The notes below the pieces were generated by a model. It did no database searches. It was not told the origin of the DNA and saw nothing but the letters and a program-made list of their open reading frames with translations. A stretch of DNA of 64,000 bases from Ancylobacter sp. WKF20. Its GTDB lineage: Bacteria; Pseudomonadota; Alphaproteobacteria; Rhizobiales; Xanthobacteraceae. The stretch lies in contig NZ_CP121679.1 of the NCBI RefSeq assembly GCF_029760895.1, positions 3,144,001-3,208,000 of the forward strand. The letters run 5' to 3'. Positions 1 to 64,000 of the stretch are shown here, in pieces. Position numbers and translations under genes: made by a program. Within the stretch, counting starts at the first letter, position 1, and every line of letters begins with the position of its first letter.

Positions 1-1
1 G

Positions 2-277
2 GCGCCGGGCCATGAGACGCTCTCCAACATGTTCGGCGGCGGCAAGCCGGTCGAGGAACGCTTCGCCGCCGGCGAGTGGCGCACCTCCGCCACCGGCGCG
101 CCGATGCTGGTAGGCGCGCTCACCGCCTTCGACTGCCGCATCACCCGCACCGTCGAGGTCGGCACCCATGACGTGCTGTTCTGCGAGGTGGTGGGCCTCG
201 CCCATGGCGACGCGCGCGAGGGGCTGATCTATTTCAGCCGCCGCTACCACGCCATCAACGGCGCGAGCCCGGACTAG
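2..277 (+). CDS. Flavin reductase family protein (C-terminal part)
   Basis: The reading frame is open from base 2 and carries no start in the window, so only the last 91 codons are present. The text reads as the end of a flavin-reductase-like FMN-binding split-barrel: a TLSNMFGG stretch, then a GAPML..ALTAFDCRI strand pair and a GTHDVLFCEVVGL strand typical of the family (the gDH.lf.GeV block). Such proteins supply reduced flavin to two-component monooxygenases. The partner enzyme, if any, lies upstream of the window. Its closeness to a NitT/TauT-type importer is suggestive of sulfonate or similar metabolism, but that is inference. Confidence 0.75.
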   Translation, partial: APGHETLSNMFGGGKPVEERFAAGEWRTSATGAPMLVGALTAFDCRITRTVEVGTHDVLFCEVVGLAHGDAREGLIYFSRRYHAINGASPD

Positions 278-685
278 GCGCGCGCCGGCGGGCTGAACCG
301 GCGCTCGCTTTGCGTGCATCCGGCGAGGCGCGCCGCGCGCGGACCGCAGGGCGCAGGTGACGCGGATCGCGCGCGACCAAAGCAAAGGCGCGGGGATTCA
401 TGGCCCAACGCCTTACCTGCGGCGCCCGGGCGCTGATACAGAAACAGGCGCACGCCGCCCAAAACATAGGCGTGCCTAAGAAAGCGTTTCGGCATAGCGT
501 TTTTGCCACTTCCCTAAGCTGGCGAATGCCGTCTCACGGAAGCTAACTGTTTGCCGCTAGGCCGGTTTCGCGGTGCTAAAGATAGACACTCCCGATCCCG
601 ACCCAGCCGAGTTCACCACCGGGTGCCGCCAGCCTCATGGCCCGGCGTCGGCCCCGGAGAGTACCGGATCCACAGGGAGACCATC
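278..685. other. Intergenic region before the ABC importer
   Basis: About 408 bases between the flavin reductase stop and the importer start. The bases around 490-600 are less GC-rich than the flanks and probably hold the promoter, but no hexamer pair is convincing. I looked for a TPP riboswitch because NMT1/THI5-like importers often carry thiamine precursors, and found no matching core. No small gene is supported. Confidence 0.4.
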
Positions 686-1672
686 ATGCTGACCACTGCC
701 TTCCGCCGGTGCCTTGCCGGCGCCGTCACCGGAGCCGTTCTCGCGGTTGCCGCCGCCCAGCCGGCTGCGGCCGGCAAGATCTCCATCGGCCACACGGTGT
801 GGGTCGGCTACGGCCCGCTCTACCTCGCCAAGGAGCTCGGCTTCTTCAAGGAGAACGGCGTCGACGTCGAGCTTCAGGTGGTCGACGATTCCGCCCTCGC
901 CATGGCCGCCCAGGCCGCCGGCAAGCTCGACGGCACCGCCACCACGCTGGACGAGATCCTGAAGTACCGCTCGGAGAACTTCTGCTTCAAGGCGGTCGCC
1001 CTGTTCGACGAGAGCCATGGCGGCGACGGCATGGTCTCGCTCAAGGAGATCAACTCGCTGGCCGACCTCAAGGGCAAGACGGTGGCGCTGAACGAGGGCT
1101 CGACCTCGCAGTTCTGGTTCTCCTACCTGATGAAGAAGCAGGGCCTGCCGCTCAAGGATGTCGAGGTGCTCAACATGAGCGCCGACGCCGCCGCCGCCGC
1201 CTTCATCGCCGGCCAGGTGCCCGCCGCCGTCACCTGGGAGCCGAACCTCACCCTGGTGAAGACCAAGAATGTCGGCAAGGTGCTGACCGACAGCGCCGCC
1301 ACGCCCGGCGTCATCGTCGACGTGCTGGAAATCTCCTGCTCGGTCATCAAGGACCGCCCGAAGGACGTGAAGGGCTTCGTGGTCGGCCTGCAGAAGGCGG
1401 TCGACTACATCAAGACCAACCCGGAAAAGGCCTATGCCATCATGGCCAAGGGCGTGGGCGGCTATCTTTCCGAGCCCAAGGACTTCGCCGACGCCGCCTC
1501 GGGCGTGAAGTTCTACGACAAGGCGATGACCATTGATTACCTCGGCACGCCCGACAAGCCCGGCAAGGTCACGGAAGTGATCGCCCTCGGCAACGAGATC
1601 TGGACCGACCTCGGCAAGATCAAGAAGCCGATCACCTATGCCGAGATCATCGACCCGTCCTTCACCCAGTGA
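686..1672 (+). CDS. NitT/TauT-type ABC transporter substrate-binding protein
   Basis: A 328-residue periplasmic binding protein. The ATG at 686 is preferred over upstream starts because it opens directly into a secretion signal (two Arg, then an Ala/Val-rich core ending AAQPAAAGK, cleavage near residue 27). The mature chain begins with the family pattern of a short strand, then GYGPLYLAKELGFFKENGVDVEL, as in SsuA/TauA/NMT1-like proteins. It is followed by permease and ATPase genes, giving a complete importer. This superfamily carries nitrate, taurine and other sulfonates, and pyrimidine precursors; the ligand cannot be read from sequence. Neighbouring genes make a small anionic organic substrate plausible. 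Confidence 0.88.
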   Translation: MLTTAFRRCLAGAVTGAVLAVAAAQPAAAGKISIGHTVWVGYGPLYLAKELGFFKENGVDVELQVVDDSALAMAAQAAGKLDGTATTLDEILKYRSENFCFKAVALFDESHGGDGMVSLKEINSLADLKGKTVALNEGSTSQFWFSYLMKKQGLPLKDVEVLNMSADAAAAAFIAGQVPAAVTWEPNLTLVKTKNVGKVLTDSAATPGVIVDVLEISCSVIKDRPKDVKGFVVGLQKAVDYIKTNPEKAYAIMAKGVGGYLSEPKDFADAASGVKFYDKAMTIDYLGTPDKPGKVTEVIALGNEIWTDLGKIKKPITYAEIIDPSFTQ

Positions 1673-1751
1673 TGCCCGAGGGGGCGCCCCCTGAGGGCGC
1701 CCCTTCCTCCGCCCGCGTCCCCGACCGTTCGAGACAGCCTGAGACAGCCCT

Positions 1752-2555
1752 ATGGCCCGCAAGCGTTCCACCCTTGATCTCTGCCTCACCCCCAAGGAGG
1801 AGGTGCCGGCGGGGCTGCGCTATCTCGTCTCGACGCTGGTCTGGATCGTGGTCATCGGCCTGTGGTCGTTCGCCACCTATGGCGGCTTCATGCAGGAGAT
1901 CTTCCTGCCCTCGCCCACCGCCGTGGTCAGCGCCTTCTTCCGCCTGCTGGATGACGGCACGCTCGCCCAGCACATCTGGGCCAGCCTTCAGGTCGTCGTC
2001 ATCGGCTTCCTCGTCTCGTCCGTCCTCGCCGTGCCGCTCGGCCTGCTCATGGGCACCTTCCGCGTGGTGCAGGCGGGCCTCGAGCCGCTGGTCAACTTCA
2101 TCCGCTACCTGCCGGTGACATCCTTCGTGCCGCTGTTCATCCTGTGGATCGGCATCGGCATCGAGCAGCGCATCATGGTCATCTTCTTCGGCACCTTCTT
2201 CCAGCAGCTGGTGATGATCGCCGATGTCTCGCGCGGCGTGCAGAAGGACCTGCTCAACGCCTCCTACACGCTCGGCGCCTCGCGCCGCGACGCGCTGCTG
2301 CATGTGCTCACCCCCGCCGCCCTGCCCGGCATCGTCGATACGCTGCGCATCACCATGGGCTGGGCCTGGACCTATCTCGTCGTCGCCGAGCTCGTCGCCG
2401 CCTCCTCCGGCCTCGGCTACATCTCGATGAAGGCGATGCGCGGCTTCCAGGTCGATGTGATCTTCCTCGCCATCGCCGTCATCGGCCTGCTCGGCCTGTT
2501 CACCGACACGGTGTTCCGCCTCATCCGCCTGCGCCTCGTGCCGTGGGCGAGCTGA
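1752..2555 (+). CDS. ABC transporter permease (NitT/TauT type)
   Basis: A 267-residue inner-membrane protein with about six hydrophobic segments, the first at residues 23-45. The EAA loop that docks on the ATPase is visible near residues 173-196 (SYTLGASRRDALLHV..PAALPGI). It resembles SsuC/TauC/NrtB permeases in length and pattern. It lies 79 bases after the binding-protein gene and 34 before the ATPase gene, so one transcript is likely. The N-terminal 25 residues are polar and cytoplasmic. Confidence 0.88.
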   Translation: MARKRSTLDLCLTPKEEVPAGLRYLVSTLVWIVVIGLWSFATYGGFMQEIFLPSPTAVVSAFFRLLDDGTLAQHIWASLQVVVIGFLVSSVLAVPLGLLMGTFRVVQAGLEPLVNFIRYLPVTSFVPLFILWIGIGIEQRIMVIFFGTFFQQLVMIADVSRGVQKDLLNASYTLGASRRDALLHVLTPAALPGIVDTLRITMGWAWTYLVVAELVAASSGLGYISMKAMRGFQVDVIFLAIAVIGLLGLFTDTVFRLIRLRLVPWAS

Positions 2556-2589
2556 GCAACCGGGCCAACTGAGAACGAAAGGGCCTCCC

Positions 2590-3444
2590 ATGAGCGCCGC
2601 CGAAATCCTGCGCGTTCCCGCGCCCGCCACTCCCGCCGAAGCCTCTCCCGCCGAGGCCTCCCCAGCCGTGGAGCCGAGCCTGCGCATCAAGGATGTGCGG
2701 CTGGAATATTCCACCCGCGGCAAGACCGTGGTGGCGATCGACAACATCTCCATCGACGTGCCGGACAACCAGTTCGCCGTCATCGTCGGCCCGTCCGGCT
2801 GCGGCAAGTCGAGCCTGCTCTATCTCGTCGCCGGCCTGGCCCAGCCGACCTCGGGCGAGATCCTGCTCGGCGAGGAGGAAGTGGACGGTCCCGGCCCCGA
2901 TCGCGGCATGGTGTTCCAGTCCTACACCCTGTTCCCCTGGCTCACCGTGCGCGAGAATGTCGAATTCGGGCTGAAGCGCCGCAAGGTGCCGGCGGCCGAG
3001 CGCGAGGAGATCGTCAACCGCTACCTCAACGAGACGGGTCTGGCCGCCTTCCACGACGCCTACCCCAAGCAGCTCTCCGGCGGCATGATGCAGCGCGTGG
3101 CCATCGCCCGCGCCCTCGCCAACGACCCGAAGATCCTGCTGATGGACGAGCCCTTCGGCGCGCTGGACAGCCAGACCCGCAACACCATGCAGAAGCTCCT
3201 GCTGCGGGTGTGGGAGGAGAACCGCAAGACCGTCCTCTTCGTCACCCACGACATTGACGAGGCGATCCTGCTCGGTGACCGCATCTATGTGATGACCGCC
3301 CGCCCCGGCCGGCTGAAGGAGGAGATCATAGTCCCCATCGCCCGCCCGCGCTCCATGGACATGGTGATGGACCCGGCCTTCATCGCGGTGAAGCGGCAGA
3401 TCCTCGAGCTCCTGAAGAACGAGATCAAGGACGACGAGCACTGA
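2590..3444 (+). CDS. ABC transporter ATP-binding protein (NitT/TauT type)
   Basis: A 284-residue ATPase of the SsuB/TauB class that powers the importer encoded just upstream. Seen in order: Walker A GPSGCGKSS near residue 74, Q-loop FQSYTLFPW, signature LSGGM near residue 160, Walker B ILLMDEPFG and the switch histidine in VTHDIDEA. The first 30 residues form a low-complexity Ala/Pro/Glu extension with a near-perfect repeat (TPAEASPAEASPA) absent from most relatives. The start has an AAAGGG ribosome site eight bases ahead. Confidence 0.92.
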   Translation: MSAAEILRVPAPATPAEASPAEASPAVEPSLRIKDVRLEYSTRGKTVVAIDNISIDVPDNQFAVIVGPSGCGKSSLLYLVAGLAQPTSGEILLGEEEVDGPGPDRGMVFQSYTLFPWLTVRENVEFGLKRRKVPAAEREEIVNRYLNETGLAAFHDAYPKQLSGGMMQRVAIARALANDPKILLMDEPFGALDSQTRNTMQKLLLRVWEENRKTVLFVTHDIDEAILLGDRIYVMTARPGRLKEEIIVPIARPRSMDMVMDPAFIAVKRQILELLKNEIKDDEH

Positions 3445-3475
3445 GGGGCGGGGTCAAGGAGGCTGCGTGCTTCGA

Positions 3476-3577
3476 GGCCGTCATCCCGGCCGAAGCGAAG
3501 CGGAGAGCCGGGATCGTGACGTGTTTCACGTCGGGATCCGATCCCGGATCGGCCTTTGGCCGTCCGGGATGACGGCC
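3476..3577. repeat. Intergenic palindromic repeat, long form
   Basis: A roughly 100-base element with inverted ends: GGCCGTCATCCCGG on the left and CCGGGATGACGGCC on the right. Inside are further hairpins, including a GGGATCC/GGATC series and GGCC(TTT)GGCC. A second copy of the same long form lies at 63578-63664. It sits just after the importer operon stop and may act as a transcription end or mRNA stabiliser. Similar mobile palindromes are common between genes in Hyphomicrobiales. Confidence 0.85.
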
Positions 3578-3616
3578 TTTGAGGGGTCGCGCGCGACGCT
3601 CCGAAACGCCATCATC

Positions 3617-3649
3617 CCGTCATCCCCGGATCAAGTCCGGGGATGACGG
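3617..3649. repeat. Intergenic palindromic repeat, short form
   Basis: A perfect 14-bp inverted repeat (CCGTCATCCCCGGA / TCCGGGGATGACGG) around the loop TCAAG. The same half-element recurs at 30.6, 42.6 and 46.1-46.8 kb. It lies about 70 bases ahead of the SDR start. Confidence 0.88.
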
Positions 3650-3718
3650 TGTTCTTTGGGCTGACCGCAGCCCAGAATGACGCTTCCTTGCGACAACGCC
3701 GACCCGAGTGAACCACCG

Positions 3719-4498
3719 ATGACCCAGCCCCTGTTCGACCTCACCGGCCGCACCGCCCTCGTCACCGGCGCCAGCCGGGGGATCGGCGCGGCGTTGGCGA
3801 CCGCGCTGGCTTCCGCCGGGGCGGATGTGGCGATCACCGCGCGTGACACCGCCGCGCTCGCCGCAACCACGGCCGCCATCGAAGCCCTCGGCCGGCGCGC
3901 CATCCCGCTGGCGCTCGACGTCACCGATGTCGCCGGCATCCGCTCAACCGTCGCGGCGGCGGCCACCGCGCTGGGCGGGCTTGATATCCTCGTCAACAAT
4001 GCCGGCATGGAACAGGTCTGCCCGGCGCTGGAGGTGGAGGAGGCGCTGTGGGACGCCATTCTCGACACCAATCTCAAGGGCGCCTTCTTCTGCGCGCAGG
4101 CGGCCGCCAAGGCGATGCGCGCGGGCGGCGCAGGCAAAGGCGGCGGCGCCATCATCAATCTCTGCTCGCTCACCTCCGAGGTCGGCATTCCCACCGCCGT
4201 GCCCTATGGTTCGTCCAAGACCGGACTGCTCGGCATGACGCGGGCGCTGGCGACGGAATGGGCGCCGCTCGGCATCCGCGTCAACGCCATCGCGCCCGGC
4301 TATTTCCGCACGGCGATGACGGAAGTGTTCTACGCCGATCCGGCCTGGCAGGCGGCCATGCTGCCGAAAATCCCGCTCGGCCGCTTTGGTGAGCTCGGCG
4401 ATCTCGCCGGCCTCACCATCTTCCTCGCCAGCGACGCCTCCGGCTACATCACCGGCCAGTGTTTTCCGGTCGATGGCGGCTTCCTGGCTTCCATCTGA
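3719..4498 (+). CDS. SDR family oxidoreductase (gluconate 5-dehydrogenase-like)
   Basis: A 259-residue classical short-chain dehydrogenase. The ATG at 3719 is chosen over an in-frame one at 3677 because FDLTGRTALVTGASRGIG begins at the usual distance from it. Visible: dinucleotide-binding TGASRGIG, NNAG at about residue 93, catalytic Ser in LCSLTSE and YGSSK. The ending ITGQCFPVDGGF is typical. It most resembles the gluconate 5-dehydrogenase/polyol-oxidising group, but substrate cannot be assigned. It precedes the HisD-like/ADH operon by 122 bases on the same strand and may belong to the same pathway. Confidence 0.88.
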   Translation: MTQPLFDLTGRTALVTGASRGIGAALATALASAGADVAITARDTAALAATTAAIEALGRRAIPLALDVTDVAGIRSTVAAAATALGGLDILVNNAGMEQVCPALEVEEALWDAILDTNLKGAFFCAQAAAKAMRAGGAGKGGGAIINLCSLTSEVGIPTAVPYGSSKTGLLGMTRALATEWAPLGIRVNAIAPGYFRTAMTEVFYADPAWQAAMLPKIPLGRFGELGDLAGLTIFLASDASGYITGQCFPVDGGFLASI

Positions 4499-4569
4499 AC
4501 CCAACCGGCGGCCCCACCCGCCCGCGAATTGGGCAGGTGGCGCGAAAATTTTGGTCTCACGGGCGAGCT

Positions 4570-4587
4570 AATATGTATGTACATATT
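4570..4587. promoter_or_regulatory. 18-bp palindrome, candidate repressor operator
   Basis: A perfect inverted repeat AATATGTA-TG-TACATATT in an otherwise GC-rich stretch, 34 bases before the ATG at 4621. Its size, symmetry and AT-rich character fit a GntR- or LacI-class dimeric regulator controlling the downstream operon. No regulator gene is adjacent; two GntR genes lie elsewhere in the window. Confidence 0.6.
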
Positions 4588-4620
4588 GCCCCGCGACACG
4601 TGATGTTGAGGGCCTGAACC

Positions 4621-5949
4621 ATGGCGGATTCCATCTGCAACCTTCACGAGCTGGCGACGCTGGACGCGGCCGGCCGCGCCGCCCTGCTCCGCCGCTCGGA
4701 GACCGATCTGTCGGGCTTCATCGACAAGGTGCGCCCGATCATCGAGGCGGTGCGCACCGAGGGTGATGCGGCGCTGGCTCGTTTCGCCCGCGATTTCGAC
4801 AAGGCCGATCTGTCGCCCGACCGCATCAAGGCAACCGAGGCCGAGTTCGACGAGGCCTTCACCAAGGTCGCCCCCGAGGTGATCGACAGCATCCGCTTCG
4901 GCATCTCCAACATCCGCACCTTCCATGAGGAGCAGGCGCCCGAGCCGATGTGGCTGAAGGAGGTGCGCCCCGGCGCCTTCGCCGGCGACCGCTGGACGCC
5001 GATTTCCTCCGTCGCGCTCTATGTGCCGCGCGGCAAGGGCGCCTTTCCCTCGGTCACCATGATGACCGCCGTGCCGGCCACCGTCGCCAAGGTGCCGAAC
5101 ATTGCCATCGTGACTCCCCCGACTGAGGATGGCGGCGTGGATGCGGCGACCCTGGTCGCCGCCCGGCTCGCCGGTGTCGAGACGGTCTATAAATGCGGCG
5201 GCGCGCAGGCCGTGGCGGCGGTCGCCCATGGCACGCAGACCGTCGGCAAGGCGATCAAGATCGTCGGCCCCGGCTCGCCCTGGCTGGTGGCGGCCAAGCG
5301 GCTGCTCTCCGACATCATCGACACCGGCCTGCCCGCCGGACCGTCGGAGGCCATCATCTTTGCCGACGGCACGGTGAATGGCGCGGTGGCCGCGCTGGAC
5401 CTGCTGATCGAGGCCGAGCACGGGCCGGATTCCTCCGCCTATCTCGTCACCCATTCGCGCGAGGTGGTGGAACAGGCGCTGAAAGCCCTGCCCGAGCATT
5501 GGGGGCGGATGACCGAGCAGCGCGTGGCCTTCTCCAAGGCCGTGCTCACCGGCAAGTGCGGCGGCATCGTGCTGACCTCGTCGGTCGAGGAGAGCATCGA
5601 CTTCATCAACGCCTATGCCCCCGAGCATCTGGAAATCCTCTCCACCGACCCCTTCGCCCATCTCGGCCGCATCACCGAGGCGGCGGAAGTGCTGATGGGG
5701 CCGCACACGCCAGTCACCATCGCCAATTTCGTGCTTGGCCCCAACGCCGTGCTGCCGACCAGCCGCTGGGCCCGCACCTATGGCCCGCTCTCGGTGACGG
5801 ATTTCCTCAAGCGCTCCTCCATCGGCTACGTCACCGGCGGCGCCCACCCGGAATTCGCCGCCCATGCCCGCCGCCTCGCCCGCTATGAGGGTTTTTCCAG
5901 CCACGAGAACGCGGTGTCGGAAATCCGCGACGAATTGCTGAAGGGGTGA
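4621..5949 (+). CDS. Histidinol-dehydrogenase-family enzyme, probably not histidinol-specific
   Basis: A 442-residue NAD-dependent dehydrogenase of the HisD family, normal in length. The catalytic pair Glu335-His336 (PEHLE) is kept, as are His267 and His428, which align with E. coli HisD His262 and His419. Three other key positions differ: Glu264 for zinc ligand Gln259, Asn369 for zinc ligand Asp360, and Ala376 for substrate-contacting His367. The alignment offset is constant (5 then 9), so these are real substitutions. No histidine biosynthesis gene is nearby; an alcohol dehydrogenase follows after three bases. HisD relatives such as the DHPS dehydrogenase HpsN oxidise other hydroxymethyl substrates. 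The family is certain, the substrate unknown. Confidence 0.88.
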   Translation: MADSICNLHELATLDAAGRAALLRRSETDLSGFIDKVRPIIEAVRTEGDAALARFARDFDKADLSPDRIKATEAEFDEAFTKVAPEVIDSIRFGISNIRTFHEEQAPEPMWLKEVRPGAFAGDRWTPISSVALYVPRGKGAFPSVTMMTAVPATVAKVPNIAIVTPPTEDGGVDAATLVAARLAGVETVYKCGGAQAVAAVAHGTQTVGKAIKIVGPGSPWLVAAKRLLSDIIDTGLPAGPSEAIIFADGTVNGAVAALDLLIEAEHGPDSSAYLVTHSREVVEQALKALPEHWGRMTEQRVAFSKAVLTGKCGGIVLTSSVEESIDFINAYAPEHLEILSTDPFAHLGRITEAAEVLMGPHTPVTIANFVLGPNAVLPTSRWARTYGPLSVTDFLKRSSIGYVTGGAHPEFAAHARRLARYEGFSSHENAVSEIRDELLKG

Positions 5950-5952
5950 GCG

Positions 5953-6972
5953 GTGAAGGCCGTCCGCCTCCATGCCGCCGGTGATCTGCGCGTGGAAGAC
6001 ATCCCCGCCCCCGGCACGCCCGCGCCCGGCTGGGTGCGGCTCACCGTGACCGCGGCCGGCATTTGCGGCTCGGACCTGCATAATTTCCGCACCGGGCAAT
6101 GGATCACCCGCGCGCCCTCCGTCGCCGGCCATGAACTTACCGGCATCGTCGCGGAGCTGGGCGAGGGCGTTGAGGGGCTGGGCGTCGGCCAGAGCGTCGT
6201 CGCCGATTCCCGCTTCTGGTGCGGGGCGTGCACGGCCTGCCTCGGCCAGCGCCATCATCTGTGCGAAAAACTCGGCTTTGTCGGCGAGGCCTGCGATGGC
6301 GGCTTCGCCGAACAGGTGAACCTGCCCGCGCGTCTGCTGCTGCCCGTCGATCCCGCCATCGACCCGGCGGTCGCCGCCATGGCCGAGCCGCTGGCGGTGG
6401 CCCTGCACACGCTGCGCCGCCTCGCTCTCCAGCCCGGCGAGCCGGTGCTGGTGCTGGGCTGCGGCACCATTGGCGGGCTCTGCGCCCTCTTGCTCGCCCG
6501 CCAGCATGACGGGCCCCTGCTGGTCGCTGACCGCAACGCCGCCCGCGCCCAAAGGGTGGCTGAGGTGACCGGGGCGACCATCGTCCCGCTGGAGGCGGAA
6601 GCGATCCGTGCCGTGCTCAAGGGCGGCCTGCCCATGGCCGCGATCGAGGCGACGGGCAGTACGGCGGCGCTCGCCCATCTGCTCGGCTGCCTGGAGGGCG
6701 GCGGGAGGATCGGCCTCGTCGGCATCTTCCATGGCCGGCTCGACATCGACCCCAATCATCTGGTCGAACGCGAGGTGAGCCTGATCGGCTGCCACGCCTT
6801 CACCGATGAACTCCCCACTGCACTCACTGCACTGACCGTCCACCACACTGCACTGAACGGCCTCGTGGATCAGCAGGTGGAATTGGACGCCGTGCCTGCC
6901 GCCTATGCCCGGCTTCTCGCCGGCGAGGCGACCGGATTGAAGACGATCCTGCGCCCGCAAGGGGTATCATGA
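5953..6972 (+). CDS. Zinc-dependent alcohol dehydrogenase (MDR family)
   Basis: A 339-residue medium-chain dehydrogenase starting at GTG, three bases after the HisD-like stop. Catalytic zinc ligands are in GICGSDLH and AGHELTG; the four structural-zinc cysteines are in CGACTACLGQRHHLC. The cofactor fold shows VLGCGTIGG near residue 168. It resembles sorbitol, threonine and galactitol dehydrogenases, so oxidation of a secondary alcohol of a polyol-like compound is plausible. Its stop overlaps the next gene in ATGA, implying translational coupling. Confidence 0.88.
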   Translation: MKAVRLHAAGDLRVEDIPAPGTPAPGWVRLTVTAAGICGSDLHNFRTGQWITRAPSVAGHELTGIVAELGEGVEGLGVGQSVVADSRFWCGACTACLGQRHHLCEKLGFVGEACDGGFAEQVNLPARLLLPVDPAIDPAVAAMAEPLAVALHTLRRLALQPGEPVLVLGCGTIGGLCALLLARQHDGPLLVADRNAARAQRVAEVTGATIVPLEAEAIRAVLKGGLPMAAIEATGSTAALAHLLGCLEGGGRIGLVGIFHGRLDIDPNHLVEREVSLIGCHAFTDELPTALTALTVHHTALNGLVDQQVELDAVPAAYARLLAGEATGLKTILRPQGVS

Positions 6973-8279
6973 CACCCCAGAACCCGACGCCGAGCCGCAC
7001 CGCCCATATCCGCGCTCTGGCGCTGCGCGATCCCGCGGCGGCGGAGGCACCGCTGGCCGCGCTGCTGGCCGATCTCTTCGCCATCAAGCCTTTGAATCTC
7101 AATATCAATCTCGACCAGTACAGCCTCAATTCGCTGAACGGCTTTTTCGACACGCCGGATGGTGCCTTCTTCTTCAAGTTCCATCAGGAGGAAGGCGAGG
7201 AAGGCATGGCCGGCGAATATTACCGCGCCGATATCCTCGCCCGCGCCGGCCTGCCGGTGGACCAGCCGGTGCTGATGTCCACCTTGCCGGGCGAGCAGAT
7301 CCTGATCTATCGCCGCCGCGATGAGCCGCGCTTTTCCGACGTGCTGCGCACCCTCGACCTCGCCGACGACACGGCCCAGCGCGCCATCGCCGTGGCAGCG
7401 GAACGCCAGCTTTCTCAAAGACTTAGCGCCACCTATCGCGACACGCTGCACCCGATTTCACCCGAACAGGCCGCCGCCGAGCCGATCCACCGCCTGTTCC
7501 ATGAGCGGCTGATCGACCGCGCCCCCTACGCCTTCCCCGGCGGGCGCTACCGCGACTTCTATGTGGGCCAGCGCTTCCCCCTGCCCGGTCATGTGCTTGA
7601 GTGGGCAGACCTTTCCACCCGCCGCTTCACCGTGAACGGCGCCACCTATGCAAGCACGCTGGGCGAACTCTTCACCGCCGCCGAAGAGCGCCTGCGCCCG
7701 GAGCATCTCGCGGATGCCGGCGGGGTGGTTGCCCATGGCGACGCGCACAATGCCAATGTCTGGTTCAGCCGGGAAGGCGACGGGGCGCGGCTCTCCTATT
7801 TCGATCCGGCCTTTGCCGGCGAGCATGTGCCGAGCCTGCTGGCGGAGATAAAGACCAGCTTTCACAACATCTTCGCCCATCCGTTCTGGCTCTATGAGCC
7901 GGCGCTGGCGAGCGAGTGGTTCAGCGCCGAAATGGCGCTGGAGCCCGGCCGCCTCATTGTCGAAACCGACTGGCGGCTCTCGCCCATCCGCGCCGAACTC
8001 CTCGCCGTGAAGGCGCGCGAGGTCTGGCGCCCGCTGCTGGCCGATCTCAAGAGCCGCAACATGTTACCGCCGGACTGGCGGCAGGTGATCCGCCTCGGCC
8101 TGTTCCTGTGCCCGACGCTGGTGATGAACCTGCGCGCCGGCGTACGCGCGCACACGGAAATCTCTTCGCTGATAGGGCTTTGCGTGGCGGTGATGGTCGG
8201 CTCCGCGCCGGTGGAGGGCGATGATACCGTCACCCGCTTCCTTGAGGCCATCGACCCCGACCGCCGGCCGGGTCTATAG
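6969..8279 (+). CDS. APH/choline-kinase-fold phosphotransferase, substrate unknown
   Basis: A 436-residue protein whose start overlaps the ADH stop by four bases. The kinase catalytic loop is clear: HGDAHNANVWF with Asp258 and Asn263, followed by the metal-binding Asp279 in SYFDPAFAGEH. The N-lobe (residues 40-120) carries KFHQEEG, a candidate ATP-binding lysine. This is the fold of aminoglycoside, choline and hydroxylysine kinases. Location in a dehydrogenase operon argues for a small-molecule metabolic kinase rather than drug resistance. The C-terminal 130 residues, helical and Leu/Ala-rich, match nothing I recognise. Confidence 0.75.
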   Translation: MTPQNPTPSRTAHIRALALRDPAAAEAPLAALLADLFAIKPLNLNINLDQYSLNSLNGFFDTPDGAFFFKFHQEEGEEGMAGEYYRADILARAGLPVDQPVLMSTLPGEQILIYRRRDEPRFSDVLRTLDLADDTAQRAIAVAAERQLSQRLSATYRDTLHPISPEQAAAEPIHRLFHERLIDRAPYAFPGGRYRDFYVGQRFPLPGHVLEWADLSTRRFTVNGATYASTLGELFTAAEERLRPEHLADAGGVVAHGDAHNANVWFSREGDGARLSYFDPAFAGEHVPSLLAEIKTSFHNIFAHPFWLYEPALASEWFSAEMALEPGRLIVETDWRLSPIRAELLAVKAREVWRPLLADLKSRNMLPPDWRQVIRLGLFLCPTLVMNLRAGVRAHTEISSLIGLCVAVMVGSAPVEGDDTVTRFLEAIDPDRRPGL

Positions 8280-8326
8280 GACAGCGCCCCGCCGCCGTGA
8301 GATTCTGCCGCCGTGAGACCCCGCCC

Positions 8327-9469
8327 ATGATCGTCAATGTCGAGGATGCCCGCGCCGCCGCCAAGGCCCGTCTGCCGCGCATCTTCTTCGATTATGTCGA
8401 TGGCGGCGCCTTCGGCGAGGAGACGTTGGCGGCCAACCGGGCCGATTTCGCCCGCTGGACGCTGGTGCAGCGCGTGCTGAACGATGTCTCCGCGCGCGAC
8501 CTCACCACGCACTATCTCGGCGCCTCCCACCCCCTGCCCTTCATGCTCGGACCCGTTGGTTTCCTTGGGCTTTATGCCGGCAAGGGCGAGATCGCGGCGG
8601 CCCGCGCCGCCCATGCGGCCGGGGTGCCGCTGTGCCTGTCCACCTTCTCCATCGCCTCGCTGGGCCAGCTGCGCGCCGCCACCGCCGGCCCGCTCGCCTT
8701 CCAGCTCTATGTGCTCTCCGACCGCGCCATTGGCGACGAATTGCTGGCGCAGGCGGAAGAGGCGGGCGTGGAGACGCTGTTCCTCACCGTCGACACCGCC
8801 ATCACCTCGGTGCGCGAGCGCGATGTGCGCAACGGTTTTCGCGCGCTCACCCGTATATCCCCCGCGCTCGGCCTGCGCCTGCTCACCCGCCCCGCCTGGT
8901 GCCTCGACATGCTGCGGGCGGGCATGCCGGAGGTGGGCGCCGTCGCGCACCGCCCGGAATTCGGAAAAGGCGTGCTGGAACAGGCCAGTAACCTCTCCCG
9001 GCGGATCGACACGCGCCTCTCCTGGGCAGATGTCGAGCGCCTGCGCGCCCGCTGGAAGGGGCGCCTCGTGCTCAAGGGCATCCTCTCGCCGGAGGATGCG
9101 CGCCTCGCCCAAACGGCGGGGGCGGACGGCATCGTCGTCTCCAACCATGGCGGCCGCCAGCTCGATGGCGCCGCCTCCACCATCGCCGCTTTGCCCGGCA
9201 TCGCGGAGGCGGTTGATGGCGGTATAGAAATACTGTTCGACGGTGGGATAAGGCGCGGCGCCGACATCATCAAGGCGCTGGCGCTCGGCGCCTCCGGCGT
9301 GCTGCTCGGCCGCGCCTATGTCTATGGCCTCGCGGCCGCCGGCGAGGCGGGCGTCGCCCGCATCATCGCCCATCTCACCGAGGAGGTGAGCCTGACGTTG
9401 GGCCTGATGGGGCTGACCTCCATCGACCAGCTCAAGAAGCTCGGCCCGGCGGCACTCCGTCCCCGCTAA
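8327..9469 (+). CDS. FMN-dependent alpha-hydroxy acid dehydrogenase (L-lactate dehydrogenase family)
   Basis: A 380-residue enzyme of the LldD/glycolate oxidase family, which oxidises L-2-hydroxyacids to 2-oxoacids with FMN. ATG 8327 is preferred over GTG 8297 because IVNVEDARAAAKARLPRIFFDYVDGG is the usual N-terminus. Conserved: YVDGG, active-site SNHGGRQLDGA with the base histidine, FDGGIRRGADIIKALALGA and GRAYVYGLAA for phosphate binding. It ends the operon and overlaps the convergent purine gene by four bases. The substrate could be lactate or a related acid formed by the enzymes upstream. Confidence 0.9.
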   Translation: MIVNVEDARAAAKARLPRIFFDYVDGGAFGEETLAANRADFARWTLVQRVLNDVSARDLTTHYLGASHPLPFMLGPVGFLGLYAGKGEIAAARAAHAAGVPLCLSTFSIASLGQLRAATAGPLAFQLYVLSDRAIGDELLAQAEEAGVETLFLTVDTAITSVRERDVRNGFRALTRISPALGLRLLTRPAWCLDMLRAGMPEVGAVAHRPEFGKGVLEQASNLSRRIDTRLSWADVERLRARWKGRLVLKGILSPEDARLAQTAGADGIVVSNHGGRQLDGAASTIAALPGIAEAVDGGIEILFDGGIRRGADIIKALALGASGVLLGRAYVYGLAAAGEAGVARIIAHLTEEVSLTLGLMGLTSIDQLKKLGPAALRPR

Positions 9470-10353
9470 CTCCCGCGATAAGTCGAGTAACTCCAGGGGG
9501 TTGCGACCAGCGGCACATGGTAGTGCCCTTCCGGCTCGCTGATGGAGAAGCGGATCGGCACCTCATCGAGGAACGGCTTTGCCGGCAGGTCGAGCCCGCG
9601 CGCGGCGAAATAGGCGCCGATCCCGAACACGATCTCATAGGTGCCGATGCGCAGCGGCGCGCCGCCGATCAGCGGCTCATCGGTGCGCCCATCCGCATTG
9701 GTGACGGCCTCCTTGAGCCGCGCCCGCCCGGAGGCGCCGACCTCATAGAGCGTGACGGCAACCCCTTGCGCCGGCGCGCCCTTGTGGGTGTCGAGCACAT
9801 GGGTGGAGAGCCGCCCCGTAGTCTTCGGCACGCCGGCGCCGGTCACCCGCTCCACCAGCCGGAGACGGGTGATATGGCCGATCTCATCAAGCGCCATCGC
9901 CAGTTCGGCGGAGCGATCATGGGCCAGCCGGGCCTCGAAGGCATCGAGAATGGCGTCCCGCGTCTGGCGCCGCACGCAGATCACGAAGGGAAAGCCGAAG
10001 CGCGCGCGATAGGCGGCGTTCAGCCGCTCGAACCGCTCGAACTCCGCGTCGGGCAGCCGGTCGAGCCCGAGCCCCGCCTGTTCGGAGACGGAAGCTGGTG
10101 CAATATTACCCGCACGCGCCGCCTTGCCGGCAAGGTCCGGATGGGCGGCAACGAAGGCGACGCGCTCCTCCTCCGGCCGCGCCAGCACCGCCTGCATCAG
10201 CGCCTCGTGCAGCGCCGTCACGGTAGTGAAGGGGCGCCGGGCAGAGGCCCCCGCCGCCACCCAGGGCGCGTGCTCGAAAATGCCGTCCAGTGCGGCGATG
10301 AAGCCGGCCTCGTCGAGCGCGTTAAGCTGTTGCAGCGAAAGGGTTTCGGTCAC
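9466..10353 (-). CDS. Fused OHCU decarboxylase / 5-hydroxyisourate hydrolase
   Basis: A 295-residue protein joining two enzymes of urate breakdown. Residues 1-170 are a UraD domain (AAHPDLAGKAA with the catalytic His, then FPFVICVRRQTRD). Residues 180-295 are a transthyretin-like HIU hydrolase (LSTHVLDTHKG, HYHVPLVATPWSYSTYRGS ending in the diagnostic YRGS). In chemical order the hydrolase opens 5-hydroxyisourate to OHCU and the decarboxylase makes S-allantoin. It is the last gene of the minus-strand purine operon, nine bases after the guanine deaminase stop, and its end overlaps the lactate-dehydrogenase-like gene by four bases. Confidence 0.94.
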   Translation of the reverse strand: MTETLSLQQLNALDEAGFIAALDGIFEHAPWVAAGASARRPFTTVTALHEALMQAVLARPEEERVAFVAAHPDLAGKAARAGNIAPASVSEQAGLGLDRLPDAEFERFERLNAAYRARFGFPFVICVRRQTRDAILDAFEARLAHDRSAELAMALDEIGHITRLRLVERVTGAGVPKTTGRLSTHVLDTHKGAPAQGVAVTLYEVGASGRARLKEAVTNADGRTDEPLIGGAPLRIGTYEIVFGIGAYFAARGLDLPAKPFLDEVPIRFSISEPEGHYHVPLVATPWSYSTYRGS

Positions 10354-10362
10354 GTGGCCTCC

Positions 10363-11709
10363 TCACGCCTCGGCAAAGACGCGAAACGGATCGCCCGCCC
10401 GCGCGCGGTCATAGACAGGGGCGCCCGCGACATAGGTCGCCCGCACCGCCCGGTCATCGCCCAGCGTCATCAGCATGAACAGCAATTCCTCGATGGAGGC
10501 GCAATAGCCGGCGCGGAAATCCATCAGCGGCGTGGCGTGCGGGTCGAGCACGCAAATATCCGCCTCGCGGCCCGGTGCCAAAATACCGATGCGGTCATCC
10601 AGATGCAGCGCCCGCGCCCCGCCGAGCGTCGCCAGATAGAAGGCCTGCACCGCGTCGAGCTTGTGCCCGGCCATGGCTGCGACCTTGTAGGCCTCGTTCA
10701 GCGTCTGCAATTGCGAGAGGCTGGTGCCGCCGCCGACATCCGTCCCAAGCCCGACCTTGACCGGCCGGCGCGGGTCAACCGCTTGAAACAACGGAAACAA
10801 ACCGCTGCCGAGAAAGAGGTTGGAGGTCGGGCAATGGGCGAGGCCCGCCCCGCTCTGGTGGCAGGTGCAGAAATCGCCCTCATGCATATGGATGGCGTGG
10901 CCGAACATGGCGCGCGGGCGCACCAGCCCGGCATGGGCGTAGACGTCGAGATAGCTCTGCCGCGCCGGGAAAAGCTCGCGCACCCAGGCGATCTCGTCGG
11001 TATTCTCGCACAGATGGGTCTGGAGAAAGAGGTCGTCGCGGGTCTTGAGCAGAGCGCCCGCCGCCTCCAGCTGGGCGTCGGTCGAGGTCGGGGCGAAGCG
11101 CGGGGTGACGCAATAGAGCTGCCGCCCGCGCCCGTGCCACCGTTCGATCAAGGCGAGGCTCTCATCATAGCCGCGCTGGGCGGTGTCGAGCAGCGCCGCC
11201 GGGGCGTGCCGGTCCATCAGCACCTTGCCGGCGATCATGCGGGTGTTGAAGCGCTCGGATTCGGCAAAGAACGCCTCCACCGATTGCGGATGCACGGTGC
11301 AATAGACCATCGCCGTCGTCGTGCCCGCCCGCAGCAATTCGCGCAGGAACAGCTTGGCGACACGGGCAGCATGGCCTTCATCGGCGAAGCCCTGCTCGGC
11401 CGGGAAGGTGTAGGTGGTCAGCCAGTCCAGCAACTGTGTGCCATAGGCGCCGATCACCTGAAGCTGCGGGTAATGCACATGCGCGTCGATGAAGCCGGGC
11501 ACGATGAGGTGGTGCGGGTAATGCACCGGCTCCAGCCCGTCCGGCAGGCTTGGAGCCAGCTCGGCATAGGGGCCGAAGGCGCGGATGATGCCATCCTCGA
11601 TCAGCACCAGCGCGTCCTCGTGATAGGCGAGGCAGGCGCGCGAGGGCTTGTCGAAGGGATCGTCCGTCAGCGTCGCGGCGGGCCCGCGCAGGGCGGTGAG
11701 CGCGCTCAT
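10363..11709 (-). CDS. guaD: Guanine deaminase
   Basis: A 448-residue amidohydrolase-family deaminase converting guanine to xanthine. Metal-binding and catalytic motifs are present: FIDAHVHYPQ near residue 74, QTHLCENTDE, HAIHMHEGD and GLGTDVGGGTS. The length fits bacterial GuaD. It overlaps the xanthine dehydrogenase stop by four bases (ATGA), so it is co-translated with the enzyme that consumes its product. Confidence 0.94.
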   Translation of the reverse strand: MSALTALRGPAATLTDDPFDKPSRACLAYHEDALVLIEDGIIRAFGPYAELAPSLPDGLEPVHYPHHLIVPGFIDAHVHYPQLQVIGAYGTQLLDWLTTYTFPAEQGFADEGHAARVAKLFLRELLRAGTTTAMVYCTVHPQSVEAFFAESERFNTRMIAGKVLMDRHAPAALLDTAQRGYDESLALIERWHGRGRQLYCVTPRFAPTSTDAQLEAAGALLKTRDDLFLQTHLCENTDEIAWVRELFPARQSYLDVYAHAGLVRPRAMFGHAIHMHEGDFCTCHQSGAGLAHCPTSNLFLGSGLFPLFQAVDPRRPVKVGLGTDVGGGTSLSQLQTLNEAYKVAAMAGHKLDAVQAFYLATLGGARALHLDDRIGILAPGREADICVLDPHATPLMDFRAGYCASIEELLFMLMTLGDDRAVRATYVAGAPVYDRARAGDPFRVFAEA

Positions 11710-14402
11710 GCCGGCTCCTTCTCGATGAGAAACCTGTAGAGCCGGTCGGCGGTGAAGGGCGTCGCCCGCAGCCGCACGCCGGTGGCATTGAAGATCGCGT
11801 TGGCAAGCGCGGGCGCCACCGGGTTGAACGGGCTCTCGCTCATCGACTTGGCGCCGAGCGGGCCGATGCGGTCATGGGTGTCGGCGAAGAACACCTGCGT
11901 CACCGGAACATCGGCGAAGGCGGGGATATGGTAGCCGCGAAAGCTCGGATTGCTCACCGCTCCCTGCCCGTCCATGCGCAGCTCCTCATAGAGCGTCGCG
12001 CCGATGGCCTGGGCGACGCCGCCCTCCACCTGCCCGCGGCACTGCATGGGGTTGATGACGGTGCCGGCATCCGCGCCATGCACCGAGCGCAGGATGCGGA
12101 TCTCGCCCGTGCGCCGGTGCACCGCGACCTCGAAGCCCTGCACGTTGAAGGCGACCGAGCGCGGGGTGCCATTCGCCTCGCCCACCGCCTCGAGCGGCGC
12201 GAGATCGCTGAGTGGCAGGCGCACCTCGCCCGCGATCACCTGATCGCCCGCGATCCGGCACGCCTCCACTGGCACGCCGAGCCGGGCGGCTGCCGCCTGC
12301 CGGATCATCAGGGCGAGCGCCTGAGCCGCCCTCAGCGTCGCGGCGCCCGCCACCACCGCGCCGGTCGAGCCATAGGCGCCGGTGTCATGCGTCACATGGT
12401 CGGTGTCGGACTGGCGGATGCTGATCTGACTGAGCGCTGCGTTCAGCGCACCGGCGGCAATCTGCGCGTGGACGGTGGTGGTGCCATTGCCGAATTCCGC
12501 CGTGCCGGTGGCAAGTTCGTACCGCCCCTCATGGGTGAGGCGCAACCGGGTCTGCCCGACATGGCCGCGCGGGGGAATGGTGTCGATCATCGCCGCTGCC
12601 ATGCCGCGCCCCACCGCCCAGTGCGGGCCGAGCGCGGGAAGCGGCCCGCGCAAGCCCGCTTCGACGGCATCAAGGCACTGGTCGAGCCCATAGCTGCCGA
12701 TCTCCACATCATCATGCCCCGTGTGGTCATCGGGGGTGATGACGTTCAGCCGGCGCAGCGCGAACGGGTCGATGCTGAGCCTGTGCGCCAGCTCGTCCAG
12801 CGCCGATTCCACCGCGAAGATGGTCTGGCTCAGCCCATAGCCGCGAAAGGCGCCGCTCGGCAGGCTGTTGGTATAGACGCTGCGCCCGTCCACTCGCTTG
12901 TTCGGGCAGCGATAGAGCGCGACGCACTCGCCCGCGCCATGGAACAGCACGCCCACCGCGTGATTGCCGTAAGCCCCGGTGTTCAGGAGCATGTCGAGCT
13001 GGATGGCGGTCAGCCGCCCGTCCCGCGTCGCGCCGAGCTTCACCGTGACCCGCATCGGGTGGCGGCTGGTGGAGGCGGCGAACTGCTCGGCGCGGCTATA
13101 TTCCAGCTTCACAGGCCGGCCGGTCTTCATGACGGCGAGTGCGACGATGTCCTCGACCAGCATTTCCTGCTTGCCGCCGAAGCCGCCGCCGACGCGGGCG
13201 GCGAAAACCCGCACTTTCTCGCGCGGCAAACCCATCAAATCCGCGAGGGCGTCGCGGGTCAGGAACGGCGTCTGGGTGGAACTGCGGAGCGTGAGGCGCC
13301 CGTCGCCATCCAGCCAGCCAATGGCGCCATGGGTTTCCAGATGCGCATGCTGGAGGCGCTGGCTCTGATAGCTCGCCTCGTGGATGACATCGGCCGACGC
13401 GAAGCCCGCCGCGACATCGCCGGTCTCGCTGGAGAGCCGGGCGACGATGTTGCGGGCGGGGTCGGCAATGCGTGATTGCGGCCCCTTCTCGCCATGCAGC
13501 GCCGGCGCGCCCTGTTCCATAGCGAGCTCGGGGTCGAACACCGCCGGCAGCGGCTCGTAATCGACACGGATCAGCCCGCAGGCCGCTTCCGCCACCGCCT
13601 CGCTTTCCGCCACCACGGCGGCGACGCGCTGGCCGATATGGCGGATGACCGGATCGAGCACGCGGGTGTCGTCCACATCGTCGGTCGGGTGATGATGGCG
13701 CGCGGTGGAGAACAGGCGCTCAGGCGCGTCCTCATGGGTGAGCACGGCGACGACGCCCGGCAGCGCCCGCGCCGCCGCCGCGTCAATCGCGCGGATGCGG
13801 GCATGAGGCACCTCCGCGCGCAGGATCTTCATGTGCAGCAGCCCGGCGAGTTCCCCCTCCGGCGCGACATCCATGGTGTAGCGCGCCGCACCGGTCACGA
13901 TGGCCGGCCCGGCGGGGGCGGGCACGTTGCGCCCGACCGCGCCACCCGCCGCGTCCGCATGGCAATGAGCGACGCCCGCCACCGCATCGGCGATAGCGCG
14001 GTAGCCGGTGCAGCGGCACAGATTGCCCTTCAGCGCACTGGCGAGATCATGCGTCTGGCTCTGGTCGAGCGCGGCGGCGGTCATCACCATGCCGGCCGTG
14101 CAGAAGCCGCACTGGAAACCCTGCGCGTCGAGAAAGGCCTGCTGCATCGGGTGCAGGCCGGGTTCGGGCGCAAGATCGGCCAGCCCCTCAATGGTCGTCA
14201 CCGCCGCGTCCTCGGCCCGGAAGGCCGGGTAGAGGCAGCTATGCACCGGCGCACCGTCGACATGCACGGTGCAGGCGCCGCAATCGCCGGCGTCGCAGCC
14301 CTTCTTCACCCCGAACCAGCCGAGCTCGCGCAACAGCGTGCGCAGGCACTGGCCGGGACGCGGCGCGGCCTCGAACGGGCGGCCATTGACGGTGAGCTTC
14401 AT
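11706..14402 (-). CDS. Xanthine dehydrogenase, fused [2Fe-2S] and molybdopterin subunits
   Basis: An 898-residue fusion. Residues 1-150 form the iron-sulfur subunit with plant-type cluster CDAGDCGAC...C and second cluster CGFC...CRC. From about 165 onward is the Mo-binding subunit, with GGGFGGK near residue 408, AFRGYG and the C-terminal LGAKSMSESPFNP block holding the catalytic Glu. Many bacteria encode these as separate chains, or fuse FeS with FAD; here the FAD subunit is the separate one, encoded just upstream with a four-base overlap. Oxidises hypoxanthine/xanthine to urate. No xdhC-type cofactor-insertion gene is in the window. Confidence 0.92.
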   Translation of the reverse strand: MKLTVNGRPFEAAPRPGQCLRTLLRELGWFGVKKGCDAGDCGACTVHVDGAPVHSCLYPAFRAEDAAVTTIEGLADLAPEPGLHPMQQAFLDAQGFQCGFCTAGMVMTAAALDQSQTHDLASALKGNLCRCTGYRAIADAVAGVAHCHADAAGGAVGRNVPAPAGPAIVTGAARYTMDVAPEGELAGLLHMKILRAEVPHARIRAIDAAAARALPGVVAVLTHEDAPERLFSTARHHHPTDDVDDTRVLDPVIRHIGQRVAAVVAESEAVAEAACGLIRVDYEPLPAVFDPELAMEQGAPALHGEKGPQSRIADPARNIVARLSSETGDVAAGFASADVIHEASYQSQRLQHAHLETHGAIGWLDGDGRLTLRSSTQTPFLTRDALADLMGLPREKVRVFAARVGGGFGGKQEMLVEDIVALAVMKTGRPVKLEYSRAEQFAASTSRHPMRVTVKLGATRDGRLTAIQLDMLLNTGAYGNHAVGVLFHGAGECVALYRCPNKRVDGRSVYTNSLPSGAFRGYGLSQTIFAVESALDELAHRLSIDPFALRRLNVITPDDHTGHDDVEIGSYGLDQCLDAVEAGLRGPLPALGPHWAVGRGMAAAMIDTIPPRGHVGQTRLRLTHEGRYELATGTAEFGNGTTTVHAQIAAGALNAALSQISIRQSDTDHVTHDTGAYGSTGAVVAGAATLRAAQALALMIRQAAAARLGVPVEACRIAGDQVIAGEVRLPLSDLAPLEAVGEANGTPRSVAFNVQGFEVAVHRRTGEIRILRSVHGADAGTVINPMQCRGQVEGGVAQAIGATLYEELRMDGQGAVSNPSFRGYHIPAFADVPVTQVFFADTHDRIGPLGAKSMSESPFNPVAPALANAIFNATGVRLRATPFTADRLYRFLIEKEPA

Positions 14403-15217
14403 GGCGCGGCTCCCGCCAGTTCGTCGCGGATTTCCTGCGCGAACAGAAAGGTCATGTGCCGCCGCCAGTCGGGCCGGCCATGGATGTCATCATAATAGAG
14501 CGCGTCGGGGATCGCCGAGCCGAGCCGAGCCGCGAGTTCGTCCCAGCCCGGCAGGTGATCGAAAGCCAGCACCACCGGGTGGCGCGTCGATGCGGTGATG
14601 GTAATATGAAACCCCTCCGCATCCCGCGTACCGATCAGCAGCACGCCCGAGCGGCCGAGCGGGGTAAGCGAGGCCCGGCGGAAGGCGGCGGCCCGGCGCA
14701 GCGCGCGGGCGGGAATGTCGATGGCCCGCAGCACCTCGCCCGGCGCCAGCGCGACATCGAGCGGCCCGCGCACGAAAGCGGCGACCGGCATCCGCCGCTC
14801 CGCCCCGTCCGGTCCCCAGATCAGCGCCTCGCCCTCCAACGCGCTGGCGAGCGAGGTCATCGGCCCGGCGGGCAGGCCGAGGCAGATATTGCCGCCCACC
14901 GTCGCCATGTTCCAGATCTTGAAGGAGGCAAGAAAGGCCCGGCAGCATTCACGCACCAGCCACCCCGCCCGCCAGTCGGCCGGGAGTTCCAACGCATCGA
15001 GCCTTGCTACCGTGGAGGTCGCGGCGATGGTGAGGCCCGCCTCGGTCAGTTCCAGCGGCGTCCAGCCGAGGCGCGTGAGGTCGATAAGGCGCCGCGCCGC
15101 CGGCTGCGGCTCAGAGAACAGCCAGGTGCCGCCGGCGAGACACACATCGCCCGGCGCCGGCGCGAGTTCATCGCGCGCGCGGGGCTTTAGAACCGCCTGT
15201 ACCGCGTTGAGATCCAC
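14399..15217 (-). CDS. Xanthine dehydrogenase FAD-binding subunit
   Basis: A 272-residue CoxM/XdhA-like FAD domain. Seen: CLAGGTWLFSEPQ in the first FAD-binding stretch and NMATVGGNICLGLPAGPM in the second, the family signature (ATVGGN). It passes electrons from the Mo-FeS chain to NAD or another acceptor. It sits between uricase (six-base gap) and the FeS-Mo fusion (four-base overlap). It is slightly short at the C-terminal end compared with typical 280-300-residue subunits. Confidence 0.9.
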   Translation of the reverse strand: MDLNAVQAVLKPRARDELAPAPGDVCLAGGTWLFSEPQPAARRLIDLTRLGWTPLELTEAGLTIAATSTVARLDALELPADWRAGWLVRECCRAFLASFKIWNMATVGGNICLGLPAGPMTSLASALEGEALIWGPDGAERRMPVAAFVRGPLDVALAPGEVLRAIDIPARALRRAAAFRRASLTPLGRSGVLLIGTRDAEGFHITITASTRHPVVLAFDHLPGWDELAARLGSAIPDALYYDDIHGRPDWRRHMTFLFAQEIRDELAGAAP

Positions 15218-15223
15218 CCGCGC

Positions 15224-16063
15224 TCAGCCCCGCCCCACCGTGCATTCGATCTGGCCATGCGGCTCGTCGGTGGGCGTGAACACCTGCCCGTCGAAAGAGC
15301 GGCCAAAGGGCGAGAGGTCGATCGGCAGATAGTGCTTGTTCGGGCAGGCGAGCGAGATTTCCGCGATCTCCGGCACGGCGGCGAGTGCCGCCTGTCCCAT
15401 CAGATACATGGTGTTCTGCACGCCGGGGCTGTAGGTGGTGGCGAAGACCTTGAGCGCCGCCGCGATGATGGCCGCATTGGCCGCCTCATAAGAAGCCGGC
15501 ACGCCCGCCCAGAGCCAGCCCGCCTCCATGGCGGTGGCGAAAAGCCGGTCGGCGGTCGGCTTCAGCGTGGTCGCCTCGTCGAACCAGTAATCCTCCCAGC
15601 CCGATTCCGTGGTCTTCAGAAAGGTGAAGCCGCTGACGCCGGAGGTGAGCGTGCGGGCTTCGCGGGTGGCGGCGAGCTTAACAAAGGGCCGGCCATTGCC
15701 GTCGAGGGTAAAGGCGTGGTCATGGGCGGCCCCGTCGACGAGGATGCGGCTCCACTTCGTCTCGCTCGCGCTCACCTCGACGCCCGACACATGGTCGTAG
15801 CGCGCGAGGAAATGATCGGCGATGACGCCGGCGAACACCTCATTCTCCGCCCCGACATGGTCGCGGGCGAGGAAGTTGACGATGTTCTTGACCGAATCCG
15901 TGGCGACGACGGAGCGGTTGTCGCCTTCGGTATAGGCGGCATCAAAAGCACCGGTGAGCATGACCTGCACATTCAGCTCGCGCACCTCGTGCCGCGCGCT
16001 GTCGCGCTTCACCCGCATCACCCTCACGCGGCCCTTGCCATAGCTGTTGCGGATCAGCGTCAT
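15224..16063 (-). CDS. Urate oxidase (uricase)
   Basis: A 279-residue cofactor-free urate oxidase, making 5-hydroxyisourate from urate, O2 and water. The N-terminal YGKGRVRVMRV carries the catalytic lysine, ATDSVKN the threonine and urate-binding aspartate, and LACPNKHYLPIDLS the conserved asparagine and histidine near the C-terminus. As first gene of the operon it is probably transcribed from the 16064-16280 gap. Its product is the substrate of the fused enzyme at the operon's other end. Confidence 0.94.
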   Translation of the reverse strand: MTLIRNSYGKGRVRVMRVKRDSARHEVRELNVQVMLTGAFDAAYTEGDNRSVVATDSVKNIVNFLARDHVGAENEVFAGVIADHFLARYDHVSGVEVSASETKWSRILVDGAAHDHAFTLDGNGRPFVKLAATREARTLTSGVSGFTFLKTTESGWEDYWFDEATTLKPTADRLFATAMEAGWLWAGVPASYEAANAAIIAAALKVFATTYSPGVQNTMYLMGQAALAAVPEIAEISLACPNKHYLPIDLSPFGRSFDGQVFTPTDEPHGQIECTVGRG

Positions 16064-16280
16064 GCTCGTCTCCCCTCGGGCTCACCGCCCGCCCCTGTCC
16101 GGCCGTACCATGCGAAAGCGATGCCAGCGCCCCGGCACCGTCCCCGGCTGGCGTCGGCGCGCCCTTTGCGCCATTAGGCATGAAGCGCCGGGACGAGAAA
16201 AGCGGCCCCATTCCGAAAGCGGGTGGCGCCGCCCCCGCCGGCGCGGCACGATGCGTCCTCACCCCCCAAGGAGCTGCCCG

Positions 16281-17057
16281 ATGTCAGACGCCCCCCGCCT
16301 CTTCGCCCTCGATGGCCGTGTCGCACTGGTGACCGGCGCCGGGCGCGGGCTGGGCTTCGAGATCGCCAAGGCGCTGGCGCAGGCCGGGGCAACCGTCATC
16401 ATCAATGGCCGCGACGCCGGGCGGCTCGATACGGCCGCCGCCGCGCTCCGGGACGCGACGGGCGGCGTGGTGGAAACCTCCGCCTTCGACGTTGCCGACA
16501 GCGACGCCGGGCGCGCCGCCATCGGCGAGCTCGACCGCCGCTTCGGCCGGCTCGACATTCTCGTCAACAATGTCGGCATGCGCGACCGCCGCCCGCTGAA
16601 GGATTTCACCGACACCGAGATGCAGGCGCTGTTCGGCGCCAATCTCGTCGCCCCGGCCCTTCTGGCGCGCGAGGCGGCGGAGCTGATGGCGCGCCACCGC
16701 CATGGGCGCATCATCAACGTCTCCTCCATCGCCGCCGACGTGGTCTATGGCCATGACCCGGTCTACAGCACCGCCAAGGCCGGGCTGAACGGGCTGACGC
16801 GGGCGCTCGCCATCGACTATGCCCGCGCCGGCATCACGACCAACGCCATCGCGCCGGGCATGTTCGCCACCGAGACCAACGCCGCGATGGTCGCCAATCC
16901 CGAGATCACCGCCTTCGTCGACCTGCGCATTCCCATCGGCCGCTGGGGCCGCCCGCAGGAGCTGGGCCCCGCGGCGGTGTTCCTCGCCTCGGATGAAGCG
17001 TCCTTCGTCAACGGCCATGTGCTGGTGGTCGATGGCGGGCAGACCGTGCGGATGTAA
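16281..17057 (+). CDS. SDR family oxidoreductase
   Basis: A 258-residue classical short-chain dehydrogenase, divergent from the purine operon across 217 bases. ATG 16281 has an AAGGAG ribosome site eight bases ahead and starts just before the fold; an upstream in-frame start adds an Arg-rich tail and is unlikely. Visible: TGAGRGLG, NNVG (Val replacing the usual Ala), catalytic INVSSIA and YSTAK, and the GHVLVVDGG end. Resembles gluconate 5-dehydrogenase-like SDRs. Whether it serves purine catabolism or something else is not shown. Confidence 0.88.
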   Translation: MSDAPRLFALDGRVALVTGAGRGLGFEIAKALAQAGATVIINGRDAGRLDTAAAALRDATGGVVETSAFDVADSDAGRAAIGELDRRFGRLDILVNNVGMRDRRPLKDFTDTEMQALFGANLVAPALLAREAAELMARHRHGRIINVSSIAADVVYGHDPVYSTAKAGLNGLTRALAIDYARAGITTNAIAPGMFATETNAAMVANPEITAFVDLRIPIGRWGRPQELGPAAVFLASDEASFVNGHVLVVDGGQTVRM

Positions 17058-17157
17058 AGGCGACGTCGAAAAAGCCAGCACCGTTTCGGAACGGAAAGTC
17101 CAAGAAGTTTGTCGCGAAATGCTCTAGAGCGGTCCCCGCCAGACCAGGGAGGACCGG

Positions 17158-17802
17158 ATGAGCTTCAGCGAGGCACTGCGCGAGACCAACGCGGACGATT
17201 GGGACGCGGCCAAAAATCACCGTTTTGTCGACGATATCTTCGCCGGCGCGGTGCCGGAAGCGGTGATGCGCCGCTATCTCGTGCAGGACTACCAGTTCAT
17301 CGACCGTTTCGTCGCCCTGCTCGGCACCGCCATCGCCACCGCTGACCGGTTCGAGGCGCGGGTGCGCTTCACCCAATTCGCCGCGATGATCACCAGCGAC
17401 GAGAACACCTATTTCCTGCGCGCCTTCGACGCGCTCGGTGTGCCCGAGGCCGAACGGCACGCCCCCACCATCACCACGGCGACGGCCGGCCTGCAGGCGC
17501 TGATGCAGGAGGCGGCCGCCAGCCGCGACTATGCCAACGCCCTCGCCGTGCTCACCGTCGCCGAATGGCTGTATCTCGACTGGGCCGACCGCCCCGGTGC
17601 GGCGCTGCCCCCCAGCTTCGTCCATGCCGAGTGGATCACCCTGCATAATAATGATGGTTTTCGCAGCTTCGTTACCTGGCTGCGCGGCGAACTCGACCGT
17701 GTCGGCGCGGCGAGCGATCCCCTGCGCCGCGAATCAGCGGCGGATTTCTTCTCGCGCGCCGTGGTATTTGAGCGCGCCTTCTTCGATCACATCTACGCCT
17801 GA
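17158..17802 (+). CDS. TenA family protein, TenA_E-like
   Basis: A 214-residue all-helical TenA/thiaminase II homologue, expected to hydrolyse aminopyrimidines for thiamine salvage or an analogous amine. The family pattern is clear (YLVQDYQFIDRFVALLG, then ENTYFLRAF and HAEWITLH). At the place of the catalytic cysteine of B. subtilis TenA the text reads VLTVAEWLYLDWAD, so the nucleophile is absent, as in the TenA_E group. It follows the SDR by 100 bases and is followed by strong hairpins. Confidence 0.85.
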   Translation: MSFSEALRETNADDWDAAKNHRFVDDIFAGAVPEAVMRRYLVQDYQFIDRFVALLGTAIATADRFEARVRFTQFAAMITSDENTYFLRAFDALGVPEAERHAPTITTATAGLQALMQEAAASRDYANALAVLTVAEWLYLDWADRPGAALPPSFVHAEWITLHNNDGFRSFVTWLRGELDRVGAASDPLRRESAADFFSRAVVFERAFFDHIYA

Positions 17803-17804
17803 GG

Positions 17805-17847
17805 GGCGTTTTTGAACGCCGGCCACGCATCCCAAGGGTGGCCGGCG
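17805..17847 (+). other. Two overlapping hairpins after the tenA-like gene
   Basis: Starting three bases after the stop codon, GGCGTT(TTTG)AACGCC can pair at 17805-17820. A stronger 10-bp stem CGCCGGCCAC / GTGGCCGGCG (17817-17826 with 17838-17847) shares bases 17817-17820 with it, so the two cannot form together. No T tract follows, so this may be an RNA-end stabiliser rather than an intrinsic terminator. Confidence 0.6.
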
Positions 17848-17868
17848 TATTCAGTCATCGCTACCTCT

Positions 17869-17920
17869 GGATGCAGTAGTTCAGCTTTGGACATAATTCG
17901 CCACTGCATCCGTTTTTTTT
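17869..17920 (+). terminator. Candidate long-loop intrinsic terminator
   Basis: A perfect 9-bp stem GGATGCAGT / ACTGCATCC with a 25-base loop, followed by G and eight T. The stem is weaker and the loop larger than in usual terminators, but the T8 run is exact. It would end transcripts from the SDR/tenA side before mucR. Confidence 0.5.
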
Positions 17921-18155
17921 ATGCTTAGCGGCGAGCGCCGCCCGGACCCGCTGGAAAAGCAAGGCGGCTCAAGGCTTCTGCGACGAGGTGTCCTCGCGGA
18001 AACCGGCGATGGAGCGAATGAGCACAGTTTCGAAGGGGATCTTGTATGCCAGGCACGATGTTTTTATCTTGACCGCGACAACTATTTTTTTTGATTACTT
18101 ATTGACCTGCGCCGCGATGGTGTTACACCGATGACGTTCGCGATGGAGGAAATAT

Positions 18156-18614
18156 ATGTCGGAACAGGAAAGCTCGTCGGTCGACTATCTCGGCCTTACC
18201 GCTGATGTGGTTGCCGCCTTTGTCGGCAACAATAGCGTCCCGGCGACAGAGCTCCCCGATCTCATCGCCAAGGTGCATGGCGCTCTGCTTCGCCTCACGG
18301 CCCCGGCGCCGGCAGCGGTGGAAGAAGTGCTGAAGCCCGCGATCCCGGTCAAGAAGTCGGTGACGCCGGAATATATCATCTGTCTCGAGGACGGCCTGAA
18401 GTTCAAGTCGCTGAAGCGCCATCTGCGCACGAAGTACAACATGACGCCCGAGGAATACCGGGCGAAGTGGGGCCTTCCCAACGACTATCCGATGGTCGCG
18501 CCGAGCTATGCGGAAGCGCGCTCCAACCTCGCCAAGAAGATGGGCCTCGGCCAGCAGCGCAAGAAGCCCGTCGCCCCGGCGCCGAAGCCCCGCACCCGCA
18601 AGAAGGCCGCCTGA
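18156..18614 (+). CDS. MucR/Ros family transcriptional regulator
   Basis: A 152-residue regulator of exopolysaccharide, motility and symbiosis genes in rhizobia. The family core [21 protein letters not shown]...[13 protein letters not shown] is clear at residues 69-108. Of the four Ros zinc ligands, Cys76 and His89 remain, but the second Cys is Asp79 and the last His position is Tyr94, so classical C2H2 zinc binding is doubtful; zinc-independent MucR homologues are known in Mesorhizobium. The Lys/Pro-rich tail is basic. A terminator follows. It sits directly upstream of a surface-glycan cluster, a plausible target. Confidence 0.93.
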
Positions 18615-18651
18615 TCGGGCGACGCCCCGTCCGGCGCCTCAAGACCCATAA

Positions 18652-18685
18652 AAAAGCCCCGACAGGTCCGCCTGCCGGGGCTTTT
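18652..18685 (+). terminator. Rho-independent terminator of mucR
   Basis: A-rich lead, then GCCCCGACAGG (TCCG) CCTGCCGGGGC, with one mismatch, followed by TTTT. The A and T runs extend the pairing. It lies 38 bases after the mucR stop and isolates mucR from the glycan cluster. Confidence 0.9.
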
Positions 18686-18905
18686 ATGTTTGGGCGGCAC
18701 ACGCGGCGCGGCCGGCGTTACTATGATTTTCGCGGCGCTGTGGCCGCGCCATGTTCCCAAACAGCACATTCCCCGCTAACAGTCGCACTCTACCTTCCTA
18801 CCTCGCACGGGCGGGCCACGGCCGCATTCGCGGCGTCGACCCGCGCGCTTCGCGGCTCCCGACCACGCGCCGCCGCCCGCCTGCGACGTCCAACGGATAC
18901 GCGCC

Positions 18906-20102
18906 ATGAAGATCCTGATGGTGTCCCCGACTCCCGCCTGCCCGCCCACGGCTGGCAACCGGGCGCGCATCCTCGCTTTGGCGCGCGCCGTGCGCGAACT
19001 CGGCCATGACCTGCATTTCGCCTATCTCGCCCCCCGCGGCGCGGACCCCGTCACCCGCGCGGCGCATATGGCGGAGTTTGGCGCGGACCATTTCCATTCG
19101 CTCGATCTCGACGGCAGGGACGCGCTCCAGCGCCGCCTGCAGGAGAAATGGCGTGCCGTGCGCCGACGCCTGCGTATCGGCGATCCGCACCTCTATCGGC
19201 TCGATGAGTGGTATTTTCGCAGCTACCATGTCGCGCTGCAGCAGCTCGACGCCGTGCATGGCTTCGATGCCGTCATCTGCGAATATGTGTTCATGTCCCG
19301 CGCCCTTGAGGCCTTCGACCCCCGGGCCCTGAAGATCCTCGACACCCATGACGCCTTCGGCGACCGCCACCTCGAATTCCTCAAGGTTGGCCGCCCCCCG
19401 CAATGGTACTCCACCTCGAAGGCTGAGGAACTGCGCGGCTTCCGGCGCGCCAATGCCGTCATCGCCATCCAGCCGAGCGAAGCCGAGAGGTTCGCCCGCG
19501 ACCTCGGCAGTGCGCCGCCGACATTGCACACGGTCAGCCACTTCCTGGATCTCTCCCGGCGTGCCCCCGCGAGCGCAGCCCCGGCGGCCGCCTTCGTCGG
19601 GTCGGGGAACGACATCAACATCAGCGCACTCGATCATTTGCGCCGCAACATCCTGCCGCGCATCCTGGCGCGGCGACCGGACTTCCGGCTCGTGGTGGCC
19701 GGCAGCATCTGCGAGCGCGTCATGGACCAGCCGGAGATCCTACGGCTCGGCCGTATCGACCACATATCCGACGCCTTCGCGCAGGCGCCGATCGCCCTCA
19801 ACCCGACGCTGTTCGGCACGGGCATCAACATCAAGCAGCTCGACGCCATGGCCGCCGGCGTGCCAAGCGTCAGCACCGAGACCGGCAGCAGGGGCTTTGC
19901 GGCGCCTGAACGCGACGGCTATATCGCCACCGTCCCCGACGAGGATCCGCAGGCTTTCGCCGATGCGGTGGTCGACCTCCTCGGCCAGCCTGACCGACGC
20001 GCCGCCATGGCCGACAACGCCTTCAGCGCCGCGCAGGCCTGGAATGCCCGCCAGACCGATGCGCTGAAGTCACTGCTGCTTTCAAAATCTGTGGTGAATT
20101 AA
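18906..20102 (+). CDS. Glycosyltransferase (GT-B fold, family 4-like)
   Basis: A 398-residue retaining-type glycosyltransferase. The N-terminus KILMVSPTPACPPTAGNRARI has the Gly-rich donor-side loop, and the C-terminal half has PIALNPTLFGTGINIKQLDAMAAGVPSVST, the nucleotide-sugar-binding region with its conserved acidic and Gly positions. It is the first gene of the glycan cluster, so it likely adds a sugar to a surface polymer or lipid carrier. Donor and acceptor cannot be told. Confidence 0.85.
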   Translation: MKILMVSPTPACPPTAGNRARILALARAVRELGHDLHFAYLAPRGADPVTRAAHMAEFGADHFHSLDLDGRDALQRRLQEKWRAVRRRLRIGDPHLYRLDEWYFRSYHVALQQLDAVHGFDAVICEYVFMSRALEAFDPRALKILDTHDAFGDRHLEFLKVGRPPQWYSTSKAEELRGFRRANAVIAIQPSEAERFARDLGSAPPTLHTVSHFLDLSRRAPASAAPAAAFVGSGNDINISALDHLRRNILPRILARRPDFRLVVAGSICERVMDQPEILRLGRIDHISDAFAQAPIALNPTLFGTGINIKQLDAMAAGVPSVSTETGSRGFAAPERDGYIATVPDEDPQAFADAVVDLLGQPDRRAAMADNAFSAAQAWNARQTDALKSLLLSKSVVN

Positions 20103-20166
20103 CTTCACATCCTTCTCGTCACACGGTTTCGTGTAGAGGTGCGATGTTGCGGTGCAGTGAGACAAC

Positions 20167-20889
20167 ATGACCAACGTCCGAGACCTGCTGGCGAACGTGT
20201 ATGAGATGGTCCGGCTGGACCTGCCGACCATCCTCTCCATGCGCCAGAACATCACATGGAAGGACGATGGCAGCCCGGTCACGGAGGCGGATCTGCGCGT
20301 GGAGAAGAACGTCCACGCCTATCTCGCCCAGCATTTGCCCGACCTCACCTTCATCTGCGAGGAAAGCTACACGCCCGGCGCGGAGGGCGAGGCGGCCGAG
20401 ACTGCTGCGGGCTGGACCGCCGTGCTCGACCCGATCGACGGCACCGAGAATTTCTGCTCCGGCTTCAAGGAATGGGGCGTCTCGCTCTCCATCTGGCGCG
20501 ACGGGGCGCATCAGGGCAGCGCGATCTTCCTGCCGGAGCTTGGGGACCGGCTGATGAGTGGGGAGGCCATTCCCTATCAGCGCTCGCGCATCATCGGCTT
20601 CTCCTCCTCGATCACCGACGAGTTGGCCGCGCGCGTGGCGCGGGCCGGCGAAGCGCGGATCATGGGCTGCGCGGCCTATAATCTGTTCAACGTCACGCGC
20701 GGGGCGCTGGCGGGGTTCTCAAATCCGGCTGGCGCCAAGAGCTGGGACATTCTTGCAGGTCTCATGCTGGCGCGCGAGCACGGCTGTGACATCGACGTGG
20801 AGGGGGCAAGCTATGGCGGACACTATCTCCGACCTGATCGCAAATATCGCTTCGACATACGCCACCGATACGATCTTCATCCTCGGTAA
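20167..20889 (+). CDS. Inositol-monophosphatase-family phosphatase
   Basis: A 240-residue Mg-dependent phosphatase. Metal-site motifs are present in order: CEES near residue 65, DPIDGTENF near 87-95 and SWDILAG near 191. Family members act on inositol phosphate, 3'-phosphoadenosine phosphates or sugar phosphates. Between a glycosyltransferase and a NeuB-type gene it may remove the phosphate from a sugar intermediate. The last 26 codons overlap the start of the next gene in another frame; the overlapped end (YLRPDRKYRFDIRHRYDLHP) looks like genuine conserved C-terminus. Confidence 0.85.
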   Translation: MTNVRDLLANVYEMVRLDLPTILSMRQNITWKDDGSPVTEADLRVEKNVHAYLAQHLPDLTFICEESYTPGAEGEAAETAAGWTAVLDPIDGTENFCSGFKEWGVSLSIWRDGAHQGSAIFLPELGDRLMSGEAIPYQRSRIIGFSSSITDELAARVARAGEARIMGCAAYNLFNVTRGALAGFSNPAGAKSWDILAGLMLAREHGCDIDVEGASYGGHYLRPDRKYRFDIRHRYDLHPR

Positions 20890-22351
20890 GGGGCCCTCGG
20901 CCGACCTGATCGACCCGCAGGTGTTTTCCTCGGCGCTGGTCATCGCGCTGAACGATGCCGAACAGATCGCCCCGGCCGACATCACTGTCTTCCATGCCGG
21001 CTGGGCCAAGGCGGGCATCGCCGCCAATGGCTACCGCTCGCGCGCCTATCTCACCTCGGCCGACTTCACCGCGCCGCAGCGCGAGGTGGCTTATGTCGAG
21101 CATGTGCCGCTGACGCAGGAATCCACCGATCTGATGATGCAGCGCTTCCAGGCGGGCGTGCTGAAGATCGAGGACGTGCTGTTCATGACCGCGCTGCAGG
21201 TGGCCCGCAAGGTCGCCGCCATTCGCGGGCGCCGGCAAACCGTCTACATGGTCGGCTTCGATTTCAACTTCGAGGCCGGGCACACCTATAGCGAGCGGGT
21301 GGAGCGTGACTTCACCGGGGCGACCGATGCCGACAAACGCCTCGTCTTCACCATGCAGGAATTCTTCTTCATCAACGCGCTCTACATCCTCAAGGGATCG
21401 GAGCTGGAGGTGAAGCATGTCGGCGCCAAGCCGTTCAGCGTGCTCTCCCCGACCGAGCTGAACCACATGTTCGGCCGGCAGCTGGAGCCGGCCAATGACG
21501 GGCGCCCGAACAAGGTCTCGGTGGTCGCCGAGCTGACCACCAACCATTTCGGTGATCGGCTGCGGCTGGAGCGGATGATCCGCTCCTCCAAGGCGTCGGG
21601 GGCGGACTACATCAAGCTGCAGAAGCGCGATGTCGCCAGCTTCTATGCGCCCGAGCAGCTCTCGGCCCCCTATGTCTCGCCCTTCGGCAAGACCTTCGGC
21701 GAGTATCGCCAGCAGCTCGAACTCTCGCGCGACGATTTCGCCTTCGTCGACAAGCTGTGCCGCGACCTCAATATCGGCTGGTTCGTCTCGGTTCTGGACC
21801 AGCCCTCCTTCGAGTTCCTGCGGGAATTCGACCCGCCGATCATCAAGCTGCCCTCGACCATTTCCGAGCACCGCGACTATCTCGACCATGTCTCGAAGAA
21901 TTACCGCCGCACGGTGGTGCTCTCGACCGGCATGACCGACGACGCCTATGAGCGCTGGGTGCTGGAGACCTTCACCGCCTGCGAGAAGCTGGTGCTGATG
22001 CAGGCGAACTCGGCCTATCCCACGCCGCTGGAAGATTGCGGCGTCGGCATCGTCCGGCACTATCACGAGCTGTCCAAGCAGTACCCGCACCTCATGCCGG
22101 CCTATTCGAGCCATGATTTCGGCTGGCTCGGCTCGGCGCTGGCGGTGGCGGCGGGCGCGCGCATGGTCGAGAAGCATGTGAAGCTCGGCAACACCGAGTG
22201 GGCGCACTTCGACGCCGTCGCCGTCGACCTCACCACGCCGGCCTTCAAGGAGTATGTCGACCGCATCCGCGAGGCAGAGCGCATCGTCGGCGAGGAAGAA
22301 AAGAAGGTCAATTCAAGCGAGCACCACAAATACCGCCGCAAGGCGGGGTGA
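20813..22351 (+). CDS. NeuB-type 3-deoxy-ulosonate synthase with N-terminal GT42/DUF115-like domain
   Basis: A 512-residue two-domain protein. ATG 20813 follows GGAGGGGG and lies inside the phosphatase gene. Residues 1-225 begin TIFILGKGPSADLID and IALNDAE, recalling the GNGPS..N pattern of GT42 sialyltransferases and DUF115 proteins. Residues 235-500 are a NeuB TIM barrel: VVAELTTNHFGD, ADYIKLQKRD, and metal ligands His434 (SSHDFG) and His455 (EKHVKL), 21 apart as in Neisseria NeuB. NeuB enzymes condense PEP with a hexosamine to give sialic, legionaminic or pseudaminic acid. The usual C-terminal SAF domain is missing. The product is unknown; the pairing with neuA supports a CMP-activated acid sugar. 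Confidence 0.8.
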   Translation: MADTISDLIANIASTYATDTIFILGKGPSADLIDPQVFSSALVIALNDAEQIAPADITVFHAGWAKAGIAANGYRSRAYLTSADFTAPQREVAYVEHVPLTQESTDLMMQRFQAGVLKIEDVLFMTALQVARKVAAIRGRRQTVYMVGFDFNFEAGHTYSERVERDFTGATDADKRLVFTMQEFFFINALYILKGSELEVKHVGAKPFSVLSPTELNHMFGRQLEPANDGRPNKVSVVAELTTNHFGDRLRLERMIRSSKASGADYIKLQKRDVASFYAPEQLSAPYVSPFGKTFGEYRQQLELSRDDFAFVDKLCRDLNIGWFVSVLDQPSFEFLREFDPPIIKLPSTISEHRDYLDHVSKNYRRTVVLSTGMTDDAYERWVLETFTACEKLVLMQANSAYPTPLEDCGVGIVRHYHELSKQYPHLMPAYSSHDFGWLGSALAVAAGARMVEKHVKLGNTEWAHFDAVAVDLTTPAFKEYVDRIREAERIVGEEEKKVNSSEHHKYRRKAG

Positions 22352-22378
22352 GTGCGGGGGCATTAGCAGGAGCGAAAC

Positions 22379-23110
22379 GTGACTGAGTCTCTGGCGAATA
22401 ATGGGCGGCGTGTCTGGGCGGTGGTCGCCGCGCGTTCGGGGTCGAAGGGACTGTCCAACAAAAATATCCGGTCTCTGGCGGGCACACCGCTTATCAGCCA
22501 CTCCATCCGTTTCGCACTCAAGACCGGCTTCTTTGAGCGTGTCATGCTCACGACCGACTCAGCGGAGTACGCGGCGATCGGAGAGCAGCATGGGGCGTGG
22601 GTGCCCTTTCTGCGCAGTCCTGAGGCTGCCGCCGACACCAGCATGGAGGAGCATATCCTCGAAGACATGGACCGCCAGCTTGCGCAGCATGGGATCACCC
22701 CGCCTGACGCCATCGTCTGGTTCCGTCCGACCTTCCCGTTTCGGGCCATAGCAGATCTACGGACGGCACTCGATCTTCTGGACGATGACGTGGATGCAGT
22801 ACGTCTGGTCGTCGAGGGCGAGCCAAGGCTCTACACGCTGACCGACGGCTACCTGAACCCGACATTTGATGATGGCGGCCGTTCGATGATCCGGCGCCAA
22901 GAATTCAAACCGGTTTATAAGGTCTTTCACACAGACATATTTTGGTACCGCAACATAAAATTGGGCGTGAAGTTTCTCGGAGATCGCGTGCGCGGTGTTC
23001 CTGTGCACAAGATCTGCGGCATTGACGTTGATTCAATCGAAGATTTCGAACTCGCCGAGGCAATTATCCAAGCAGGAGCCACGTCAGCCCAGCGTTACAT
23101 AAACCCGTAA
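22379..23110 (+). CDS. Acylneuraminate cytidylyltransferase family protein
   Basis: A 243-residue CMP-sugar synthetase starting at GTG 22379 (AGGAG eight bases ahead). The CTP-binding loop VVAARSGSKGLSNKNI sits at residues 14-29, followed by PLISHSIRFAL. It would activate the acid sugar made by the NeuB-type protein. Base composition is clearly lower in GC than the neighbours, especially the last third (many AAA, TTT, ATA codons), suggesting separate acquisition. Residues 150-210 are divergent from characterised NeuA, so substrate cannot be read. Confidence 0.87.
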   Translation: MTESLANNGRRVWAVVAARSGSKGLSNKNIRSLAGTPLISHSIRFALKTGFFERVMLTTDSAEYAAIGEQHGAWVPFLRSPEAAADTSMEEHILEDMDRQLAQHGITPPDAIVWFRPTFPFRAIADLRTALDLLDDDVDAVRLVVEGEPRLYTLTDGYLNPTFDDGGRSMIRRQEFKPVYKVFHTDIFWYRNIKLGVKFLGDRVRGVPVHKICGIDVDSIEDFELAEAIIQAGATSAQRYINP

Positions 23111-23191
23111 TACAGCTGACTTTGGCATTGAGTGTGCCTCCGCCCTGTTCCCGCCGCACGCGCAGGCACACCATCCGCTGAAAGATAGAGA

Positions 23192-25951
23192 ATGGCCACG
23201 ATACTCCTCTCGACGCTGCTGCAGCCTGCTGACCGGACCGCCGCGTTCTTCAGCAGCCTGATCGGCGCGCTCGAGACGAAGGGCCATCAGGTTTGGCTCT
23301 GGGCGCCGGGTCCGCTGGCGGGTTTCGAGGCCCGATGCCTGCCCATGCCCTATGCCATCCGCGATTGGCTGCGTCACTATCCGGTCGCGCCCTCGCCGGT
23401 TCGCGACGCCGAGACCGCCAAATGGATCGCGCGCCTCAAGGTGCTCACCCGTCAGGGCTGCCCGGCCTCGCTGGCGCCCCAGCTCTACGAGATCGTCCGT
23501 GGCGTCAGCGAGCATGTGCTGGCGACCGTCCAACCGGACCTGTTCGTCGCGTGGAACCCCTATGAGGTCCGCGTCGGTGTGACCTATGATCTGTGCCGCG
23601 AGCGTGGCATCGCCACGGCAACGCTGGAGCGGGCGCCGCTGCCGAATACCTGGCACCTCGACAGCCAGGACCATCTGGCCGGCTCACGCCTGCGCGCGCT
23701 TTCCTATGAGGACATCGCCGCCGATGACGCACAGGCGGAGCTTTGCCGGCAGACGACGGCGGCGCTTTTCGCAAAATTTCCGCTGGAGGGGCTCGACCGC
23801 TACCGGCAGCAGGGCGGCGGGACGGACCTGCCGCATTCCCGCAAGCGGATCGTGTTCCTGACCACCGACGACATGACCGTCGGCATCCACCCCACGGACC
23901 ACCCCGACCGCCGCATGCTGCTTCCGGGGTTCCTCAGCTCCTTCGACGCCGCGCGGGCCGTTGCCGAGGCGCATCCCGACAAGGATGTATTGCTCAAGGT
24001 CCATCCCAACGCGCTGCATCTGGTGGATGAGCAGGACTATCCCGGCAATGTCAGCATCGTCGACGGGCCACCGGCCCCGCTGCTGAAGACGGCGGATGTC
24101 GTCGTCTCGATGGGGGGATCGCTGACGGCCATGGCCATCGGGCTCGGCAAGCCGGTCGTCCATCTCGTCCACGATGCCTATCACGGCAAGGGCATCTTCT
24201 TCGAGATCGCGCAGCCCGATGAACTGGGGCGCGCCATCGATGCGGCGATGACCGCCAGCCCGGACGAGCTGGCCCGACGGCGGGCACGGTTCGATATCGT
24301 GTCCGGGTACATGCTCAGGTCCTATGTCGTCTCCCATCCCGCCGAGGTCGAGGGACTGTATGGCGTGGCGCAAGCGGTGGAGATGATCGACCGACATCTC
24401 GCCCAACGCGTCACGGCGCCGACGGCGGCCGCCGAGCTTCCCGCCGCGCCGGCGGCGGACGCGGCCCACGGGTTCCACCCCGCTGCGCCCTCCCCCGACG
24501 AGGTGCGCGCCGCCCTCACCGGGCCGTCCGAGCGCACCGTGTTCCTCGATTTCGACCACACGCTATTCGCCGGCAACACCACCGAGGAATATCTGCGGCA
24601 GGCCCGCCCGGCGCTGCTGGTCAGCCTCATCCTCGCCTTCGTGCGCGGCTTCCTGCCGTGGCGCAAATTCTTCGGCAGACACTGGTTCCGCTTCCGCGAC
24701 TATGCCGCCGTGGTCGCGGTGACGCTGCTGCTGCCGTGGAACCTCGCCCGCTGGCGCCGCAATGCCCCCGCGCTGTTCGCCGCGCGCGGCACGCATGAGC
24801 TGGCGCAGGCGCTCAAGGTCGTGCCGGCCGAGCGCACCGTCATCGTCTCCTTCGGCTTCGACATGCTGATCGGCCCGCTCGTCAAGGGCACGCATTGGGA
24901 GAGCTGCCGGCGCGCCTGCGTGCCGTTCCAGTTGCACCCACGCGTGCTGAAGACGCTGCGGCACGGCAAGGCGCGGCTCATTGGCGGGCTGTTCCCGCCG
25001 CGCGTCGTCGCCACCGCCGCGCTGGTGACCGATTCCGAGGACGACCGCGACCTGCTCGACCGGGTGAAAGTCCCCCTGCTCGTCGAGCCGGTCGGCGAGA
25101 AGAGCGCGGCGGAAGAATCCTTCTATCTGCCGATGCGCTACACGGCGCTGGCGAAATACAACGCCCATTATGTGCGCAAGCAGACGCTGTTCGTCGAGCT
25201 GCCCTTGCTGCTGCTCGCGACCCTGCCGCTCGCCGGCGCACCCTGGCTTTGGCTGGGCGCGGCGCTCGCGCTGTTCGTCTCCATGCTCGCCGTCTACGAG
25301 ATCGGCTATTTCGAGAACGATCAAGTCGCCGCCGCGCGCGAGGCGAACCCGACGCTGACGCCGATGGCCGCGCGCTTCCGCGATTTCCCGCTCGCCCGCC
25401 ATGCGTGGAGCTGGGCCATCGCGCTCGGGCTTGTCGGCGCGTTGCTGGCGAGCCTGCGCCTCACCGGGGGGGTGTTCGACAGCGACCTTTTCGCCATTTT
25501 GGCCGGTGTGTGGATCGTGGTGCTACTCGTGGTGCGGGGGCTGTTCGCGGCCTATAATCGCCTGCCCGAGGCGCGCCGGATCTTCGTCTACCCGCTGCTG
25601 CAGGCCGCCAAGCTGCTGGCCCCGCTGCTCCTCATCCCCGGCCTCGCGCTCGGCGCCGCTCTGCTATTGGCCCAGACCGTCGCGATGTGGATGACCTATG
25701 CAGTCTACCGCGCAGGTGGCGACAAGGCCATGGTTCCGCGAGAGACCGTCCGTCTGACCGCCTTCCTCGCTCTCGCGGCCGGAACGCTCCTTGCATCGCC
25801 GTCCGGCACGCTGCACACCGAAGCCGTGGCGGGTGTCCTGATCCTAGCCTGGCTGCTGCGTGAGCGCTGGGTAGGCGTCATCCGCCGACCGCTGGTGGCC
25901 GCAGCCAAGACGTTGAAGACCCGGCTCGCCCACCGCTTCGCCTCGCGCTGA
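23192..25951 (+). CDS. Three-module capsule-transferase/HAD/membrane fusion protein
   Basis: A 919-residue protein. Module 1 (1-400) resembles KpsC/KpsS-like or polysialyltransferase GT-B enzymes, with KVHPNALHL and ADVVVSMGGSLTAMAIGLGKPVV. An Ala/Pro linker (405-440) leads to module 2 (447-635), an HAD phosphatase with DFDHTLF as the DxD nucleophile loop and VTDSEDDRD as the late acidic motif. Module 3 (660-905) has about seven membrane segments; YEIGYFENDQ...REANPT near residue 702 faintly recalls the UbiA ND..D signature. A membrane glycosyl-phosphate transfer or phosphatase role on a lipid carrier is possible. I know no characterised protein with this order. Confidence 0.65.
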   Translation: MATILLSTLLQPADRTAAFFSSLIGALETKGHQVWLWAPGPLAGFEARCLPMPYAIRDWLRHYPVAPSPVRDAETAKWIARLKVLTRQGCPASLAPQLYEIVRGVSEHVLATVQPDLFVAWNPYEVRVGVTYDLCRERGIATATLERAPLPNTWHLDSQDHLAGSRLRALSYEDIAADDAQAELCRQTTAALFAKFPLEGLDRYRQQGGGTDLPHSRKRIVFLTTDDMTVGIHPTDHPDRRMLLPGFLSSFDAARAVAEAHPDKDVLLKVHPNALHLVDEQDYPGNVSIVDGPPAPLLKTADVVVSMGGSLTAMAIGLGKPVVHLVHDAYHGKGIFFEIAQPDELGRAIDAAMTASPDELARRRARFDIVSGYMLRSYVVSHPAEVEGLYGVAQAVEMIDRHLAQRVTAPTAAAELPAAPAADAAHGFHPAAPSPDEVRAALTGPSERTVFLDFDHTLFAGNTTEEYLRQARPALLVSLILAFVRGFLPWRKFFGRHWFRFRDYAAVVAVTLLLPWNLARWRRNAPALFAARGTHELAQALKVVPAERTVIVSFGFDMLIGPLVKGTHWESCRRACVPFQLHPRVLKTLRHGKARLIGGLFPPRVVATAALVTDSEDDRDLLDRVKVPLLVEPVGEKSAAEESFYLPMRYTALAKYNAHYVRKQTLFVELPLLLLATLPLAGAPWLWLGAALALFVSMLAVYEIGYFENDQVAAAREANPTLTPMAARFRDFPLARHAWSWAIALGLVGALLASLRLTGGVFDSDLFAILAGVWIVVLLVVRGLFAAYNRLPEARRIFVYPLLQAAKLLAPLLLIPGLALGAALLLAQTVAMWMTYAVYRAGGDKAMVPRETVRLTAFLALAAGTLLASPSGTLHTEAVAGVLILAWLLRERWVGVIRRPLVAAAKTLKTRLAHRFASR

Positions 25952-25965
25952 GAATGTAGGAACGC

Positions 25966-27807
25966 ATGAAGATCGACGGCATTTCCGAATTCTGGAGCCT
26001 TCTGTCCCGCACGCGGCGACGCGAGTTTATCGTGCTGCTGGGCTTCCAGTTCGTACTGAGCGTCCTCGAGTTCATCGCGGTCGGCGCGGTTCCTGCCTAT
26101 GTGCTGCTAATGAGCCGCTCGCAGGAGGCGATGGCTCTCCCACAGTTGCGGCCGTGGCTCGACTGGGTCGGTATCCACGACTCCGTCACCCTTATCTACG
26201 CGGGCGGCGTGGGCGTCATCGCGTTGTTCCTGCTGCGGGGCGCTTTCAACCTCGTGGTGTTGAAGGTGCAGGCCCGGTTCATGGCCGCGCTCGGCGGTGA
26301 TCTCTCGCTGCGGCTTTTCACGGCCTATCTGCACGCGCCCTACCTGTTCCATCTCACCCAGAACACCGCCCATTTCATCCATGTTGTCATGGGCGAGACT
26401 GGGCGCATGGGCGGCAATTTCCTTCAGCCACTGCTCACGGCCGCCCAGGCAATCTTCATCCTGGGGGCACTGACCACACTAGTCGTCGTGTCGGACCCCT
26501 TCCTCGCGCTGATGCTCGGCATCACCGCGGGCGGATCCTGCTTCCTCTTCATGCGGCTGAATCGGGAAAAGCTGCATCGCGTCGGCCTCGAGTTCAGCCG
26601 CCGGAACCGTCAGATCACACAGACTCTGAATGAGGGCCTCGGCTCCTATAAGCACACGCGGCTGCGGGGGCTTGAGGGGGATATCCGCGGCGAGTTCCAG
26701 CAGCATGCGCAGGTGCGCGAGGAGACCCAGCGGACGATGCGGTTCAATCAGGGCCTCTCGAAGCCGGTCTTCGAGACGGTGGGCCTGACGGCGCTCATCC
26801 TGCTGGTCTTCGTCATGCTGCTCCAGGGGCGCTCTCCGGACCTCGTGGTGCCCACACTGGCCATGCTCGGCGCCGTAGCCGTGCGCATGCTGCCGACGCT
26901 GAACCAGCTCGCGGTCGCGCTCAGCACCATGCGCTCGAACCTTTCGGCGGTTCACAGCCTTGTCGACGAGTACCGCGCCCTCGGCATCGGCCCGGACGAG
27001 CCGACGTTCGACACAGCGGGGACCGCCAAGCCATTAGCCATGGGCGACATCGTCTTCAGCGACGTGACCTATCGCTACCCTGGCCAGAACCACGACGCGC
27101 TGCAGAATCTCTCGCTCACCATCCCGGCCGGCAGCTCCGTGGCATTTGTCGGCCCGACCGGCTCCGGCAAGACCACCGCTGTCGACGTGATGCTCGGCTT
27201 CCTCGCCTATAGCGGCGGCGACATCACGGTGGGTGGGCGCTCCATCGGCGAGAACCTGGCGGGCTGGCAGCGGCTCATCGGCTATATTCCGCAGGCCATC
27301 TACCTCACCGATGCCTCGATCCGCCGCAACGTCGCGCTCGGCGTGCCCGAGAGCGAGATCGACGATGCCGCGGTCTGGCGCGCGCTGGAGGCGGCGCAGC
27401 TCACCGATTATGTCCGTGGCCTGCCGGAAGGGTTGCAGACCAATGTCGGCGAGCGCGGCGTGCGCCTCTCCGGCGGCCAGCGCCAGCGCATCGGCATCGC
27501 CCGCGCGCTGTATTATTCCCCCGAAGTACTGGTGCTCGACGAAGCCACCGCCGCGCTCGACAACGCCACCGAGCGTCGCCTGATGGCGGCGATCGAGGAG
27601 GCCAAGAGCGGCCGCACGCTGGTGATGATCGCTCACCGCCTGTCGACCGTGCGCAATTGCGACCGCATCTTCTTCATCAAGGCCGGCCGCGTCGCCGCTT
27701 CCGGCACCTATGACGAGCTGATCGCCACCTGCGCCGAATTCCGCGAACTGGCGCAGGTGCCGCAGATCGAGGATGCACCGCCCCTCGACCAGAGCGCTCA
27801 GGCCTGA
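25966..27807 (+). CDS. ABC exporter, fused membrane and ATPase domains
   Basis: A 613-residue half-transporter of the MsbA/PglK type. Residues 1-330 hold six predicted membrane segments. The ATPase follows: Walker A VGPTGSGKT near 396, Q-loop YIPQAIYL, signature LSGGQRQRIGIARAL, Walker B VLVLDEATAALD and the H-loop IAHRLSTV. Inside a glycan cluster it most likely flips a lipid-linked saccharide across the inner membrane, replacing a Wzx/Wzy route. It starts 14 bases after the fusion protein gene. Drug export is less likely from context. Confidence 0.88.
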   Translation: MKIDGISEFWSLLSRTRRREFIVLLGFQFVLSVLEFIAVGAVPAYVLLMSRSQEAMALPQLRPWLDWVGIHDSVTLIYAGGVGVIALFLLRGAFNLVVLKVQARFMAALGGDLSLRLFTAYLHAPYLFHLTQNTAHFIHVVMGETGRMGGNFLQPLLTAAQAIFILGALTTLVVVSDPFLALMLGITAGGSCFLFMRLNREKLHRVGLEFSRRNRQITQTLNEGLGSYKHTRLRGLEGDIRGEFQQHAQVREETQRTMRFNQGLSKPVFETVGLTALILLVFVMLLQGRSPDLVVPTLAMLGAVAVRMLPTLNQLAVALSTMRSNLSAVHSLVDEYRALGIGPDEPTFDTAGTAKPLAMGDIVFSDVTYRYPGQNHDALQNLSLTIPAGSSVAFVGPTGSGKTTAVDVMLGFLAYSGGDITVGGRSIGENLAGWQRLIGYIPQAIYLTDASIRRNVALGVPESEIDDAAVWRALEAAQLTDYVRGLPEGLQTNVGERGVRLSGGQRQRIGIARALYYSPEVLVLDEATAALDNATERRLMAAIEEAKSGRTLVMIAHRLSTVRNCDRIFFIKAGRVAASGTYDELIATCAEFRELAQVPQIEDAPPLDQSAQA

Positions 27808-27872
27808 CCCCTGGCCGGCCTGATCCCTCGCTCGCCGTACTGCCCGATGGCTCTCCTTCCTGCGGAATACCG

Positions 27873-28940
27873 ATGAACCAGGCCCCCTCGCGCGCCCCTA
27901 TAGATCCGCCTGCCCCGGCGCGCGCCGGCGCGCCCCTGAACATCACGGTGCGGCCGGGTTGGAACAGCCAGAACCCGTTCACCATCATGTTCGCCGAGGC
28001 ACTCGCCGCGCAGGGCAACACGGTGGGGGACCGGATCGGTGGGGTGCGCTTCTATCCGTTCGGGGCGGATGTGATCGTGCTGCACTGGCCGGACGAGTAT
28101 TTCTTCGTCCGCTCACTCAAGGCGACGGCGCGGGCTTTTCTGTTCCTGCTGGCGAAGTGGCTGCTGGGCGCCAAGCTCATCTGGGTGGTCCACAACATCG
28201 AGCCGCACGACAAGGACAAGCCGCCTTTCCCGACCGGTCGGCGGGCCCTGTTCGCCGCGATCGACGGGCTGGTCTTTCTGTCGGAAACCTCGCGCACGTT
28301 GCTCTATCAGCGCTGGCCGGAGCTGAAGGCAAAGCCCTTCACCGTGGTCTCGCACGGCCATTACAAGGGCCGCGCCATCGCGCCGATGACCGCGCCGCGG
28401 GCGGTGAGCGAGCCGGTACGCCTCGCCTATATCGGCCAACTGCGTCCCTACAAATCCGCCGACACGCTGATCGAGCTGGTGCGCGCTTTGCCGCCGGAAT
28501 CGGTGACGCTGAAGGTCGGCGGCAACTGCCCGGATAAAGGCTTTGCCCAGCGCCTGCGCCAGTTCGCCGAGGGCGCGCCCAATGTCGCGCTCTCCCTGGG
28601 CTTGCTGTCGGACAGCGAAATCGAGCAGCAGGTGGATGGCGCGGATGCGGTCATTCTGCCTTATCGCGACATCCTCAACAGCGGCTCGGCGATCTATGCC
28701 CTCTCGCGCGCGCGGCCCGTGCTGGCGCCCCGGCTCGGCAGCCTGATCGAGCTGCAGCAGCAGGTCGGCGCCAACTGGCTCTATCTCTATGAGGGCGAGT
28801 TCAACGCCGAGGTGCTGGCGAGCTTCATCGCCTGGCTGAAGGCCCCGGGCCGCGAGGGGGAGCCGGATCTCAGCAGCCATGAATGGGAACCGATCGGCCG
28901 GCAGCTCGACGGCTTCTTCCGGCAGCTGAAGGCCCGCTAG
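27873..28940 (+). CDS. Glycosyltransferase (GT-B fold)
   Basis: A 355-residue glycosyltransferase with a 25-residue Pro/Ala-rich N-terminal tail before NITVRPGWNSQNPF. Seen: VVHNIEPHD at the acceptor side, RLAYIGQLRPYKSADTLIELV beginning the C-terminal Rossmann domain, and AVILPYRDILNSGSAIYALSRARPVLAP for donor binding. It resembles the GumK/beta-1,3- and mannosyltransferase group. It is last in the glycan cluster; an inverted-repeat element begins immediately after its stop. Confidence 0.82.
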   Translation: MNQAPSRAPIDPPAPARAGAPLNITVRPGWNSQNPFTIMFAEALAAQGNTVGDRIGGVRFYPFGADVIVLHWPDEYFFVRSLKATARAFLFLLAKWLLGAKLIWVVHNIEPHDKDKPPFPTGRRALFAAIDGLVFLSETSRTLLYQRWPELKAKPFTVVSHGHYKGRAIAPMTAPRAVSEPVRLAYIGQLRPYKSADTLIELVRALPPESVTLKVGGNCPDKGFAQRLRQFAEGAPNVALSLGLLSDSEIEQQVDGADAVILPYRDILNSGSAIYALSRARPVLAPRLGSLIELQQQVGANWLYLYEGEFNAEVLASFIAWLKAPGREGEPDLSSHEWEPIGRQLDGFFRQLKAR

Positions 28941-29070
28941 AGCATTTTCGAGCGAAGTGGATTCCGGTCCGCGTGAAGAAGAAGTGGATTCCGGTTCGCG
29001 TGAAGAAAATGCGCCGGAACAATGAGTTAGAGCTTTTCCGGTGAATGGGAGTTCACCGGAAAAGCTCTAG
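28939..29070. repeat. TAGAGC-type intergenic element with internal duplication
   Basis: Two tandem copies of a 25-base phrase (AAGTGGATTCCGGT[C/T]CGCGTGAAGA) are followed by a perfect 18-bp inverted repeat TAGAGCTTTTCCGGTGAA / TTCACCGGAAAAGCTCTA around TGGGAG (29028-29069). Related pieces occur at 43413-43519 and 52878-52906. This element family is widespread in Hyphomicrobiales. Lying between convergent genes, the hairpin may end both transcripts. Confidence 0.85.
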
Positions 29071-29074
29071 CCCC

Positions 29075-29821
29075 TCACTCCGCCGCCGCGGGCTGGCCGC
29101 TGGCGAGCCAGCGGTCGAGGAAGGCGTCGAGCCAGAGGCGGATGCGGCCGTCATGCTGGAGGCGGTCGACGAAATGGGCGCGCGGCGGGCGGGCGCCGGG
29201 CAAATGGAAGCTGTCGGCCCCGGTCACCGTCCAGCGGCACATCATGTGGTGCGTCACTTCCGGGTGGAACTGGATGCCGAGCGCCGCCGGACCGTAGCGG
29301 AAGGCCTGGTTGGGGAAGGCCTCGCCTTCCGCCAGCAATTCCGCCCCCGCCGGCAGGGCGAAGCCCTCATTGTGCCAGTGATAGACATGCTCGGGCCAGG
29401 CGATCTCGGCCACTCCGCCCTCGCCCACTCCGCCCTCGGCCAGCAGCGCGGCACCGGCCTGCGTCGCGCGGATCGGGTAATAGCCGATCTCCACCAACCC
29501 CTCCGGGTGGCGGGCGACCGGCGCGCCGAGGTGACGGGCGAGCATCTGCGCGCCGAGGCAGATGCCGAGATAGGGCTTGCCCTCGGCGAGCGGCACGCCG
29601 ATCCAGTCGATCTCCGAGCGGACATAGGCGTGGCAGTCATTGGCGCTCTGCGGCCCGCCGAAGATGATCGCGCCGCTATGTTCGGCCAGCGTCGCCGGCA
29701 GCGCATCGCCGAGGCAGGGGCGACGAATATCCAGCCGATAGCCACGCTCGGTCAGCAGGCGTCCGATTCGTCCGGGTGAGGAATGCTCCTGATGGAGCAC
29801 GATCAGCACGGGATGCGGCAT
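29075..29821 (-). CDS. Class I glutamine amidotransferase
   Basis: A 248-residue GATase1-fold protein of the GMP-synthase-like free-standing group. The nucleophile is in GICLGAQM near residue 89 and the catalytic His in GIQFHPEV near residue 182. No synthetase partner is adjacent, so substrate is unknown. An in-frame tandem duplication of 15 bases (GEGGV repeated, residues 130-139) lies between the two motifs, possibly a recent slippage event in a loop. Confidence 0.85.
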   Translation of the reverse strand: MPHPVLIVLHQEHSSPGRIGRLLTERGYRLDIRRPCLGDALPATLAEHSGAIIFGGPQSANDCHAYVRSEIDWIGVPLAEGKPYLGICLGAQMLARHLGAPVARHPEGLVEIGYYPIRATQAGAALLAEGGVGEGGVAEIAWPEHVYHWHNEGFALPAGAELLAEGEAFPNQAFRYGPAALGIQFHPEVTHHMMCRWTVTGADSFHLPGARPPRAHFVDRLQHDGRIRLWLDAFLDRWLASGQPAAAE

Positions 29822-29953
29822 GGTCTCCAGGCGCCGGGCGGGCGTCGCATGGTTCGGGGGACACGAAGCGCGGGCGTTGCCGACCGCAGCTCAACAGGTC
29901 ACAGGCAAGGATGGCGCCAGTTGGGCACCGGCATCAAGCCGCCCGTATCGTGC

Positions 29954-30418
29954 TCAACTCTCGGCGTCGAAGCTGGCGCGAACCTGTTTGCGGATCTGCA
30001 CCCGGTCGCGCGAGGCGACGTTCAGCAGCTCGGCGGCGCGCCAGACCAGATTGTCCTCGAACTCGGTGAGCCCGCCATCGGCATAGGCGACCTCGAACAT
30101 CATGGCGACGACGCGCTTGCGGCCCTCATCATCCATGGCGCGGTTGAGCACGCTGGTGAAGGCGTAGAGGTCGACCGCCTCGGCATCGCGGGCGATGGCG
30201 GCCTCCAGCAGGCGCTCGGCCTCCGCCGCGTCGAGGTTGAAATGCGCCCCGAGAATGCCGCGCAGCTTGGCCATTTCCTCGGCGCCGATCACCCCGTCAA
30301 TGGTGACGACATGCACCAGCAGCGCGGCGGCGGCGAGCCGGTAATCATTCTCGGCAAAGGCCACCTCGCGCGTGCCGCCGGCGATCTCGGCGATGAAATC
30401 GGTCAGGCTGCGCAGCAT
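29954..30418 (-). CDS. TerB family protein
   Basis: A 154-residue all-helical protein with the two TerB repeats: VHVVTIDGVIGAEEMAKLR at about residues 35-53 and FEVAYADGGLTEFEDNLVWRAAELL at 105-130, both carrying the acidic D-G-x-(I/L) metal-binding motif. TerB proteins are linked to tellurite resistance and stress, but lone copies are common and of unknown role. No other ter gene is nearby. Confidence 0.85.
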   Translation of the reverse strand: MLRSLTDFIAEIAGGTREVAFAENDYRLAAAALLVHVVTIDGVIGAEEMAKLRGILGAHFNLDAAEAERLLEAAIARDAEAVDLYAFTSVLNRAMDDEGRKRVVAMMFEVAYADGGLTEFEDNLVWRAAELLNVASRDRVQIRKQVRASFDAES

Positions 30419-30588
30419 GCTGGCGGGCTCTCAACGAGGGACGCGGGGGATGGCAGGGCGACCCGCCTCGCGGCGGCCGGCCTTACCGGAATGGTTCTAG
30501 GTGATTGTGCGTAGCCGAATCACCGCCCCCGCGCAACGGGCGGGGCGGGAAGGCGTTGTGGGACAAGACGGCACGCACCGTCATGGCG

Positions 30589-30686
30589 CACCGTCATGGC
30601 CGGGCTTGGCCCGGCCATCCACGACTCTCCGCCGTCGCACGCGACCAAAGACGTGGATCCCCGGGTCAAGCCCGGGGATGACGGTG
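30589..30686. repeat. Composite intergenic palindrome
   Basis: Two half-elements in opposite orientation: CACCGTCATGGCCGGGCTTGGCCCGGCCATCCACG, a 30-base spacer, then CGTGGATCCCCGGGTCAAGCCCGGGGATGACGGTG. Each half folds alone and the outer ends also pair. This two-hairpin form recurs at 42.6 kb and 46.1-46.8 kb. Confidence 0.87.
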
Positions 30687-30749
30687 TGACGGAGATCTGG
30701 CGAGAGCATTCTGACGGGTGAGCCAGGCCTCGGGTTCGCGCCCCCCCCC

Positions 30750-30782
30750 AAAAAAAGCCGGCGGGGTCGAGGAACCCGCCGG
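30750..30782 (-). terminator. Terminator of the GntR gene
   Basis: Read on the minus strand: CCGGCGGG, loop TTCCTCGAC, CCCGCCGG, C, then seven T. It begins about 58 bases after the GntR stop. This is the clearest intrinsic terminator in this part of the window. Confidence 0.9.
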
Positions 30783-30840
30783 GGAGAGGTAGAGCGGTGG
30801 CGCGGCCGGTTGCTTCCGGCCGGCGCCGATGGGTGATCGC

Positions 30841-31572
30841 CTATTCCAGATAGTCGGCGAAGCGCGCGACATGGTCGGCAAGGCCGAGCGCGTGGTTGCG
30901 CACCAGCACCTCGGCAAGGTCGGTGTCGCGAGCCTCCAGCGCCTGGATGATGGCGAGGTGATCCTGGATCGAGCGGTCGGCCCGGTCCTCCTCGCCGATC
31001 GTCTTGCGGCGGATCATGCGCATATGGGTGAACAGGTTCTCGGCGAGATTCACCAGAATGCCATTGCCGCCCATGGCGATGATGGTCTGGTGGAACTGGA
31101 TGTTCACCTCGGAATATTCGTCGAGCTTGGCGTGCGGGGCGCCATTGGGATCGTCGAACGAGGCGAACATTTCCCGCAGCCGGCCGATCTCGTCATCGGT
31201 GGCGTGCTGGGTGATGAGCCGGGCGGCGAGGCTTTCCAGCGCCGCCCAGACCTGGATCATCTCGATGACCTCGCGCTTGGTCTTGCGCACCACATAGATG
31301 CCGCGGCGCGGCACCGAGTGGACGAAGCCCTCGCGCTCCAGCTGCGCCATCGCCTCGCGCACCGGGGTACGGCTGACCCCGAGGCTCTGGGCGAGCTGGC
31401 GCTCGTCGAGCCGCACTTCCTGGGTCTGGTCGTAGATATTGAGCGAGACGATGACTTCCTTGAGCGCGGTATAGGCGCGGTTCTTGAAAGTGGACGTGTC
31501 CTCCAGCGGCGCCACGGAGAGCTTCGCAGCCCCGCCATTCACCCGGCGAATGGTGCTTTCGATGCTCATCAT
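30841..31572 (-). CDS. GntR family regulator, FadR/FCD subfamily
   Basis: A 243-residue repressor-type protein. The double ATG at 31572/31569 is preferred; a longer frame from 31704 adds an Arg/Gly-rich tail unlike the family. A winged helix-turn-helix lies at residues 25-90 (LDERQLAQSLGVSRTPVREAMAQLEREGF), followed by an FCD ligand-binding domain with metal-type His residues (VNIQFHQTIIA, RNHALGLADH). It lies downstream of tctCBA on the same strand but behind its terminator, and is the natural candidate to bind the inverted repeat in the tctC promoter. Confidence 0.92.
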   Translation of the reverse strand: MMSIESTIRRVNGGAAKLSVAPLEDTSTFKNRAYTALKEVIVSLNIYDQTQEVRLDERQLAQSLGVSRTPVREAMAQLEREGFVHSVPRRGIYVVRKTKREVIEMIQVWAALESLAARLITQHATDDEIGRLREMFASFDDPNGAPHAKLDEYSEVNIQFHQTIIAMGGNGILVNLAENLFTHMRMIRRKTIGEEDRADRSIQDHLAIIQALEARDTDLAEVLVRNHALGLADHVARFADYLE

Positions 31573-31910
31573 GCAGCGTCCGTCCCGGGGTCCGTGGCCG
31601 ACCGGGCGCCGGCCGGACGGAGATGATGAAGCCTGGTGTGGGCACAGAACATTGGCGTTGCCTCCCGAACCCCCCGATACCTCGGTCCGCCAGCGCGCCT
31701 CCATCGAGCTTCTATGGCTCGTCTGCGGGGCGGGTTCCTGCGGCGGCCGTGTGTTGCCCGATCTCCCTCTCCGGGGGCGAGGGATTCGGCGGAAGAGCGA
31801 TTTGCCCCGCTCTTCGCCTGGGCGCCGACCGGACCTAACGCTGCGTCAGGTTCCGTTCGGCCCAAAAGCCCGCCGCGCGGTGAGCGCGGCGGGCCTTGTC
31901 ATTGTCGTCC
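31573..31910. other. Intergenic region between tctA and the GntR gene
   Basis: A 338-base gap. Bases 31864-31894 form the tctA terminator. The remaining 290 bases should hold the GntR promoter on the minus strand; I see a CCCTCTCCGGGGGCGAGGG hairpin near 31760-31785 but no convincing promoter hexamers or operator. Confidence 0.4.
31864..31894 (-). terminator. Terminator of the tctCBA operon
   Basis: Minus strand: an 11-bp perfect stem GCCCGCCGCGC / GCGCGGCGGGC with loop TCACC, then TTTT. It begins 16 bases after the tctA stop and separates the transporter from the GntR gene. Confidence 0.88.
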
Positions 31911-33422
31911 TCAGGCCGGCTGGGCGGACGTGCCGCGCAGCTTGCCGAACAGGTGGCCGAGGACCGGCCAGATGCCGGCGAGGACACCAAGGCCCATGAT
32001 CGAGGCCACGAGGCCGTTCGACCAGAACACCGAGATCGAACCGCCCGAGCCAAGCAGGGACTGGCGGAAGGATTCTTCGGCGGCGTCGCCGAGGACGATC
32101 GCGAGCACCAGCGGCGCCAGCGGGTAGTTGGTCTTCTTCAGCAGATAGCCGAGGACACCGAAGACCATCATCATCAGCACGTCGAACACGTTGTTGTTCA
32201 CCGTGTAGGCACCGATGGCGCAGACCACCAGGATCACCGGGGCGATGATCGAGAAGGGGATGCGCAGGATCGAGGCGAACAGCGGCACCGTGGTCAGCAC
32301 GAGGATGAGGCCGACAATGTTGCCGAGATACATGGAGGCGATGAGGCCCCACACGAACTCAGCCTGCTCGACGAACAGCATCGGACCGGGCTGCAGACCC
32401 CAGATCAGCAGGCCGCCGAGCAGAACCGCGGCGGTCGGCGAACCGGGGACGCCCAGCGCCAGCATGGGCAGCATGGCGGCCGTGCCGGCGGCGTGGGCGG
32501 CGGTCTCGGGGGCGATGACGCCCTCGATCTCGCCATTGCCGAAGTTCTTGCCGTTCTTCGACACGCGCTTGGCGATGCCATAGGCCATGAAGGAGGCCGG
32601 AGTGGCGCCGGCCGGGGTGATACCCATCCAGCAGCCGATGACGATGGAGCGCAGCGACGTCATCCAGTAACGGGGCAGCGTCAGCCAGGTCTTCCACACC
32701 ACCTTGGGGTCGATCTTCGCCGACTTGCCGCGGAATTCGAGGCCCTCTTCCATGGTCAGCAGGATCTCGCCGATGCCGAAGAGACCGATGACCGCGATGA
32801 GGAAGTCGAAGCCGTTGAGCAGTTCGGTGACGCCGAAGGTCAGGCGGAGCTGACCGGTGACCATGTCGAGGCCGACCGCCGCGAGGGCAAAGCCGATCAT
32901 CATGGACACGATGGTCTTGGCCGGCGGCTCCTTGCTCATGCCGACGAAGGAGGCAAAGGCGAGGAAGTAGACCGCGAATTTCTCGGCTGGACCAAACTGC
33001 AGCGCGAACTGGGCGACCAGCGGCGCGATGAGGGTGATCATCACCACCGCGAAGAAGGCGCCGATGAAGGACGAGGTGAAGGCCGCGGTGAGCGCTTCAC
33101 CGGCTCGTCCTGATCGGGCCATTGGATGCCCGTCAAAGGTTGTGGCCACCGACCAGGGTTCACCGGGGATGTTGAACAGCACCGAGGTGATGGCGCCGCC
33201 GAACAGGGCGCCCCAGTAAATACAGGTCAGCAGGATGATCGCCGAGGTCGGCGACATGGAGAAGGTGAGCGGCAGCAGGATGGCGACGCCATTGGCGCCG
33301 CCGAGTCCCGGCAGCACGCCGATGATGACGCCGAGCAGGATGCCGATGGCCATCAGGAGGATGTTGAACGGGTCGGATGCGATACCGAACCCGTGGTAGA
33401 GATAGGTGAAATTCTCAAGCAT
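31911..33422 (-). CDS. Tripartite tricarboxylate transporter large permease TctA
   Basis: A 503-residue inner-membrane protein of normal TctA length with about 11-12 hydrophobic segments. The family signature GVLPGLGGANGVAILLPLTF is at residues 36-55, and a second related GITPAGATPASFMAYGIAK half-motif near 265 reflects its internal duplication. It forms the channel with TctB and takes substrate from the TctC receptor. Substrates of this class include citrate, tartrate, aromatic acids and others; here it is unknown. Confidence 0.94.
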   Translation of the reverse strand: MLENFTYLYHGFGIASDPFNILLMAIGILLGVIIGVLPGLGGANGVAILLPLTFSMSPTSAIILLTCIYWGALFGGAITSVLFNIPGEPWSVATTFDGHPMARSGRAGEALTAAFTSSFIGAFFAVVMITLIAPLVAQFALQFGPAEKFAVYFLAFASFVGMSKEPPAKTIVSMMIGFALAAVGLDMVTGQLRLTFGVTELLNGFDFLIAVIGLFGIGEILLTMEEGLEFRGKSAKIDPKVVWKTWLTLPRYWMTSLRSIVIGCWMGITPAGATPASFMAYGIAKRVSKNGKNFGNGEIEGVIAPETAAHAAGTAAMLPMLALGVPGSPTAAVLLGGLLIWGLQPGPMLFVEQAEFVWGLIASMYLGNIVGLILVLTTVPLFASILRIPFSIIAPVILVVCAIGAYTVNNNVFDVLMMMVFGVLGYLLKKTNYPLAPLVLAIVLGDAAEESFRQSLLGSGGSISVFWSNGLVASIMGLGVLAGIWPVLGHLFGKLRGTSAQPA

Positions 33423-33472
33423 GGGCGTTTCCCTGGCAGGCGGCTCGCGGTGCCCGCCTTATCTGTCGGTGG

Positions 33473-33976
33473 TCACAGTCCGAGCATCGCCTCGATCGGC
33501 CCCTTGGGGAGCGGAATCATGAACCAGCGCTCGAGCGTCATGTAGAAGAAGACCGGCACGCAGACCGCCACGGTGAGCGACAGCGGCAGCTTGTATTTGC
33601 CGATCCACATCATGAAGCCGAGGATCAGCGCGACAGAGGGGACGTAGATGCCGAGGAACGGCACAAGCGCGACATAGACGCAGGCCGGGATGAGCACCCG
33701 GAGCACCTGGCCGAGCTGGCTCCATTCCGCGAAGAGCGGCTCGGAGCTCTCGCGCATGCCATGCACGAGGTTGATCAGGCTGCACCCGCAGATGATGAGC
33801 CCGACATAGAACGGAAAGAACCCGGCTTGCGGGCCGTCCGAACCCCAGCCGACCCCGACCAGGTAGCTGCCATAGATAACGATGAGGCCGAACAGCAGGG
33901 TCAGCAGTGCGGTGCCGATCTCGACGGTGCGCTGCTTAGGGCCTCCCCCGCCCGCCCCATGGTGAGCCTGTTCCAT
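33473..33976 (-). CDS. Tripartite tricarboxylate transporter small permease TctB
   Basis: A 167-residue membrane protein with four hydrophobic segments and the family opening VEIGTALLTLLFGLIVIYGSY. The pattern (IPACVYVALVPFLGIYVPSVAL) in the second half is typical. It lies 50 bases upstream of tctA in the same transcript. The N-terminal His/Gly stretch is of no known role. Confidence 0.9.
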   Translation of the reverse strand: MEQAHHGAGGGGPKQRTVEIGTALLTLLFGLIVIYGSYLVGVGWGSDGPQAGFFPFYVGLIICGCSLINLVHGMRESSEPLFAEWSQLGQVLRVLIPACVYVALVPFLGIYVPSVALILGFMMWIGKYKLPLSLTVAVCVPVFFYMTLERWFMIPLPKGPIEAMLGL

Positions 33977-34162
33977 AGATTGTCTCCGAAAAATCCGCGC
34001 AAAGGAGTGTCCGGCGAGGGCGACCCGCCAGAGGCACGTTCGACGTCAGCTTGCTCTAACGTTCGTTCTTGCTGTTTCCCGGCGCCCGGGATGCGTGCGG
34101 CCGGAACGGTGCCGGCGGCAGTGCCGCTGTCCGCAGCGGCGCTCGGTCGAAAACGTCAAGGG

Positions 34163-34216
34163 GCTCCCCGCGGGAAGCCCGGCTCCAACCGGGCCGGCAA
34201 GGCCGGCCCGGGGAGC
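34163..34216 (-). other. Structured RNA element between tctC and tctB
   Basis: An 8-bp outer stem GCTCCCCG / CGGGGAGC encloses two smaller GC-rich hairpins (CCCGG...CCGGG and GCCGGC..GGCCGGC). It begins eight bases after the tctC stop. With no T run it is more likely a 3'-end protector or attenuator that keeps tctC mRNA more abundant than tctBA, as often seen for binding-protein genes. Confidence 0.6.
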
Positions 34217-34223
34217 GAGGTCG

Positions 34224-35234
34224 TCAGTTACCGGCGATGAAGCCGGCTTCCTGCATCAGGGTCTTGTGCTTGGCTTCAGCCTGGTCGAGCCAGCCCTTGA
34301 ACTCGGCGCCGGTCATGAAGGTCGGGTTGAAGGCGCCGTCCTTCATCAGCTGCTGCCACTCGGGGGTCTCGCGGACCTTCTTGAACAGGTCGACGAAGTA
34401 GGCGACCTGCTCGTCGGTCACGCCCGGGGGCATGAAGATGCCGCGCAGCATGAGATATTCGACGTTGAGGCCGGCCGAGATGCAGGTCGGGATCGAGGAC
34501 CAGGAAGCGTCACCGAGGATCTTGTCGGTGTAGGGCAGCTGCTTGGAGTCGAACACGCAGAGCGGGCGCACCTTGTCGCCGCGCCACTGCGAGACGGCCT
34601 CGATCGGGTTGTTCACGGTCGAGTTGACGTGACCGCCGACCAGCTGCACCGCGACCTCGCCACCGCCCTTATAGGGGATGTAGGTCAGCTTCTTGCCGAG
34701 CGCCTTCTCGATGGCGACGGTGATGATCTGGTCTTCCTGCTTGGAACCGGTGCCGCCCATCTTGAAGGTGCCGTCCGGCGCCGCCTTGATAGCCGCCTCA
34801 TATTCCTGCGCGGTCTTGTAGGGCTCCTGGGCGTTCACCCACAGGACGAACTCGTCCAGCGCCAGCATGGCGACGGGGGTGAGGTCCTTCCAGTTGAAGG
34901 GAATGCCGGTCGCCAGCGGGGTGGTGAACAGGTTCGACAGCGAGATGACGATCTTGTGGGGGTTGCCCTTGTTGCTCTTGACGTCGAGGAAGCCCTCGCC
35001 GCCGGCGCCGCCCGACTTGTTGATGACGACGAGCTGCGTCGACATCAGATTGTGCTTGGCAATGATGCCCTGGAGCGTGCGCGCCATCTGGTCGGCGCCA
35101 CCACCCGTACCGGCCGGCACGATGAACTCCACCGGCTTGGTCGGCGCCCAGGCGGCCGAGGCCGGCAGCATGGAGAGCGCCGTCATGCCGAGGGCGGTAA
35201 TGGCGCCCAGACCAAGAGCATGGAAATGTTTCAT
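34224..35234 (-). CDS. Tripartite tricarboxylate transporter substrate-binding protein TctC
   Basis: A 336-residue Bug-type periplasmic receptor with a signal peptide of about 27 residues ending PASAAWA. The mature start WAPTKPVEFIVPAGTGGGADQMARTLQ is the family signature for carboxylate binding. It is first in the operon, 247 bases from tctB. Bug receptors bind mono- to tricarboxylates and other small acids; the ligand is not deducible. Confidence 0.93.
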   Translation of the reverse strand: MKHFHALGLGAITALGMTALSMLPASAAWAPTKPVEFIVPAGTGGGADQMARTLQGIIAKHNLMSTQLVVINKSGGAGGEGFLDVKSNKGNPHKIVISLSNLFTTPLATGIPFNWKDLTPVAMLALDEFVLWVNAQEPYKTAQEYEAAIKAAPDGTFKMGGTGSKQEDQIITVAIEKALGKKLTYIPYKGGGEVAVQLVGGHVNSTVNNPIEAVSQWRGDKVRPLCVFDSKQLPYTDKILGDASWSSIPTCISAGLNVEYLMLRGIFMPPGVTDEQVAYFVDLFKKVRETPEWQQLMKDGAFNPTFMTGAEFKGWLDQAEAKHKTLMQEAGFIAGN

Positions 35235-35460
35235 TTGGCGTTTTCCTTCCCAAAAGGATTCTGGCGTTCAACCGATCTTTGGTCGGTCTTGTTTTTGCGT
35301 TCCGCTTCGCGATGCCGGAGCGGATCCGTGATAGCCGGCAGGCCGATTGCTTCGTCTCTCCGCCGGATACTCCGTGTAATAAGTTGTACCAAGATTAGAA
35401 CAAAGCCAAGAGCTAATTCTAAAGTTCAATGGTGCGACGCAAGGTCAGTTTGTATTACGT

Positions 35461-35489
35461 ATTATAGGAATTTTGTATGTGGCATACAG
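35461..35489 (-). promoter_or_regulatory. tctC promoter with overlapping operator
   Basis: Minus strand: a consensus TATAAT -10 box (35466-35461) with a weak CTGTAT at -35 after a 17-base spacer. The spacer and -35 box are covered by a perfect inverted repeat TGTATG-CCA-CATACA (35488-35474). Repeats of this kind are bound by FCD-type GntR repressors, and a GntR gene ends the locus. Confidence 0.65.
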
Positions 35490-35530
35490 ACTTTGGCATA
35501 CTTAATATTGCATAATGTGCGTAGGCATAC
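35481..35530. repeat. Three direct copies of GGCATAC
   Basis: GGCATAC occurs at 35481-35487, 35495-35501 and 35524-35530, spaced 14 and 29 bases. The first copy is one arm of the promoter inverted repeat. They may be secondary binding sites for the same regulator upstream of the promoter. Confidence 0.55.
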
Positions 35531-35996
35531 CTTATTAAGTAAGCCGTTGAGCTGGCTCGCAATTCCCTCCCAGCACGAGCAATAGCAACGCGCCGCGCCG
35601 CTCACCGCACCTCTCCGCGCGCGCCGGCCGCCGCATCGCCGGCATCGTTACGGCAGCTCCGGCGAATACTTGCGAACCCCGCTCGCCGCCCGAATTCGCC
35701 CGCTCAAATCCCTTTTTTGCGCCATAATGCTGCAATGCAGCGTCGAAAGGCTCGACGGCCGCGCGCAAGGCTGTGATCATCGCCGCGTCGCGTGAGGCGG
35801 CTAGACCGCCTCCGTGCTACCGGGAGGACGTTCCGGCACGGACTCGTTTTTGCTAGGCAGAGCCCGGCGCAGGAACGTGAGGCCGGGCGCCACCGCAATG
35901 CCGCCGGAATGGTGAGGCTAGCCTTGCCGCCGGCATTACCCGTGCCGTGTCCGCGGCGGGCCCGACGGCCTGCCGAGCCCTGAGGAGAGTTCGTCC

Positions 35997-37472
35997 ATGA
36001 CCAGCCGCCTGATTCCGGTTCCGCCCTTCGTGCTGACGGTGTTCGGAGCCACCGGCGACCTCTCCCGGCGCAAATTGATCCCGGCCCTGTTCCACCGCGA
36101 CGCGGACGGCCAGATTCCCGAAGAGGCCCTCATCATCGGCGTGTCGCGCCGGGCGATGACCGATGCCGAGTTCCGCGCCTTCGCACATCAGGCGCTGACC
36201 GATCACATCCCCGCCGCGGAGCTGAAGGAGCCGGAGCTCGAGCGCTTCCTCGGCCGCCTCTCCTATGTCGCGGCCGATGCCGATGCCGAGCCCGGCTGGT
36301 CGGAACTCGCCACCCGCGTGGCGAATGCCGGCGACATGATCCCGGTCTATTATCTCGCCACCGCGCCGCATCTGTTCGGGCCGATCTGCGAGCGCCTCGG
36401 CAAGTACGGCCTCGCCGAGAAGGGCCGAGTCGTCATCGAGAAGCCGATCGGCAAGGATCTGAGCTCGGCGGTGGCGCTGAACGAGCAGGTCGGCCGCATC
36501 TTCCCGGAAGAGCGTGTCTACCGTATCGACCATTATCTCGGAAAGGAGACGGTGCAGAATCTGATGGCGCTGCGCTTCGCCAACGCCCTGTTCGAGCCGC
36601 TGTGGAACAACGCCCATATCGACCATGTGCAGATCACGGTGGCCGAGGCGCTCGGCGTCGAGGAGCGGGCCGGCTATTACGACACCGCCGGCGCCATGCG
36701 CGACATGGTGCAGAACCACATGCTCCAGCTGCTCTGCCTCGTGGCGATGGAGCCGCCCGCCTCGCTCGACGCCGACGCGGTGCGCGACGAGAAGCTGAAG
36801 GTGCTGCGCGCGCTCAAGCCCATCGCCGACCACAACATGGCCCAGCTCACCGTGCGCGGGCAGTACCGCGCCGGCGCCTCGGCCGGCGGCGCCGTGCCCG
36901 GCTATCTGGAGGAGCTCGGCTCCACCCGCAGCGAGACCGAGACCTTCGTCGCGGTGAAGGCGGAGCTGGAAAACTGGCGCTGGGCCGGCGTGCCCTTCTA
37001 TCTGCGCACCGGCAAGCGCCTCGCCTCGCGCGTCTCCGAGATCGTCATCGGCTTCCGCCATGTGCCGCATTCGGTGTTCGGCGATGCGGTCGGCGCCATC
37101 GAGCCCAACCGCCTCGTTATCCGCCTGCAGCCGGATGAGGGCGTGAAGCTGTGGCTGATGATCAAGGATCCCGGCCCGGGCGGCATCCGCCTCACCCATG
37201 TGCCGCTCGACATGAGCTTTGCCAAGGCGTTCAAGGTGCGCAACCCGGACGCCTATGAGCGGCTGATTCTCGACGTGGTGCGCGGCAACCAGACGCTGTT
37301 CATGCGCCGCGACGAGGTCGAGGCGGCCTGGAAATGGGTCGACCCGATCCTGCAGGCCTGGCGCGGCGCCAAGGAGCCGCCCCGCCCCTACACGGCGGGC
37401 ACCTGGGGCCCGTCGGCCTCCATCGCCCTCATCGAGCGCGATGGCCGCACGTGGTTGGAAGACGGCGCCTGA
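35997..37472 (+). CDS. zwf: Glucose-6-phosphate dehydrogenase
   Basis: A 491-residue enzyme, first step of the Entner-Doudoroff and oxidative pentose-phosphate routes, making 6-phosphogluconolactone and NAD(P)H. The cofactor motif FGATGDLSRRKL is at residues 15-26, the active-site signature RIDHYLGKETVQN near 176-188, and EKPIGKD ahead of it. A GAGGAG ribosome site precedes the ATG. It heads zwf-pgl-edd. The stop codon is part of a 32-base unit that is tandemly repeated downstream. Confidence 0.96.
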   Translation: MTSRLIPVPPFVLTVFGATGDLSRRKLIPALFHRDADGQIPEEALIIGVSRRAMTDAEFRAFAHQALTDHIPAAELKEPELERFLGRLSYVAADADAEPGWSELATRVANAGDMIPVYYLATAPHLFGPICERLGKYGLAEKGRVVIEKPIGKDLSSAVALNEQVGRIFPEERVYRIDHYLGKETVQNLMALRFANALFEPLWNNAHIDHVQITVAEALGVEERAGYYDTAGAMRDMVQNHMLQLLCLVAMEPPASLDADAVRDEKLKVLRALKPIADHNMAQLTVRGQYRAGASAGGAVPGYLEELGSTRSETETFVAVKAELENWRWAGVPFYLRTGKRLASRVSEIVIGFRHVPHSVFGDAVGAIEPNRLVIRLQPDEGVKLWLMIKDPGPGGIRLTHVPLDMSFAKAFKVRNPDAYERLILDVVRGNQTLFMRRDEVEAAWKWVDPILQAWRGAKEPPRPYTAGTWGPSASIALIERDGRTWLEDGA

Positions 37473-37563
37473 CCGGCGCCTATGGGCTGGAAGACGGCGC
37501 CTGATCGGCGCCTATCGGCTGGAAGACGGCGCCTCACCGGCGTCTCGTCCTGGACGACGGCGC
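37456..37563 (+). repeat. 32-bp tandem repeat of the zwf 3' end
   Basis: Units at 37456-37487, 37488-37519 and 37520-37550, plus a 13-base partial at 37551. The first unit encodes the last zwf residues and stop; the second copies both. Units 1 and 2 contain GGCGCC-TGAYC-GGCGCC, able to form a small hairpin, so the array is a string of hairpins after the gene. Unit 3 has diverged (CTCACC, GTCTC). Confidence 0.88.
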
Positions 37564-37712
37564 GGAAGCGCGCCGGCCCCGCGTGACGCGCTCGTGTAGC
37601 GCGCGGTTTGCGGGGCAACGCTAGACTCGCGGGCGGCGCCGGGCCGCGAGCGAAGCTGGCGACAGACAGGCCCGCCGGCACCAGCCGGCGGCACAGTGAG
37701 GGGAGCGTGAGC

Positions 37713-38405
37713 GTGCCGAATTTCCAGGAGTTTGCCGACAGCGCGGCAGTGGCGCATGCGCTGGCCGATTATGTGGCGGCTGCCTTGGGCGCGCGCGTGC
37801 AGCGCGACGGGCTGGCGAGCCTTGCCGTCTCCGGCGGGCGCACCCCCACCCGCTTCTTCGACGAGCTCTCCACCCGCGACCTGCCCTGGGACAAGATCCT
37901 CGTCACCCTCGTCGATGAACGCTGGGTGCGCGAGACCTCGGAGCGCTCCAATGCCCGGCTGGTCCGCCAGCACCTCCTGACCAACAAGGCCGCCAGCGCC
38001 CGCTTCGTGGCGCTCGCCAATGACGCGCCCACCCCCGAGGCGGGCCTTTTCGCCGTCAACGAGGCGCTGGAGGACCTGCCCTGGCCGCTCGCGGCCGCCG
38101 TGCTCGGCATGGGCGACGATGGCCACACCGCCTCCTTCTTTCCGGGCGGCGACCACCTTGAGGAGGCCATCGACCCCGATGGCGCGCTCGGCCTCCTGCC
38201 GATGCACGCCCCCGCCGCCGGCGAACCGCGCATCACCCTGACCCTGCCTGTGCTGCTCGCCGCCGATGCGCTGGCGCTGCATATCGAGGGCGCGGCCAAG
38301 CGCCCGGTGCTGGATGCCGCGCTGGGCGAGGGCCCCGCCACCGACATGCCGATCCGCGCCGTGCTGCGCGCGCGCCCGGCGCTCGACATCTTCTGGTGCC
38401 CGTGA
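37713..38405 (+). CDS. pgl: 6-phosphogluconolactonase
   Basis: A 230-residue lactonase of the DevB/Pgl type that hydrolyses the zwf product to 6-phosphogluconate. Motifs: LAVSGGRTPTRFF near residue 35, VDERWV near 65 and MGDDGHTASFFPG near 130. GTG 37713 is chosen because GAGGGGA lies eight bases ahead; GTG 37707, two codons earlier, is possible. The frame extends upstream without a good start. It lies between zwf and edd on the same strand. Confidence 0.92.
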   Translation: MPNFQEFADSAAVAHALADYVAAALGARVQRDGLASLAVSGGRTPTRFFDELSTRDLPWDKILVTLVDERWVRETSERSNARLVRQHLLTNKAASARFVALANDAPTPEAGLFAVNEALEDLPWPLAAAVLGMGDDGHTASFFPGGDHLEEAIDPDGALGLLPMHAPAAGEPRITLTLPVLLAADALALHIEGAAKRPVLDAALGEGPATDMPIRAVLRARPALDIFWCP

Positions 38406-38482
38406 CCCGACACGCCCACCCCATTTGAGCGACGACGCGGCCGGCGTCCTTTCCGGCCGTTGACCACCTGAAGGAGAGCCGC

Positions 38483-40321
38483 ATGGCAACCGCCATCCCG
38501 TCCAGCGTGAACGCCCGTATCGGCGAGGTCACGGAGCGCATCGTGAAGCGCTCGCATGACGCCCGCACGCGCTATCTGGAGCGGATCGCCGCCGCCGCCG
38601 AGCGCGGCCCGAGCCGCGCCAAGCTCGGCTGCGCCAACCAGGCGCACGGCTTCGCCGCCTGCGGCCCCTCCGACAAGGCGATGCTGCGCGCCGGCGCCGG
38701 CGCCAACCTCGCCATCGTCACCGCCTATAACGACATGCTCTCCGCTCACCAGCCCTATGAGAACTACCCGGAGCTGATCCGCGCCGCCGCGCGCGCCGCC
38801 GGCGGCGTGGCGCAGGTCGCGGGCGGGGTGCCCGCCATGTGCGACGGCATCACCCAGGGCGAGGCCGGCATGGAGCTCTCGCTGTTCTCGCGCGACGTCA
38901 TCGCCCTGGCCACGGCGGTTGCCCTGTCGCACCAGACCTTCGACGCGGCGGTGTTCCTCGGCATCTGCGACAAGATCGTGCCCGGCCTCGTCATCGGCGC
39001 GCTGTCCTTCGGCCATCTGCCGGCGGTGTTCATCCCGGCCGGGCCGATGACCTCAGGGCTGCCCAACGACGAGAAGGCGAAGATCCGTCAGCTTTTCGCG
39101 GAAGGAAAGGTCGGCCGCGAGGCGCTGCTGGAGGCCGAGAGCCAGTCCTATCACGGGCCGGGCACCTGCACCTTCTACGGCACCGCCAACACCAACCAGA
39201 TGATGATGGAGATCATGGGCCTGCATCTGCCCGGCGCCTCCTTCGTCAACCCGAACACCCCGCTGCGCGAGGCGCTGACCACCGCCGCCGCCGAGCGCGC
39301 CATGGCGATCACCGCACTGGGTAACGACTACACACCGGTCGGCCGGATGCTCGACGAGAAGGCCTTCGTCAACGGCATTGTCGGCCTGCACGCCACCGGC
39401 GGCTCCACCAACCACACGCTGCACATCGTCGCCATGGCGGCGGCGGCCGGCATAAGGCTGACCTGGGACGATTTCTCGGACCTCGCCGATGTCACCCCCC
39501 TGCTCTGTCGCGTCTACCCGAACGGCAAGGCCGACGTGAACCATTTCCACGCCGCCGGCGGCATGGCCTTCGTCATCCGCTCGCTGCTCGGCGAGGGACT
39601 GCTGCACCGGGATGTCGAGACCGTCTGGGGCGGCGATCTCGGCGTCTACACCAAGGAGCCCGTGCTGGCCGAGGACGGTACGCTCGCCTGGCGCGACGGC
39701 ACGTCGATGAGCGGCGACGAGGCGGTGCTGCGCGGCGCGGACGCACCCTTCCAGGCCACCGGCGGCCTCAAGCTGCTGGCGGGCGATCTCGGCAAGGCGG
39801 TGATCAAGACCTCCGCCATCGCCCCCGAGCGCCACATCATCGAGGCGCCGGCCCGCGTGTTCCACAGCCAGGAGGAGCTTCAGGCGGCCTTCAAGGCGGG
39901 CTCGCTCACCGGCGATTTCGTCGCCGTGGTGCGCTATCAGGGTCCGAAGGCCAATGGCATGCCGGAACTGCACAAGCTGATGCCGCCGCTCGGCGTGTTG
40001 CAGGACCGGGGCCACAAGGTCGCGCTGGTGACGGATGGCCGCCTGTCGGGTGCCTCCGGCAAGGTGCCGGCCGCCATCCATGTCACGCCGGAAGCCGCCG
40101 ATGGCGGGCCGATCGCCCGCATCAAGAACGGCGACATCGTCCGCGTCGACGCGGTCGCCGGCACGCTCACCGTGCTGATCGACGCCGAGACCTGGGCCGA
40201 GCGAGCGCCGGTCCCGGCCGACCTGTCGGCCTCGCATGTCGGCGTCGGGCGCGAGCTGTTCACCGCCTTCCGCGCCGCCGTGGGCACGGCGGACACGGGC
40301 GCGAGCATCTTCGCGGTGTGA
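38483..40321 (+). CDS. edd: Phosphogluconate dehydratase
   Basis: A 612-residue Fe-S dehydratase of the IlvD/Edd family that makes KDPG from 6-phosphogluconate. Conserved: [20 protein letters not shown] and [11 protein letters not shown] with cluster-binding cysteines, [14 protein letters not shown] for the third, and [15 protein letters not shown]. The length is standard. A GGAGAG ribosome site precedes ATG. The aldolase gene (eda), needed to complete the pathway, is not in the window. Confidence 0.95.
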
Positions 40322-40337
40322 GCCTAATAGGCCGGGC

Positions 40338-41396
40338 CTAGTAGGCCGGCCCGATCTTGCCGAGCGGCAGCATGCCGAGCGAGATCCGCCCATCGCGGAA
40401 GGTGAAGGGGAAGGTGCTGGCCGGCGCGCCGTCGAGCGTGCCGGGCATGCCGACCACCGACAGCGCCGGGGCGAGGTTCACCATGAAGGCCGGCATCAGC
40501 CCGGCGGCGGAGAGCGCCGACATCAGCGCCGGCGCATTCGCCATGGTGAGGTTGATCGTGCCGTTCGGGCGACGCTCAGTGTCGAGGCCGATCTCGCCGG
40601 TGGCGTTCATCGCCCCGCCGCCGCCGCTGAGCCGGGCCTCGAGCAGCTTCACCCGCCCGCCCGCCGCCTGCCAGGCCTGAAGCCGCGCGGCCGGCGCGAG
40701 CACGGCGCGCCACTCCGGCACCTGCGTCGCGGTCATCTCCAGCGCGCCGTCGATCGGGGCGGCATTGGCGGCGGCGGTCGTCACCCCGGTCGCGCCCTTC
40801 ACCCCGGCGGCGATGTCCAGCGTCGCGGCATCGGCGCCCGGCGTGTGGCGGACATGGAACTCGGCATGGCGCGCGCCGAAGAACACGGTGCCGCCCTGCG
40901 TCAGCGCGTAATCATCGGCGGCGACGGAGAGCCGGTCGAGATCATTGCCGCGCCCGACGCCGCTCACCTGCAGCAGCGACCAGTTGGCGATGATCTCGCC
41001 GGCCTGCGGGCTGCTGATTACGCCCGGTCCCTGGAACTCGGCGATGATGTGCCGGGGGTTCCACACCTGCGCCACCGCATGGGCGCGCGCCGCCTTGGCC
41101 GAGCCGCCGGCGGGGCCGGTGAAGGTCACGGTCGGCTCGGTGCAGATCAGCTCGAAGCGGAAGGGGAAGCCGCCGAACTGCCGGTCGGCGCAGCTCCAGC
41201 TGCGTCCCCTCTCCGCCTCGGCAGCCATCCAGCGGTCGATTTCCTGCACCGCGCGGCCGGAGGCGTAGAACCAGGCGGCGGTCCAGCCCGTCCCGGCCAG
41301 CACCAGCGCCGTCACCAGGCCGAGCAGCAGCCAGGGCCGCCGGCGCACGACCGGGGCGGGAGACGGGGCGGCTGCCGGGGTGTCGGGCAAGCTCAT
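40338..41396 (-). CDS. DUF2125 domain-containing protein
   Basis: A 352-residue protein with one N-terminal membrane anchor (residues 22-45), Pro/Ala-rich before it. The rest is periplasmic beta-rich sequence with the DUF2125 pattern DRWMAAEAERGRSWSCADRQFGGFPFRFEL. The family is restricted to Alphaproteobacteria and has no assigned function; its beta-rich repeats recall lipid-transfer AsmA-like proteins, which is inference. It ends convergent with edd, leaving 16 bases between them. Confidence 0.85.
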   Translation of the reverse strand: MSLPDTPAAAPSPAPVVRRRPWLLLGLVTALVLAGTGWTAAWFYASGRAVQEIDRWMAAEAERGRSWSCADRQFGGFPFRFELICTEPTVTFTGPAGGSAKAARAHAVAQVWNPRHIIAEFQGPGVISSPQAGEIIANWSLLQVSGVGRGNDLDRLSVAADDYALTQGGTVFFGARHAEFHVRHTPGADAATLDIAAGVKGATGVTTAAANAAPIDGALEMTATQVPEWRAVLAPAARLQAWQAAGGRVKLLEARLSGGGGAMNATGEIGLDTERRPNGTINLTMANAPALMSALSAAGLMPAFMVNLAPALSVVGMPGTLDGAPASTFPFTFRDGRISLGMLPLGKIGPAY

Positions 41397-41619
41397 GCGG
41401 GCAACTCCTGTGCGGAACGGGGCGGCACGTTCTTCCGCCGGTGCGGCGGGGATAAGGCGGGCGCCGTGTCCGCGAGGCGGGCGGCGGCGCGGTCCTTTCT
41501 ACGTCGGAAGCGCGATTGTCCAAAGCTCTGCCCGCCGGACGTCTTAACGCCCGCCCTCCCGCGCCCTAGTCTCGCCCGACAAGCCGCGCTGATTCCCTTA
41601 CCTCCCCTCGGGTGCCCCG

Positions 41620-42156
41620 ATGAGTGCCGTCCCTTCGCCCGCCGAGCTCTGGGTCTTCGGCTATGGCTCGCTGATGTGGAATCCGGGCTTCGATTATGAG
41701 GAGCGCGTCGCGGCCAAGCTGATCGGCGCGCACCGCTCCTTCTGCGTGAAATCGGTGCACTGGCGCGGCACGCCGGAAAAGCCCGGACTCGTGCTGGGCC
41801 TCGACCAGGGCGGCGCCTGCATCGGCATCGCCTTCCGCATCGCGCCCGAGCGGGCGCAGGCGACGCTGGATTATCTGCGCGCGCGCGAGCAGGTGACGAA
41901 CATCTACCGCGAAGCGGTGCGCCGGGTCTGGCTGAAGGATGGCAGCGCGCGCGCCGTCGCCGCCGTGACCTTCCTGGTCGACCGGGGCCACAGCCAATAT
42001 GCCGGCAAGCTCTCGCGCGAGGAGCGCCTGCATCTGATCCGCCAGGGCCATGGCGTGGGTGGCCCGAACGTCGATTATGTCACCGCCACCGCGAACCATC
42101 TGGTGGAACTCGGCATCCGCGATGCCGAACTGCGCTGGCTGGTGGAGCGGCTCTAG
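41620..42156 (+). CDS. Gamma-glutamylcyclotransferase, ChaC type
   Basis: A 178-residue enzyme of the ChaC family, which cleaves glutathione to 5-oxoproline and Cys-Gly. The substrate loop VFGYGSLMWNPGF is at residues 12-24 and the catalytic Glu is in YLRAREQ near residue 91. The YVTATANHLVELGI end is typical. Divergent from the DUF2125 gene across 223 bases. The N-terminal Pro/Ala tail is short. Confidence 0.93.
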   Translation: MSAVPSPAELWVFGYGSLMWNPGFDYEERVAAKLIGAHRSFCVKSVHWRGTPEKPGLVLGLDQGGACIGIAFRIAPERAQATLDYLRAREQVTNIYREAVRRVWLKDGSARAVAAVTFLVDRGHSQYAGKLSREERLHLIRQGHGVGGPNVDYVTATANHLVELGIRDAELRWLVERL

Positions 42157-42179
42157 GCCCGCCCTGTCAGCGTGGCGCG

Positions 42180-42506
42180 TCAGCTCGGCGCGAGCGCGCC
42201 GCTGTCGGTCTCCGGCAGGATGCGCAGATGGATTTCCTGCGCGCCCATGGCGTAACAGGCGGCCCGCGCCCGCGCGCCGGCCGGCCCGCTCCACAGCGCC
42301 ACGCGCCGCCCGCCCTCGGTGCGGACCGCCATGGCGACCGCGTCCGGGTAGTCGGGCGCCTCGTCGACGCCATAGACCGAATAGACCTGACGCCGGCCGT
42401 CGGGCCCGCGCCAGAGACGGAAACGGCGCGCCAGCAGCGCATCTGCGGCGCTCAACGGGCCATCATCGGTCAGCGAATCGCTGGACTTCACATTGTGTGT
42501 CAGCAT
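42180..42506 (-). CDS. Small uncharacterised protein under apparent SOS control
   Basis: A 108-residue soluble protein I do not recognise. Start ATG 42506 lies three bases after a LexA box; a longer frame from 42629 runs through a mobile palindrome and is rejected. Charged and compact, it contains ARRFRLWRGPDGRRQVYSVYGVDEAP and EGGRRVALWSGPAGARARAA, with no membrane segment, Cys cluster or nuclease motif. The promoter argues for a role after DNA damage, such as cell-cycle delay or repair accessory. It is alone on its transcript, ending 23 bases from the convergent chaC-type gene. Confidence 0.75.
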   Translation of the reverse strand: MLTHNVKSSDSLTDDGPLSAADALLARRFRLWRGPDGRRQVYSVYGVDEAPDYPDAVAMAVRTEGGRRVALWSGPAGARARAACYAMGAQEIHLRILPETDSGALAPS

Positions 42507-42541
42507 GAGAACAAATCTAGAACATCCATTGGCATCGTCAA
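42507..42541 (-). promoter_or_regulatory. SOS promoter with alphaproteobacterial LexA box
   Basis: Minus strand: TTGACG (-35, 42541-42536), 16 bases, TAGATT (-10, 42519-42514). A LexA site GTTC-TAGATTT-GTTC (42523-42509) covers the -10 box. This matches the GTTC-N7-GTTC operator known for Alphaproteobacteria. The predicted transcript starts at about 42507, on or next to the ATG at 42506, so the mRNA should be leaderless. Confidence 0.85.
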
Positions 42542-42598
42542 CATGTCTCGCAGCGTGAATCCGCGAGCGTGCCAGAATGTTCCCGCGCCCCGCCTTGT

Positions 42599-42693
42599 CG
42601 TCATCCCCGGGCTTGACCCGGGGATCCATGATGTTCGCCGCGCCGTGGCCGGCTCAAAGACGTGGATGGCCGGGTCAAGCCCGGCCATGACGG
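42599..42693. repeat. Composite intergenic palindrome
   Basis: Same two-hairpin family as at 30.6 kb but with the halves exchanged: GTCATCCCCGGGCTTGACCCGGGGATCCATG first, then GACGTGGATGGCCGGGTCAAGCCCGGCCATGACGG. It fills most of the gap between the SOS gene and the YdcF-like gene. Confidence 0.87.
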
Positions 42694-42712
42694 CATAGAT
42701 GAGGCGCCGGGC

Positions 42713-43402
42713 TTACGGCGCCGGGCTGGTGATGCCCTCGCCGACCTCGGCGGTGACGGCGGGCCAGGGGCCGATGCCGACATAGGCGGCGACGAACTTC
42801 ACATATTCCACGAAGAGCAGCCGCGCGCTCGCCAGCCCGCCGCGCCAGCCCGTGTCGCGCGGCAGGCGCGCCACCACCGGATAGGGCAGCAGCGCGATGT
42901 CCGGCATGGCGCGGGAGAGCTCCACCAGCGCGCGCGGCATGTGCCAGGCGGAAGTCACAACGATCAGCGAGCGGAAATCGTGCGCGCGCGCCCAGACCGC
43001 CGTCTCGATGGCGTTGCCGCGCGTGTTGAGCGCCGAGCGCCCAAGCTCGACGCAGCATTCCAGCTGATCCTGCGTCGCCGGCACGGTGCGGCTGATCTCG
43101 GCCAGCGTCGTGTCGGGATGCACGCCGGTGATAAGCAGGCGCTTGCCGCGCCGCTCGGTCAGCAAGGCCGTTGCCTCGGTGATGCGGTCGGCCCCGCCGG
43201 TCAGCACCACAATGCCGTCGGCGGCGGGCGCCTGCGGCGTCGCCTCGCGTTCCAGCGCGAAGAGAAAGGCGGCGAAGCCCGCCAGCACCAGCACGGCCCC
43301 GGCCGCGCAGAACAGGAAGCCGGCGCGCAGGACACGCAGCAGCGCGCTGGGGCGCCGCGGGCGCGGGTCAGAAGCGGAAGAGGGCAAAGCGCGGCGCGTC
43401 AC
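42713..43402 (-). CDS. YdcF/DUF218 family membrane-anchored protein
   Basis: A 229-residue protein with a GTG start proposed at 43402, since the open frame continues upstream into a repeat and ftsX. A membrane anchor at residues 18-45 precedes the DUF218 domain: DGIVVLTGGADRITEA, LLITGVHPDTT, RGNAIETAVWA and VTSAWHMPRAL. Homologues such as ElyC/YdcF are tied to envelope and undecaprenyl-phosphate handling. It follows ftsEX on the same strand, with a hairpin element between. Confidence 0.82.
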   Translation of the reverse strand: MTRRALPSSASDPRPRRPSALLRVLRAGFLFCAAGAVLVLAGFAAFLFALEREATPQAPAADGIVVLTGGADRITEATALLTERRGKRLLITGVHPDTTLAEISRTVPATQDQLECCVELGRSALNTRGNAIETAVWARAHDFRSLIVVTSAWHMPRALVELSRAMPDIALLPYPVVARLPRDTGWRGGLASARLLFVEYVKFVAAYVGIGPWPAVTAEVGEGITSPAP

Positions 43403-43412
43403 GGTCGTCAGC

Positions 43413-43519
43413 CTAGAGCAATTCCCGCAAAAGTGCGTAGCGGTTTTGCGGGAGGAATTGCGTGAAATCAGAGAGCTAGAGCTTTTCCGGCGAACGGGCT
43501 TTCTCGGCAAAAGCCCTAG
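43413..43519. repeat. CTAGAGC-type intergenic element
   Basis: Contains CTAGAGCAATTCCCGCAAAA...TTTTGCGGGAGGAATTG as a long hairpin, then CTAGAGCTTTTCCGGCGAA...CGGCAAAAGCCCTAG, a degenerate version of the hairpin at 29028-29069. Its end overlaps the last codon and stop of ftsX (43516-43519), and it separates ftsX from the YdcF-like gene. Confidence 0.78.
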
Positions 43520-44517
43520 CTGATCCGGCGCAGGGTGCGATAGACGGTGATGCGCGAGGTGATCGCCGTCACCAGCGCCACCAGCACCGATACGCCGAGA
43601 ATGCCGCCATAGCCGCGCACATCGAGCGCCACCGCGCCGATCAGCGTATCGGCCCGGCTGGTCAGGCCGAGCCAGCCCGGCAGCGTGGCGCCGAGGAAGA
43701 ACAGCGCCATCGCCGCCCCGCCGCCGATCAGCCCGCCCTTGAGCCCGACCCAGAGGAAATGGTGCTGGAACGCGGCGGCGATGAAATTGTCGCGGGCGCC
43801 GACGAAATGCAGCACCTCGACGATCGCCCGCGCCGCATCCACCGCCGCGCGGGTGGCAAACACCACCGAGAGCACCGTCGCCGCCCCGACCAGCGCCAGC
43901 ACCGCAAGGCCGATCAGCACCACCATGCGGGCCGTGGCGATCAGCCGGTCGGACCATTGGCGGTGATCGTCGAACGTTGCCGAGGGCACCTGCGCGGCGA
44001 GCCCGGCGCGCAGCGCCAGCAGCGTCTGCGGCCCGGCCTCCGGCCCGAGCTTGACGATGACGAGGCGCGGCACCGGCAGGCTGGAAAGATCGAGCCCCGA
44101 GCCGAGCCAGGGCTCCAGCAGCGCCGCTGTCTCGGCGTCGCCCAGCGCCCGCGCATCGGCCACGCCCGGCGTGTCCTTCGCCACCGTCACCGCCGCGTCG
44201 AGCGCCGCCTTGATGTCGAGCCCGTCGCCCGGCTTGATCTGGATGGTGGTCTCGCGGGCGATCTGCGAGGTCCAGTCCGCCGCCACGGTGCGCACCGCCG
44301 CGACGCTGCCAATAGTGAGGCCGGCGAGAAAGGTCATGATGGCGACCACCGCGACCAGCGCGCTGCCGGTGATGGTGGCGCCGGGCACGATGGAATGCGG
44401 CTGCCCCCGCCCGTGGCGCGGGTCGTGATGGGCGTCCGTGCCCTCCTCCGTCGCGGCGGCGCGGCCGCGCAGGCGCGAGAACAGGGCAAAGGGGTGGCGG
44501 GTGCGCGTCTCAGTCAT
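43516..44517 (-). CDS. ftsX: Cell division protein FtsX
   Basis: A 333-residue permease-like protein that with FtsE couples division to cell-wall hydrolase activation. Four membrane segments in FtsX order: one at about residues 48-75, then three in the C-terminal half (MVVLIGLAVLALVGAATVLS onward), flanking the conserved VLHFVGARDNFIAAAFQHHFLWVGLKGG segment. The N-terminal 40 residues are polar and His/Arg-rich. The start overlaps ftsE by eight bases. Confidence 0.92.
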   Translation of the reverse strand: MTETRTRHPFALFSRLRGRAAATEEGTDAHHDPRHGRGQPHSIVPGATITGSALVAVVAIMTFLAGLTIGSVAAVRTVAADWTSQIARETTIQIKPGDGLDIKAALDAAVTVAKDTPGVADARALGDAETAALLEPWLGSGLDLSSLPVPRLVIVKLGPEAGPQTLLALRAGLAAQVPSATFDDHRQWSDRLIATARMVVLIGLAVLALVGAATVLSVVFATRAAVDAARAIVEVLHFVGARDNFIAAAFQHHFLWVGLKGGLIGGGAAMALFFLGATLPGWLGLTSRADTLIGAVALDVRGYGGILGVSVLVALVTAITSRITVYRTLRRIS

Positions 44518-45169
44518 AGACCGTCAGCCGCCCCTGGTTGATGACGAGGCGGCGGGCATCGAACTGGTCCATCAGCCCGATATCATGGGTGGCGATCAGC
44601 ACCGAGGTGCCGGTCTTGTGCAGTTCGAGAAACAGCCGCATCAGCCGGCGCGCCAGGCCGGGATCGACATTGCCGGTCGGCTCGTCGGCCAGCAAAATCT
44701 CCGGGCGACTGATGAGGGCGCGGGCGATGGCGGCGCGCTGCTTCTCGCCGCCGGAGAGCACGGGCGGCAGCACATGCATGCGCTCGCCCAGCCCCACCCA
44801 GTTCAGCAGTTCGCGCACCTCGGCGCGGTAGCTCGCCTCTTCCTTCTCCTGTACGCGCAGCGGCAGGGCGACATTCTCATAGGTCGTGAGATGGTCGAGC
44901 AAGCGGAAGTCCTGGAACACGATGCCGATGCGCTGGCGCAGCGCCGCGGTTTCATCGGGCCCGAGTTTGGCCGCATCGCGGCCGAAGATGTTGATCAGCC
45001 CGCGCGTCGGGCGCAGCGAGAGGAACAGCAGGCGCAGCAGCGTCGTCTTGCCGGCGCCCGAGGGGCCGGTCAGGAACTGGAACGAGTGCGGCGGTATGCC
45101 GAAGGTGACGTCCCGCAGCACTTCCGGCCCCATGCCGTAGCGCAGGCCGACATTTTCGAATCGGACCAA
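44510..45169 (-). CDS. ftsE: Cell division ATP-binding protein FtsE
   Basis: A 219-residue ABC ATPase of standard FtsE length. Walker A GPSGAGKTTLLRL near residue 35, Q-loop IVFQDFRLLDHLTTYENVALPL (typical of FtsE), signature LSGGEKQRAAIARALI, Walker B ILLADEPTGNVD and H-loop ATHDIGLM. It precedes and overlaps ftsX and is divergent from hpt. Confidence 0.95.
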   Translation of the reverse strand: MVRFENVGLRYGMGPEVLRDVTFGIPPHSFQFLTGPSGAGKTTLLRLLFLSLRPTRGLINIFGRDAAKLGPDETAALRQRIGIVFQDFRLLDHLTTYENVALPLRVQEKEEASYRAEVRELLNWVGLGERMHVLPPVLSGGEKQRAAIARALISRPEILLADEPTGNVDPGLARRLMRLFLELHKTGTSVLIATHDIGLMDQFDARRLVINQGRLTVYD

Positions 45170-45390
45170 GTTCTTCCCTCGACGAGCTCTTGCCGACGCT
45201 CCGCCCGGGGCGGATGATTCTGGTGCGCAGCACTCCTAGCACAGAGCGCGCGGCCATGGGCGCACCCCGGCGCCCAAAGGCGCGGCGCGGTATCGAATTG
45301 CCGGCGCCGCCCCGCGCCAACTGGACGGCGCGCGTGGAGGCGTCCATGGTGGCGGCTGAGCAAAGGGATGGCCCAGAAGGGCCGCCACGC

Positions 45391-45996
45391 ATGAGGACAC
45401 GCATGACCGAGCCGACCGAGACCCGCGCCGCGGGCGCCCCCAGCGACACTCCCGAGAAGCCGGCGCCGCATATCGAGGTGCTCTATGACGCCGGCACCAT
45501 CGCCGCGCGCAACCGCGAGCTGGTGAACGAGATCGTCGGGCAGAAGCCGGAAAAGCTCGTCGTCATCGCCGTGCTCAAGGGCAGCTTCGTCTTCGCCGCC
45601 GACCTCATCCGCGCCATGCATGAGGCGGGGCTGGCGCCGGAGGTGGAGTTCATCACCCTGTCGAGCTACCGCGACGCGCGGGTCTCCTCCGGCCATGTCA
45701 CCGTGCTCCGGGACATCGAGACCGAGGTGCGCGGGCGCGACGTGCTGCTGGTCGACGACATCCTCGAATCCGGCCGCACCCTCGCCTTCGCCAAGGACCT
45801 GCTGGCGGCGCGCGGCGCCAACCGGGTGATGGTCTGCGTGCTCCTGGAGAAGCCGCACAAGCGCGCGGTGCAGATCGACGCCGATTTCGTCGGCTTCAAA
45901 TGCCCGGACTATTTCGTCGTCGGCTACGGCATGGACGTCTCGCACGCCTACCGCCAGCTCCCCTTCATCGGCTACATCCCCGACGCCGAGGGGTGA
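45391..45996 (+). CDS. hpt: Hypoxanthine phosphoribosyltransferase
   Basis: A 201-residue purine salvage enzyme making IMP (and GMP) from hypoxanthine (guanine) and PRPP. The PRPP loop VLLVDDILESGRTLAFA is near residues 115-131; VLKGSFVFAADLIRAM and KCPDYFVVGYGMDVSHAYRQLPFIGYI complete the type I PRTase/HPRT pattern. ATG 45391 has GAAGG ten bases ahead; ATG 45403 is an alternative. A 20-residue Pro/Ala-rich N-terminal tail precedes the fold. Confidence 0.94.
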   Translation: MRTRMTEPTETRAAGAPSDTPEKPAPHIEVLYDAGTIAARNRELVNEIVGQKPEKLVVIAVLKGSFVFAADLIRAMHEAGLAPEVEFITLSSYRDARVSSGHVTVLRDIETEVRGRDVLLVDDILESGRTLAFAKDLLAARGANRVMVCVLLEKPHKRAVQIDADFVGFKCPDYFVVGYGMDVSHAYRQLPFIGYIPDAEG

Positions 45997-46947
45997 GGCG
46001 GGGGGCGTAGGCGGCGGAGGGCTGGGCGGTCCCCCGGAGAGGACAGAGACCACGTCGCTGCTGGTCCTGCTGCCGACATTACCGCTCACACACCGTCATG
46101 GCCGGGCTTGACCCGGCCATCCACGTCTTTCCTGCGTGGCAGGGACGGTCGAGGAAGTCGTGGATCCCCGGGCCAAGCCCGGGGATGACGTCCCGACATT
46201 AGCCACAGTCCGGCGCCGAGGGCTGACGGGCGTGGGCGAAGGCACGGCCCAGTGCCCTTAGAGGATGGGCGTGGCGCGGACGGCCTTGGGCCCGGAGAGG
46301 ACCGACGCCACATCGCTGCTGGTCCTACTTCCGACGTTGACCGCTCACTCGCCGTCATGGCCGGGCTCGACCCGGCTATCCACGTCTTCGCTGCGTGGCA
46401 CGGGGTGAAGGGGCTGGAGGGACAGGCGCCACATCGCTGCTGGCCCTGCTACCGGCGTTACCGCTCACTCACCGTCATGGCCGGGCTTGACCCGGCCATC
46501 CACGCCTCTCCCTGCGTGGCGGGGACGGTCGGGGAAGTCGTGGATCCCCGGGCCAAGCCCGGGGATGACGCCCCAGCATCGGCCACGTCCCCGACACCGA
46601 AGGTTGACGGGCGGAGGTACGGAGCTCCCCGGAGGCGACAGGCACCACGTCTCTGGTTGTCCTGCTTCCGACATTACCGCTCAAATACCGTCATGGCCCG
46701 GCTTGGCCCGGCCATCCACGTCTTCTCTGCGTGGCGCGGGCGGAGGGGAAGTCGTGGATCCCCGGGCCATGCCCGGGGATGACGTGCCTTCATCGTGGGG
46801 GGCGCGGCGAGCGTTTCGTGCGATCCGCACGGACCGGCCACGCGTCTCGGCCAGATCGGCCTCATCGGCCTGATCGTTCACCTGACTGCACTCATCGGTC
46901 ACGCCGAAATCGCCCATTTTGGGCGAGATGCGCGCAGCCCGCGCGGT
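45997..46947. other. Repeat-filled intergenic region
   Basis: A 951-base gap between hpt and the convergent TIGR02302 gene. Bases 46036-46790 are the palindrome array listed separately. Apparent reading frames across it are made of repeat and read as no known protein. The last 150 bases (46795-46947) look unique and show no feature. Confidence 0.6.
46036..46790. repeat. Tandem array of four composite palindromes
   Basis: Four degenerate units, marked by the shared phrase ACCGCTCA at 46081, 46340, 46460 and 46676. Each has a unique-looking lead (CCACRTCGCTGCTGGTCCTGCT), then CCGTCATGGCCGGGCTTGACCCGGCCATCCACG. Units 1, 3 and 4 continue to GTCGTGGATCCCCGGGCCAAGCCCGGGGATGACG; unit 2 lacks this second hairpin. 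The shared flanks show whole blocks were duplicated, not only the palindromes. Confidence 0.88.
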
Positions 46948-49734
46948 TCAGAAATCGCGCAGCAGGCGCTCCAGATAATCGAGCTCGAGGCGCGGCCGGT
47001 CGGGCTCGCCGAAGCGACGGCGCAGCTCCTCGAGCACGCGGCGGGCGCGCTGCATGTCCATCTCGTCCGGCACCTTGACCGTTGTATCGTCACCATAATC
47101 GCGCGAGCGCAGGGGCCGGCCGAGCGGGTCGGTGCGCTCGGCCTGCTGGCCCGAGGGCCCGCCAGGCTGCTCGCCGCCGGGGCCGCCTTCCTGCTGCTGC
47201 ATCGCCTCGGCCATCTGCTGGGCGCCGCGGCGCAGCGCCTGCAAGGCTTCGCTCTGGGCGTCGACCGCGCCTGTGCCATCGCCCTGCCCCAGCGCCTGCT
47301 CCGCCTCCCGCATCGCCTGCTCGGCCTCGCCGAGCCCGCCATCGCCGGGCGTACCGCCTTGCCCTTGCTGGCCTTTTTGACCTTGCTGACCCTGTTGCCC
47401 CTGACCCTGCTGCCCCTCCTGGCCTTGCTCGCCCTGCTGGCCTTGCTGCCGCCCACGCTGGGCCTGCTGCATCCGCTCGCGGAGCTGGCGGAGCTGCTCG
47501 CGCAGCTGCTCCTGGTTCTGGCGCAGCTCGTTGAAGGACTGATCCTGCCCGTCCTTCTGGCCGGGCTGACCCTGCTGCCCCTGCTGGCCGTCCTCGCGCC
47601 CCTCGCGGAAGGTGCGGTCGCGCAGCTGCTGCTGGCGGCGGATCATGTCGCCGAGCTGATCCAGCGCCTGGGACATCTGGCTCTGCCCCTGCTGGCGGCG
47701 CTGCTGCTGCCGACCCGCCTGCAACCCATTGAGCATGTTCTGCAATTCGCTCAGCATCTGGCGGGCGGCGTCGCGGGCACCGTTGCGCGCCATGTCCTCG
47801 ATGCGGTCGAGCATCTTCTGCAGATCCTGCGGACGGACCGTGCGGGTGTTGGGATCCATCGGCTGATTATTGTCGCCGCGCTGGGCGTTGCGCTGCGCCT
47901 CCTCGGCCAGCGCCTGCATGAACTTCTCCATCGCCTCGCGCAGTTCCTGCGTCAGGCGCTGGATTTCCTCGTCGCTGGCGCCGTTCTCCAGCGCGTTCTG
48001 CAAGGCCTGCTGCGCGTCGCGGAGCTGCTTCTCGACATCCGAGAGGTCGCCATCCTCGATCCGGACCGCGATGTCCCAGAGATAGTCGACAACCCCGCGC
48101 AGATCCTCGTCGCTGCGCGCATTGGCAAGCCGCCAATAGGCCGAGCGCAGGCCCATATATTGGGACGGATCGGGCGTGAAACGCTCCGGCGCGATGGCCA
48201 GTGCGTCAAGCGCCACCTGCACGCGCTCGCGCTGATTGGCGTCAAGCGCCAGCACCTGCCGCTGCTCGATCAGCGCGCGGGCGAGCGGATTGGCGAAGAC
48301 GCGGGCGGGCAGGACGAAGCTGCGTGGCGACGAACGGCCCTCCTGACCCGCCTCATCACGCGCGGTGAGCACCATGGACACGCGCGTCCCGGCCCAGGGG
48401 CTCTCGGTGAGATCCTTGACGGTCTGGCCGGTGGCCGCTTTCCCGCGCGCGCCGCTGAGCGGCAGCGGGAAATCGGGCGCCTCGACAAGCGGACGAGCCG
48501 GGGGCTTCGGCGCGGCGTTCTTCAGCGCATGGAGCGGCGCGGGCGGCGGCAGCGGGGTGAACGTCGCCTGCGCGCTGACAATGCCGTAATCGTCCTGCGC
48601 CTTGTAGTTCAGCGCCAATGCCGTGCGCCCGGAGGCCTGCGGCTCCTTGGTGAGCTCGATCGTCGGCGGCTGGTCCGGCAGGGCCCGGAAATGCCAGGCG
48701 ACGCTTCGCCCGTCCGGCCCTTCGATGCGCGCGGAGCCGTCGGCGGCGATGACAAAGCGGCGCTCTTCGCCGGGCGTGGCATTGGGGGCCGGCGGATTTG
48801 CCGGAGCGGGAGAGGCGCCACCCTCGGCGACGGGTTCGGGCTTGGGCGGCGCGAGGCCACCCGCCACCGACAGCGGAGCTTCCTTGAGGCCGGTGATGCG
48901 CACAACGAGTTCCGAGCCCGCCGGGACGGTGAGCGCGGTCGCCTCAAAATCCTGTGGCACACGGTCATCGGCCGCTGCGGCGGTCTGGGTCGGCTCCTGC
49001 GAGCGCAGGCCCGGCAGCATCACGGGCGGGCGGCCAGTATATCCAGGCGGCGTTACCCAGGCGTCGATCCGGTAAGGCGGTGGCGGGCTGAACACCGACC
49101 AGTCAAAGGCCGCACCCATGCGGCGCAAATGGTCGCCCGGCGCCATGAAGAAGGTCGCGACGACACCGAGAAGAACGAGCGCCCGCAACGCCTTGCGATC
49201 GACCGCCGCGAGGCGCGGCGAGGGAAGGCCGACGCGCAGGCTGCCGAGCTGGGCCGTCATGCGGGTGATGTGCGCGCGCCAGAGGGCGGCGGCCACCGGG
49301 TCGTCTGGGCGGGTCGCGAGATGGTCAGACAGCGCGGTCGCGGGCCGGTGCGGCAGGCGGCTCTCGCTGTCGAGCCGCGACAGCGCCTCGCCGGAACTCG
49401 GCGCGCGGATGCGCAGGGCGGGAATGAGAGCGACGACGAGAAGCGCAGCAAAGAGGGCGAGGCCGATCATCCGCCCATAGGGCGGAAGGGCCAGCCATAG
49501 GCCGAGCCAAGACACGATGAGGAACAACCCGACCGCCGCGCCGACGGCGACCATGGCCGGCCATACGCGCTCCCAGAGCAGGGCGGCCCAGGCGCGCTGC
49601 AGGGCGCTGGTCAGCTGCCGCTCCGCGGGCAGGGCACGCGTATAATTGGCCTCGGAACGAGCGTCCGCGCCCTTGTCCGACTGTCCTTCCGGTGTCGCCG
49701 TCACGCGATCGAACCTCCGACGCCTGCGCCCCAC
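46948..49734 (-). CDS. TIGR02302/DUF4175 family membrane protein
   Basis: A 928-residue protein with two N-terminal membrane segments (residues 58-110) and a third near 190, then a long extracytoplasmic part. Residues 560-700 are strongly helical with QQ-rich coiled-coil character, and 735-850 is an extreme Gln/Gly/Arg low-complexity tract (repeats of QGQQGQQG) before a conserved end RRVLEELRRRFGEPDR. The family is alphaproteobacterial and uncharacterised, regularly next to lysA, as here. The start may instead be a GTG eleven codons in (VTATPEGQ). Confidence 0.88.
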   Translation of the reverse strand: MGRRRRRFDRVTATPEGQSDKGADARSEANYTRALPAERQLTSALQRAWAALLWERVWPAMVAVGAAVGLFLIVSWLGLWLALPPYGRMIGLALFAALLVVALIPALRIRAPSSGEALSRLDSESRLPHRPATALSDHLATRPDDPVAAALWRAHITRMTAQLGSLRVGLPSPRLAAVDRKALRALVLLGVVATFFMAPGDHLRRMGAAFDWSVFSPPPPYRIDAWVTPPGYTGRPPVMLPGLRSQEPTQTAAAADDRVPQDFEATALTVPAGSELVVRITGLKEAPLSVAGGLAPPKPEPVAEGGASPAPANPPAPNATPGEERRFVIAADGSARIEGPDGRSVAWHFRALPDQPPTIELTKEPQASGRTALALNYKAQDDYGIVSAQATFTPLPPPAPLHALKNAAPKPPARPLVEAPDFPLPLSGARGKAATGQTVKDLTESPWAGTRVSMVLTARDEAGQEGRSSPRSFVLPARVFANPLARALIEQRQVLALDANQRERVQVALDALAIAPERFTPDPSQYMGLRSAYWRLANARSDEDLRGVVDYLWDIAVRIEDGDLSDVEKQLRDAQQALQNALENGASDEEIQRLTQELREAMEKFMQALAEEAQRNAQRGDNNQPMDPNTRTVRPQDLQKMLDRIEDMARNGARDAARQMLSELQNMLNGLQAGRQQQRRQQGQSQMSQALDQLGDMIRRQQQLRDRTFREGREDGQQGQQGQPGQKDGQDQSFNELRQNQEQLREQLRQLRERMQQAQRGRQQGQQGEQGQEGQQGQGQQGQQGQKGQQGQGGTPGDGGLGEAEQAMREAEQALGQGDGTGAVDAQSEALQALRRGAQQMAEAMQQQEGGPGGEQPGGPSGQQAERTDPLGRPLRSRDYGDDTTVKVPDEMDMQRARRVLEELRRRFGEPDRPRLELDYLERLLRDF

Positions 49735-49856
49735 ACCAGCCCCAACGTCACCTTAACATGAGGTCCGGCACGCGCCAGCCCTGCCGCGGAAACGGGCGGG
49801 CCCAAGACATCATCAGATCGTGAGCCCGGGAGGCGCCGGGAATATGGCGGGCCTGT

Positions 49857-51125
49857 TCAGGCCAGCCAGGCCGGCACGCGGTCGAGCGCGATGAGCTGCT
49901 CGACCTCGACGCGCGGGCGCACCACCGCGAAATCCCCGCCCTTCACCAGCACTTCCGGCACCAGCGCGCGCGTGTTGTAGGTCGAGGCCTGCACAGCGCC
50001 ATAGGCGCCGGCGGTCATGACGGCGACGAGATCGCCTGCCCGGAGTGACGGCAGGCGCCGCCCGAGCGCCAGGAAATCGCCGGTTTCACACACCGGCCCG
50101 ACGACATCCGCCACCATCGAGCTACCGTCGGACGACGCTTCGCGGATGGGCAAAATTTCGTGATGAGCGTCGTACAGCGTCGGCCGGATCAGATCGTTCA
50201 TCGCGGCATCGACGATGACGAAGTGCTTGCCCGCGCCTTCCTTCACATAGATCACGCGCGTGACCAGGATGCCGGCATTCGCCACCAGCATCCGGCCAAC
50301 CTCGAAGACGAGGCCAAGTCCGAGATTATGCGTGTGGCGCTTCACCAACGCGGCATAGGCGGAGGGCAGCGGCGGCTCGGCCTCGCCGGCCACATAAGGC
50401 ACGCCCAGCCCGCCGCCGAGATCGAGATGGGTCAGCCGGTGGCCATCCGCCATCAGGTCGCGGGCCAGCTCGGCCAGCAGTGCCGTGGCGTTGTCGAAGG
50501 GTTCGAGATCGGTGATCTGGCTGCCGATATGCATGTCGACGCCAGTGATGCGCAGGCCCGGCAGCGCGCTCGCATGGGCATAGACCTCGCGGGCGCGCGA
50601 CACCGGGATGCCGAACTTGTTCTCCGACTTGCCGGTCGAGATCTTGGCGTGGGTCTTGGCGTCGACATCCGGGTTGACGCGGATCGAGATCGGCGCGGCG
50701 ACGCCATGACTCACCGCGACCTCGGACAGCGTCAGCAGCTCCGGCTCGCTCTCCACATTGAAGCACATGATGCCGGCATCGAGCGCCGCCGCCATCTCCT
50801 CACGCGTCTTGCCGACGCCGGAGAACACGATCTTGTGCGGATCGACGCCCGCCGCCAGCGCGCGCTTGAGCTCGCCGCCCGAGACGATGTCCGCGCCGGC
50901 GCCGAGCTTGGCGAGGGTGCGGATAACCGCTTGGTTGGAATTGGCCTTCAGCGCGTAGCAGAGCGTGGTGCGCGTATCGGCGAAGGCCTGCGTGAACACC
51001 CGGTGGTGCCGCTCCAGCGTCGCCGTGGAATAGACATAGAAGGGCGTGCCGACGTCCCGCGCGATGTCGAGAAGGTTGGCGTCCTCCGCATGGAGAACAC
51101 CGTCGCGATAGGCGAAATGATGCAT
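49857..51125 (-). CDS. lysA: Diaminopimelate decarboxylase
   Basis: A 422-residue PLP enzyme, last step of lysine synthesis. The PLP lysine is in CYALKANSN near residue 58, the Gly-rich phosphate loop in LDLGGGLGVPY, and the dimer-contributed active Cys in GPVCETGDFL. Type III fold length is normal. It follows the lipoprotein gene by 57 bases. Confidence 0.96.
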   Translation of the reverse strand: MHHFAYRDGVLHAEDANLLDIARDVGTPFYVYSTATLERHHRVFTQAFADTRTTLCYALKANSNQAVIRTLAKLGAGADIVSGGELKRALAAGVDPHKIVFSGVGKTREEMAAALDAGIMCFNVESEPELLTLSEVAVSHGVAAPISIRVNPDVDAKTHAKISTGKSENKFGIPVSRAREVYAHASALPGLRITGVDMHIGSQITDLEPFDNATALLAELARDLMADGHRLTHLDLGGGLGVPYVAGEAEPPLPSAYAALVKRHTHNLGLGLVFEVGRMLVANAGILVTRVIYVKEGAGKHFVIVDAAMNDLIRPTLYDAHHEILPIREASSDGSSMVADVVGPVCETGDFLALGRRLPSLRAGDLVAVMTAGAYGAVQASTYNTRALVPEVLVKGGDFAVVRPRVEVEQLIALDRVPAWLA

Positions 51126-51182
51126 CGTTTTGGCTCGGGAGCGCGGGGTCGGGCGCGAGATCGGCGCAGAAAGGCGGTCGGC

Positions 51183-51440
51183 TCAGAGAAGCGGGTCGAG
51201 GATGAACGGTTTGTTCGGCTTCACCGGGCCGGTGTCCTTCGGCATCTTGCCATCCGGGCCGGGCTGGCCGAGCGCGGAATCCGGCGGCGGCTCCAGCGGC
51301 CCTCGCACGCCGCAGCCCGCGAGCGCCAGGGCTCCCCCCATCAGAACGGCGATACCGGCAACGCGGAGAAAAGAGCGTGGACGAGACAAGGGCGACCTCG
51401 GTTCGGCAGGAAACGGCGTGGGTAGCGAACAGCGGCGCAA
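51183..51440 (-). CDS. lptM: Small lipoprotein, LptM (YifL) type
   Basis: A lipoprotein whose lipobox LALAGC is followed by GVRGPLEPPP, the signature of the LptM family that aids LptD maturation in the outer membrane. The frame starts at 51440 (85 residues), but a TTG at 51389 with GAGG eight bases ahead gives a cleaner signal peptide (SRPRSFLRVAGIAVLMGGALALAGC) and is probably correct. The gene is nearly always next to lysA, as here. Confidence 0.85.
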   Translation of the reverse strand: MRRCSLPTPFPAEPRSPLSRPRSFLRVAGIAVLMGGALALAGCGVRGPLEPPPDSALGQPGPDGKMPKDTGPVKPNKPFILDPLL

Positions 51441-51479
51441 CCTATAACGCAGTGCCGCGAAAGGCGAGAAAGGAGACGG

Positions 51480-51974
51480 TCAGTCTGGCAATTTAGCAAG
51501 ATCCGCTTCGATGACGCTATAAGTCGTCTTAACGTCTAGCTTCTGGTCTGTATTCCGCCGAACTATCTCCTCAATCAGCAAATTGGCAAATGCGGCACCA
51601 GACCCCAAGACCACCCAAAGCGGGATCGCGACCGCAGTACCGAGGGCGGCCAAACCAGCATTTTGTCCTCCAAAGACCGCCAATCCGATGCCCGAGGCAG
51701 CAAACATAGCGCGTGCTGTTCGGCTACGTTGATCCCAACCCAGCTGCTTGGTCTTTCTGGCAGCCATCTTGACGGCTGGCCAAACAATCTCGCTCGCGAG
51801 GGTCAAGGAAAGAGCCGCCCAAGCCTTTTTCGTCCGAGAGACATCAGATCGCCCAACGTCAACAAGACCGACTGCCCATGAGTGGACAGCAACCCTTTCC
51901 TTAAAAGAGAGACCCTCAACCAAGTCGGCCACGAGCTTCCGGTGCGACTGACTTACCTGCAGTTCGTTTGCCAT
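51480..51974 (-). CDS. Orphan protein with hydrophobic segments, lower GC
   Basis: A 164-residue protein I do not recognise. The N-terminal 60 residues are helical and charged; two or three hydrophobic stretches follow (WAALSLTLASEIVWPAVKMAA, AASGIGLAVFGGQNAGLAALG, AVAIPLWVVLGSGAAFANLLI), then a polar tail. G+C is near 50 percent by eye against about 67 around it, with codons unusual for the genome (AAA, TTA, GTA). It sits inside otherwise conserved housekeeping order between lptM and xthA. Probably acquired; function unknown. Confidence 0.7.
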   Translation of the reverse strand: MANELQVSQSHRKLVADLVEGLSFKERVAVHSWAVGLVDVGRSDVSRTKKAWAALSLTLASEIVWPAVKMAARKTKQLGWDQRSRTARAMFAASGIGLAVFGGQNAGLAALGTAVAIPLWVVLGSGAAFANLLIEEIVRRNTDQKLDVKTTYSVIEADLAKLPD

Positions 51975-52024
51975 AACGCCTTATAGCAGGATGTCAGCAT
52001 ACACGCTGGAAACTAATGCCCGAC

Positions 52025-52843
52025 TCACGCGTCGAAGGTCACGACCACCGGAACGTGATCGGAAGGCCGCTCCCAGCTGCGCGCCTCGCGCACCACGGTC
52101 ATCGCGCGCGCAGACGGGGCGAGCGCGGGGGTCGCCCACACATGATCGAGCCGACGGCCGCGATTGGAGGCCTCCCAATCGGCGGCGCGGTAGCTCCACC
52201 ACGTGTAGAGCTTCTCCTGCGGCGGGACGAAATTGCGCATCACGTCCACCCAGTTGCCCGCCCCCTGCAGGCGACCCAGCTTCTCGACCTCGATCGGCGT
52301 ATGGCTGACCACGTCGAGGAGCTGCTTGTGGCTCCACACATCCGCTTCCAGCGGTGCGATGTTGAGATCGCCCACCAGCACCGAGCGGGCGTCCGGCGCC
52401 GTCGGGTGGAGCGCCTCCCAGGCGGTGGCCTCATCCAGAAAGGCGAGCTTGTGCCGGAACTTGTCGTTCACCTCCGGGTCGGGAATGTCGCCGCCCGCCG
52501 GAATGTAGAAATTGTGGATGGTCAGCGGCGCGGCAAGCCCCGCCTCAGCGCCCAGCACCACCGAGATGTGGCGGGCATCGCCCATGTCGCAGAAGCCCTG
52601 CCGGGTCACCGCCTGGAAGGGGCGCTTCGAGAGGATGGCGACGCCGTGATAGCCCTTCTGGCCGTGGATCGCCGCATGCGGGTAGCCGAACCGGGCCGCG
52701 TCCTTGAGCGGGAAGCGGTCATCCGGCGTCTTGGTCTCCTGCAGGCAGATGACATCCGGCTGGTGTTCGGCCGCAAGCTTGGCGACGAGCTCGATGCGCA
52801 GGCGCACCGAATTGATGTTCCAGGTAGCGATGGTCAGCGGCAC
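52025..52843 (-). CDS. xthA: Exodeoxyribonuclease III
   Basis: A 272-residue AP endonuclease/3'-exonuclease for base excision repair. Motifs: TWNINSVRLR at the start, ICLQETKTPDDRFP with the catalytic Glu, VGDLNIAP (Asp/Asn), RLDHVWATPAL and WERPSDHVPVV with the final Asp-His. Length is typical. Transcribed toward the orphan gene, 50 bases away. Confidence 0.95.
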   Translation of the reverse strand: MPLTIATWNINSVRLRIELVAKLAAEHQPDVICLQETKTPDDRFPLKDAARFGYPHAAIHGQKGYHGVAILSKRPFQAVTRQGFCDMGDARHISVVLGAEAGLAAPLTIHNFYIPAGGDIPDPEVNDKFRHKLAFLDEATAWEALHPTAPDARSVLVGDLNIAPLEADVWSHKQLLDVVSHTPIEVEKLGRLQGAGNWVDVMRNFVPPQEKLYTWWSYRAADWEASNRGRRLDHVWATPALAPSARAMTVVREARSWERPSDHVPVVVTFDA

Positions 52844-52877
52844 GGGCGGGACGTCCTCGAATAAAGCGCGCGCGACC

Positions 52878-52906
52878 CTAGAGCATTTTGCGCGAAAGCG
52901 CCTGCC
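52878..52906. repeat. CTAGAGC-type element fragment
   Basis: CTAGAGCATTTTGCGCGAAAGCGCCTGCC, a truncated member of the family at 28.9 and 43.4 kb, with the small hairpin GCGC-GAAA-GCGC. It lies between the lolA stop and the xthA start. Confidence 0.6.
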
Positions 52907-52978
52907 CTTCGCTCATCCAAAATGCCGGCTTCCAACAGTCCGAACGACGCTGCGTCGCGCGCCCGATGGCGCGTCTCG

Positions 52979-53683
52979 TCAATCGCGGTTGATGACGAAC
53001 AACATCGGGTCGGGCCGCTCGCTGGTGTTGAGGTTCGAGACCGCCACCGTGGTGTCGTAGCCCTGCGGGTCCGTCACCGTCCACTGCTTGAGCTGCATGG
53101 TCTTGGCGTCGAACATGATCATCAGCCGGTACGTGCCCACCATTGGCTGCTTCTCCTCGATCACCACGGTCGCGAAGATGTCGTCCTGGTAGACGCCGGT
53201 GACATTGGCGTTGCGGGCGAGGTCAAAATTCTCCGCCAGCAGGAAGCGCAGCGGCGTGGCCGAGAGCGGGGTGATGTCCTGCGTCTTCAGCCGCTTGTCA
53301 CGCACCGCGACGGAACGGCCATCGGCCACCAGCTCGATCGGGCTCGGCGCGGCGTATTCGAACAGCACGCGGCCGGGCTTCAGAATGTAGAACTCGCCCT
53401 CGCGCCGCGTCCCGTCCGGGTCCACCTGCACGAAATTGCCGCTCATCGCCCGGAAGCTGTTGAAGTAGTCGTTGATTCGCTGAACCGTGACGGCGGCGGC
53501 CTGCTGGCCGGCATTCGCCGACATCTGGATGTTCGGATCCTCCGCCGGCTTCGTTGCCGTCGCGGCGGGGGCGGCCGGCTTCTTCGCGGGCGCGAAGGGC
53601 GGAGCCGGCACCTGCGCGAGCGCGCTGCCGACGGTCAGCGCGGCAAGGAGGGAGGCGACGCTAAGCACGGTGAGATGGCGCAT
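52979..53683 (-). CDS. lolA: Outer-membrane lipoprotein carrier protein LolA
   Basis: A 234-residue periplasmic chaperone. ATG 53683 is chosen because a signal peptide follows at once (HLTVLSVASLLAALTVGSALAQ); the longer frame is Arg/Gly-rich. After a Pro/Ala-rich linker the LolA domain starts near residue 60: VQRINDYFNSFRAMSGNFVQVDPDGTRREGEFYILKPGRVLFEY. It carries lipoproteins from LolCDE to the outer membrane. Next to ftsK, as in many Alphaproteobacteria. Confidence 0.92.
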   Translation of the reverse strand: MRHLTVLSVASLLAALTVGSALAQVPAPPFAPAKKPAAPAATATKPAEDPNIQMSANAGQQAAAVTVQRINDYFNSFRAMSGNFVQVDPDGTRREGEFYILKPGRVLFEYAAPSPIELVADGRSVAVRDKRLKTQDITPLSATPLRFLLAENFDLARNANVTGVYQDDIFATVVIEEKQPMVGTYRLMIMFDAKTMQLKQWTVTDPQGYDTTVAVSNLNTSERPDPMLFVINRD

Positions 53684-53796
53684 GATGCCTCGCTGCGGTC
53701 GCGCGGCGCGACGCGGTTGACGGTAGGTCGCAGGGTTAGAACCCCGCTGTGGCGATCCTGTGGCCCTGCCGCGGGGCGGGGCGCCCCGACGCCCGG

Positions 53797-56433
53797 TCAA
53801 TAACTGTCGCCCTCGCCCGGTTCGATCAAGATCTCGCGCTTGCCGGCATGGTTGGACGGGCCGACAAGGCCCTCGCGCTCCATGCGCTCGACGAGGGAAG
53901 CGGCACGATTATACCCGATCTGCAGCCGGCGCTGGATGTAGGAGGTGGAGCACTTCTTGTCGCGCATCACCACCGCGACCGCCTGCGAGTAGAGGTCGCC
54001 GCCCTCCTCCGCCGCCATCCCCCCCTTGTCGAACACCGCACCATCCTCGCCCTCCTCGTCGGGGTCGGCGGTAACGGCATCGAGATAATCGGGCGCCCCC
54101 TGCGCCTTGAGGTGCTCGACGATGCGCTCGACTTCCTGGTCGGAGACGAAGGGCCCGTGGACGCGCGAGATACGCCCGCCGCCGGCCATGTAGAGCATGT
54201 CGCCTTGTCCCAGCAGCTGCTCGGCACCCATCTCGCCGAGAATGGTGCGGCTATCGATCTTCGAAGTCACCTGGAAGGAGATGCGGGTCGGGAAGTTCGC
54301 CTTGATGGTGCCGGTGATGACATCGACCGACGGGCGCTGGGTCGCCATGATCAGGTGGATACCGGCGGCACGGGCCATCTGGGCGAGGCGCTGGATCGCG
54401 CCTTCAATGTCCTTGCCAGCCACCATCATCAGATCCGCCATCTCGTCGACGACGATGACGATGTAGGGGATGGGCGAGAGGTCCATCTCCTCGCGCTCAT
54501 AGATCGCCTCGCCGGTTTCGCGGTCGAAGCCGGTCTGGACGGTGCGGACGATCTGTTCACCCTTGGCGATGGCCTCGGCGACGCGGGCGTTGAAGCCGTC
54601 AATGTTGCGCACGCCGACCTTGGACATCTTCTTGTAGCGCTCCTCCATCTCGCGCACCGCCCATTTGAGGGCGACCACCGCCTTCTTGGGATCGGTGACG
54701 ACGGGAGAGAGGAGGTGCGGGATACCGTCATAGACGGACAGTTCCAGCATTTTCGGGTCGATCATGATGAGGCGGCACTGCTCGGGCCGGTGGCGGTAGA
54801 GCAGCGACAGGATCATGGTGTTGATGGCGACCGACTTGCCCGAGCCGGTGGTGCCGGCGACCAAGAGATGCGGCATACGGGCGAGATCGACGATCACCGG
54901 CTCGCCACCAATGGTCTTGCCGAGCGCGATGGCGAGCTTGTGTGCGGCCTCGCCGAAATCCTTGGCGCCGACGATCTCGCGCAGCAAGACCTTGTCGCGC
55001 TTGGGGTTTGGCAGCTCGATGCCGATGGCGTTCTTGCCGGGGATCACCGCGACGCGGGCCGAGACGGCGCTCATGGAGCGGGCAATGTCGTCGGCGAGAC
55101 CGATGACACGGCTCGATTTGATGCCGGGTGCCGGTTCCAGCTCGTACAATGTTACCACAGGACCGGGGCGCGCATTGACGATGGCGCCGCGCACGCCGAA
55201 ATCCTCCAGCACGCCCTCGAGATCGCGGGCGTTCTGGTCGAGCATCTCGCGCGACAAAGCGGGCCCGCTGCGGGCGGCGGCGGGCGTCAAAAGATCAAGC
55301 GGGGGAAGCATATAGCGCCGGCGCTGTTCCTCCAGCGCGGCACGCCCGCCTCGGATCGAGCGCAGCGGCGGGCGGCGACCAGGAGCTGCCGCTGGCGCAG
55401 CGATGGGAGCGGGTGGCGTCTCGAAAGGCTCGTCATCCAGCGGCCCGAGATCGCTGGCAAAGCCCGCCGTATCAATGCCCGGCAGTTCGACGCGGTCGTG
55501 GAAATTTGGCTCGAGCCGCGCGGAGGGTCGGTAATTTTCTACCTCCTCCGCGCCGATGCCCAGCAGGCGCGCGAGCAAGTTGCGCTTGGGGCGCTCGCGG
55601 GTAGACCGGCGGTTGCGGCTGGAGAACCGGGCCCTCAGATTGAGGAACCCATGGGTTGCCATGCCGATCAGGAAGGCCAGCCGGCCGGGCTCGTCATCCT
55701 CGAACTCGTTCGATTCGTTATAGTCGTCAGATACTTGCGCCGAACGCAGGCCCATGCCGAGGGCGATGGGCAGGGTCAGCACCATGCCGAACAGGCAGAG
55801 CGCGCCGACCACGGCATAGTCGAAGGTGCCGAGCCAGTTGGAGCGCAGCGCATCGGGGATGGCGAGCACGCCCTCGCCCAGCACGCCGCCGAGCCCGATC
55901 GGCAGCGGCCAGGCCCCGAAACGGGGCAGGCAACCGGCGAAGCCGCTGGCGAAGACCAGGCCGGCAATCCAGCAAAAGAAGCGAGGACGCAAGCGGTTAG
56001 GCCGCCGGTGCGTGAGGGAGAGCCACCCCCAGATACCGATCGGCAGAACAAAGGCGAGGGCGGCCAGACCGAAGAGCTGGATGATGAGATCGGCCATCAC
56101 GGCGCCGGGCAGGCCTAGCAGATTGGCCGGCGCGGCGGCGCTGGAACGGCTCAGACTCGGGTCGTCGGCGGACCAGCTAATGAGTGCAGTGAGGAGGACG
56201 ATCGCGCCAATCAGGAGCGTCAGACCGATCAGTTCCTCGGCCCGGCGACCCAGGACACCCTTCACCTCCTCGGGCAGGAAACCGCCGACTTTCTGCCGGC
56301 GGCGGGGCGCGCGCGTGGGCGCCGCCGGCGGAGCGGAGGCCGCGCCGCCACCGCCCTTGCGGGGGGCGCGGGCGGCGCGAGGCGCCTCCGGTTCGAGGCG
56401 CGGCGCCCGCATCGTCGTCTGTGTCCGGCCCAT
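53797..56433 (-). CDS. ftsK: DNA translocase FtsK
   Basis: An 878-residue septal DNA pump. Four or five membrane segments lie in residues 70-240, a Pro-rich linker at 250-390, then the motor: Walker A GTTGSGKSV near 528, Walker B YIVIVVDEMADLM near 664, and the C-terminal gamma winged helix (YIQRRLQIGYNRAASLVERMEREG) that reads KOPS sites. It helps resolve chromosome dimers at division. The Arg-rich N-terminal 45 residues are unusual in composition but common in high-GC relatives. Confidence 0.95.
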   Translation of the reverse strand: MGRTQTTMRAPRLEPEAPRAARAPRKGGGGAASAPPAAPTRAPRRRQKVGGFLPEEVKGVLGRRAEELIGLTLLIGAIVLLTALISWSADDPSLSRSSAAAPANLLGLPGAVMADLIIQLFGLAALAFVLPIGIWGWLSLTHRRPNRLRPRFFCWIAGLVFASGFAGCLPRFGAWPLPIGLGGVLGEGVLAIPDALRSNWLGTFDYAVVGALCLFGMVLTLPIALGMGLRSAQVSDDYNESNEFEDDEPGRLAFLIGMATHGFLNLRARFSSRNRRSTRERPKRNLLARLLGIGAEEVENYRPSARLEPNFHDRVELPGIDTAGFASDLGPLDDEPFETPPAPIAAPAAAPGRRPPLRSIRGGRAALEEQRRRYMLPPLDLLTPAAARSGPALSREMLDQNARDLEGVLEDFGVRGAIVNARPGPVVTLYELEPAPGIKSSRVIGLADDIARSMSAVSARVAVIPGKNAIGIELPNPKRDKVLLREIVGAKDFGEAAHKLAIALGKTIGGEPVIVDLARMPHLLVAGTTGSGKSVAINTMILSLLYRHRPEQCRLIMIDPKMLELSVYDGIPHLLSPVVTDPKKAVVALKWAVREMEERYKKMSKVGVRNIDGFNARVAEAIAKGEQIVRTVQTGFDRETGEAIYEREEMDLSPIPYIVIVVDEMADLMMVAGKDIEGAIQRLAQMARAAGIHLIMATQRPSVDVITGTIKANFPTRISFQVTSKIDSRTILGEMGAEQLLGQGDMLYMAGGGRISRVHGPFVSDQEVERIVEHLKAQGAPDYLDAVTADPDEEGEDGAVFDKGGMAAEEGGDLYSQAVAVVMRDKKCSTSYIQRRLQIGYNRAASLVERMEREGLVGPSNHAGKREILIEPGEGDSY

Positions 56434-56460
56434 GCTCTCGCCCGCCCTTTCGATGGCCCG

Positions 56461-57756
56461 TCAGCCCAGCCCGGCGAGAAGGCGCGCGAGCGCCGCCTCG
56501 GTCGTGGCGAGGTCGTGAACGAGCGCGATGCGCAGATAGGTCTCGCCCGGGTTGCGCCCGTCCGCCTCGCTGCGGCACAGATAGCCGCCGGGCACGGTGC
56601 GCAGCCCCTCCCGCTGCCAGAGCCGGCGGCAGGCCGCCTCGCCGCCCCCGAGCTCGGCCACGTCGAGCCAGAGGAAGAAGCCGCCATCGGGCCGCTGATA
56701 GCCGAAGCGTCCGGCGAGCAGCCGGTCGGCCACGTCGAATTTGGCGGCGTAGAGGGCGCGGCTGGCGCTCACATGCGCCTCGTCCGCCAGCGCGGCGATG
56801 CCGACATGCTGCAGGGGCTCGGGCACCTGCGGCGCCGCCACATTGCGGAAATCGCCGAAGGCTTCCAGGAAGCGGCCATCACCGGCGCAGAAGCCGAGCC
56901 GCAGCCCGGGCAGGCTGGAGCGCTTCGACAGCGAATTGAAGGCGACGACGCCGGCATAATCGGGTCCGGCGACCTCAAGGATGCCGGTCGGCGGCGCCTC
57001 GCCCAGCCAGATCTCCGAATAACACTCGTCGGCGAAGACCATCACCTCGTGCCGGCGGCACAGCGCGACCAGCCGCTCCAGATAGGCACGCGGGGCGATG
57101 GTGCCCTGCGGGTTGGCGGGCGAGGCGAAATAGATGGCGATGGCGCGGTCGAGCACAGCGGGGTCGAGCGCGTCGAGATCGGGCAGCCAGCCCCCGCCCG
57201 GCGGCAGCGGCAGCGAGACGCTCTCGCAGCCGGCGGCCTCGGCGCCCGCGCCATAGGCGGCGTAGAACGGGTTGGGCAACAGCACCACTGGGGCGGCGTC
57301 GGCAAGCTGTGCCTGCTTGCGCGGCGAGGCGAGGCGGCGCGCCATCAGGGCGGCGAAGAACAGGCCCTCGCGCGACCCGTTGAGCACCAGCACCTCACGC
57401 TCGGCATCGAGCGGACGCGGCAGCGTGTAACGACGGGCGAACCAGTCGGCGGCCGCGCGGCGGAACTCGGGCAGGCCCTTGCCGGCGGGGTAGCGGCCGA
57501 AACCGTCGAGATGGCGGGCGAGCACCTCGCCGACGAAACCGGGCATGGCGTGGCGCGGCTCGCCGACGGCAAGGCTGAGCGGCGTCTTGCCGGGCGTGAT
57601 GTCGGCCAGCAATTCGTTGAGGCGGATGAAGGGCGAGCGCGCGGTCGGGCCGGCATCGCTCGCCGGGGAGGCGCCAGCCGGCGACGAGGCCGCCGGTGAA
57701 TCGGCAGCCGAGGGAGAGGGGTGGCGGGCGTCGCCATGGCGCACAGGGTCGGTCAC
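56461..57756 (-). CDS. PLP-dependent aminotransferase, class I/II
   Basis: A 431-residue fold-type I aminotransferase. The Schiff-base lysine is in FNSLSKRSSLPGLRLGF; SPANPQGT and DECYSEIW flank the cofactor site. The ordering next to ftsK and the sequence type suggest the succinyl-diaminopimelate aminotransferase (DapC-like) group, which would fit the lysine theme with lysA, but substrate is not proven. The N-terminal 38 residues are Ala/Ser/Pro-rich and probably disordered; a later start is possible. Confidence 0.87.
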   Translation of the reverse strand: MTDPVRHGDARHPSPSAADSPAASSPAGASPASDAGPTARSPFIRLNELLADITPGKTPLSLAVGEPRHAMPGFVGEVLARHLDGFGRYPAGKGLPEFRRAAADWFARRYTLPRPLDAEREVLVLNGSREGLFFAALMARRLASPRKQAQLADAAPVVLLPNPFYAAYGAGAEAAGCESVSLPLPPGGGWLPDLDALDPAVLDRAIAIYFASPANPQGTIAPRAYLERLVALCRRHEVMVFADECYSEIWLGEAPPTGILEVAGPDYAGVVAFNSLSKRSSLPGLRLGFCAGDGRFLEAFGDFRNVAAPQVPEPLQHVGIAALADEAHVSASRALYAAKFDVADRLLAGRFGYQRPDGGFFLWLDVAELGGGEAACRRLWQREGLRTVPGGYLCRSEADGRNPGETYLRIALVHDLATTEAALARLLAGLG

Positions 57757-57884
57757 GAAACGGTTCCGGCACGCCCGCGGAATGCGGGGTCTTCCCGTCA
57801 GGATAGCGCGCCCGCGGTAAAGGCGTTCTTAACCATGCGCATGGATTTGGCCGGGGATGCGGCACGCGACGCGCCGATCCAACG

Positions 57885-57913
57885 AAAAACCCCGGCGCGT
57901 GAGCGCCGGGGTT
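57885..57913 (-). terminator. Terminator of glnK-amtB
   Basis: Minus strand: an 11-bp stem AACCCCGGCGC / GCGCCGGGGTT with loop TCAC, running into five T. It ends about 50-80 bases after the amtB stop. Confidence 0.9.
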
Positions 57914-57964
57914 CGAGCCGCGTGAGAAGCGGGAGGCGCCCGGCGCGGGAGCGCCGGAGCCCGA

Positions 57965-59437
57965 TCAGCTGTGATAGGCGCGCTCGCCGTGATCGACGAT
58001 GTCGAGACCCTCGCGCTCCTTCTCCACCGACGGACGCAGGCCGACGATGATGTTGACGATCCAGAACAGGATCGCGGAGCCGACGCCCGACCACACCAGC
58101 GTGACCAGCACGCCCTTGATCTGCGCCGTGACCTGGGTGGCCATGTCGTAGGGAGCAACCGCGCCGGCGACGTAGTCATAGATGCCGGTGCCGCCGAGGG
58201 CGGGGCTGACCAGGATGCCGGTGCCGATGGCGCCGACGATGCCGCCCACGCCATGGACGCCGAACACGTCGAGGCTGTCGTCATAGCCCAGCGCGTTCTT
58301 CACCGTGGTGCAGAAGAAGAAGCAGATGATGCCGGTGACGAAGCCGAGCACGATGGAGCCCATCGGGCCGGCGAAGCCCGCCGCCGGGGTGACGGCCACG
58401 AGGCCGGCGACGACGCCCGAGGCGAGACCGAGCAGGCTCGGCTTGCCCTTGGCCAGCCACTCGACCAGCGCCCAGCCCAGAGCCGCCGCGGCCGGAGCCA
58501 CGAAGGTGTTGAGCACGGCGAGGACGGTGAGCGGGGCGGCTTCGAGGTTGGAGCCGGCGTTGAAGCCGAACCAGCCGACCCACAGAAGGGCGGTGCCGAC
58601 CAGCGCGAAGGGCAGCGAGTGGGGAGGCATCAGCTCCTTGCCGTAGCCGGTGCGCTTGCCGATGATCAGGGCGCCGACGAGACCGGCAATACCCGCATTG
58701 ATGTGAACGACGGTGCCGCCGGCGAAGTCGATGGCGCCGAAGGAGAAGATCAGGCCGGTATCGGCGAGGATGGCGTCGAGGGCGGCCTGCGCGGCCTCCT
58801 TGGCGGCCGGATCGGTCGCGGCGGCAACAGCCTTGGCAGCGGCATCAATCGCATCCGGGCCGGCCCAGTACCAAACCATGTGGGCCATCGGGAAGTAGAT
58901 CAAGGTCACCCAGAGCGGGATGAACAGCACGATGGCCGAGAACTTGATGCGCTCGGCGAAGGCGCCAATGATCAGCGCCGGGGTGATGGCGGCGAAGGTC
59001 AGCTGGAAGACGACGAACACCAGCTCGGGGATCGCCACGCCGACCGAGAAGGTCGCGCCGAGCGATTCCAGCGTCACGCCGTGCAGGAAGGCCTTGGAGA
59101 AGCCGCCGATGAAGGACGAGCCGCCGGTGAAGGCGAGGCTGTAGCCATAGGCGAACCAGATGATCGTGACGATGCAGACCGAATAGAAGACCTGCGCGAT
59201 CACCGAGAGGAAGTTCTTGGCGCGCACCAGGCCGCCATAGAACAGGGCGAGGCCGGGAACGGCCATCATCAGCACGAGGATGGTGCTAAGCAGCATCCAG
59301 GTCGTATCGGCCTTGTTGATGGTCGGCGCCGCCGGCGCCGCGGCAACCGCCGCGTCCTGGGCGAAAGCGGCGGCCGAAGCCAGCGCCGTCACCGCCAGCG
59401 CGGGAAGACCCGCGCTCATCCACTTCTTCGTCGTCAT
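57965..59437 (-). CDS. amtB: Ammonium transporter
   Basis: A 490-residue Amt channel. ATG 59437 is chosen because it opens a signal sequence (KKWMSAGLPALAVTALASAAAFAQ); an upstream start at 59458 adds seven residues. Eleven membrane segments follow an Ala/Pro-rich tail. The pore twin histidines are in FPMAHMVW and DVFGVHGVGGIVG. It is 51 bases after glnK and regulated with it, GlnK plugging the pore under nitrogen excess. Confidence 0.95.
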   Translation of the reverse strand: MTTKKWMSAGLPALAVTALASAAAFAQDAAVAAAPAAPTINKADTTWMLLSTILVLMMAVPGLALFYGGLVRAKNFLSVIAQVFYSVCIVTIIWFAYGYSLAFTGGSSFIGGFSKAFLHGVTLESLGATFSVGVAIPELVFVVFQLTFAAITPALIIGAFAERIKFSAIVLFIPLWVTLIYFPMAHMVWYWAGPDAIDAAAKAVAAATDPAAKEAAQAALDAILADTGLIFSFGAIDFAGGTVVHINAGIAGLVGALIIGKRTGYGKELMPPHSLPFALVGTALLWVGWFGFNAGSNLEAAPLTVLAVLNTFVAPAAAALGWALVEWLAKGKPSLLGLASGVVAGLVAVTPAAGFAGPMGSIVLGFVTGIICFFFCTTVKNALGYDDSLDVFGVHGVGGIVGAIGTGILVSPALGGTGIYDYVAGAVAPYDMATQVTAQIKGVLVTLVWSGVGSAILFWIVNIIVGLRPSVEKEREGLDIVDHGERAYHS

Positions 59438-59488
59438 GGGTTCAATGCTCCGTCGCAATCGGAAAAGATCGGGATCAATGGCGCTGGC

Positions 59489-60143
<655 letters not shown>

Positions 60144-61046
60144 TCAGCCGGCCTGACCAACCGGGCGGATAAGCCCTTCCTGCGCCACGGAAGCGATGAG
60201 CCGCCCGGCCCGGTCGTAGATCAATCCGCGCGCCAATCCCCGCGCGCCGGAGGCGCTCGGGCTGTCCTGGACATAGAGCAGCCAGCCATCGGCGCGGAAC
60301 GGGCGGTGCAGCCACAAGGCGTGGTCGAGGCTGGCGGCCTGGATGCCCGCGCCCAGCACGCTGGTGCCGTGAACGACGGTGGTGGCCTCGAGCAGCGTCA
60401 TGTCGGTGGCATAGGCCAGCACGGCCCGGTGCAGCGCCGGATCGTCCGGCAGCGCCTGCGCGGCGCGGAACCAAACCATGCGGCGCGGCACGCTGCGCCG
60501 CTCGCCAAGGCCGATGGGCTTGAGCTCGATCGGGCGCGGGCGCAACCAATAGGCGCGCACCGGCTCCGGCAGGCCAGCCAGCACGCTTTCGGGAAGGTCG
60601 TGAATGCCGGGCACGCCCTCCGGCCCCGGCACCTCGCCCTCGAGATCGAGCTGATGGTCGAGGCCGGGCTCCTCGCGGTGGAACGACACCGACATGATGA
60701 AGATCGGCCGCCCGTGCTGGATCGCCACGGTGCGCCGTGTGGCGAAGGAGCGCCCGTCGCGCACGCGCTCGACCTCGTAGAGGATCGGCGCCGCCGGATC
60801 GCCGGCCAGCAGAAAATAGGCGTGCAGCGAATGGGCCGCGAGGTCGACCGTGCGCTGGGCGGCGACCAGCGCCTGCGCCAGAACCTGCCCGCCAAACACC
60901 CGCGTGCGGAACGGCCAGGATTCCGGCGGGTTGCTGCCGCGGAACAGATTGACCTCAAGGGTTTCGAGATCGAGCAGGTCGACGAGTTCGGCAGTGCTGG
61001 ACCCGGTGGGGCCGGAAGCGGGCGACGTGGCGTCGGACGGACTCAT
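60144..61046 (-). CDS. tesB: Acyl-CoA thioesterase II
   Basis: A 300-residue double-hotdog thioesterase. ATG 61046 is preferred; the frame runs upstream to 61262 through Arg/Cys-rich text. Signatures: RVFGGQVLAQALVAA near residue 50, SLHAYFLLAGDP, SFHREEPG, and ATDMTLLEATT with SLDHALWLHRPFRADGW holding the active-site residues. Hydrolyses medium- and long-chain acyl-CoA. Divergent from ubiH. Confidence 0.92.
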   Translation of the reverse strand: MSPSDATSPASGPTGSSTAELVDLLDLETLEVNLFRGSNPPESWPFRTRVFGGQVLAQALVAAQRTVDLAAHSLHAYFLLAGDPAAPILYEVERVRDGRSFATRRTVAIQHGRPIFIMSVSFHREEPGLDHQLDLEGEVPGPEGVPGIHDLPESVLAGLPEPVRAYWLRPRPIELKPIGLGERRSVPRRMVWFRAAQALPDDPALHRAVLAYATDMTLLEATTVVHGTSVLGAGIQAASLDHALWLHRPFRADGWLLYVQDSPSASGARGLARGLIYDRAGRLIASVAQEGLIRPVGQAG

Positions 61047-61260
61047 GGCGGCGGCTCCGGCTGTGGCGGCGGAGGGACAAGCGGTGGCGCATTGTCCCCT
61101 CCCCGTAGCTAAGGCATAGGAGGGGCGGCGCACAATGCACCGCGCATGGGGCCATCGGCGGCACCGGTCCGGGCTCCGGGCTCCTGCGTAGTGAAGCGTG
61201 GGGCGCGGGGCGGTAGAACCGGTTGCATCGGCCGGGATGATGGCGCGAAGGAGAAGGACC

Positions 61261-62493
61261 ATGGAGCAGACGCAGGCTTACGACGCGGTGATCGCCGGCG
61301 GCGGGCTCGCCGGGCTCACCCTCGCCCTCGCGCTGCGCCAGGGGCTGGGCGACAGCGCCCGGCTCGCCGTTGTCGACCCGGTGTTCGCCCGCGCACAGGT
61401 GAAGAGCAGCGACATGCGCGCCTCCGCCTTCGCCGCCGGGGCGCGGCGCCTGTTCGAGACTCTGGGCGTGTGGGAGGCAATCGCCGGGCAGGCGCAGCCC
61501 ATGCTCGCCATGGAGATCACCGATTCCAAGCTCACCGACGCGGCGCGTCCGGTGTTCCTGTCCTTCGACGGCGAGGTCGCGCCGGGCGAGCCCTTCGCCC
61601 ATATGGTGCCGAACGCGGTGCTGCAGGACGCCATGACCGAGCTCGCCCGCGCGCGCGGTATCGCCCTCATCCCCGCCGGCATCGCCGCCTATGCGGCGCG
61701 GCCGGGCGCGGTGGATGTGACGCTGTCGGACGGCGCGGGCGCCCGCGCGGCGCTGCTCGCCGCCTGCGATGGCGGGCGCTCGAAGCTCCGGGCCATGGCC
61801 GGCATCGGCGTGGTCGGCTGGTCCTACAAGCAGTCGGCCATCGTGCTGACGGTCGGCCATGAGCGCCCGCATGAGGGCAAGGCGATCGAGCATTTCCTGC
61901 CGGCCGGCCCCTTCGCCATCCTGCCGCTCACCGGCAACCGCTCCTCCATCGTCTGGACCGAGACCACCGAGACCGCGCAGAGCCTGCTGCGCCTGCCGCG
62001 CATCCTGCTGCTCGACGAGCTGGAGCGGCGCTTCGGGCTGGAATGGGGCGCGCTGGAGATCCTTGACGAGCCCAAGGCCTTCCCGCTCGGCTTCCAGATG
62101 GCGCGGCACTTCGTCGCCGAGCGCCTCGCGCTGGTGGGCGACGCCGCGCACACCATCCACCCCATCGCCGGGCAGGGCATCAATATGGGCTTGCGCGACG
62201 TCGCCGCCCTCGCCGAGACGGTGACGGACGCCGCGCGGCTCGGCCTCGATATTGGCGGACCGGACGTGCTGGAGCGCTACCAGCGCTGGCGGCGTTTCGA
62301 CACGCTGACCATGGGCGTGGCGACCGACGGGCTGAACCGGCTGTTCGGCCAGCGCAACGACATTGCCCGGCTGGTGCGCGATGTCGGGCTGGGCGTGGTC
62401 GAGCGCCTGCCGCGGCTGAAGGACTTCTTCATCCGCGACGCCGCCGGCATTGTCGGCCAGGCCCCGCGTCTGCTGCGCGGCGAAGCGCTCTGA
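61261..62493 (+). CDS. UbiH/UbiF/COQ6-family FAD monooxygenase
   Basis: A 410-residue flavoprotein hydroxylase of ubiquinone synthesis. ATG 61261 has GAAGGAGAAGG just ahead. FAD motifs: AGGGLAGLTLALAL at residues 12-25, ACDGGRSKLR near 172, and GDAAHTIHPIAGQGINMGLRDV near 290. Which ring position it hydroxylates cannot be told from sequence, since alphaproteobacterial UbiH, UbiF and UbiL are close. Confidence 0.92.
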   Translation: MEQTQAYDAVIAGGGLAGLTLALALRQGLGDSARLAVVDPVFARAQVKSSDMRASAFAAGARRLFETLGVWEAIAGQAQPMLAMEITDSKLTDAARPVFLSFDGEVAPGEPFAHMVPNAVLQDAMTELARARGIALIPAGIAAYAARPGAVDVTLSDGAGARAALLAACDGGRSKLRAMAGIGVVGWSYKQSAIVLTVGHERPHEGKAIEHFLPAGPFAILPLTGNRSSIVWTETTETAQSLLRLPRILLLDELERRFGLEWGALEILDEPKAFPLGFQMARHFVAERLALVGDAAHTIHPIAGQGINMGLRDVAALAETVTDAARLGLDIGGPDVLERYQRWRRFDTLTMGVATDGLNRLFGQRNDIARLVRDVGLGVVERLPRLKDFFIRDAAGIVGQAPRLLRGEAL

Positions 62494-62518
62494 AGGCAGG
62501 GCGAAGCGCGGGGGCCGC

Positions 62519-62758
62519 TCAGGCGCCCCAGCGGCGCTCGGCTTCGTCCTCGGTCAGCGAGCGGGCCTCGTCCGCCAGCATGATCGGGATGCCATCGCGG
62601 ATCGGGTAGGCGAGGCGCGCCGGCCGGGAGATCAGCTCGCGCGACTCGCGGTCATAATCCAGCGGCGCCTTGGTGACCGGGCACACCAGGATCTCCAGAA
62701 GCTTGGGATCGAGCTCATAGCCGGCGCGGCCGGTCGGCTGGAGGTCGGTATCGGCCAT
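62519..62758 (-). CDS. Trm112 family protein
   Basis: A 79-residue protein with the bacterial YcaR/Trm112 pattern [21 protein letters not shown] and [22 protein letters not shown] 62758 is preferred over 62800. Of the zinc-type CPxCK site, the second Cys is Thr here. Possible partner of methyltransferases. Convergent with ubiH, 25 bases apart. Confidence 0.9.
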
Positions 62759-62895
62759 GGATGTTCTCCCCGTGTCGGTTCGGCGTGCGGGACGCCTCAA
62801 CTGCGCTATATAACGCAGCCGGCTGACATTCTCACGTCACCCGCCGCTCACCTCACCCGCGCCACCCTCCTTGCCCTGCCCTTCCGCGAGCCGCC

Positions 62896-63570
62896 ATGGA
62901 CACGTCCCCGCTCGATCTCGTCTTTGAGCCGCGCCTGCATGGCGAGACGGTGCAGCAATGGGTGTTCCGCCGGCTGCGCCGCTCGGTGATGAGCGGGCGC
63001 TTCCCGCCCGGCCAGGCGGTGACGATCCGTGGCCTCGCCGAGGCGCTAGGCGTCTCCGCCATGCCGGTGCGCGAGGCGCTGCGCCGGCTGGTGGCCGAGC
63101 GGGCGCTGGTGCTGCTCGACAATCGCCGGGTGCGCGTGCCGGAAATGACCGCCCGCCGCTTCGAGGAACTGGTGGCGACCCGCACGTTGCTGGAATGCGA
63201 GGCGGCCGCGCGCGCCGTGCCCGTGGCGGACAAGATCTTCATGCGCCGCCTGCACGCGCTCAACCGGGATTCCGACGCGGCGGTCGAGGCGAACGACGTC
63301 GAGGCGATGATCGAGACCAACCTCGCCTTCCACGGCGCGCTTTATGGCGGGCGGCCGGACAATGTTCTGCTGCCGCTGATCGAATCGGTGTGGCTGCAGA
63401 TCGGCCCGTTCATGCGCCTCGCGCTGGAGGATCTGGAGACGCATTACCCGGTCGACCGCCACGTGCAGGCACTGACCGCGCTGGAGGCGAAGGACGAGGC
63501 CGAGCTACGCCGGGCCATCGAGGCCGACATCCGCGACGGCATCGGCCATCTCATGGCGCGGCTGGGGTAG
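62896..63570 (+). CDS. GntR family regulator, FCD subfamily
   Basis: A 224-residue regulator. The winged helix lies at residues 20-80 (RGLAEALGVSAMPVREALRRLVAERAL), the FCD domain from 90 onward with ETNLAFHGALY carrying the metal His. It is followed by a palindromic repeat and a convergent PuuD-type gene. Its target is not evident; the palindrome at 4570 is one candidate in the window. Confidence 0.92.
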   Translation: MDTSPLDLVFEPRLHGETVQQWVFRRLRRSVMSGRFPPGQAVTIRGLAEALGVSAMPVREALRRLVAERALVLLDNRRVRVPEMTARRFEELVATRTLLECEAAARAVPVADKIFMRRLHALNRDSDAAVEANDVEAMIETNLAFHGALYGGRPDNVLLPLIESVWLQIGPFMRLALEDLETHYPVDRHVQALTALEAKDEAELRRAIEADIRDGIGHLMARLG

Positions 63571-63577
63571 AGCCCTC

Positions 63578-63664
63578 GTCATCCCGGCCGAGCGCAGCGA
63601 GAGCCGGGATCGCTCCCAATTCGTGAAGCGATCCCGGATCGGCCTTTCGGCCGTCCGGGATGAC
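63578..63664. repeat. Intergenic palindromic repeat, long form
   Basis: Second copy of the element at 3476-3577: CGTCATCCCGGCCGAGCGCAGCGAGAGCCGGGATCG...CGATCCCGGATCGGCCTTTCGGCCGTCCGGGATGAC. It lies between convergent genes. Confidence 0.85.
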
Positions 63665-63678
63665 AGCCTTCAGAACTC

Positions 63679-64000
63679 TCAGCCCGTCGCCTTCAGCTTC
63701 GGGTTGCCGCGGCGCTCCTCGGCATAGAGCCGGGCGGCAGCGCCGAAGGCGGTGAAGACGCCGGTGGAGAGCTTGTCCTCCCAGAAGCGCCATTCCGGGT
63801 GCCACTGGATGGCGAGGTTGAAGCCCGGCGTATTGGGCACGCGGAACGCCTCGATGGTGCCGTCCGGCGCCTTGGCCTCGACATCGAGACCGGGCGCCAG
63901 CGTCGCAACGCCCTGGCCGTGCAGCGAGTTCACCCGCCATGTCTCCGCGCCGGCCAGACCCGCCAGCAGGCCGCCGGGGGTGAGCGCGACATCGTGCACC
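63679..64000 (-). CDS. PuuD-type class I glutamine amidotransferase (C-terminal part)
   Basis: About 106 residues from the end of a peptidase C26/gamma-glutamyl-GABA hydrolase-like protein; the frame is open to the window edge. LNSLHGQGV-type text (VNSLHGQGVATLAPG), then AIQWHPEWRFWED with the catalytic His-Glu, identify it. The nucleophile Cys would lie beyond the window. Members hydrolyse gamma-glutamyl amides in polyamine breakdown. Confidence 0.85.
   Translation of the reverse strand, partial: VHDVALTPGGLLAGLAGAETWRVNSLHGQGVATLAPGLDVEAKAPDGTIEAFRVPNTPGFNLAIQWHPEWRFWEDKLSTGVFTAFGAAARLYAEERRGNPKLKATG

Follow-up and report, generated by a model that had tools for sequence, protein, structure and literature searches.

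Bacterial synthases of the NeuB type yield 3-deoxy, not 4-deoxy, acids, and free ManNAc is the substrate of many of them. The phosphatase of the known Kdn-9-phosphate pathway is of the HAD type. This pathway has been described in Bacteroides thetaiotaomicron and Prymnesium parvum, and according to the sections of PMC6200933 dealing with them, both have a NeuB-type synthase, a phosphatase and a CMP-synthetase, with no dedicated aldose precursor genes. KDN has also been found in the KL1/KL2 capsule of Serratia marcescens, where neuA and neuB are likewise present and no other sialic precursor gene is named in the passages concerned (PMC9000132). The NeuB of these strains carries an extra domain too, but it is described there as COG1082 isomerase/epimerase-like.

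The gene set considered here belongs to Ancylobacter sp. WKF20, whose genome is one contig (NZ_CP121679.1; GCF_029760895.1). The window, i.e. the whole stretch of DNA analysed, comprises 64,000 nucleotides (3,144,001-3,208,000, forward strand). As in the Kdn-9-phosphate pathway, synthase, phosphatase and CMP-synthetase occur together with no other precursor gene, both in the window operon and in other loci. On the other hand, the phosphatase of the window belongs to the inositol-monophosphatase (IMPase) family, its synthase is fused to a domain with a Maf/GT42-like predicted fold and is devoid of the SAF domain, and its product is a prediction. The presence of the IMPase is also a difference from Serratia, since no phosphatase appears in the main text of PMC9000132.

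The operon and its proposed export genes

The original prediction placed a six-gene set at 18906-28940. The operon is real, with seven co-directional ORFs at that place and Pfam support for most of the parts; the count was off, as seven functions had been named and seven ORFs were found. The features are the following:

18156..18614, + strand: MucR/Ros-type regulator, candidate member only, 5' of the operon (PF05443, 172.2 bits)
18906..20102, + strand: GT4-type glycosyltransferase, 398 aa (PF13692, 71.1 bits; cut-off 27)
20167..20889, + strand: IMPase-family phosphatase, 240 aa (PF00459, 91 bits; cut-off 27)
20813..22351, + strand: NeuB fusion protein, 512 aa (PF03102 NeuB, 137.4 bits; cut-off 22.1)
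20813..21487, + strand: N-domain of the fusion, residues 1-225, predicted fold CMP-ulosonic-acid-transferase-like
21488..22351, + strand: NeuB barrel of the fusion, residues 226-512, synthase domain without SAF
22379..23110, + strand: CMP-sugar synthetase, PseF/NeuA-like, 243 aa (PF02348 CTP_transf_3, 62.2 bits; cut-off 22.6)
23192..25951, + strand: 919-aa fusion with a weak KpsC-like stretch, a HAD-like segment below cut-off and a C-terminal part without family match
25966..27807, + strand: ABC half-transporter of MsbA/PglK type, 613 aa (ABC_tran, 90 bits; cut-off 25)
27873..28940, + strand: GT4-like glycosyltransferase, 355 aa (PF13692, 22.2 bits; under the cut-off of 27)

The regulator is also found upstream in the sister species (locus L001). 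Low G+C is a weak mark of acquisition, because bins of 62.9-64.1% recur at 32001-36000 and 50001-52000 of the window. A phage origin was discarded: PHROGs gave no match for the fusion or the IMPase, and phages gave 2 records, covering about half of the query at 23-27% identity.

The CMP-sugar synthetase scores 93.9 bits against TIGR03584 (cut-off 205.7), and the enzyme in the same operon position of the sister species is only 23% identical to it. The 919-aa protein had been predicted to be a capsule-type transferase fusion. This is weakly favoured by a single comparison with a protein of E. coli KE47 that carries a Capsule_synth domain, in which a 98-aa stretch shows 28% identity (E 8e-5), but the first 440 aa have no Pfam match at E≤1 and the HAD match (24.3 bits) is below the 27-bit cut-off. 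With the second E. coli protein of the Capsule_synth family the similarity is negligible (E 0.017), and KpsS-like or any other name was rejected for want of Pfam support at E≤1. The ABC protein, with 297.2 bits against the MsbA model (cut-off 602) and 254.8 against that of PglK (cut-off 1000), is the proposed flippase or exporter of a lipid-linked glycan. In ABC-dependent (Kps) capsule loci KpsMTDE/KpsCS lie beside the sugar genes, whereas none of them is among the seven operon genes. The predicted lack of kps thus stands for the operon but not for the genome, which encodes elsewhere one Capsule_synth protein of 265.7 bits and a marginal one of 20.5 bits (cut-off 20).

When the neighbourhoods of 44 loci were compared (flanks up to 10 kb on each side), the only recurring part of the gene set was the IMPase with the NeuB fusion, usually accompanied by some CMP-synthetase. 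The original idea, that the whole set forms a single system exporting by a logic of its own, is not borne out by the comparison. System-wide conservation of the export half was rejected because, within these flanks, the family of the 919-aa fusion is confined to the window and L001, whose proteins are 70% identical. In L002, L015, L038 and L039, half-transporters that align with most of the window's ABC protein at 25-29% identity are encoded close to the fusion, and other loci contain shorter ABC matches.

The IMPase/NeuB pair and the fused domain

The first 77 bp of the fusion gene coincide with the end of the IMPase gene, and an IMPase gene lies immediately 5' of the fusion in 33 of the 44 loci. 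The pair recurs in bacteria only remotely related to Ancylobacter, and certain capsule clusters of E. coli are among the places where it lies. The barrel is a member of PF03102, far above the curated cut-off, and misses the equivalog cut-offs of N-acetylneuraminate synthase (TIGR03569, 116/399.65) and PseI (TIGR03586, 100.8/340.25). The Pfam scan gave no match to the SAF (antifreeze-like) domain, the protein ending at residue 512, just past the barrel. Aligned to 2wqp and 8h2c, residues K268, Q270, K345, S348, S371, H434 and H455 are kept in 36/36 fusions; we take the catalytic roles of these Lys, Gln, Ser and His positions from the Neisseria NeuB. The IMPase is a PF00459 member in which E65, E66, D88, I90, D91, G92, T93, W193 and D194, and with them the DPIDGT and WD metal-site motifs, are invariant in all 32 rows; it is the proposed ulosonate-phosphate (or aldose-phosphate) phosphatase.

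The second domain of the NeuB protein did not figure in the original prediction. It has no Pfam glycosyltransferase match and no match in a PDB sequence profile search. Its likeness to Maf flagellin glycosyltransferases, GT42 sialyltransferases and MptE-HPPK is one of predicted fold, with the difference that here the domain is fused to NeuB. The predicted model has the fold of GT42/Maf CMP-ulosonate transferases; this assignment, which concerns a fold and not an activity, rests on a second look with VIA-align because PDB Foldseek returned nothing at E≤0.001. An hhalign comparison with an MptE-like family gave a probability of 37%. A second look with the whole fusion gave barrel matches only, and a viral library gave 10 matches at E≤0.001, every one uncharacterised or nameless. 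It is possible, albeit somewhat doubtful, that the N-domain is nucleotide/pyrophosphate-kinase-like or purely structural and has no part in CMP-sugar transfer, a reading compatible with the other ones considered here. VIA-align lists MptE/HPPK, thiamine pyrophosphokinase and SteA at similar Z (9.9, 9.3 and 9.0), with unrelated folds lower in the list; together with the missing Pfam match, and with other transferase families adjoining the trio of CMP-synthetase, IMPase and fusion (e.g. a polysialyltransferase-family protein in L002), this speaks for it. Against it, 14 of the 15 positions checked are identical in 36/36 fusions, including the GxGxS loop, N47 and GxD (H61 is kept in 33/36), and the gene neighbourhood is one of CMP-ulosonate metabolism.

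Probable origin and identity of the acid

The original prediction held that the acid sugar is made without NeuC or the Leg/Pse dehydratase and aminotransferase, and singled out precursor genes outside the window as the observation that would speak against it. They were sought in the one-contig genome and none was found for the families searched, so that their absence holds genome-wide for these models and the prediction is supported. PF02350 (Epimerase_2; NeuC/LegG type), PF04131 (NanE) and PF07221 (GlcNAc 2-epimerase) have no match in the whole genome, which leaves neither a ManNAc or ManNAc-6-P source for Neu5Ac nor a LegG/NeuC-type hydrolysing epimerase for the Leg/Pse pathway. Four proteins match PF02719, two of them being RmlB and RmlD, over cut-off; PseB scores at most 35.9/407.75 and LegB at most 133.5/475, so that neither dehydratase is among these matches, which the dehydratase search covered.

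It is very improbable, consequently, that the product of the fusion is Neu5Ac, legionaminic or pseudaminic acid, with precursors supplied by genes elsewhere in the genome. Membership in NeuB and PseF-like families would fit, as would a DegT aminotransferase elsewhere in the genome (359 bits), whose best NCBIfam model is PseC, below cut-off (235.3/423.5). NeuC was searched in 34 relatives' genomes, drawn from 35 of the 44 loci: 17 have some match at E≤0.001, but in 32 none is over cut-off, leaving 2. With no epimerase of the three families, no PseB or LegB among the PF02719 matches and equivalog scores of the fusion far below cut-off, the Neu/Leg/Pse pathway was rejected on whole-genome searches and a scan of five matching proteins, and may be regarded as largely refuted.

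We consider it slightly better than an even chance that phosphate logic underlies the synthesis of a 3-deoxy-2-ulosonic acid by the two-gene core, with CMP-Kdn as the likeliest product. The NeuB domain would condense PEP with a sugar phosphate of central metabolism, most probably mannose-6-phosphate (MannoseP_isomer proteins are encoded in the genome); the coupled IMPase would then dephosphorylate the ulosonate phosphate so formed, and a CMP-synthetase, exchangeable between lineages, would activate the free acid, giving most likely CMP-Kdn. The N-domain may either transfer the acid or bind CMP-ulosonate, serving feedback control or channelling. In the window, the two GT4-type enzymes, the 919-aa fusion and the ABC protein probably build and flip an acid-bearing lipid-linked glycan. 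The scheme starts from the observed gene order, conservation, absence of the searched precursor families, residues at catalytic positions and predicted-fold match. The same conserved pair would equally serve an IMPase that first frees an aldose such as mannose, which NeuB then condenses with PEP to Kdn directly. This order of steps seems unlikely to us, as a free-mannose pool would be wasteful, in spite of the non-phosphorylated starting sugars reported for many bacteria in part of PMC6200933 and of a main text on Serratia KDN in which the word "phosphatase" is absent (PMC9000132).

Capsule clusters of E. coli and significance

In E. coli the trio lies within capsule clusters containing KpsMT-like and Capsule_synth (KpsC/KpsS-like) proteins, Kps-type proteins flanking it in KE47. 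Four E. coli/Enterobacter group 3 capsule stretches (L056-L059) carry the three genes and share them with the window, but the KpsMT-like and Capsule_synth flanks are theirs. In the enterobacterial records examined, the sole label of the fusion is "N-acetylneuraminate synthase family protein".

Gene content fixes no aldose, and an acid whose sugar-phosphate precursor is shorter or of another kind (e.g. C6 from triose-P, C8 from pentose-P), possibly that of E. coli K3, is improbable but deserves mention. The KE47 cluster contains the trio, an O-acetyltransferase and rhamnose genes, with no gene annotated udg, and one of 11 carriers is typed O4:H5; K3 is O4:K3:H4 with 4-deoxy-2-hexulosonic acid, according to the title of a cited paper. 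The 3-deoxy product of NeuB chemistry stands against this, and the K3 link is one of composition only. L056 is a plasmid listed in Table 1 of Hong 2023 (PMC10433991), where the precursors for new clusters include "CMP-sialic acid" and "myco-inositol", with no structure given in the parts concerned, and where the K3 and K98 loci appear without assignment as of 2023. K3 may already be assigned in PMC13171606 (2026).

In the open-licence PMC literature, neither the fusion nor its pairing with the IMPase appears in the title or abstract start of the matches listed. It is conceivable, although we hold it unlikely, that synthesis of the ulosonic acid and use of its CMP form are united in one polypeptide, the N-domain being an active CMP-ulosonate transferase. 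Together with the IMPase, this polypeptide would then constitute a mobile cassette for a C6, C8 or C9 acid made from a central sugar phosphate and so far not reported for genes of this kind, a cassette distributed over four phyla or more and also present in E. coli capsules that are uncharacterised. If the proposed pathway is true, an IMPase followed by a SAF-less NeuB with a CMP-ulosonate-transferase-like domain would be a marker of acid-sugar production without the usual precursor genes, two purified enzymes would suffice to test the chemistry of capsule clusters whose glycans are undescribed, and glycobiology could gain a Kdn or new-sugar synthase.

The operon and the distribution of its fused synthase

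The gene set originally predicted at 18906..28940 was borne out as a likely operon of seven same-strand ORFs, separated by short gaps or overlapping. Pfam and NCBIfam recognise in it a GT4 glycosyltransferase, an inositol-monophosphatase-family phosphatase (IMPase), a NeuB-family synthase, a PseF/NeuA-like cytidylyltransferase (CMP-synthetase), an ABC half-transporter resembling MsbA/PglK and, weakly, a second GT4; its 919-aa protein appears weakly capsule-like. The main features are:

18906..28940 (+), likely operon
20167..20889 (+), IMPase
20813..22351 (+), fusion of an N-domain (residues 1-225) and a NeuB domain (226-512)

No description of the fusion was found among the matches listed from the accessible parts of the open-licence literature. 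G+C is 63% at 20001..24000, whereas the other bins up to 30 kb range from 65.5 to 70.8%; this dip is a weak sign of acquisition because equally low bins are present elsewhere in the window. Upstream of the operon (11706..16063), genes resembling purine degradation of the xanthine-dehydrogenase and urate-oxidase type were noticed by eye.

A single scan of genome contigs revealed fusion homologues (51-90% identity) at 44 loci, a lower bound as exact patterns were used. The carriers are Alpha-, Beta- and Gammaproteobacteria, Actinobacteria (Nesterenkonia, Demequina, Garicola), a Deinococcales MAG and a cyanobacterial MAG, presumably four phyla. In the family sample (198 genomes, 12 in the genus) the fusion was detected at E<=1e-60 only in the own genome and one congener, and a further Ancylobacter locus (L006) has a fusion 65% identical. 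In Nesterenkonia pannonica (L040:9925-11539) the fusion is split into several ORFs. Plasmid records gave nine matches, three covering >80% of the query (43-45% identity): one Enterobacter and two Escherichia coli records, one of the latter being a chromosome. Among 5426 E. coli genomes, the allele of strain KE47 (>=99.9%) occurs in 11, always on the chromosome, and the plasmid-type allele in four, three on plasmids (>=99% identical) and one chromosomal (87% over 74% of the query).

Pairing of the fusion with its neighbours

The IMPase lies directly upstream of the fusion in 33 of the 44 loci, where its end runs into the fusion ORF if the latter is taken to begin at its first start codon; it lies farther upstream in L037 (852 bp) and L028 (3.4 kb). 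It was not found in the flanking DNA examined of nine loci, all of Nesterenkonia or Garicola, the upstream flank being <430 bp in L029 and L033. A genome search, which covered eight of these nine (L026 was left out), located an orthologue elsewhere in two (L031, L032) and none at E<=1e-10 in six (L022, L029, L030, L033, L036, L040). A CMP-synthetase is present within 3.5 kb of the fusion in 31/44 loci, according to models made from these loci and hence biased towards them.

Distances were compared over 36 rows (the window, 31 of the 44 loci and four enterobacterial copies), four without a near IMPase and seven without a near CMP-synthetase; L011, L014, L016, L027, L029, L030, L032, L033, L036, L038, L039, L040 (broken) and L044 stayed outside. 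NeuB distances follow those of the N-domain (r 0.911, n=36) and of the IMPase (r 0.875, n=32; 0/999 permutations as high), whereas r is 0.153 for the CMP-synthetase (n=29; 11/999 as high), whose rows are so divergent (mean identity 25%) that its distances are rough. The fusions of the window and of the sister species A. radicis are 90% identical and their CMP-synthetases only 23%, the window enzyme sharing 64% identity with its Novosphingobium (L018) counterpart; the best A. radicis matches of the remaining operon genes are 64-92% identical. Therefore, IMPase and fusion mostly travel as one unit, and the activation step is swapped between lineages. In A. radicis (L001:11555-13322) gene order is kept around the different CMP-synthetase, with an added methyltransferase gene.

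Other genes adjoin the fusion. In alphaproteobacteria these include MptE-like (Maf-type) proteins at L023:6470-9334, L043:5970-8585 and L015:10475-11362 (31.1, 35.8 and 56.1 bits, cut-off 34.6; two carry TPR repeats), and L037:5587-8415 is a further member of that family; they may serve specifically to transfer the acid sugar. A polysialyltransferase-family protein (L002:13034-14101; PF07388, 83.1 bits), with homologues by clustering (f28) in L009, L038 and L039, lies 1-2 kb from the fusion and is a candidate for the transferase that polymerises its acid. At a distance of some kb, L021:19376-20251 and L033:8129-9004 (minus) encode another NeuB-like protein, of the ordinary kind (28-31% identical), adjoined by a CMP-synthetase-family ORF, which suggests two acid sugars in one locus.

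Precursor genes and proposed chemistry

The predicted lack of precursor genes is strengthened, as the gap extends over the whole one-contig genome (4.63 Mb) for the families searched: it contains one NeuB protein, and no Epimerase_2 protein, NanE or GlcNAc 2-epimerase was found. None of four PF02719 matches (29-52 bits) was found to be PseB or LegB (best scores 35.9 of 407.75 and 133.5 of 475); one is RmlB and one RmlD, both over the NCBIfam cut-off. PF01041 has eight matches, one strong (359 bits), for which the best NCBIfam model is PseC (235.3 of the 423.5 cut-off). Two proteins carry a MannoseP_isomer domain, suggesting that mannose-6-phosphate is likely available in the cell. A separate polysaccharide locus of this genome (G000:C1:284314-292918; L072:6315-14919) holds a pyruvyl-transferase-domain protein, a Capsule_synth protein, an SDR and a GT4.

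In Neisseria NeuB, the SAF domain contacts the N-acetyl group. Because the barrel of the fusion retains intact catalytic positions without a SAF domain, no amino-sugar source appeared among the families searched, and synthase and phosphatase are paired in most lineages seen, its substrate would be a non-amino aldose phosphate. The NeuB domain would form an ulosonate phosphate, which the IMPase would dephosphorylate. The conversion of mannose-6-phosphate to Kdn-9-phosphate is described as an established case of this phosphate logic (PMC6200933), and a Serratia capsule locus that encodes NeuA and NeuB is likewise a known source of KDN (PMC9000132). The IMPase could instead act first and NeuB then take free mannose; the two orders cannot be separated here. 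Some genomes have the fusion without such an IMPase: either another phosphatase can serve, or the assembly is incomplete, or this part of the reading is wrong.

Enterobacterial capsule clusters and the K3 antigen

Four enterobacterial stretches (L056-L059), in group 3-type capsule clusters of E. coli and Enterobacter, both chromosomal and plasmid-borne, share the order cytidylyltransferase-type gene, IMPase, fusion, with an O-acetyltransferase gene after the first of these in KE47. This trio lies downstream of polysaccharide-export and ABC genes in all four; in three of them rhamnose genes come after it in the same orientation, and in the fourth they lie on the opposite strand. The KE47 flanking proteins contain Poly_export, ABC2_membrane, ABC_tran and Capsule_synth domains, which we read as KpsMT/KpsCS. 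Hong et al. 2023 (PMC10433991) list 'CMP-sialic acid' and 'myco-inositol' as precursors for their new clusters, and we infer that the IMPase lies behind the latter.

The title of a cited work reports 4-deoxy-2-hexulosonic acid in K3 (O4:K3:H4), whose locus was given as still unassigned in 2023 (PMC10433991). The KE47-type cluster combines the trio with O-acetyltransferase and rhamnose genes and has no gene annotated udg, and one of its 11 carriers is of serotype O4:H5. Its composition offers a lead to the K3 capsule. If true, this link would require the product to have six carbons, and a 3-deoxy acid is what plain NeuB chemistry would yield; for these reasons the K3 reading was not adopted.

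Of the single system originally predicted, the acid-sugar genes without precursor genes stand, and the export part of the operon looks lineage-specific. The system is better described as a portable unit of IMPase and fused NeuB, of the NeuB/phosphatase/CMP-synthetase kind.
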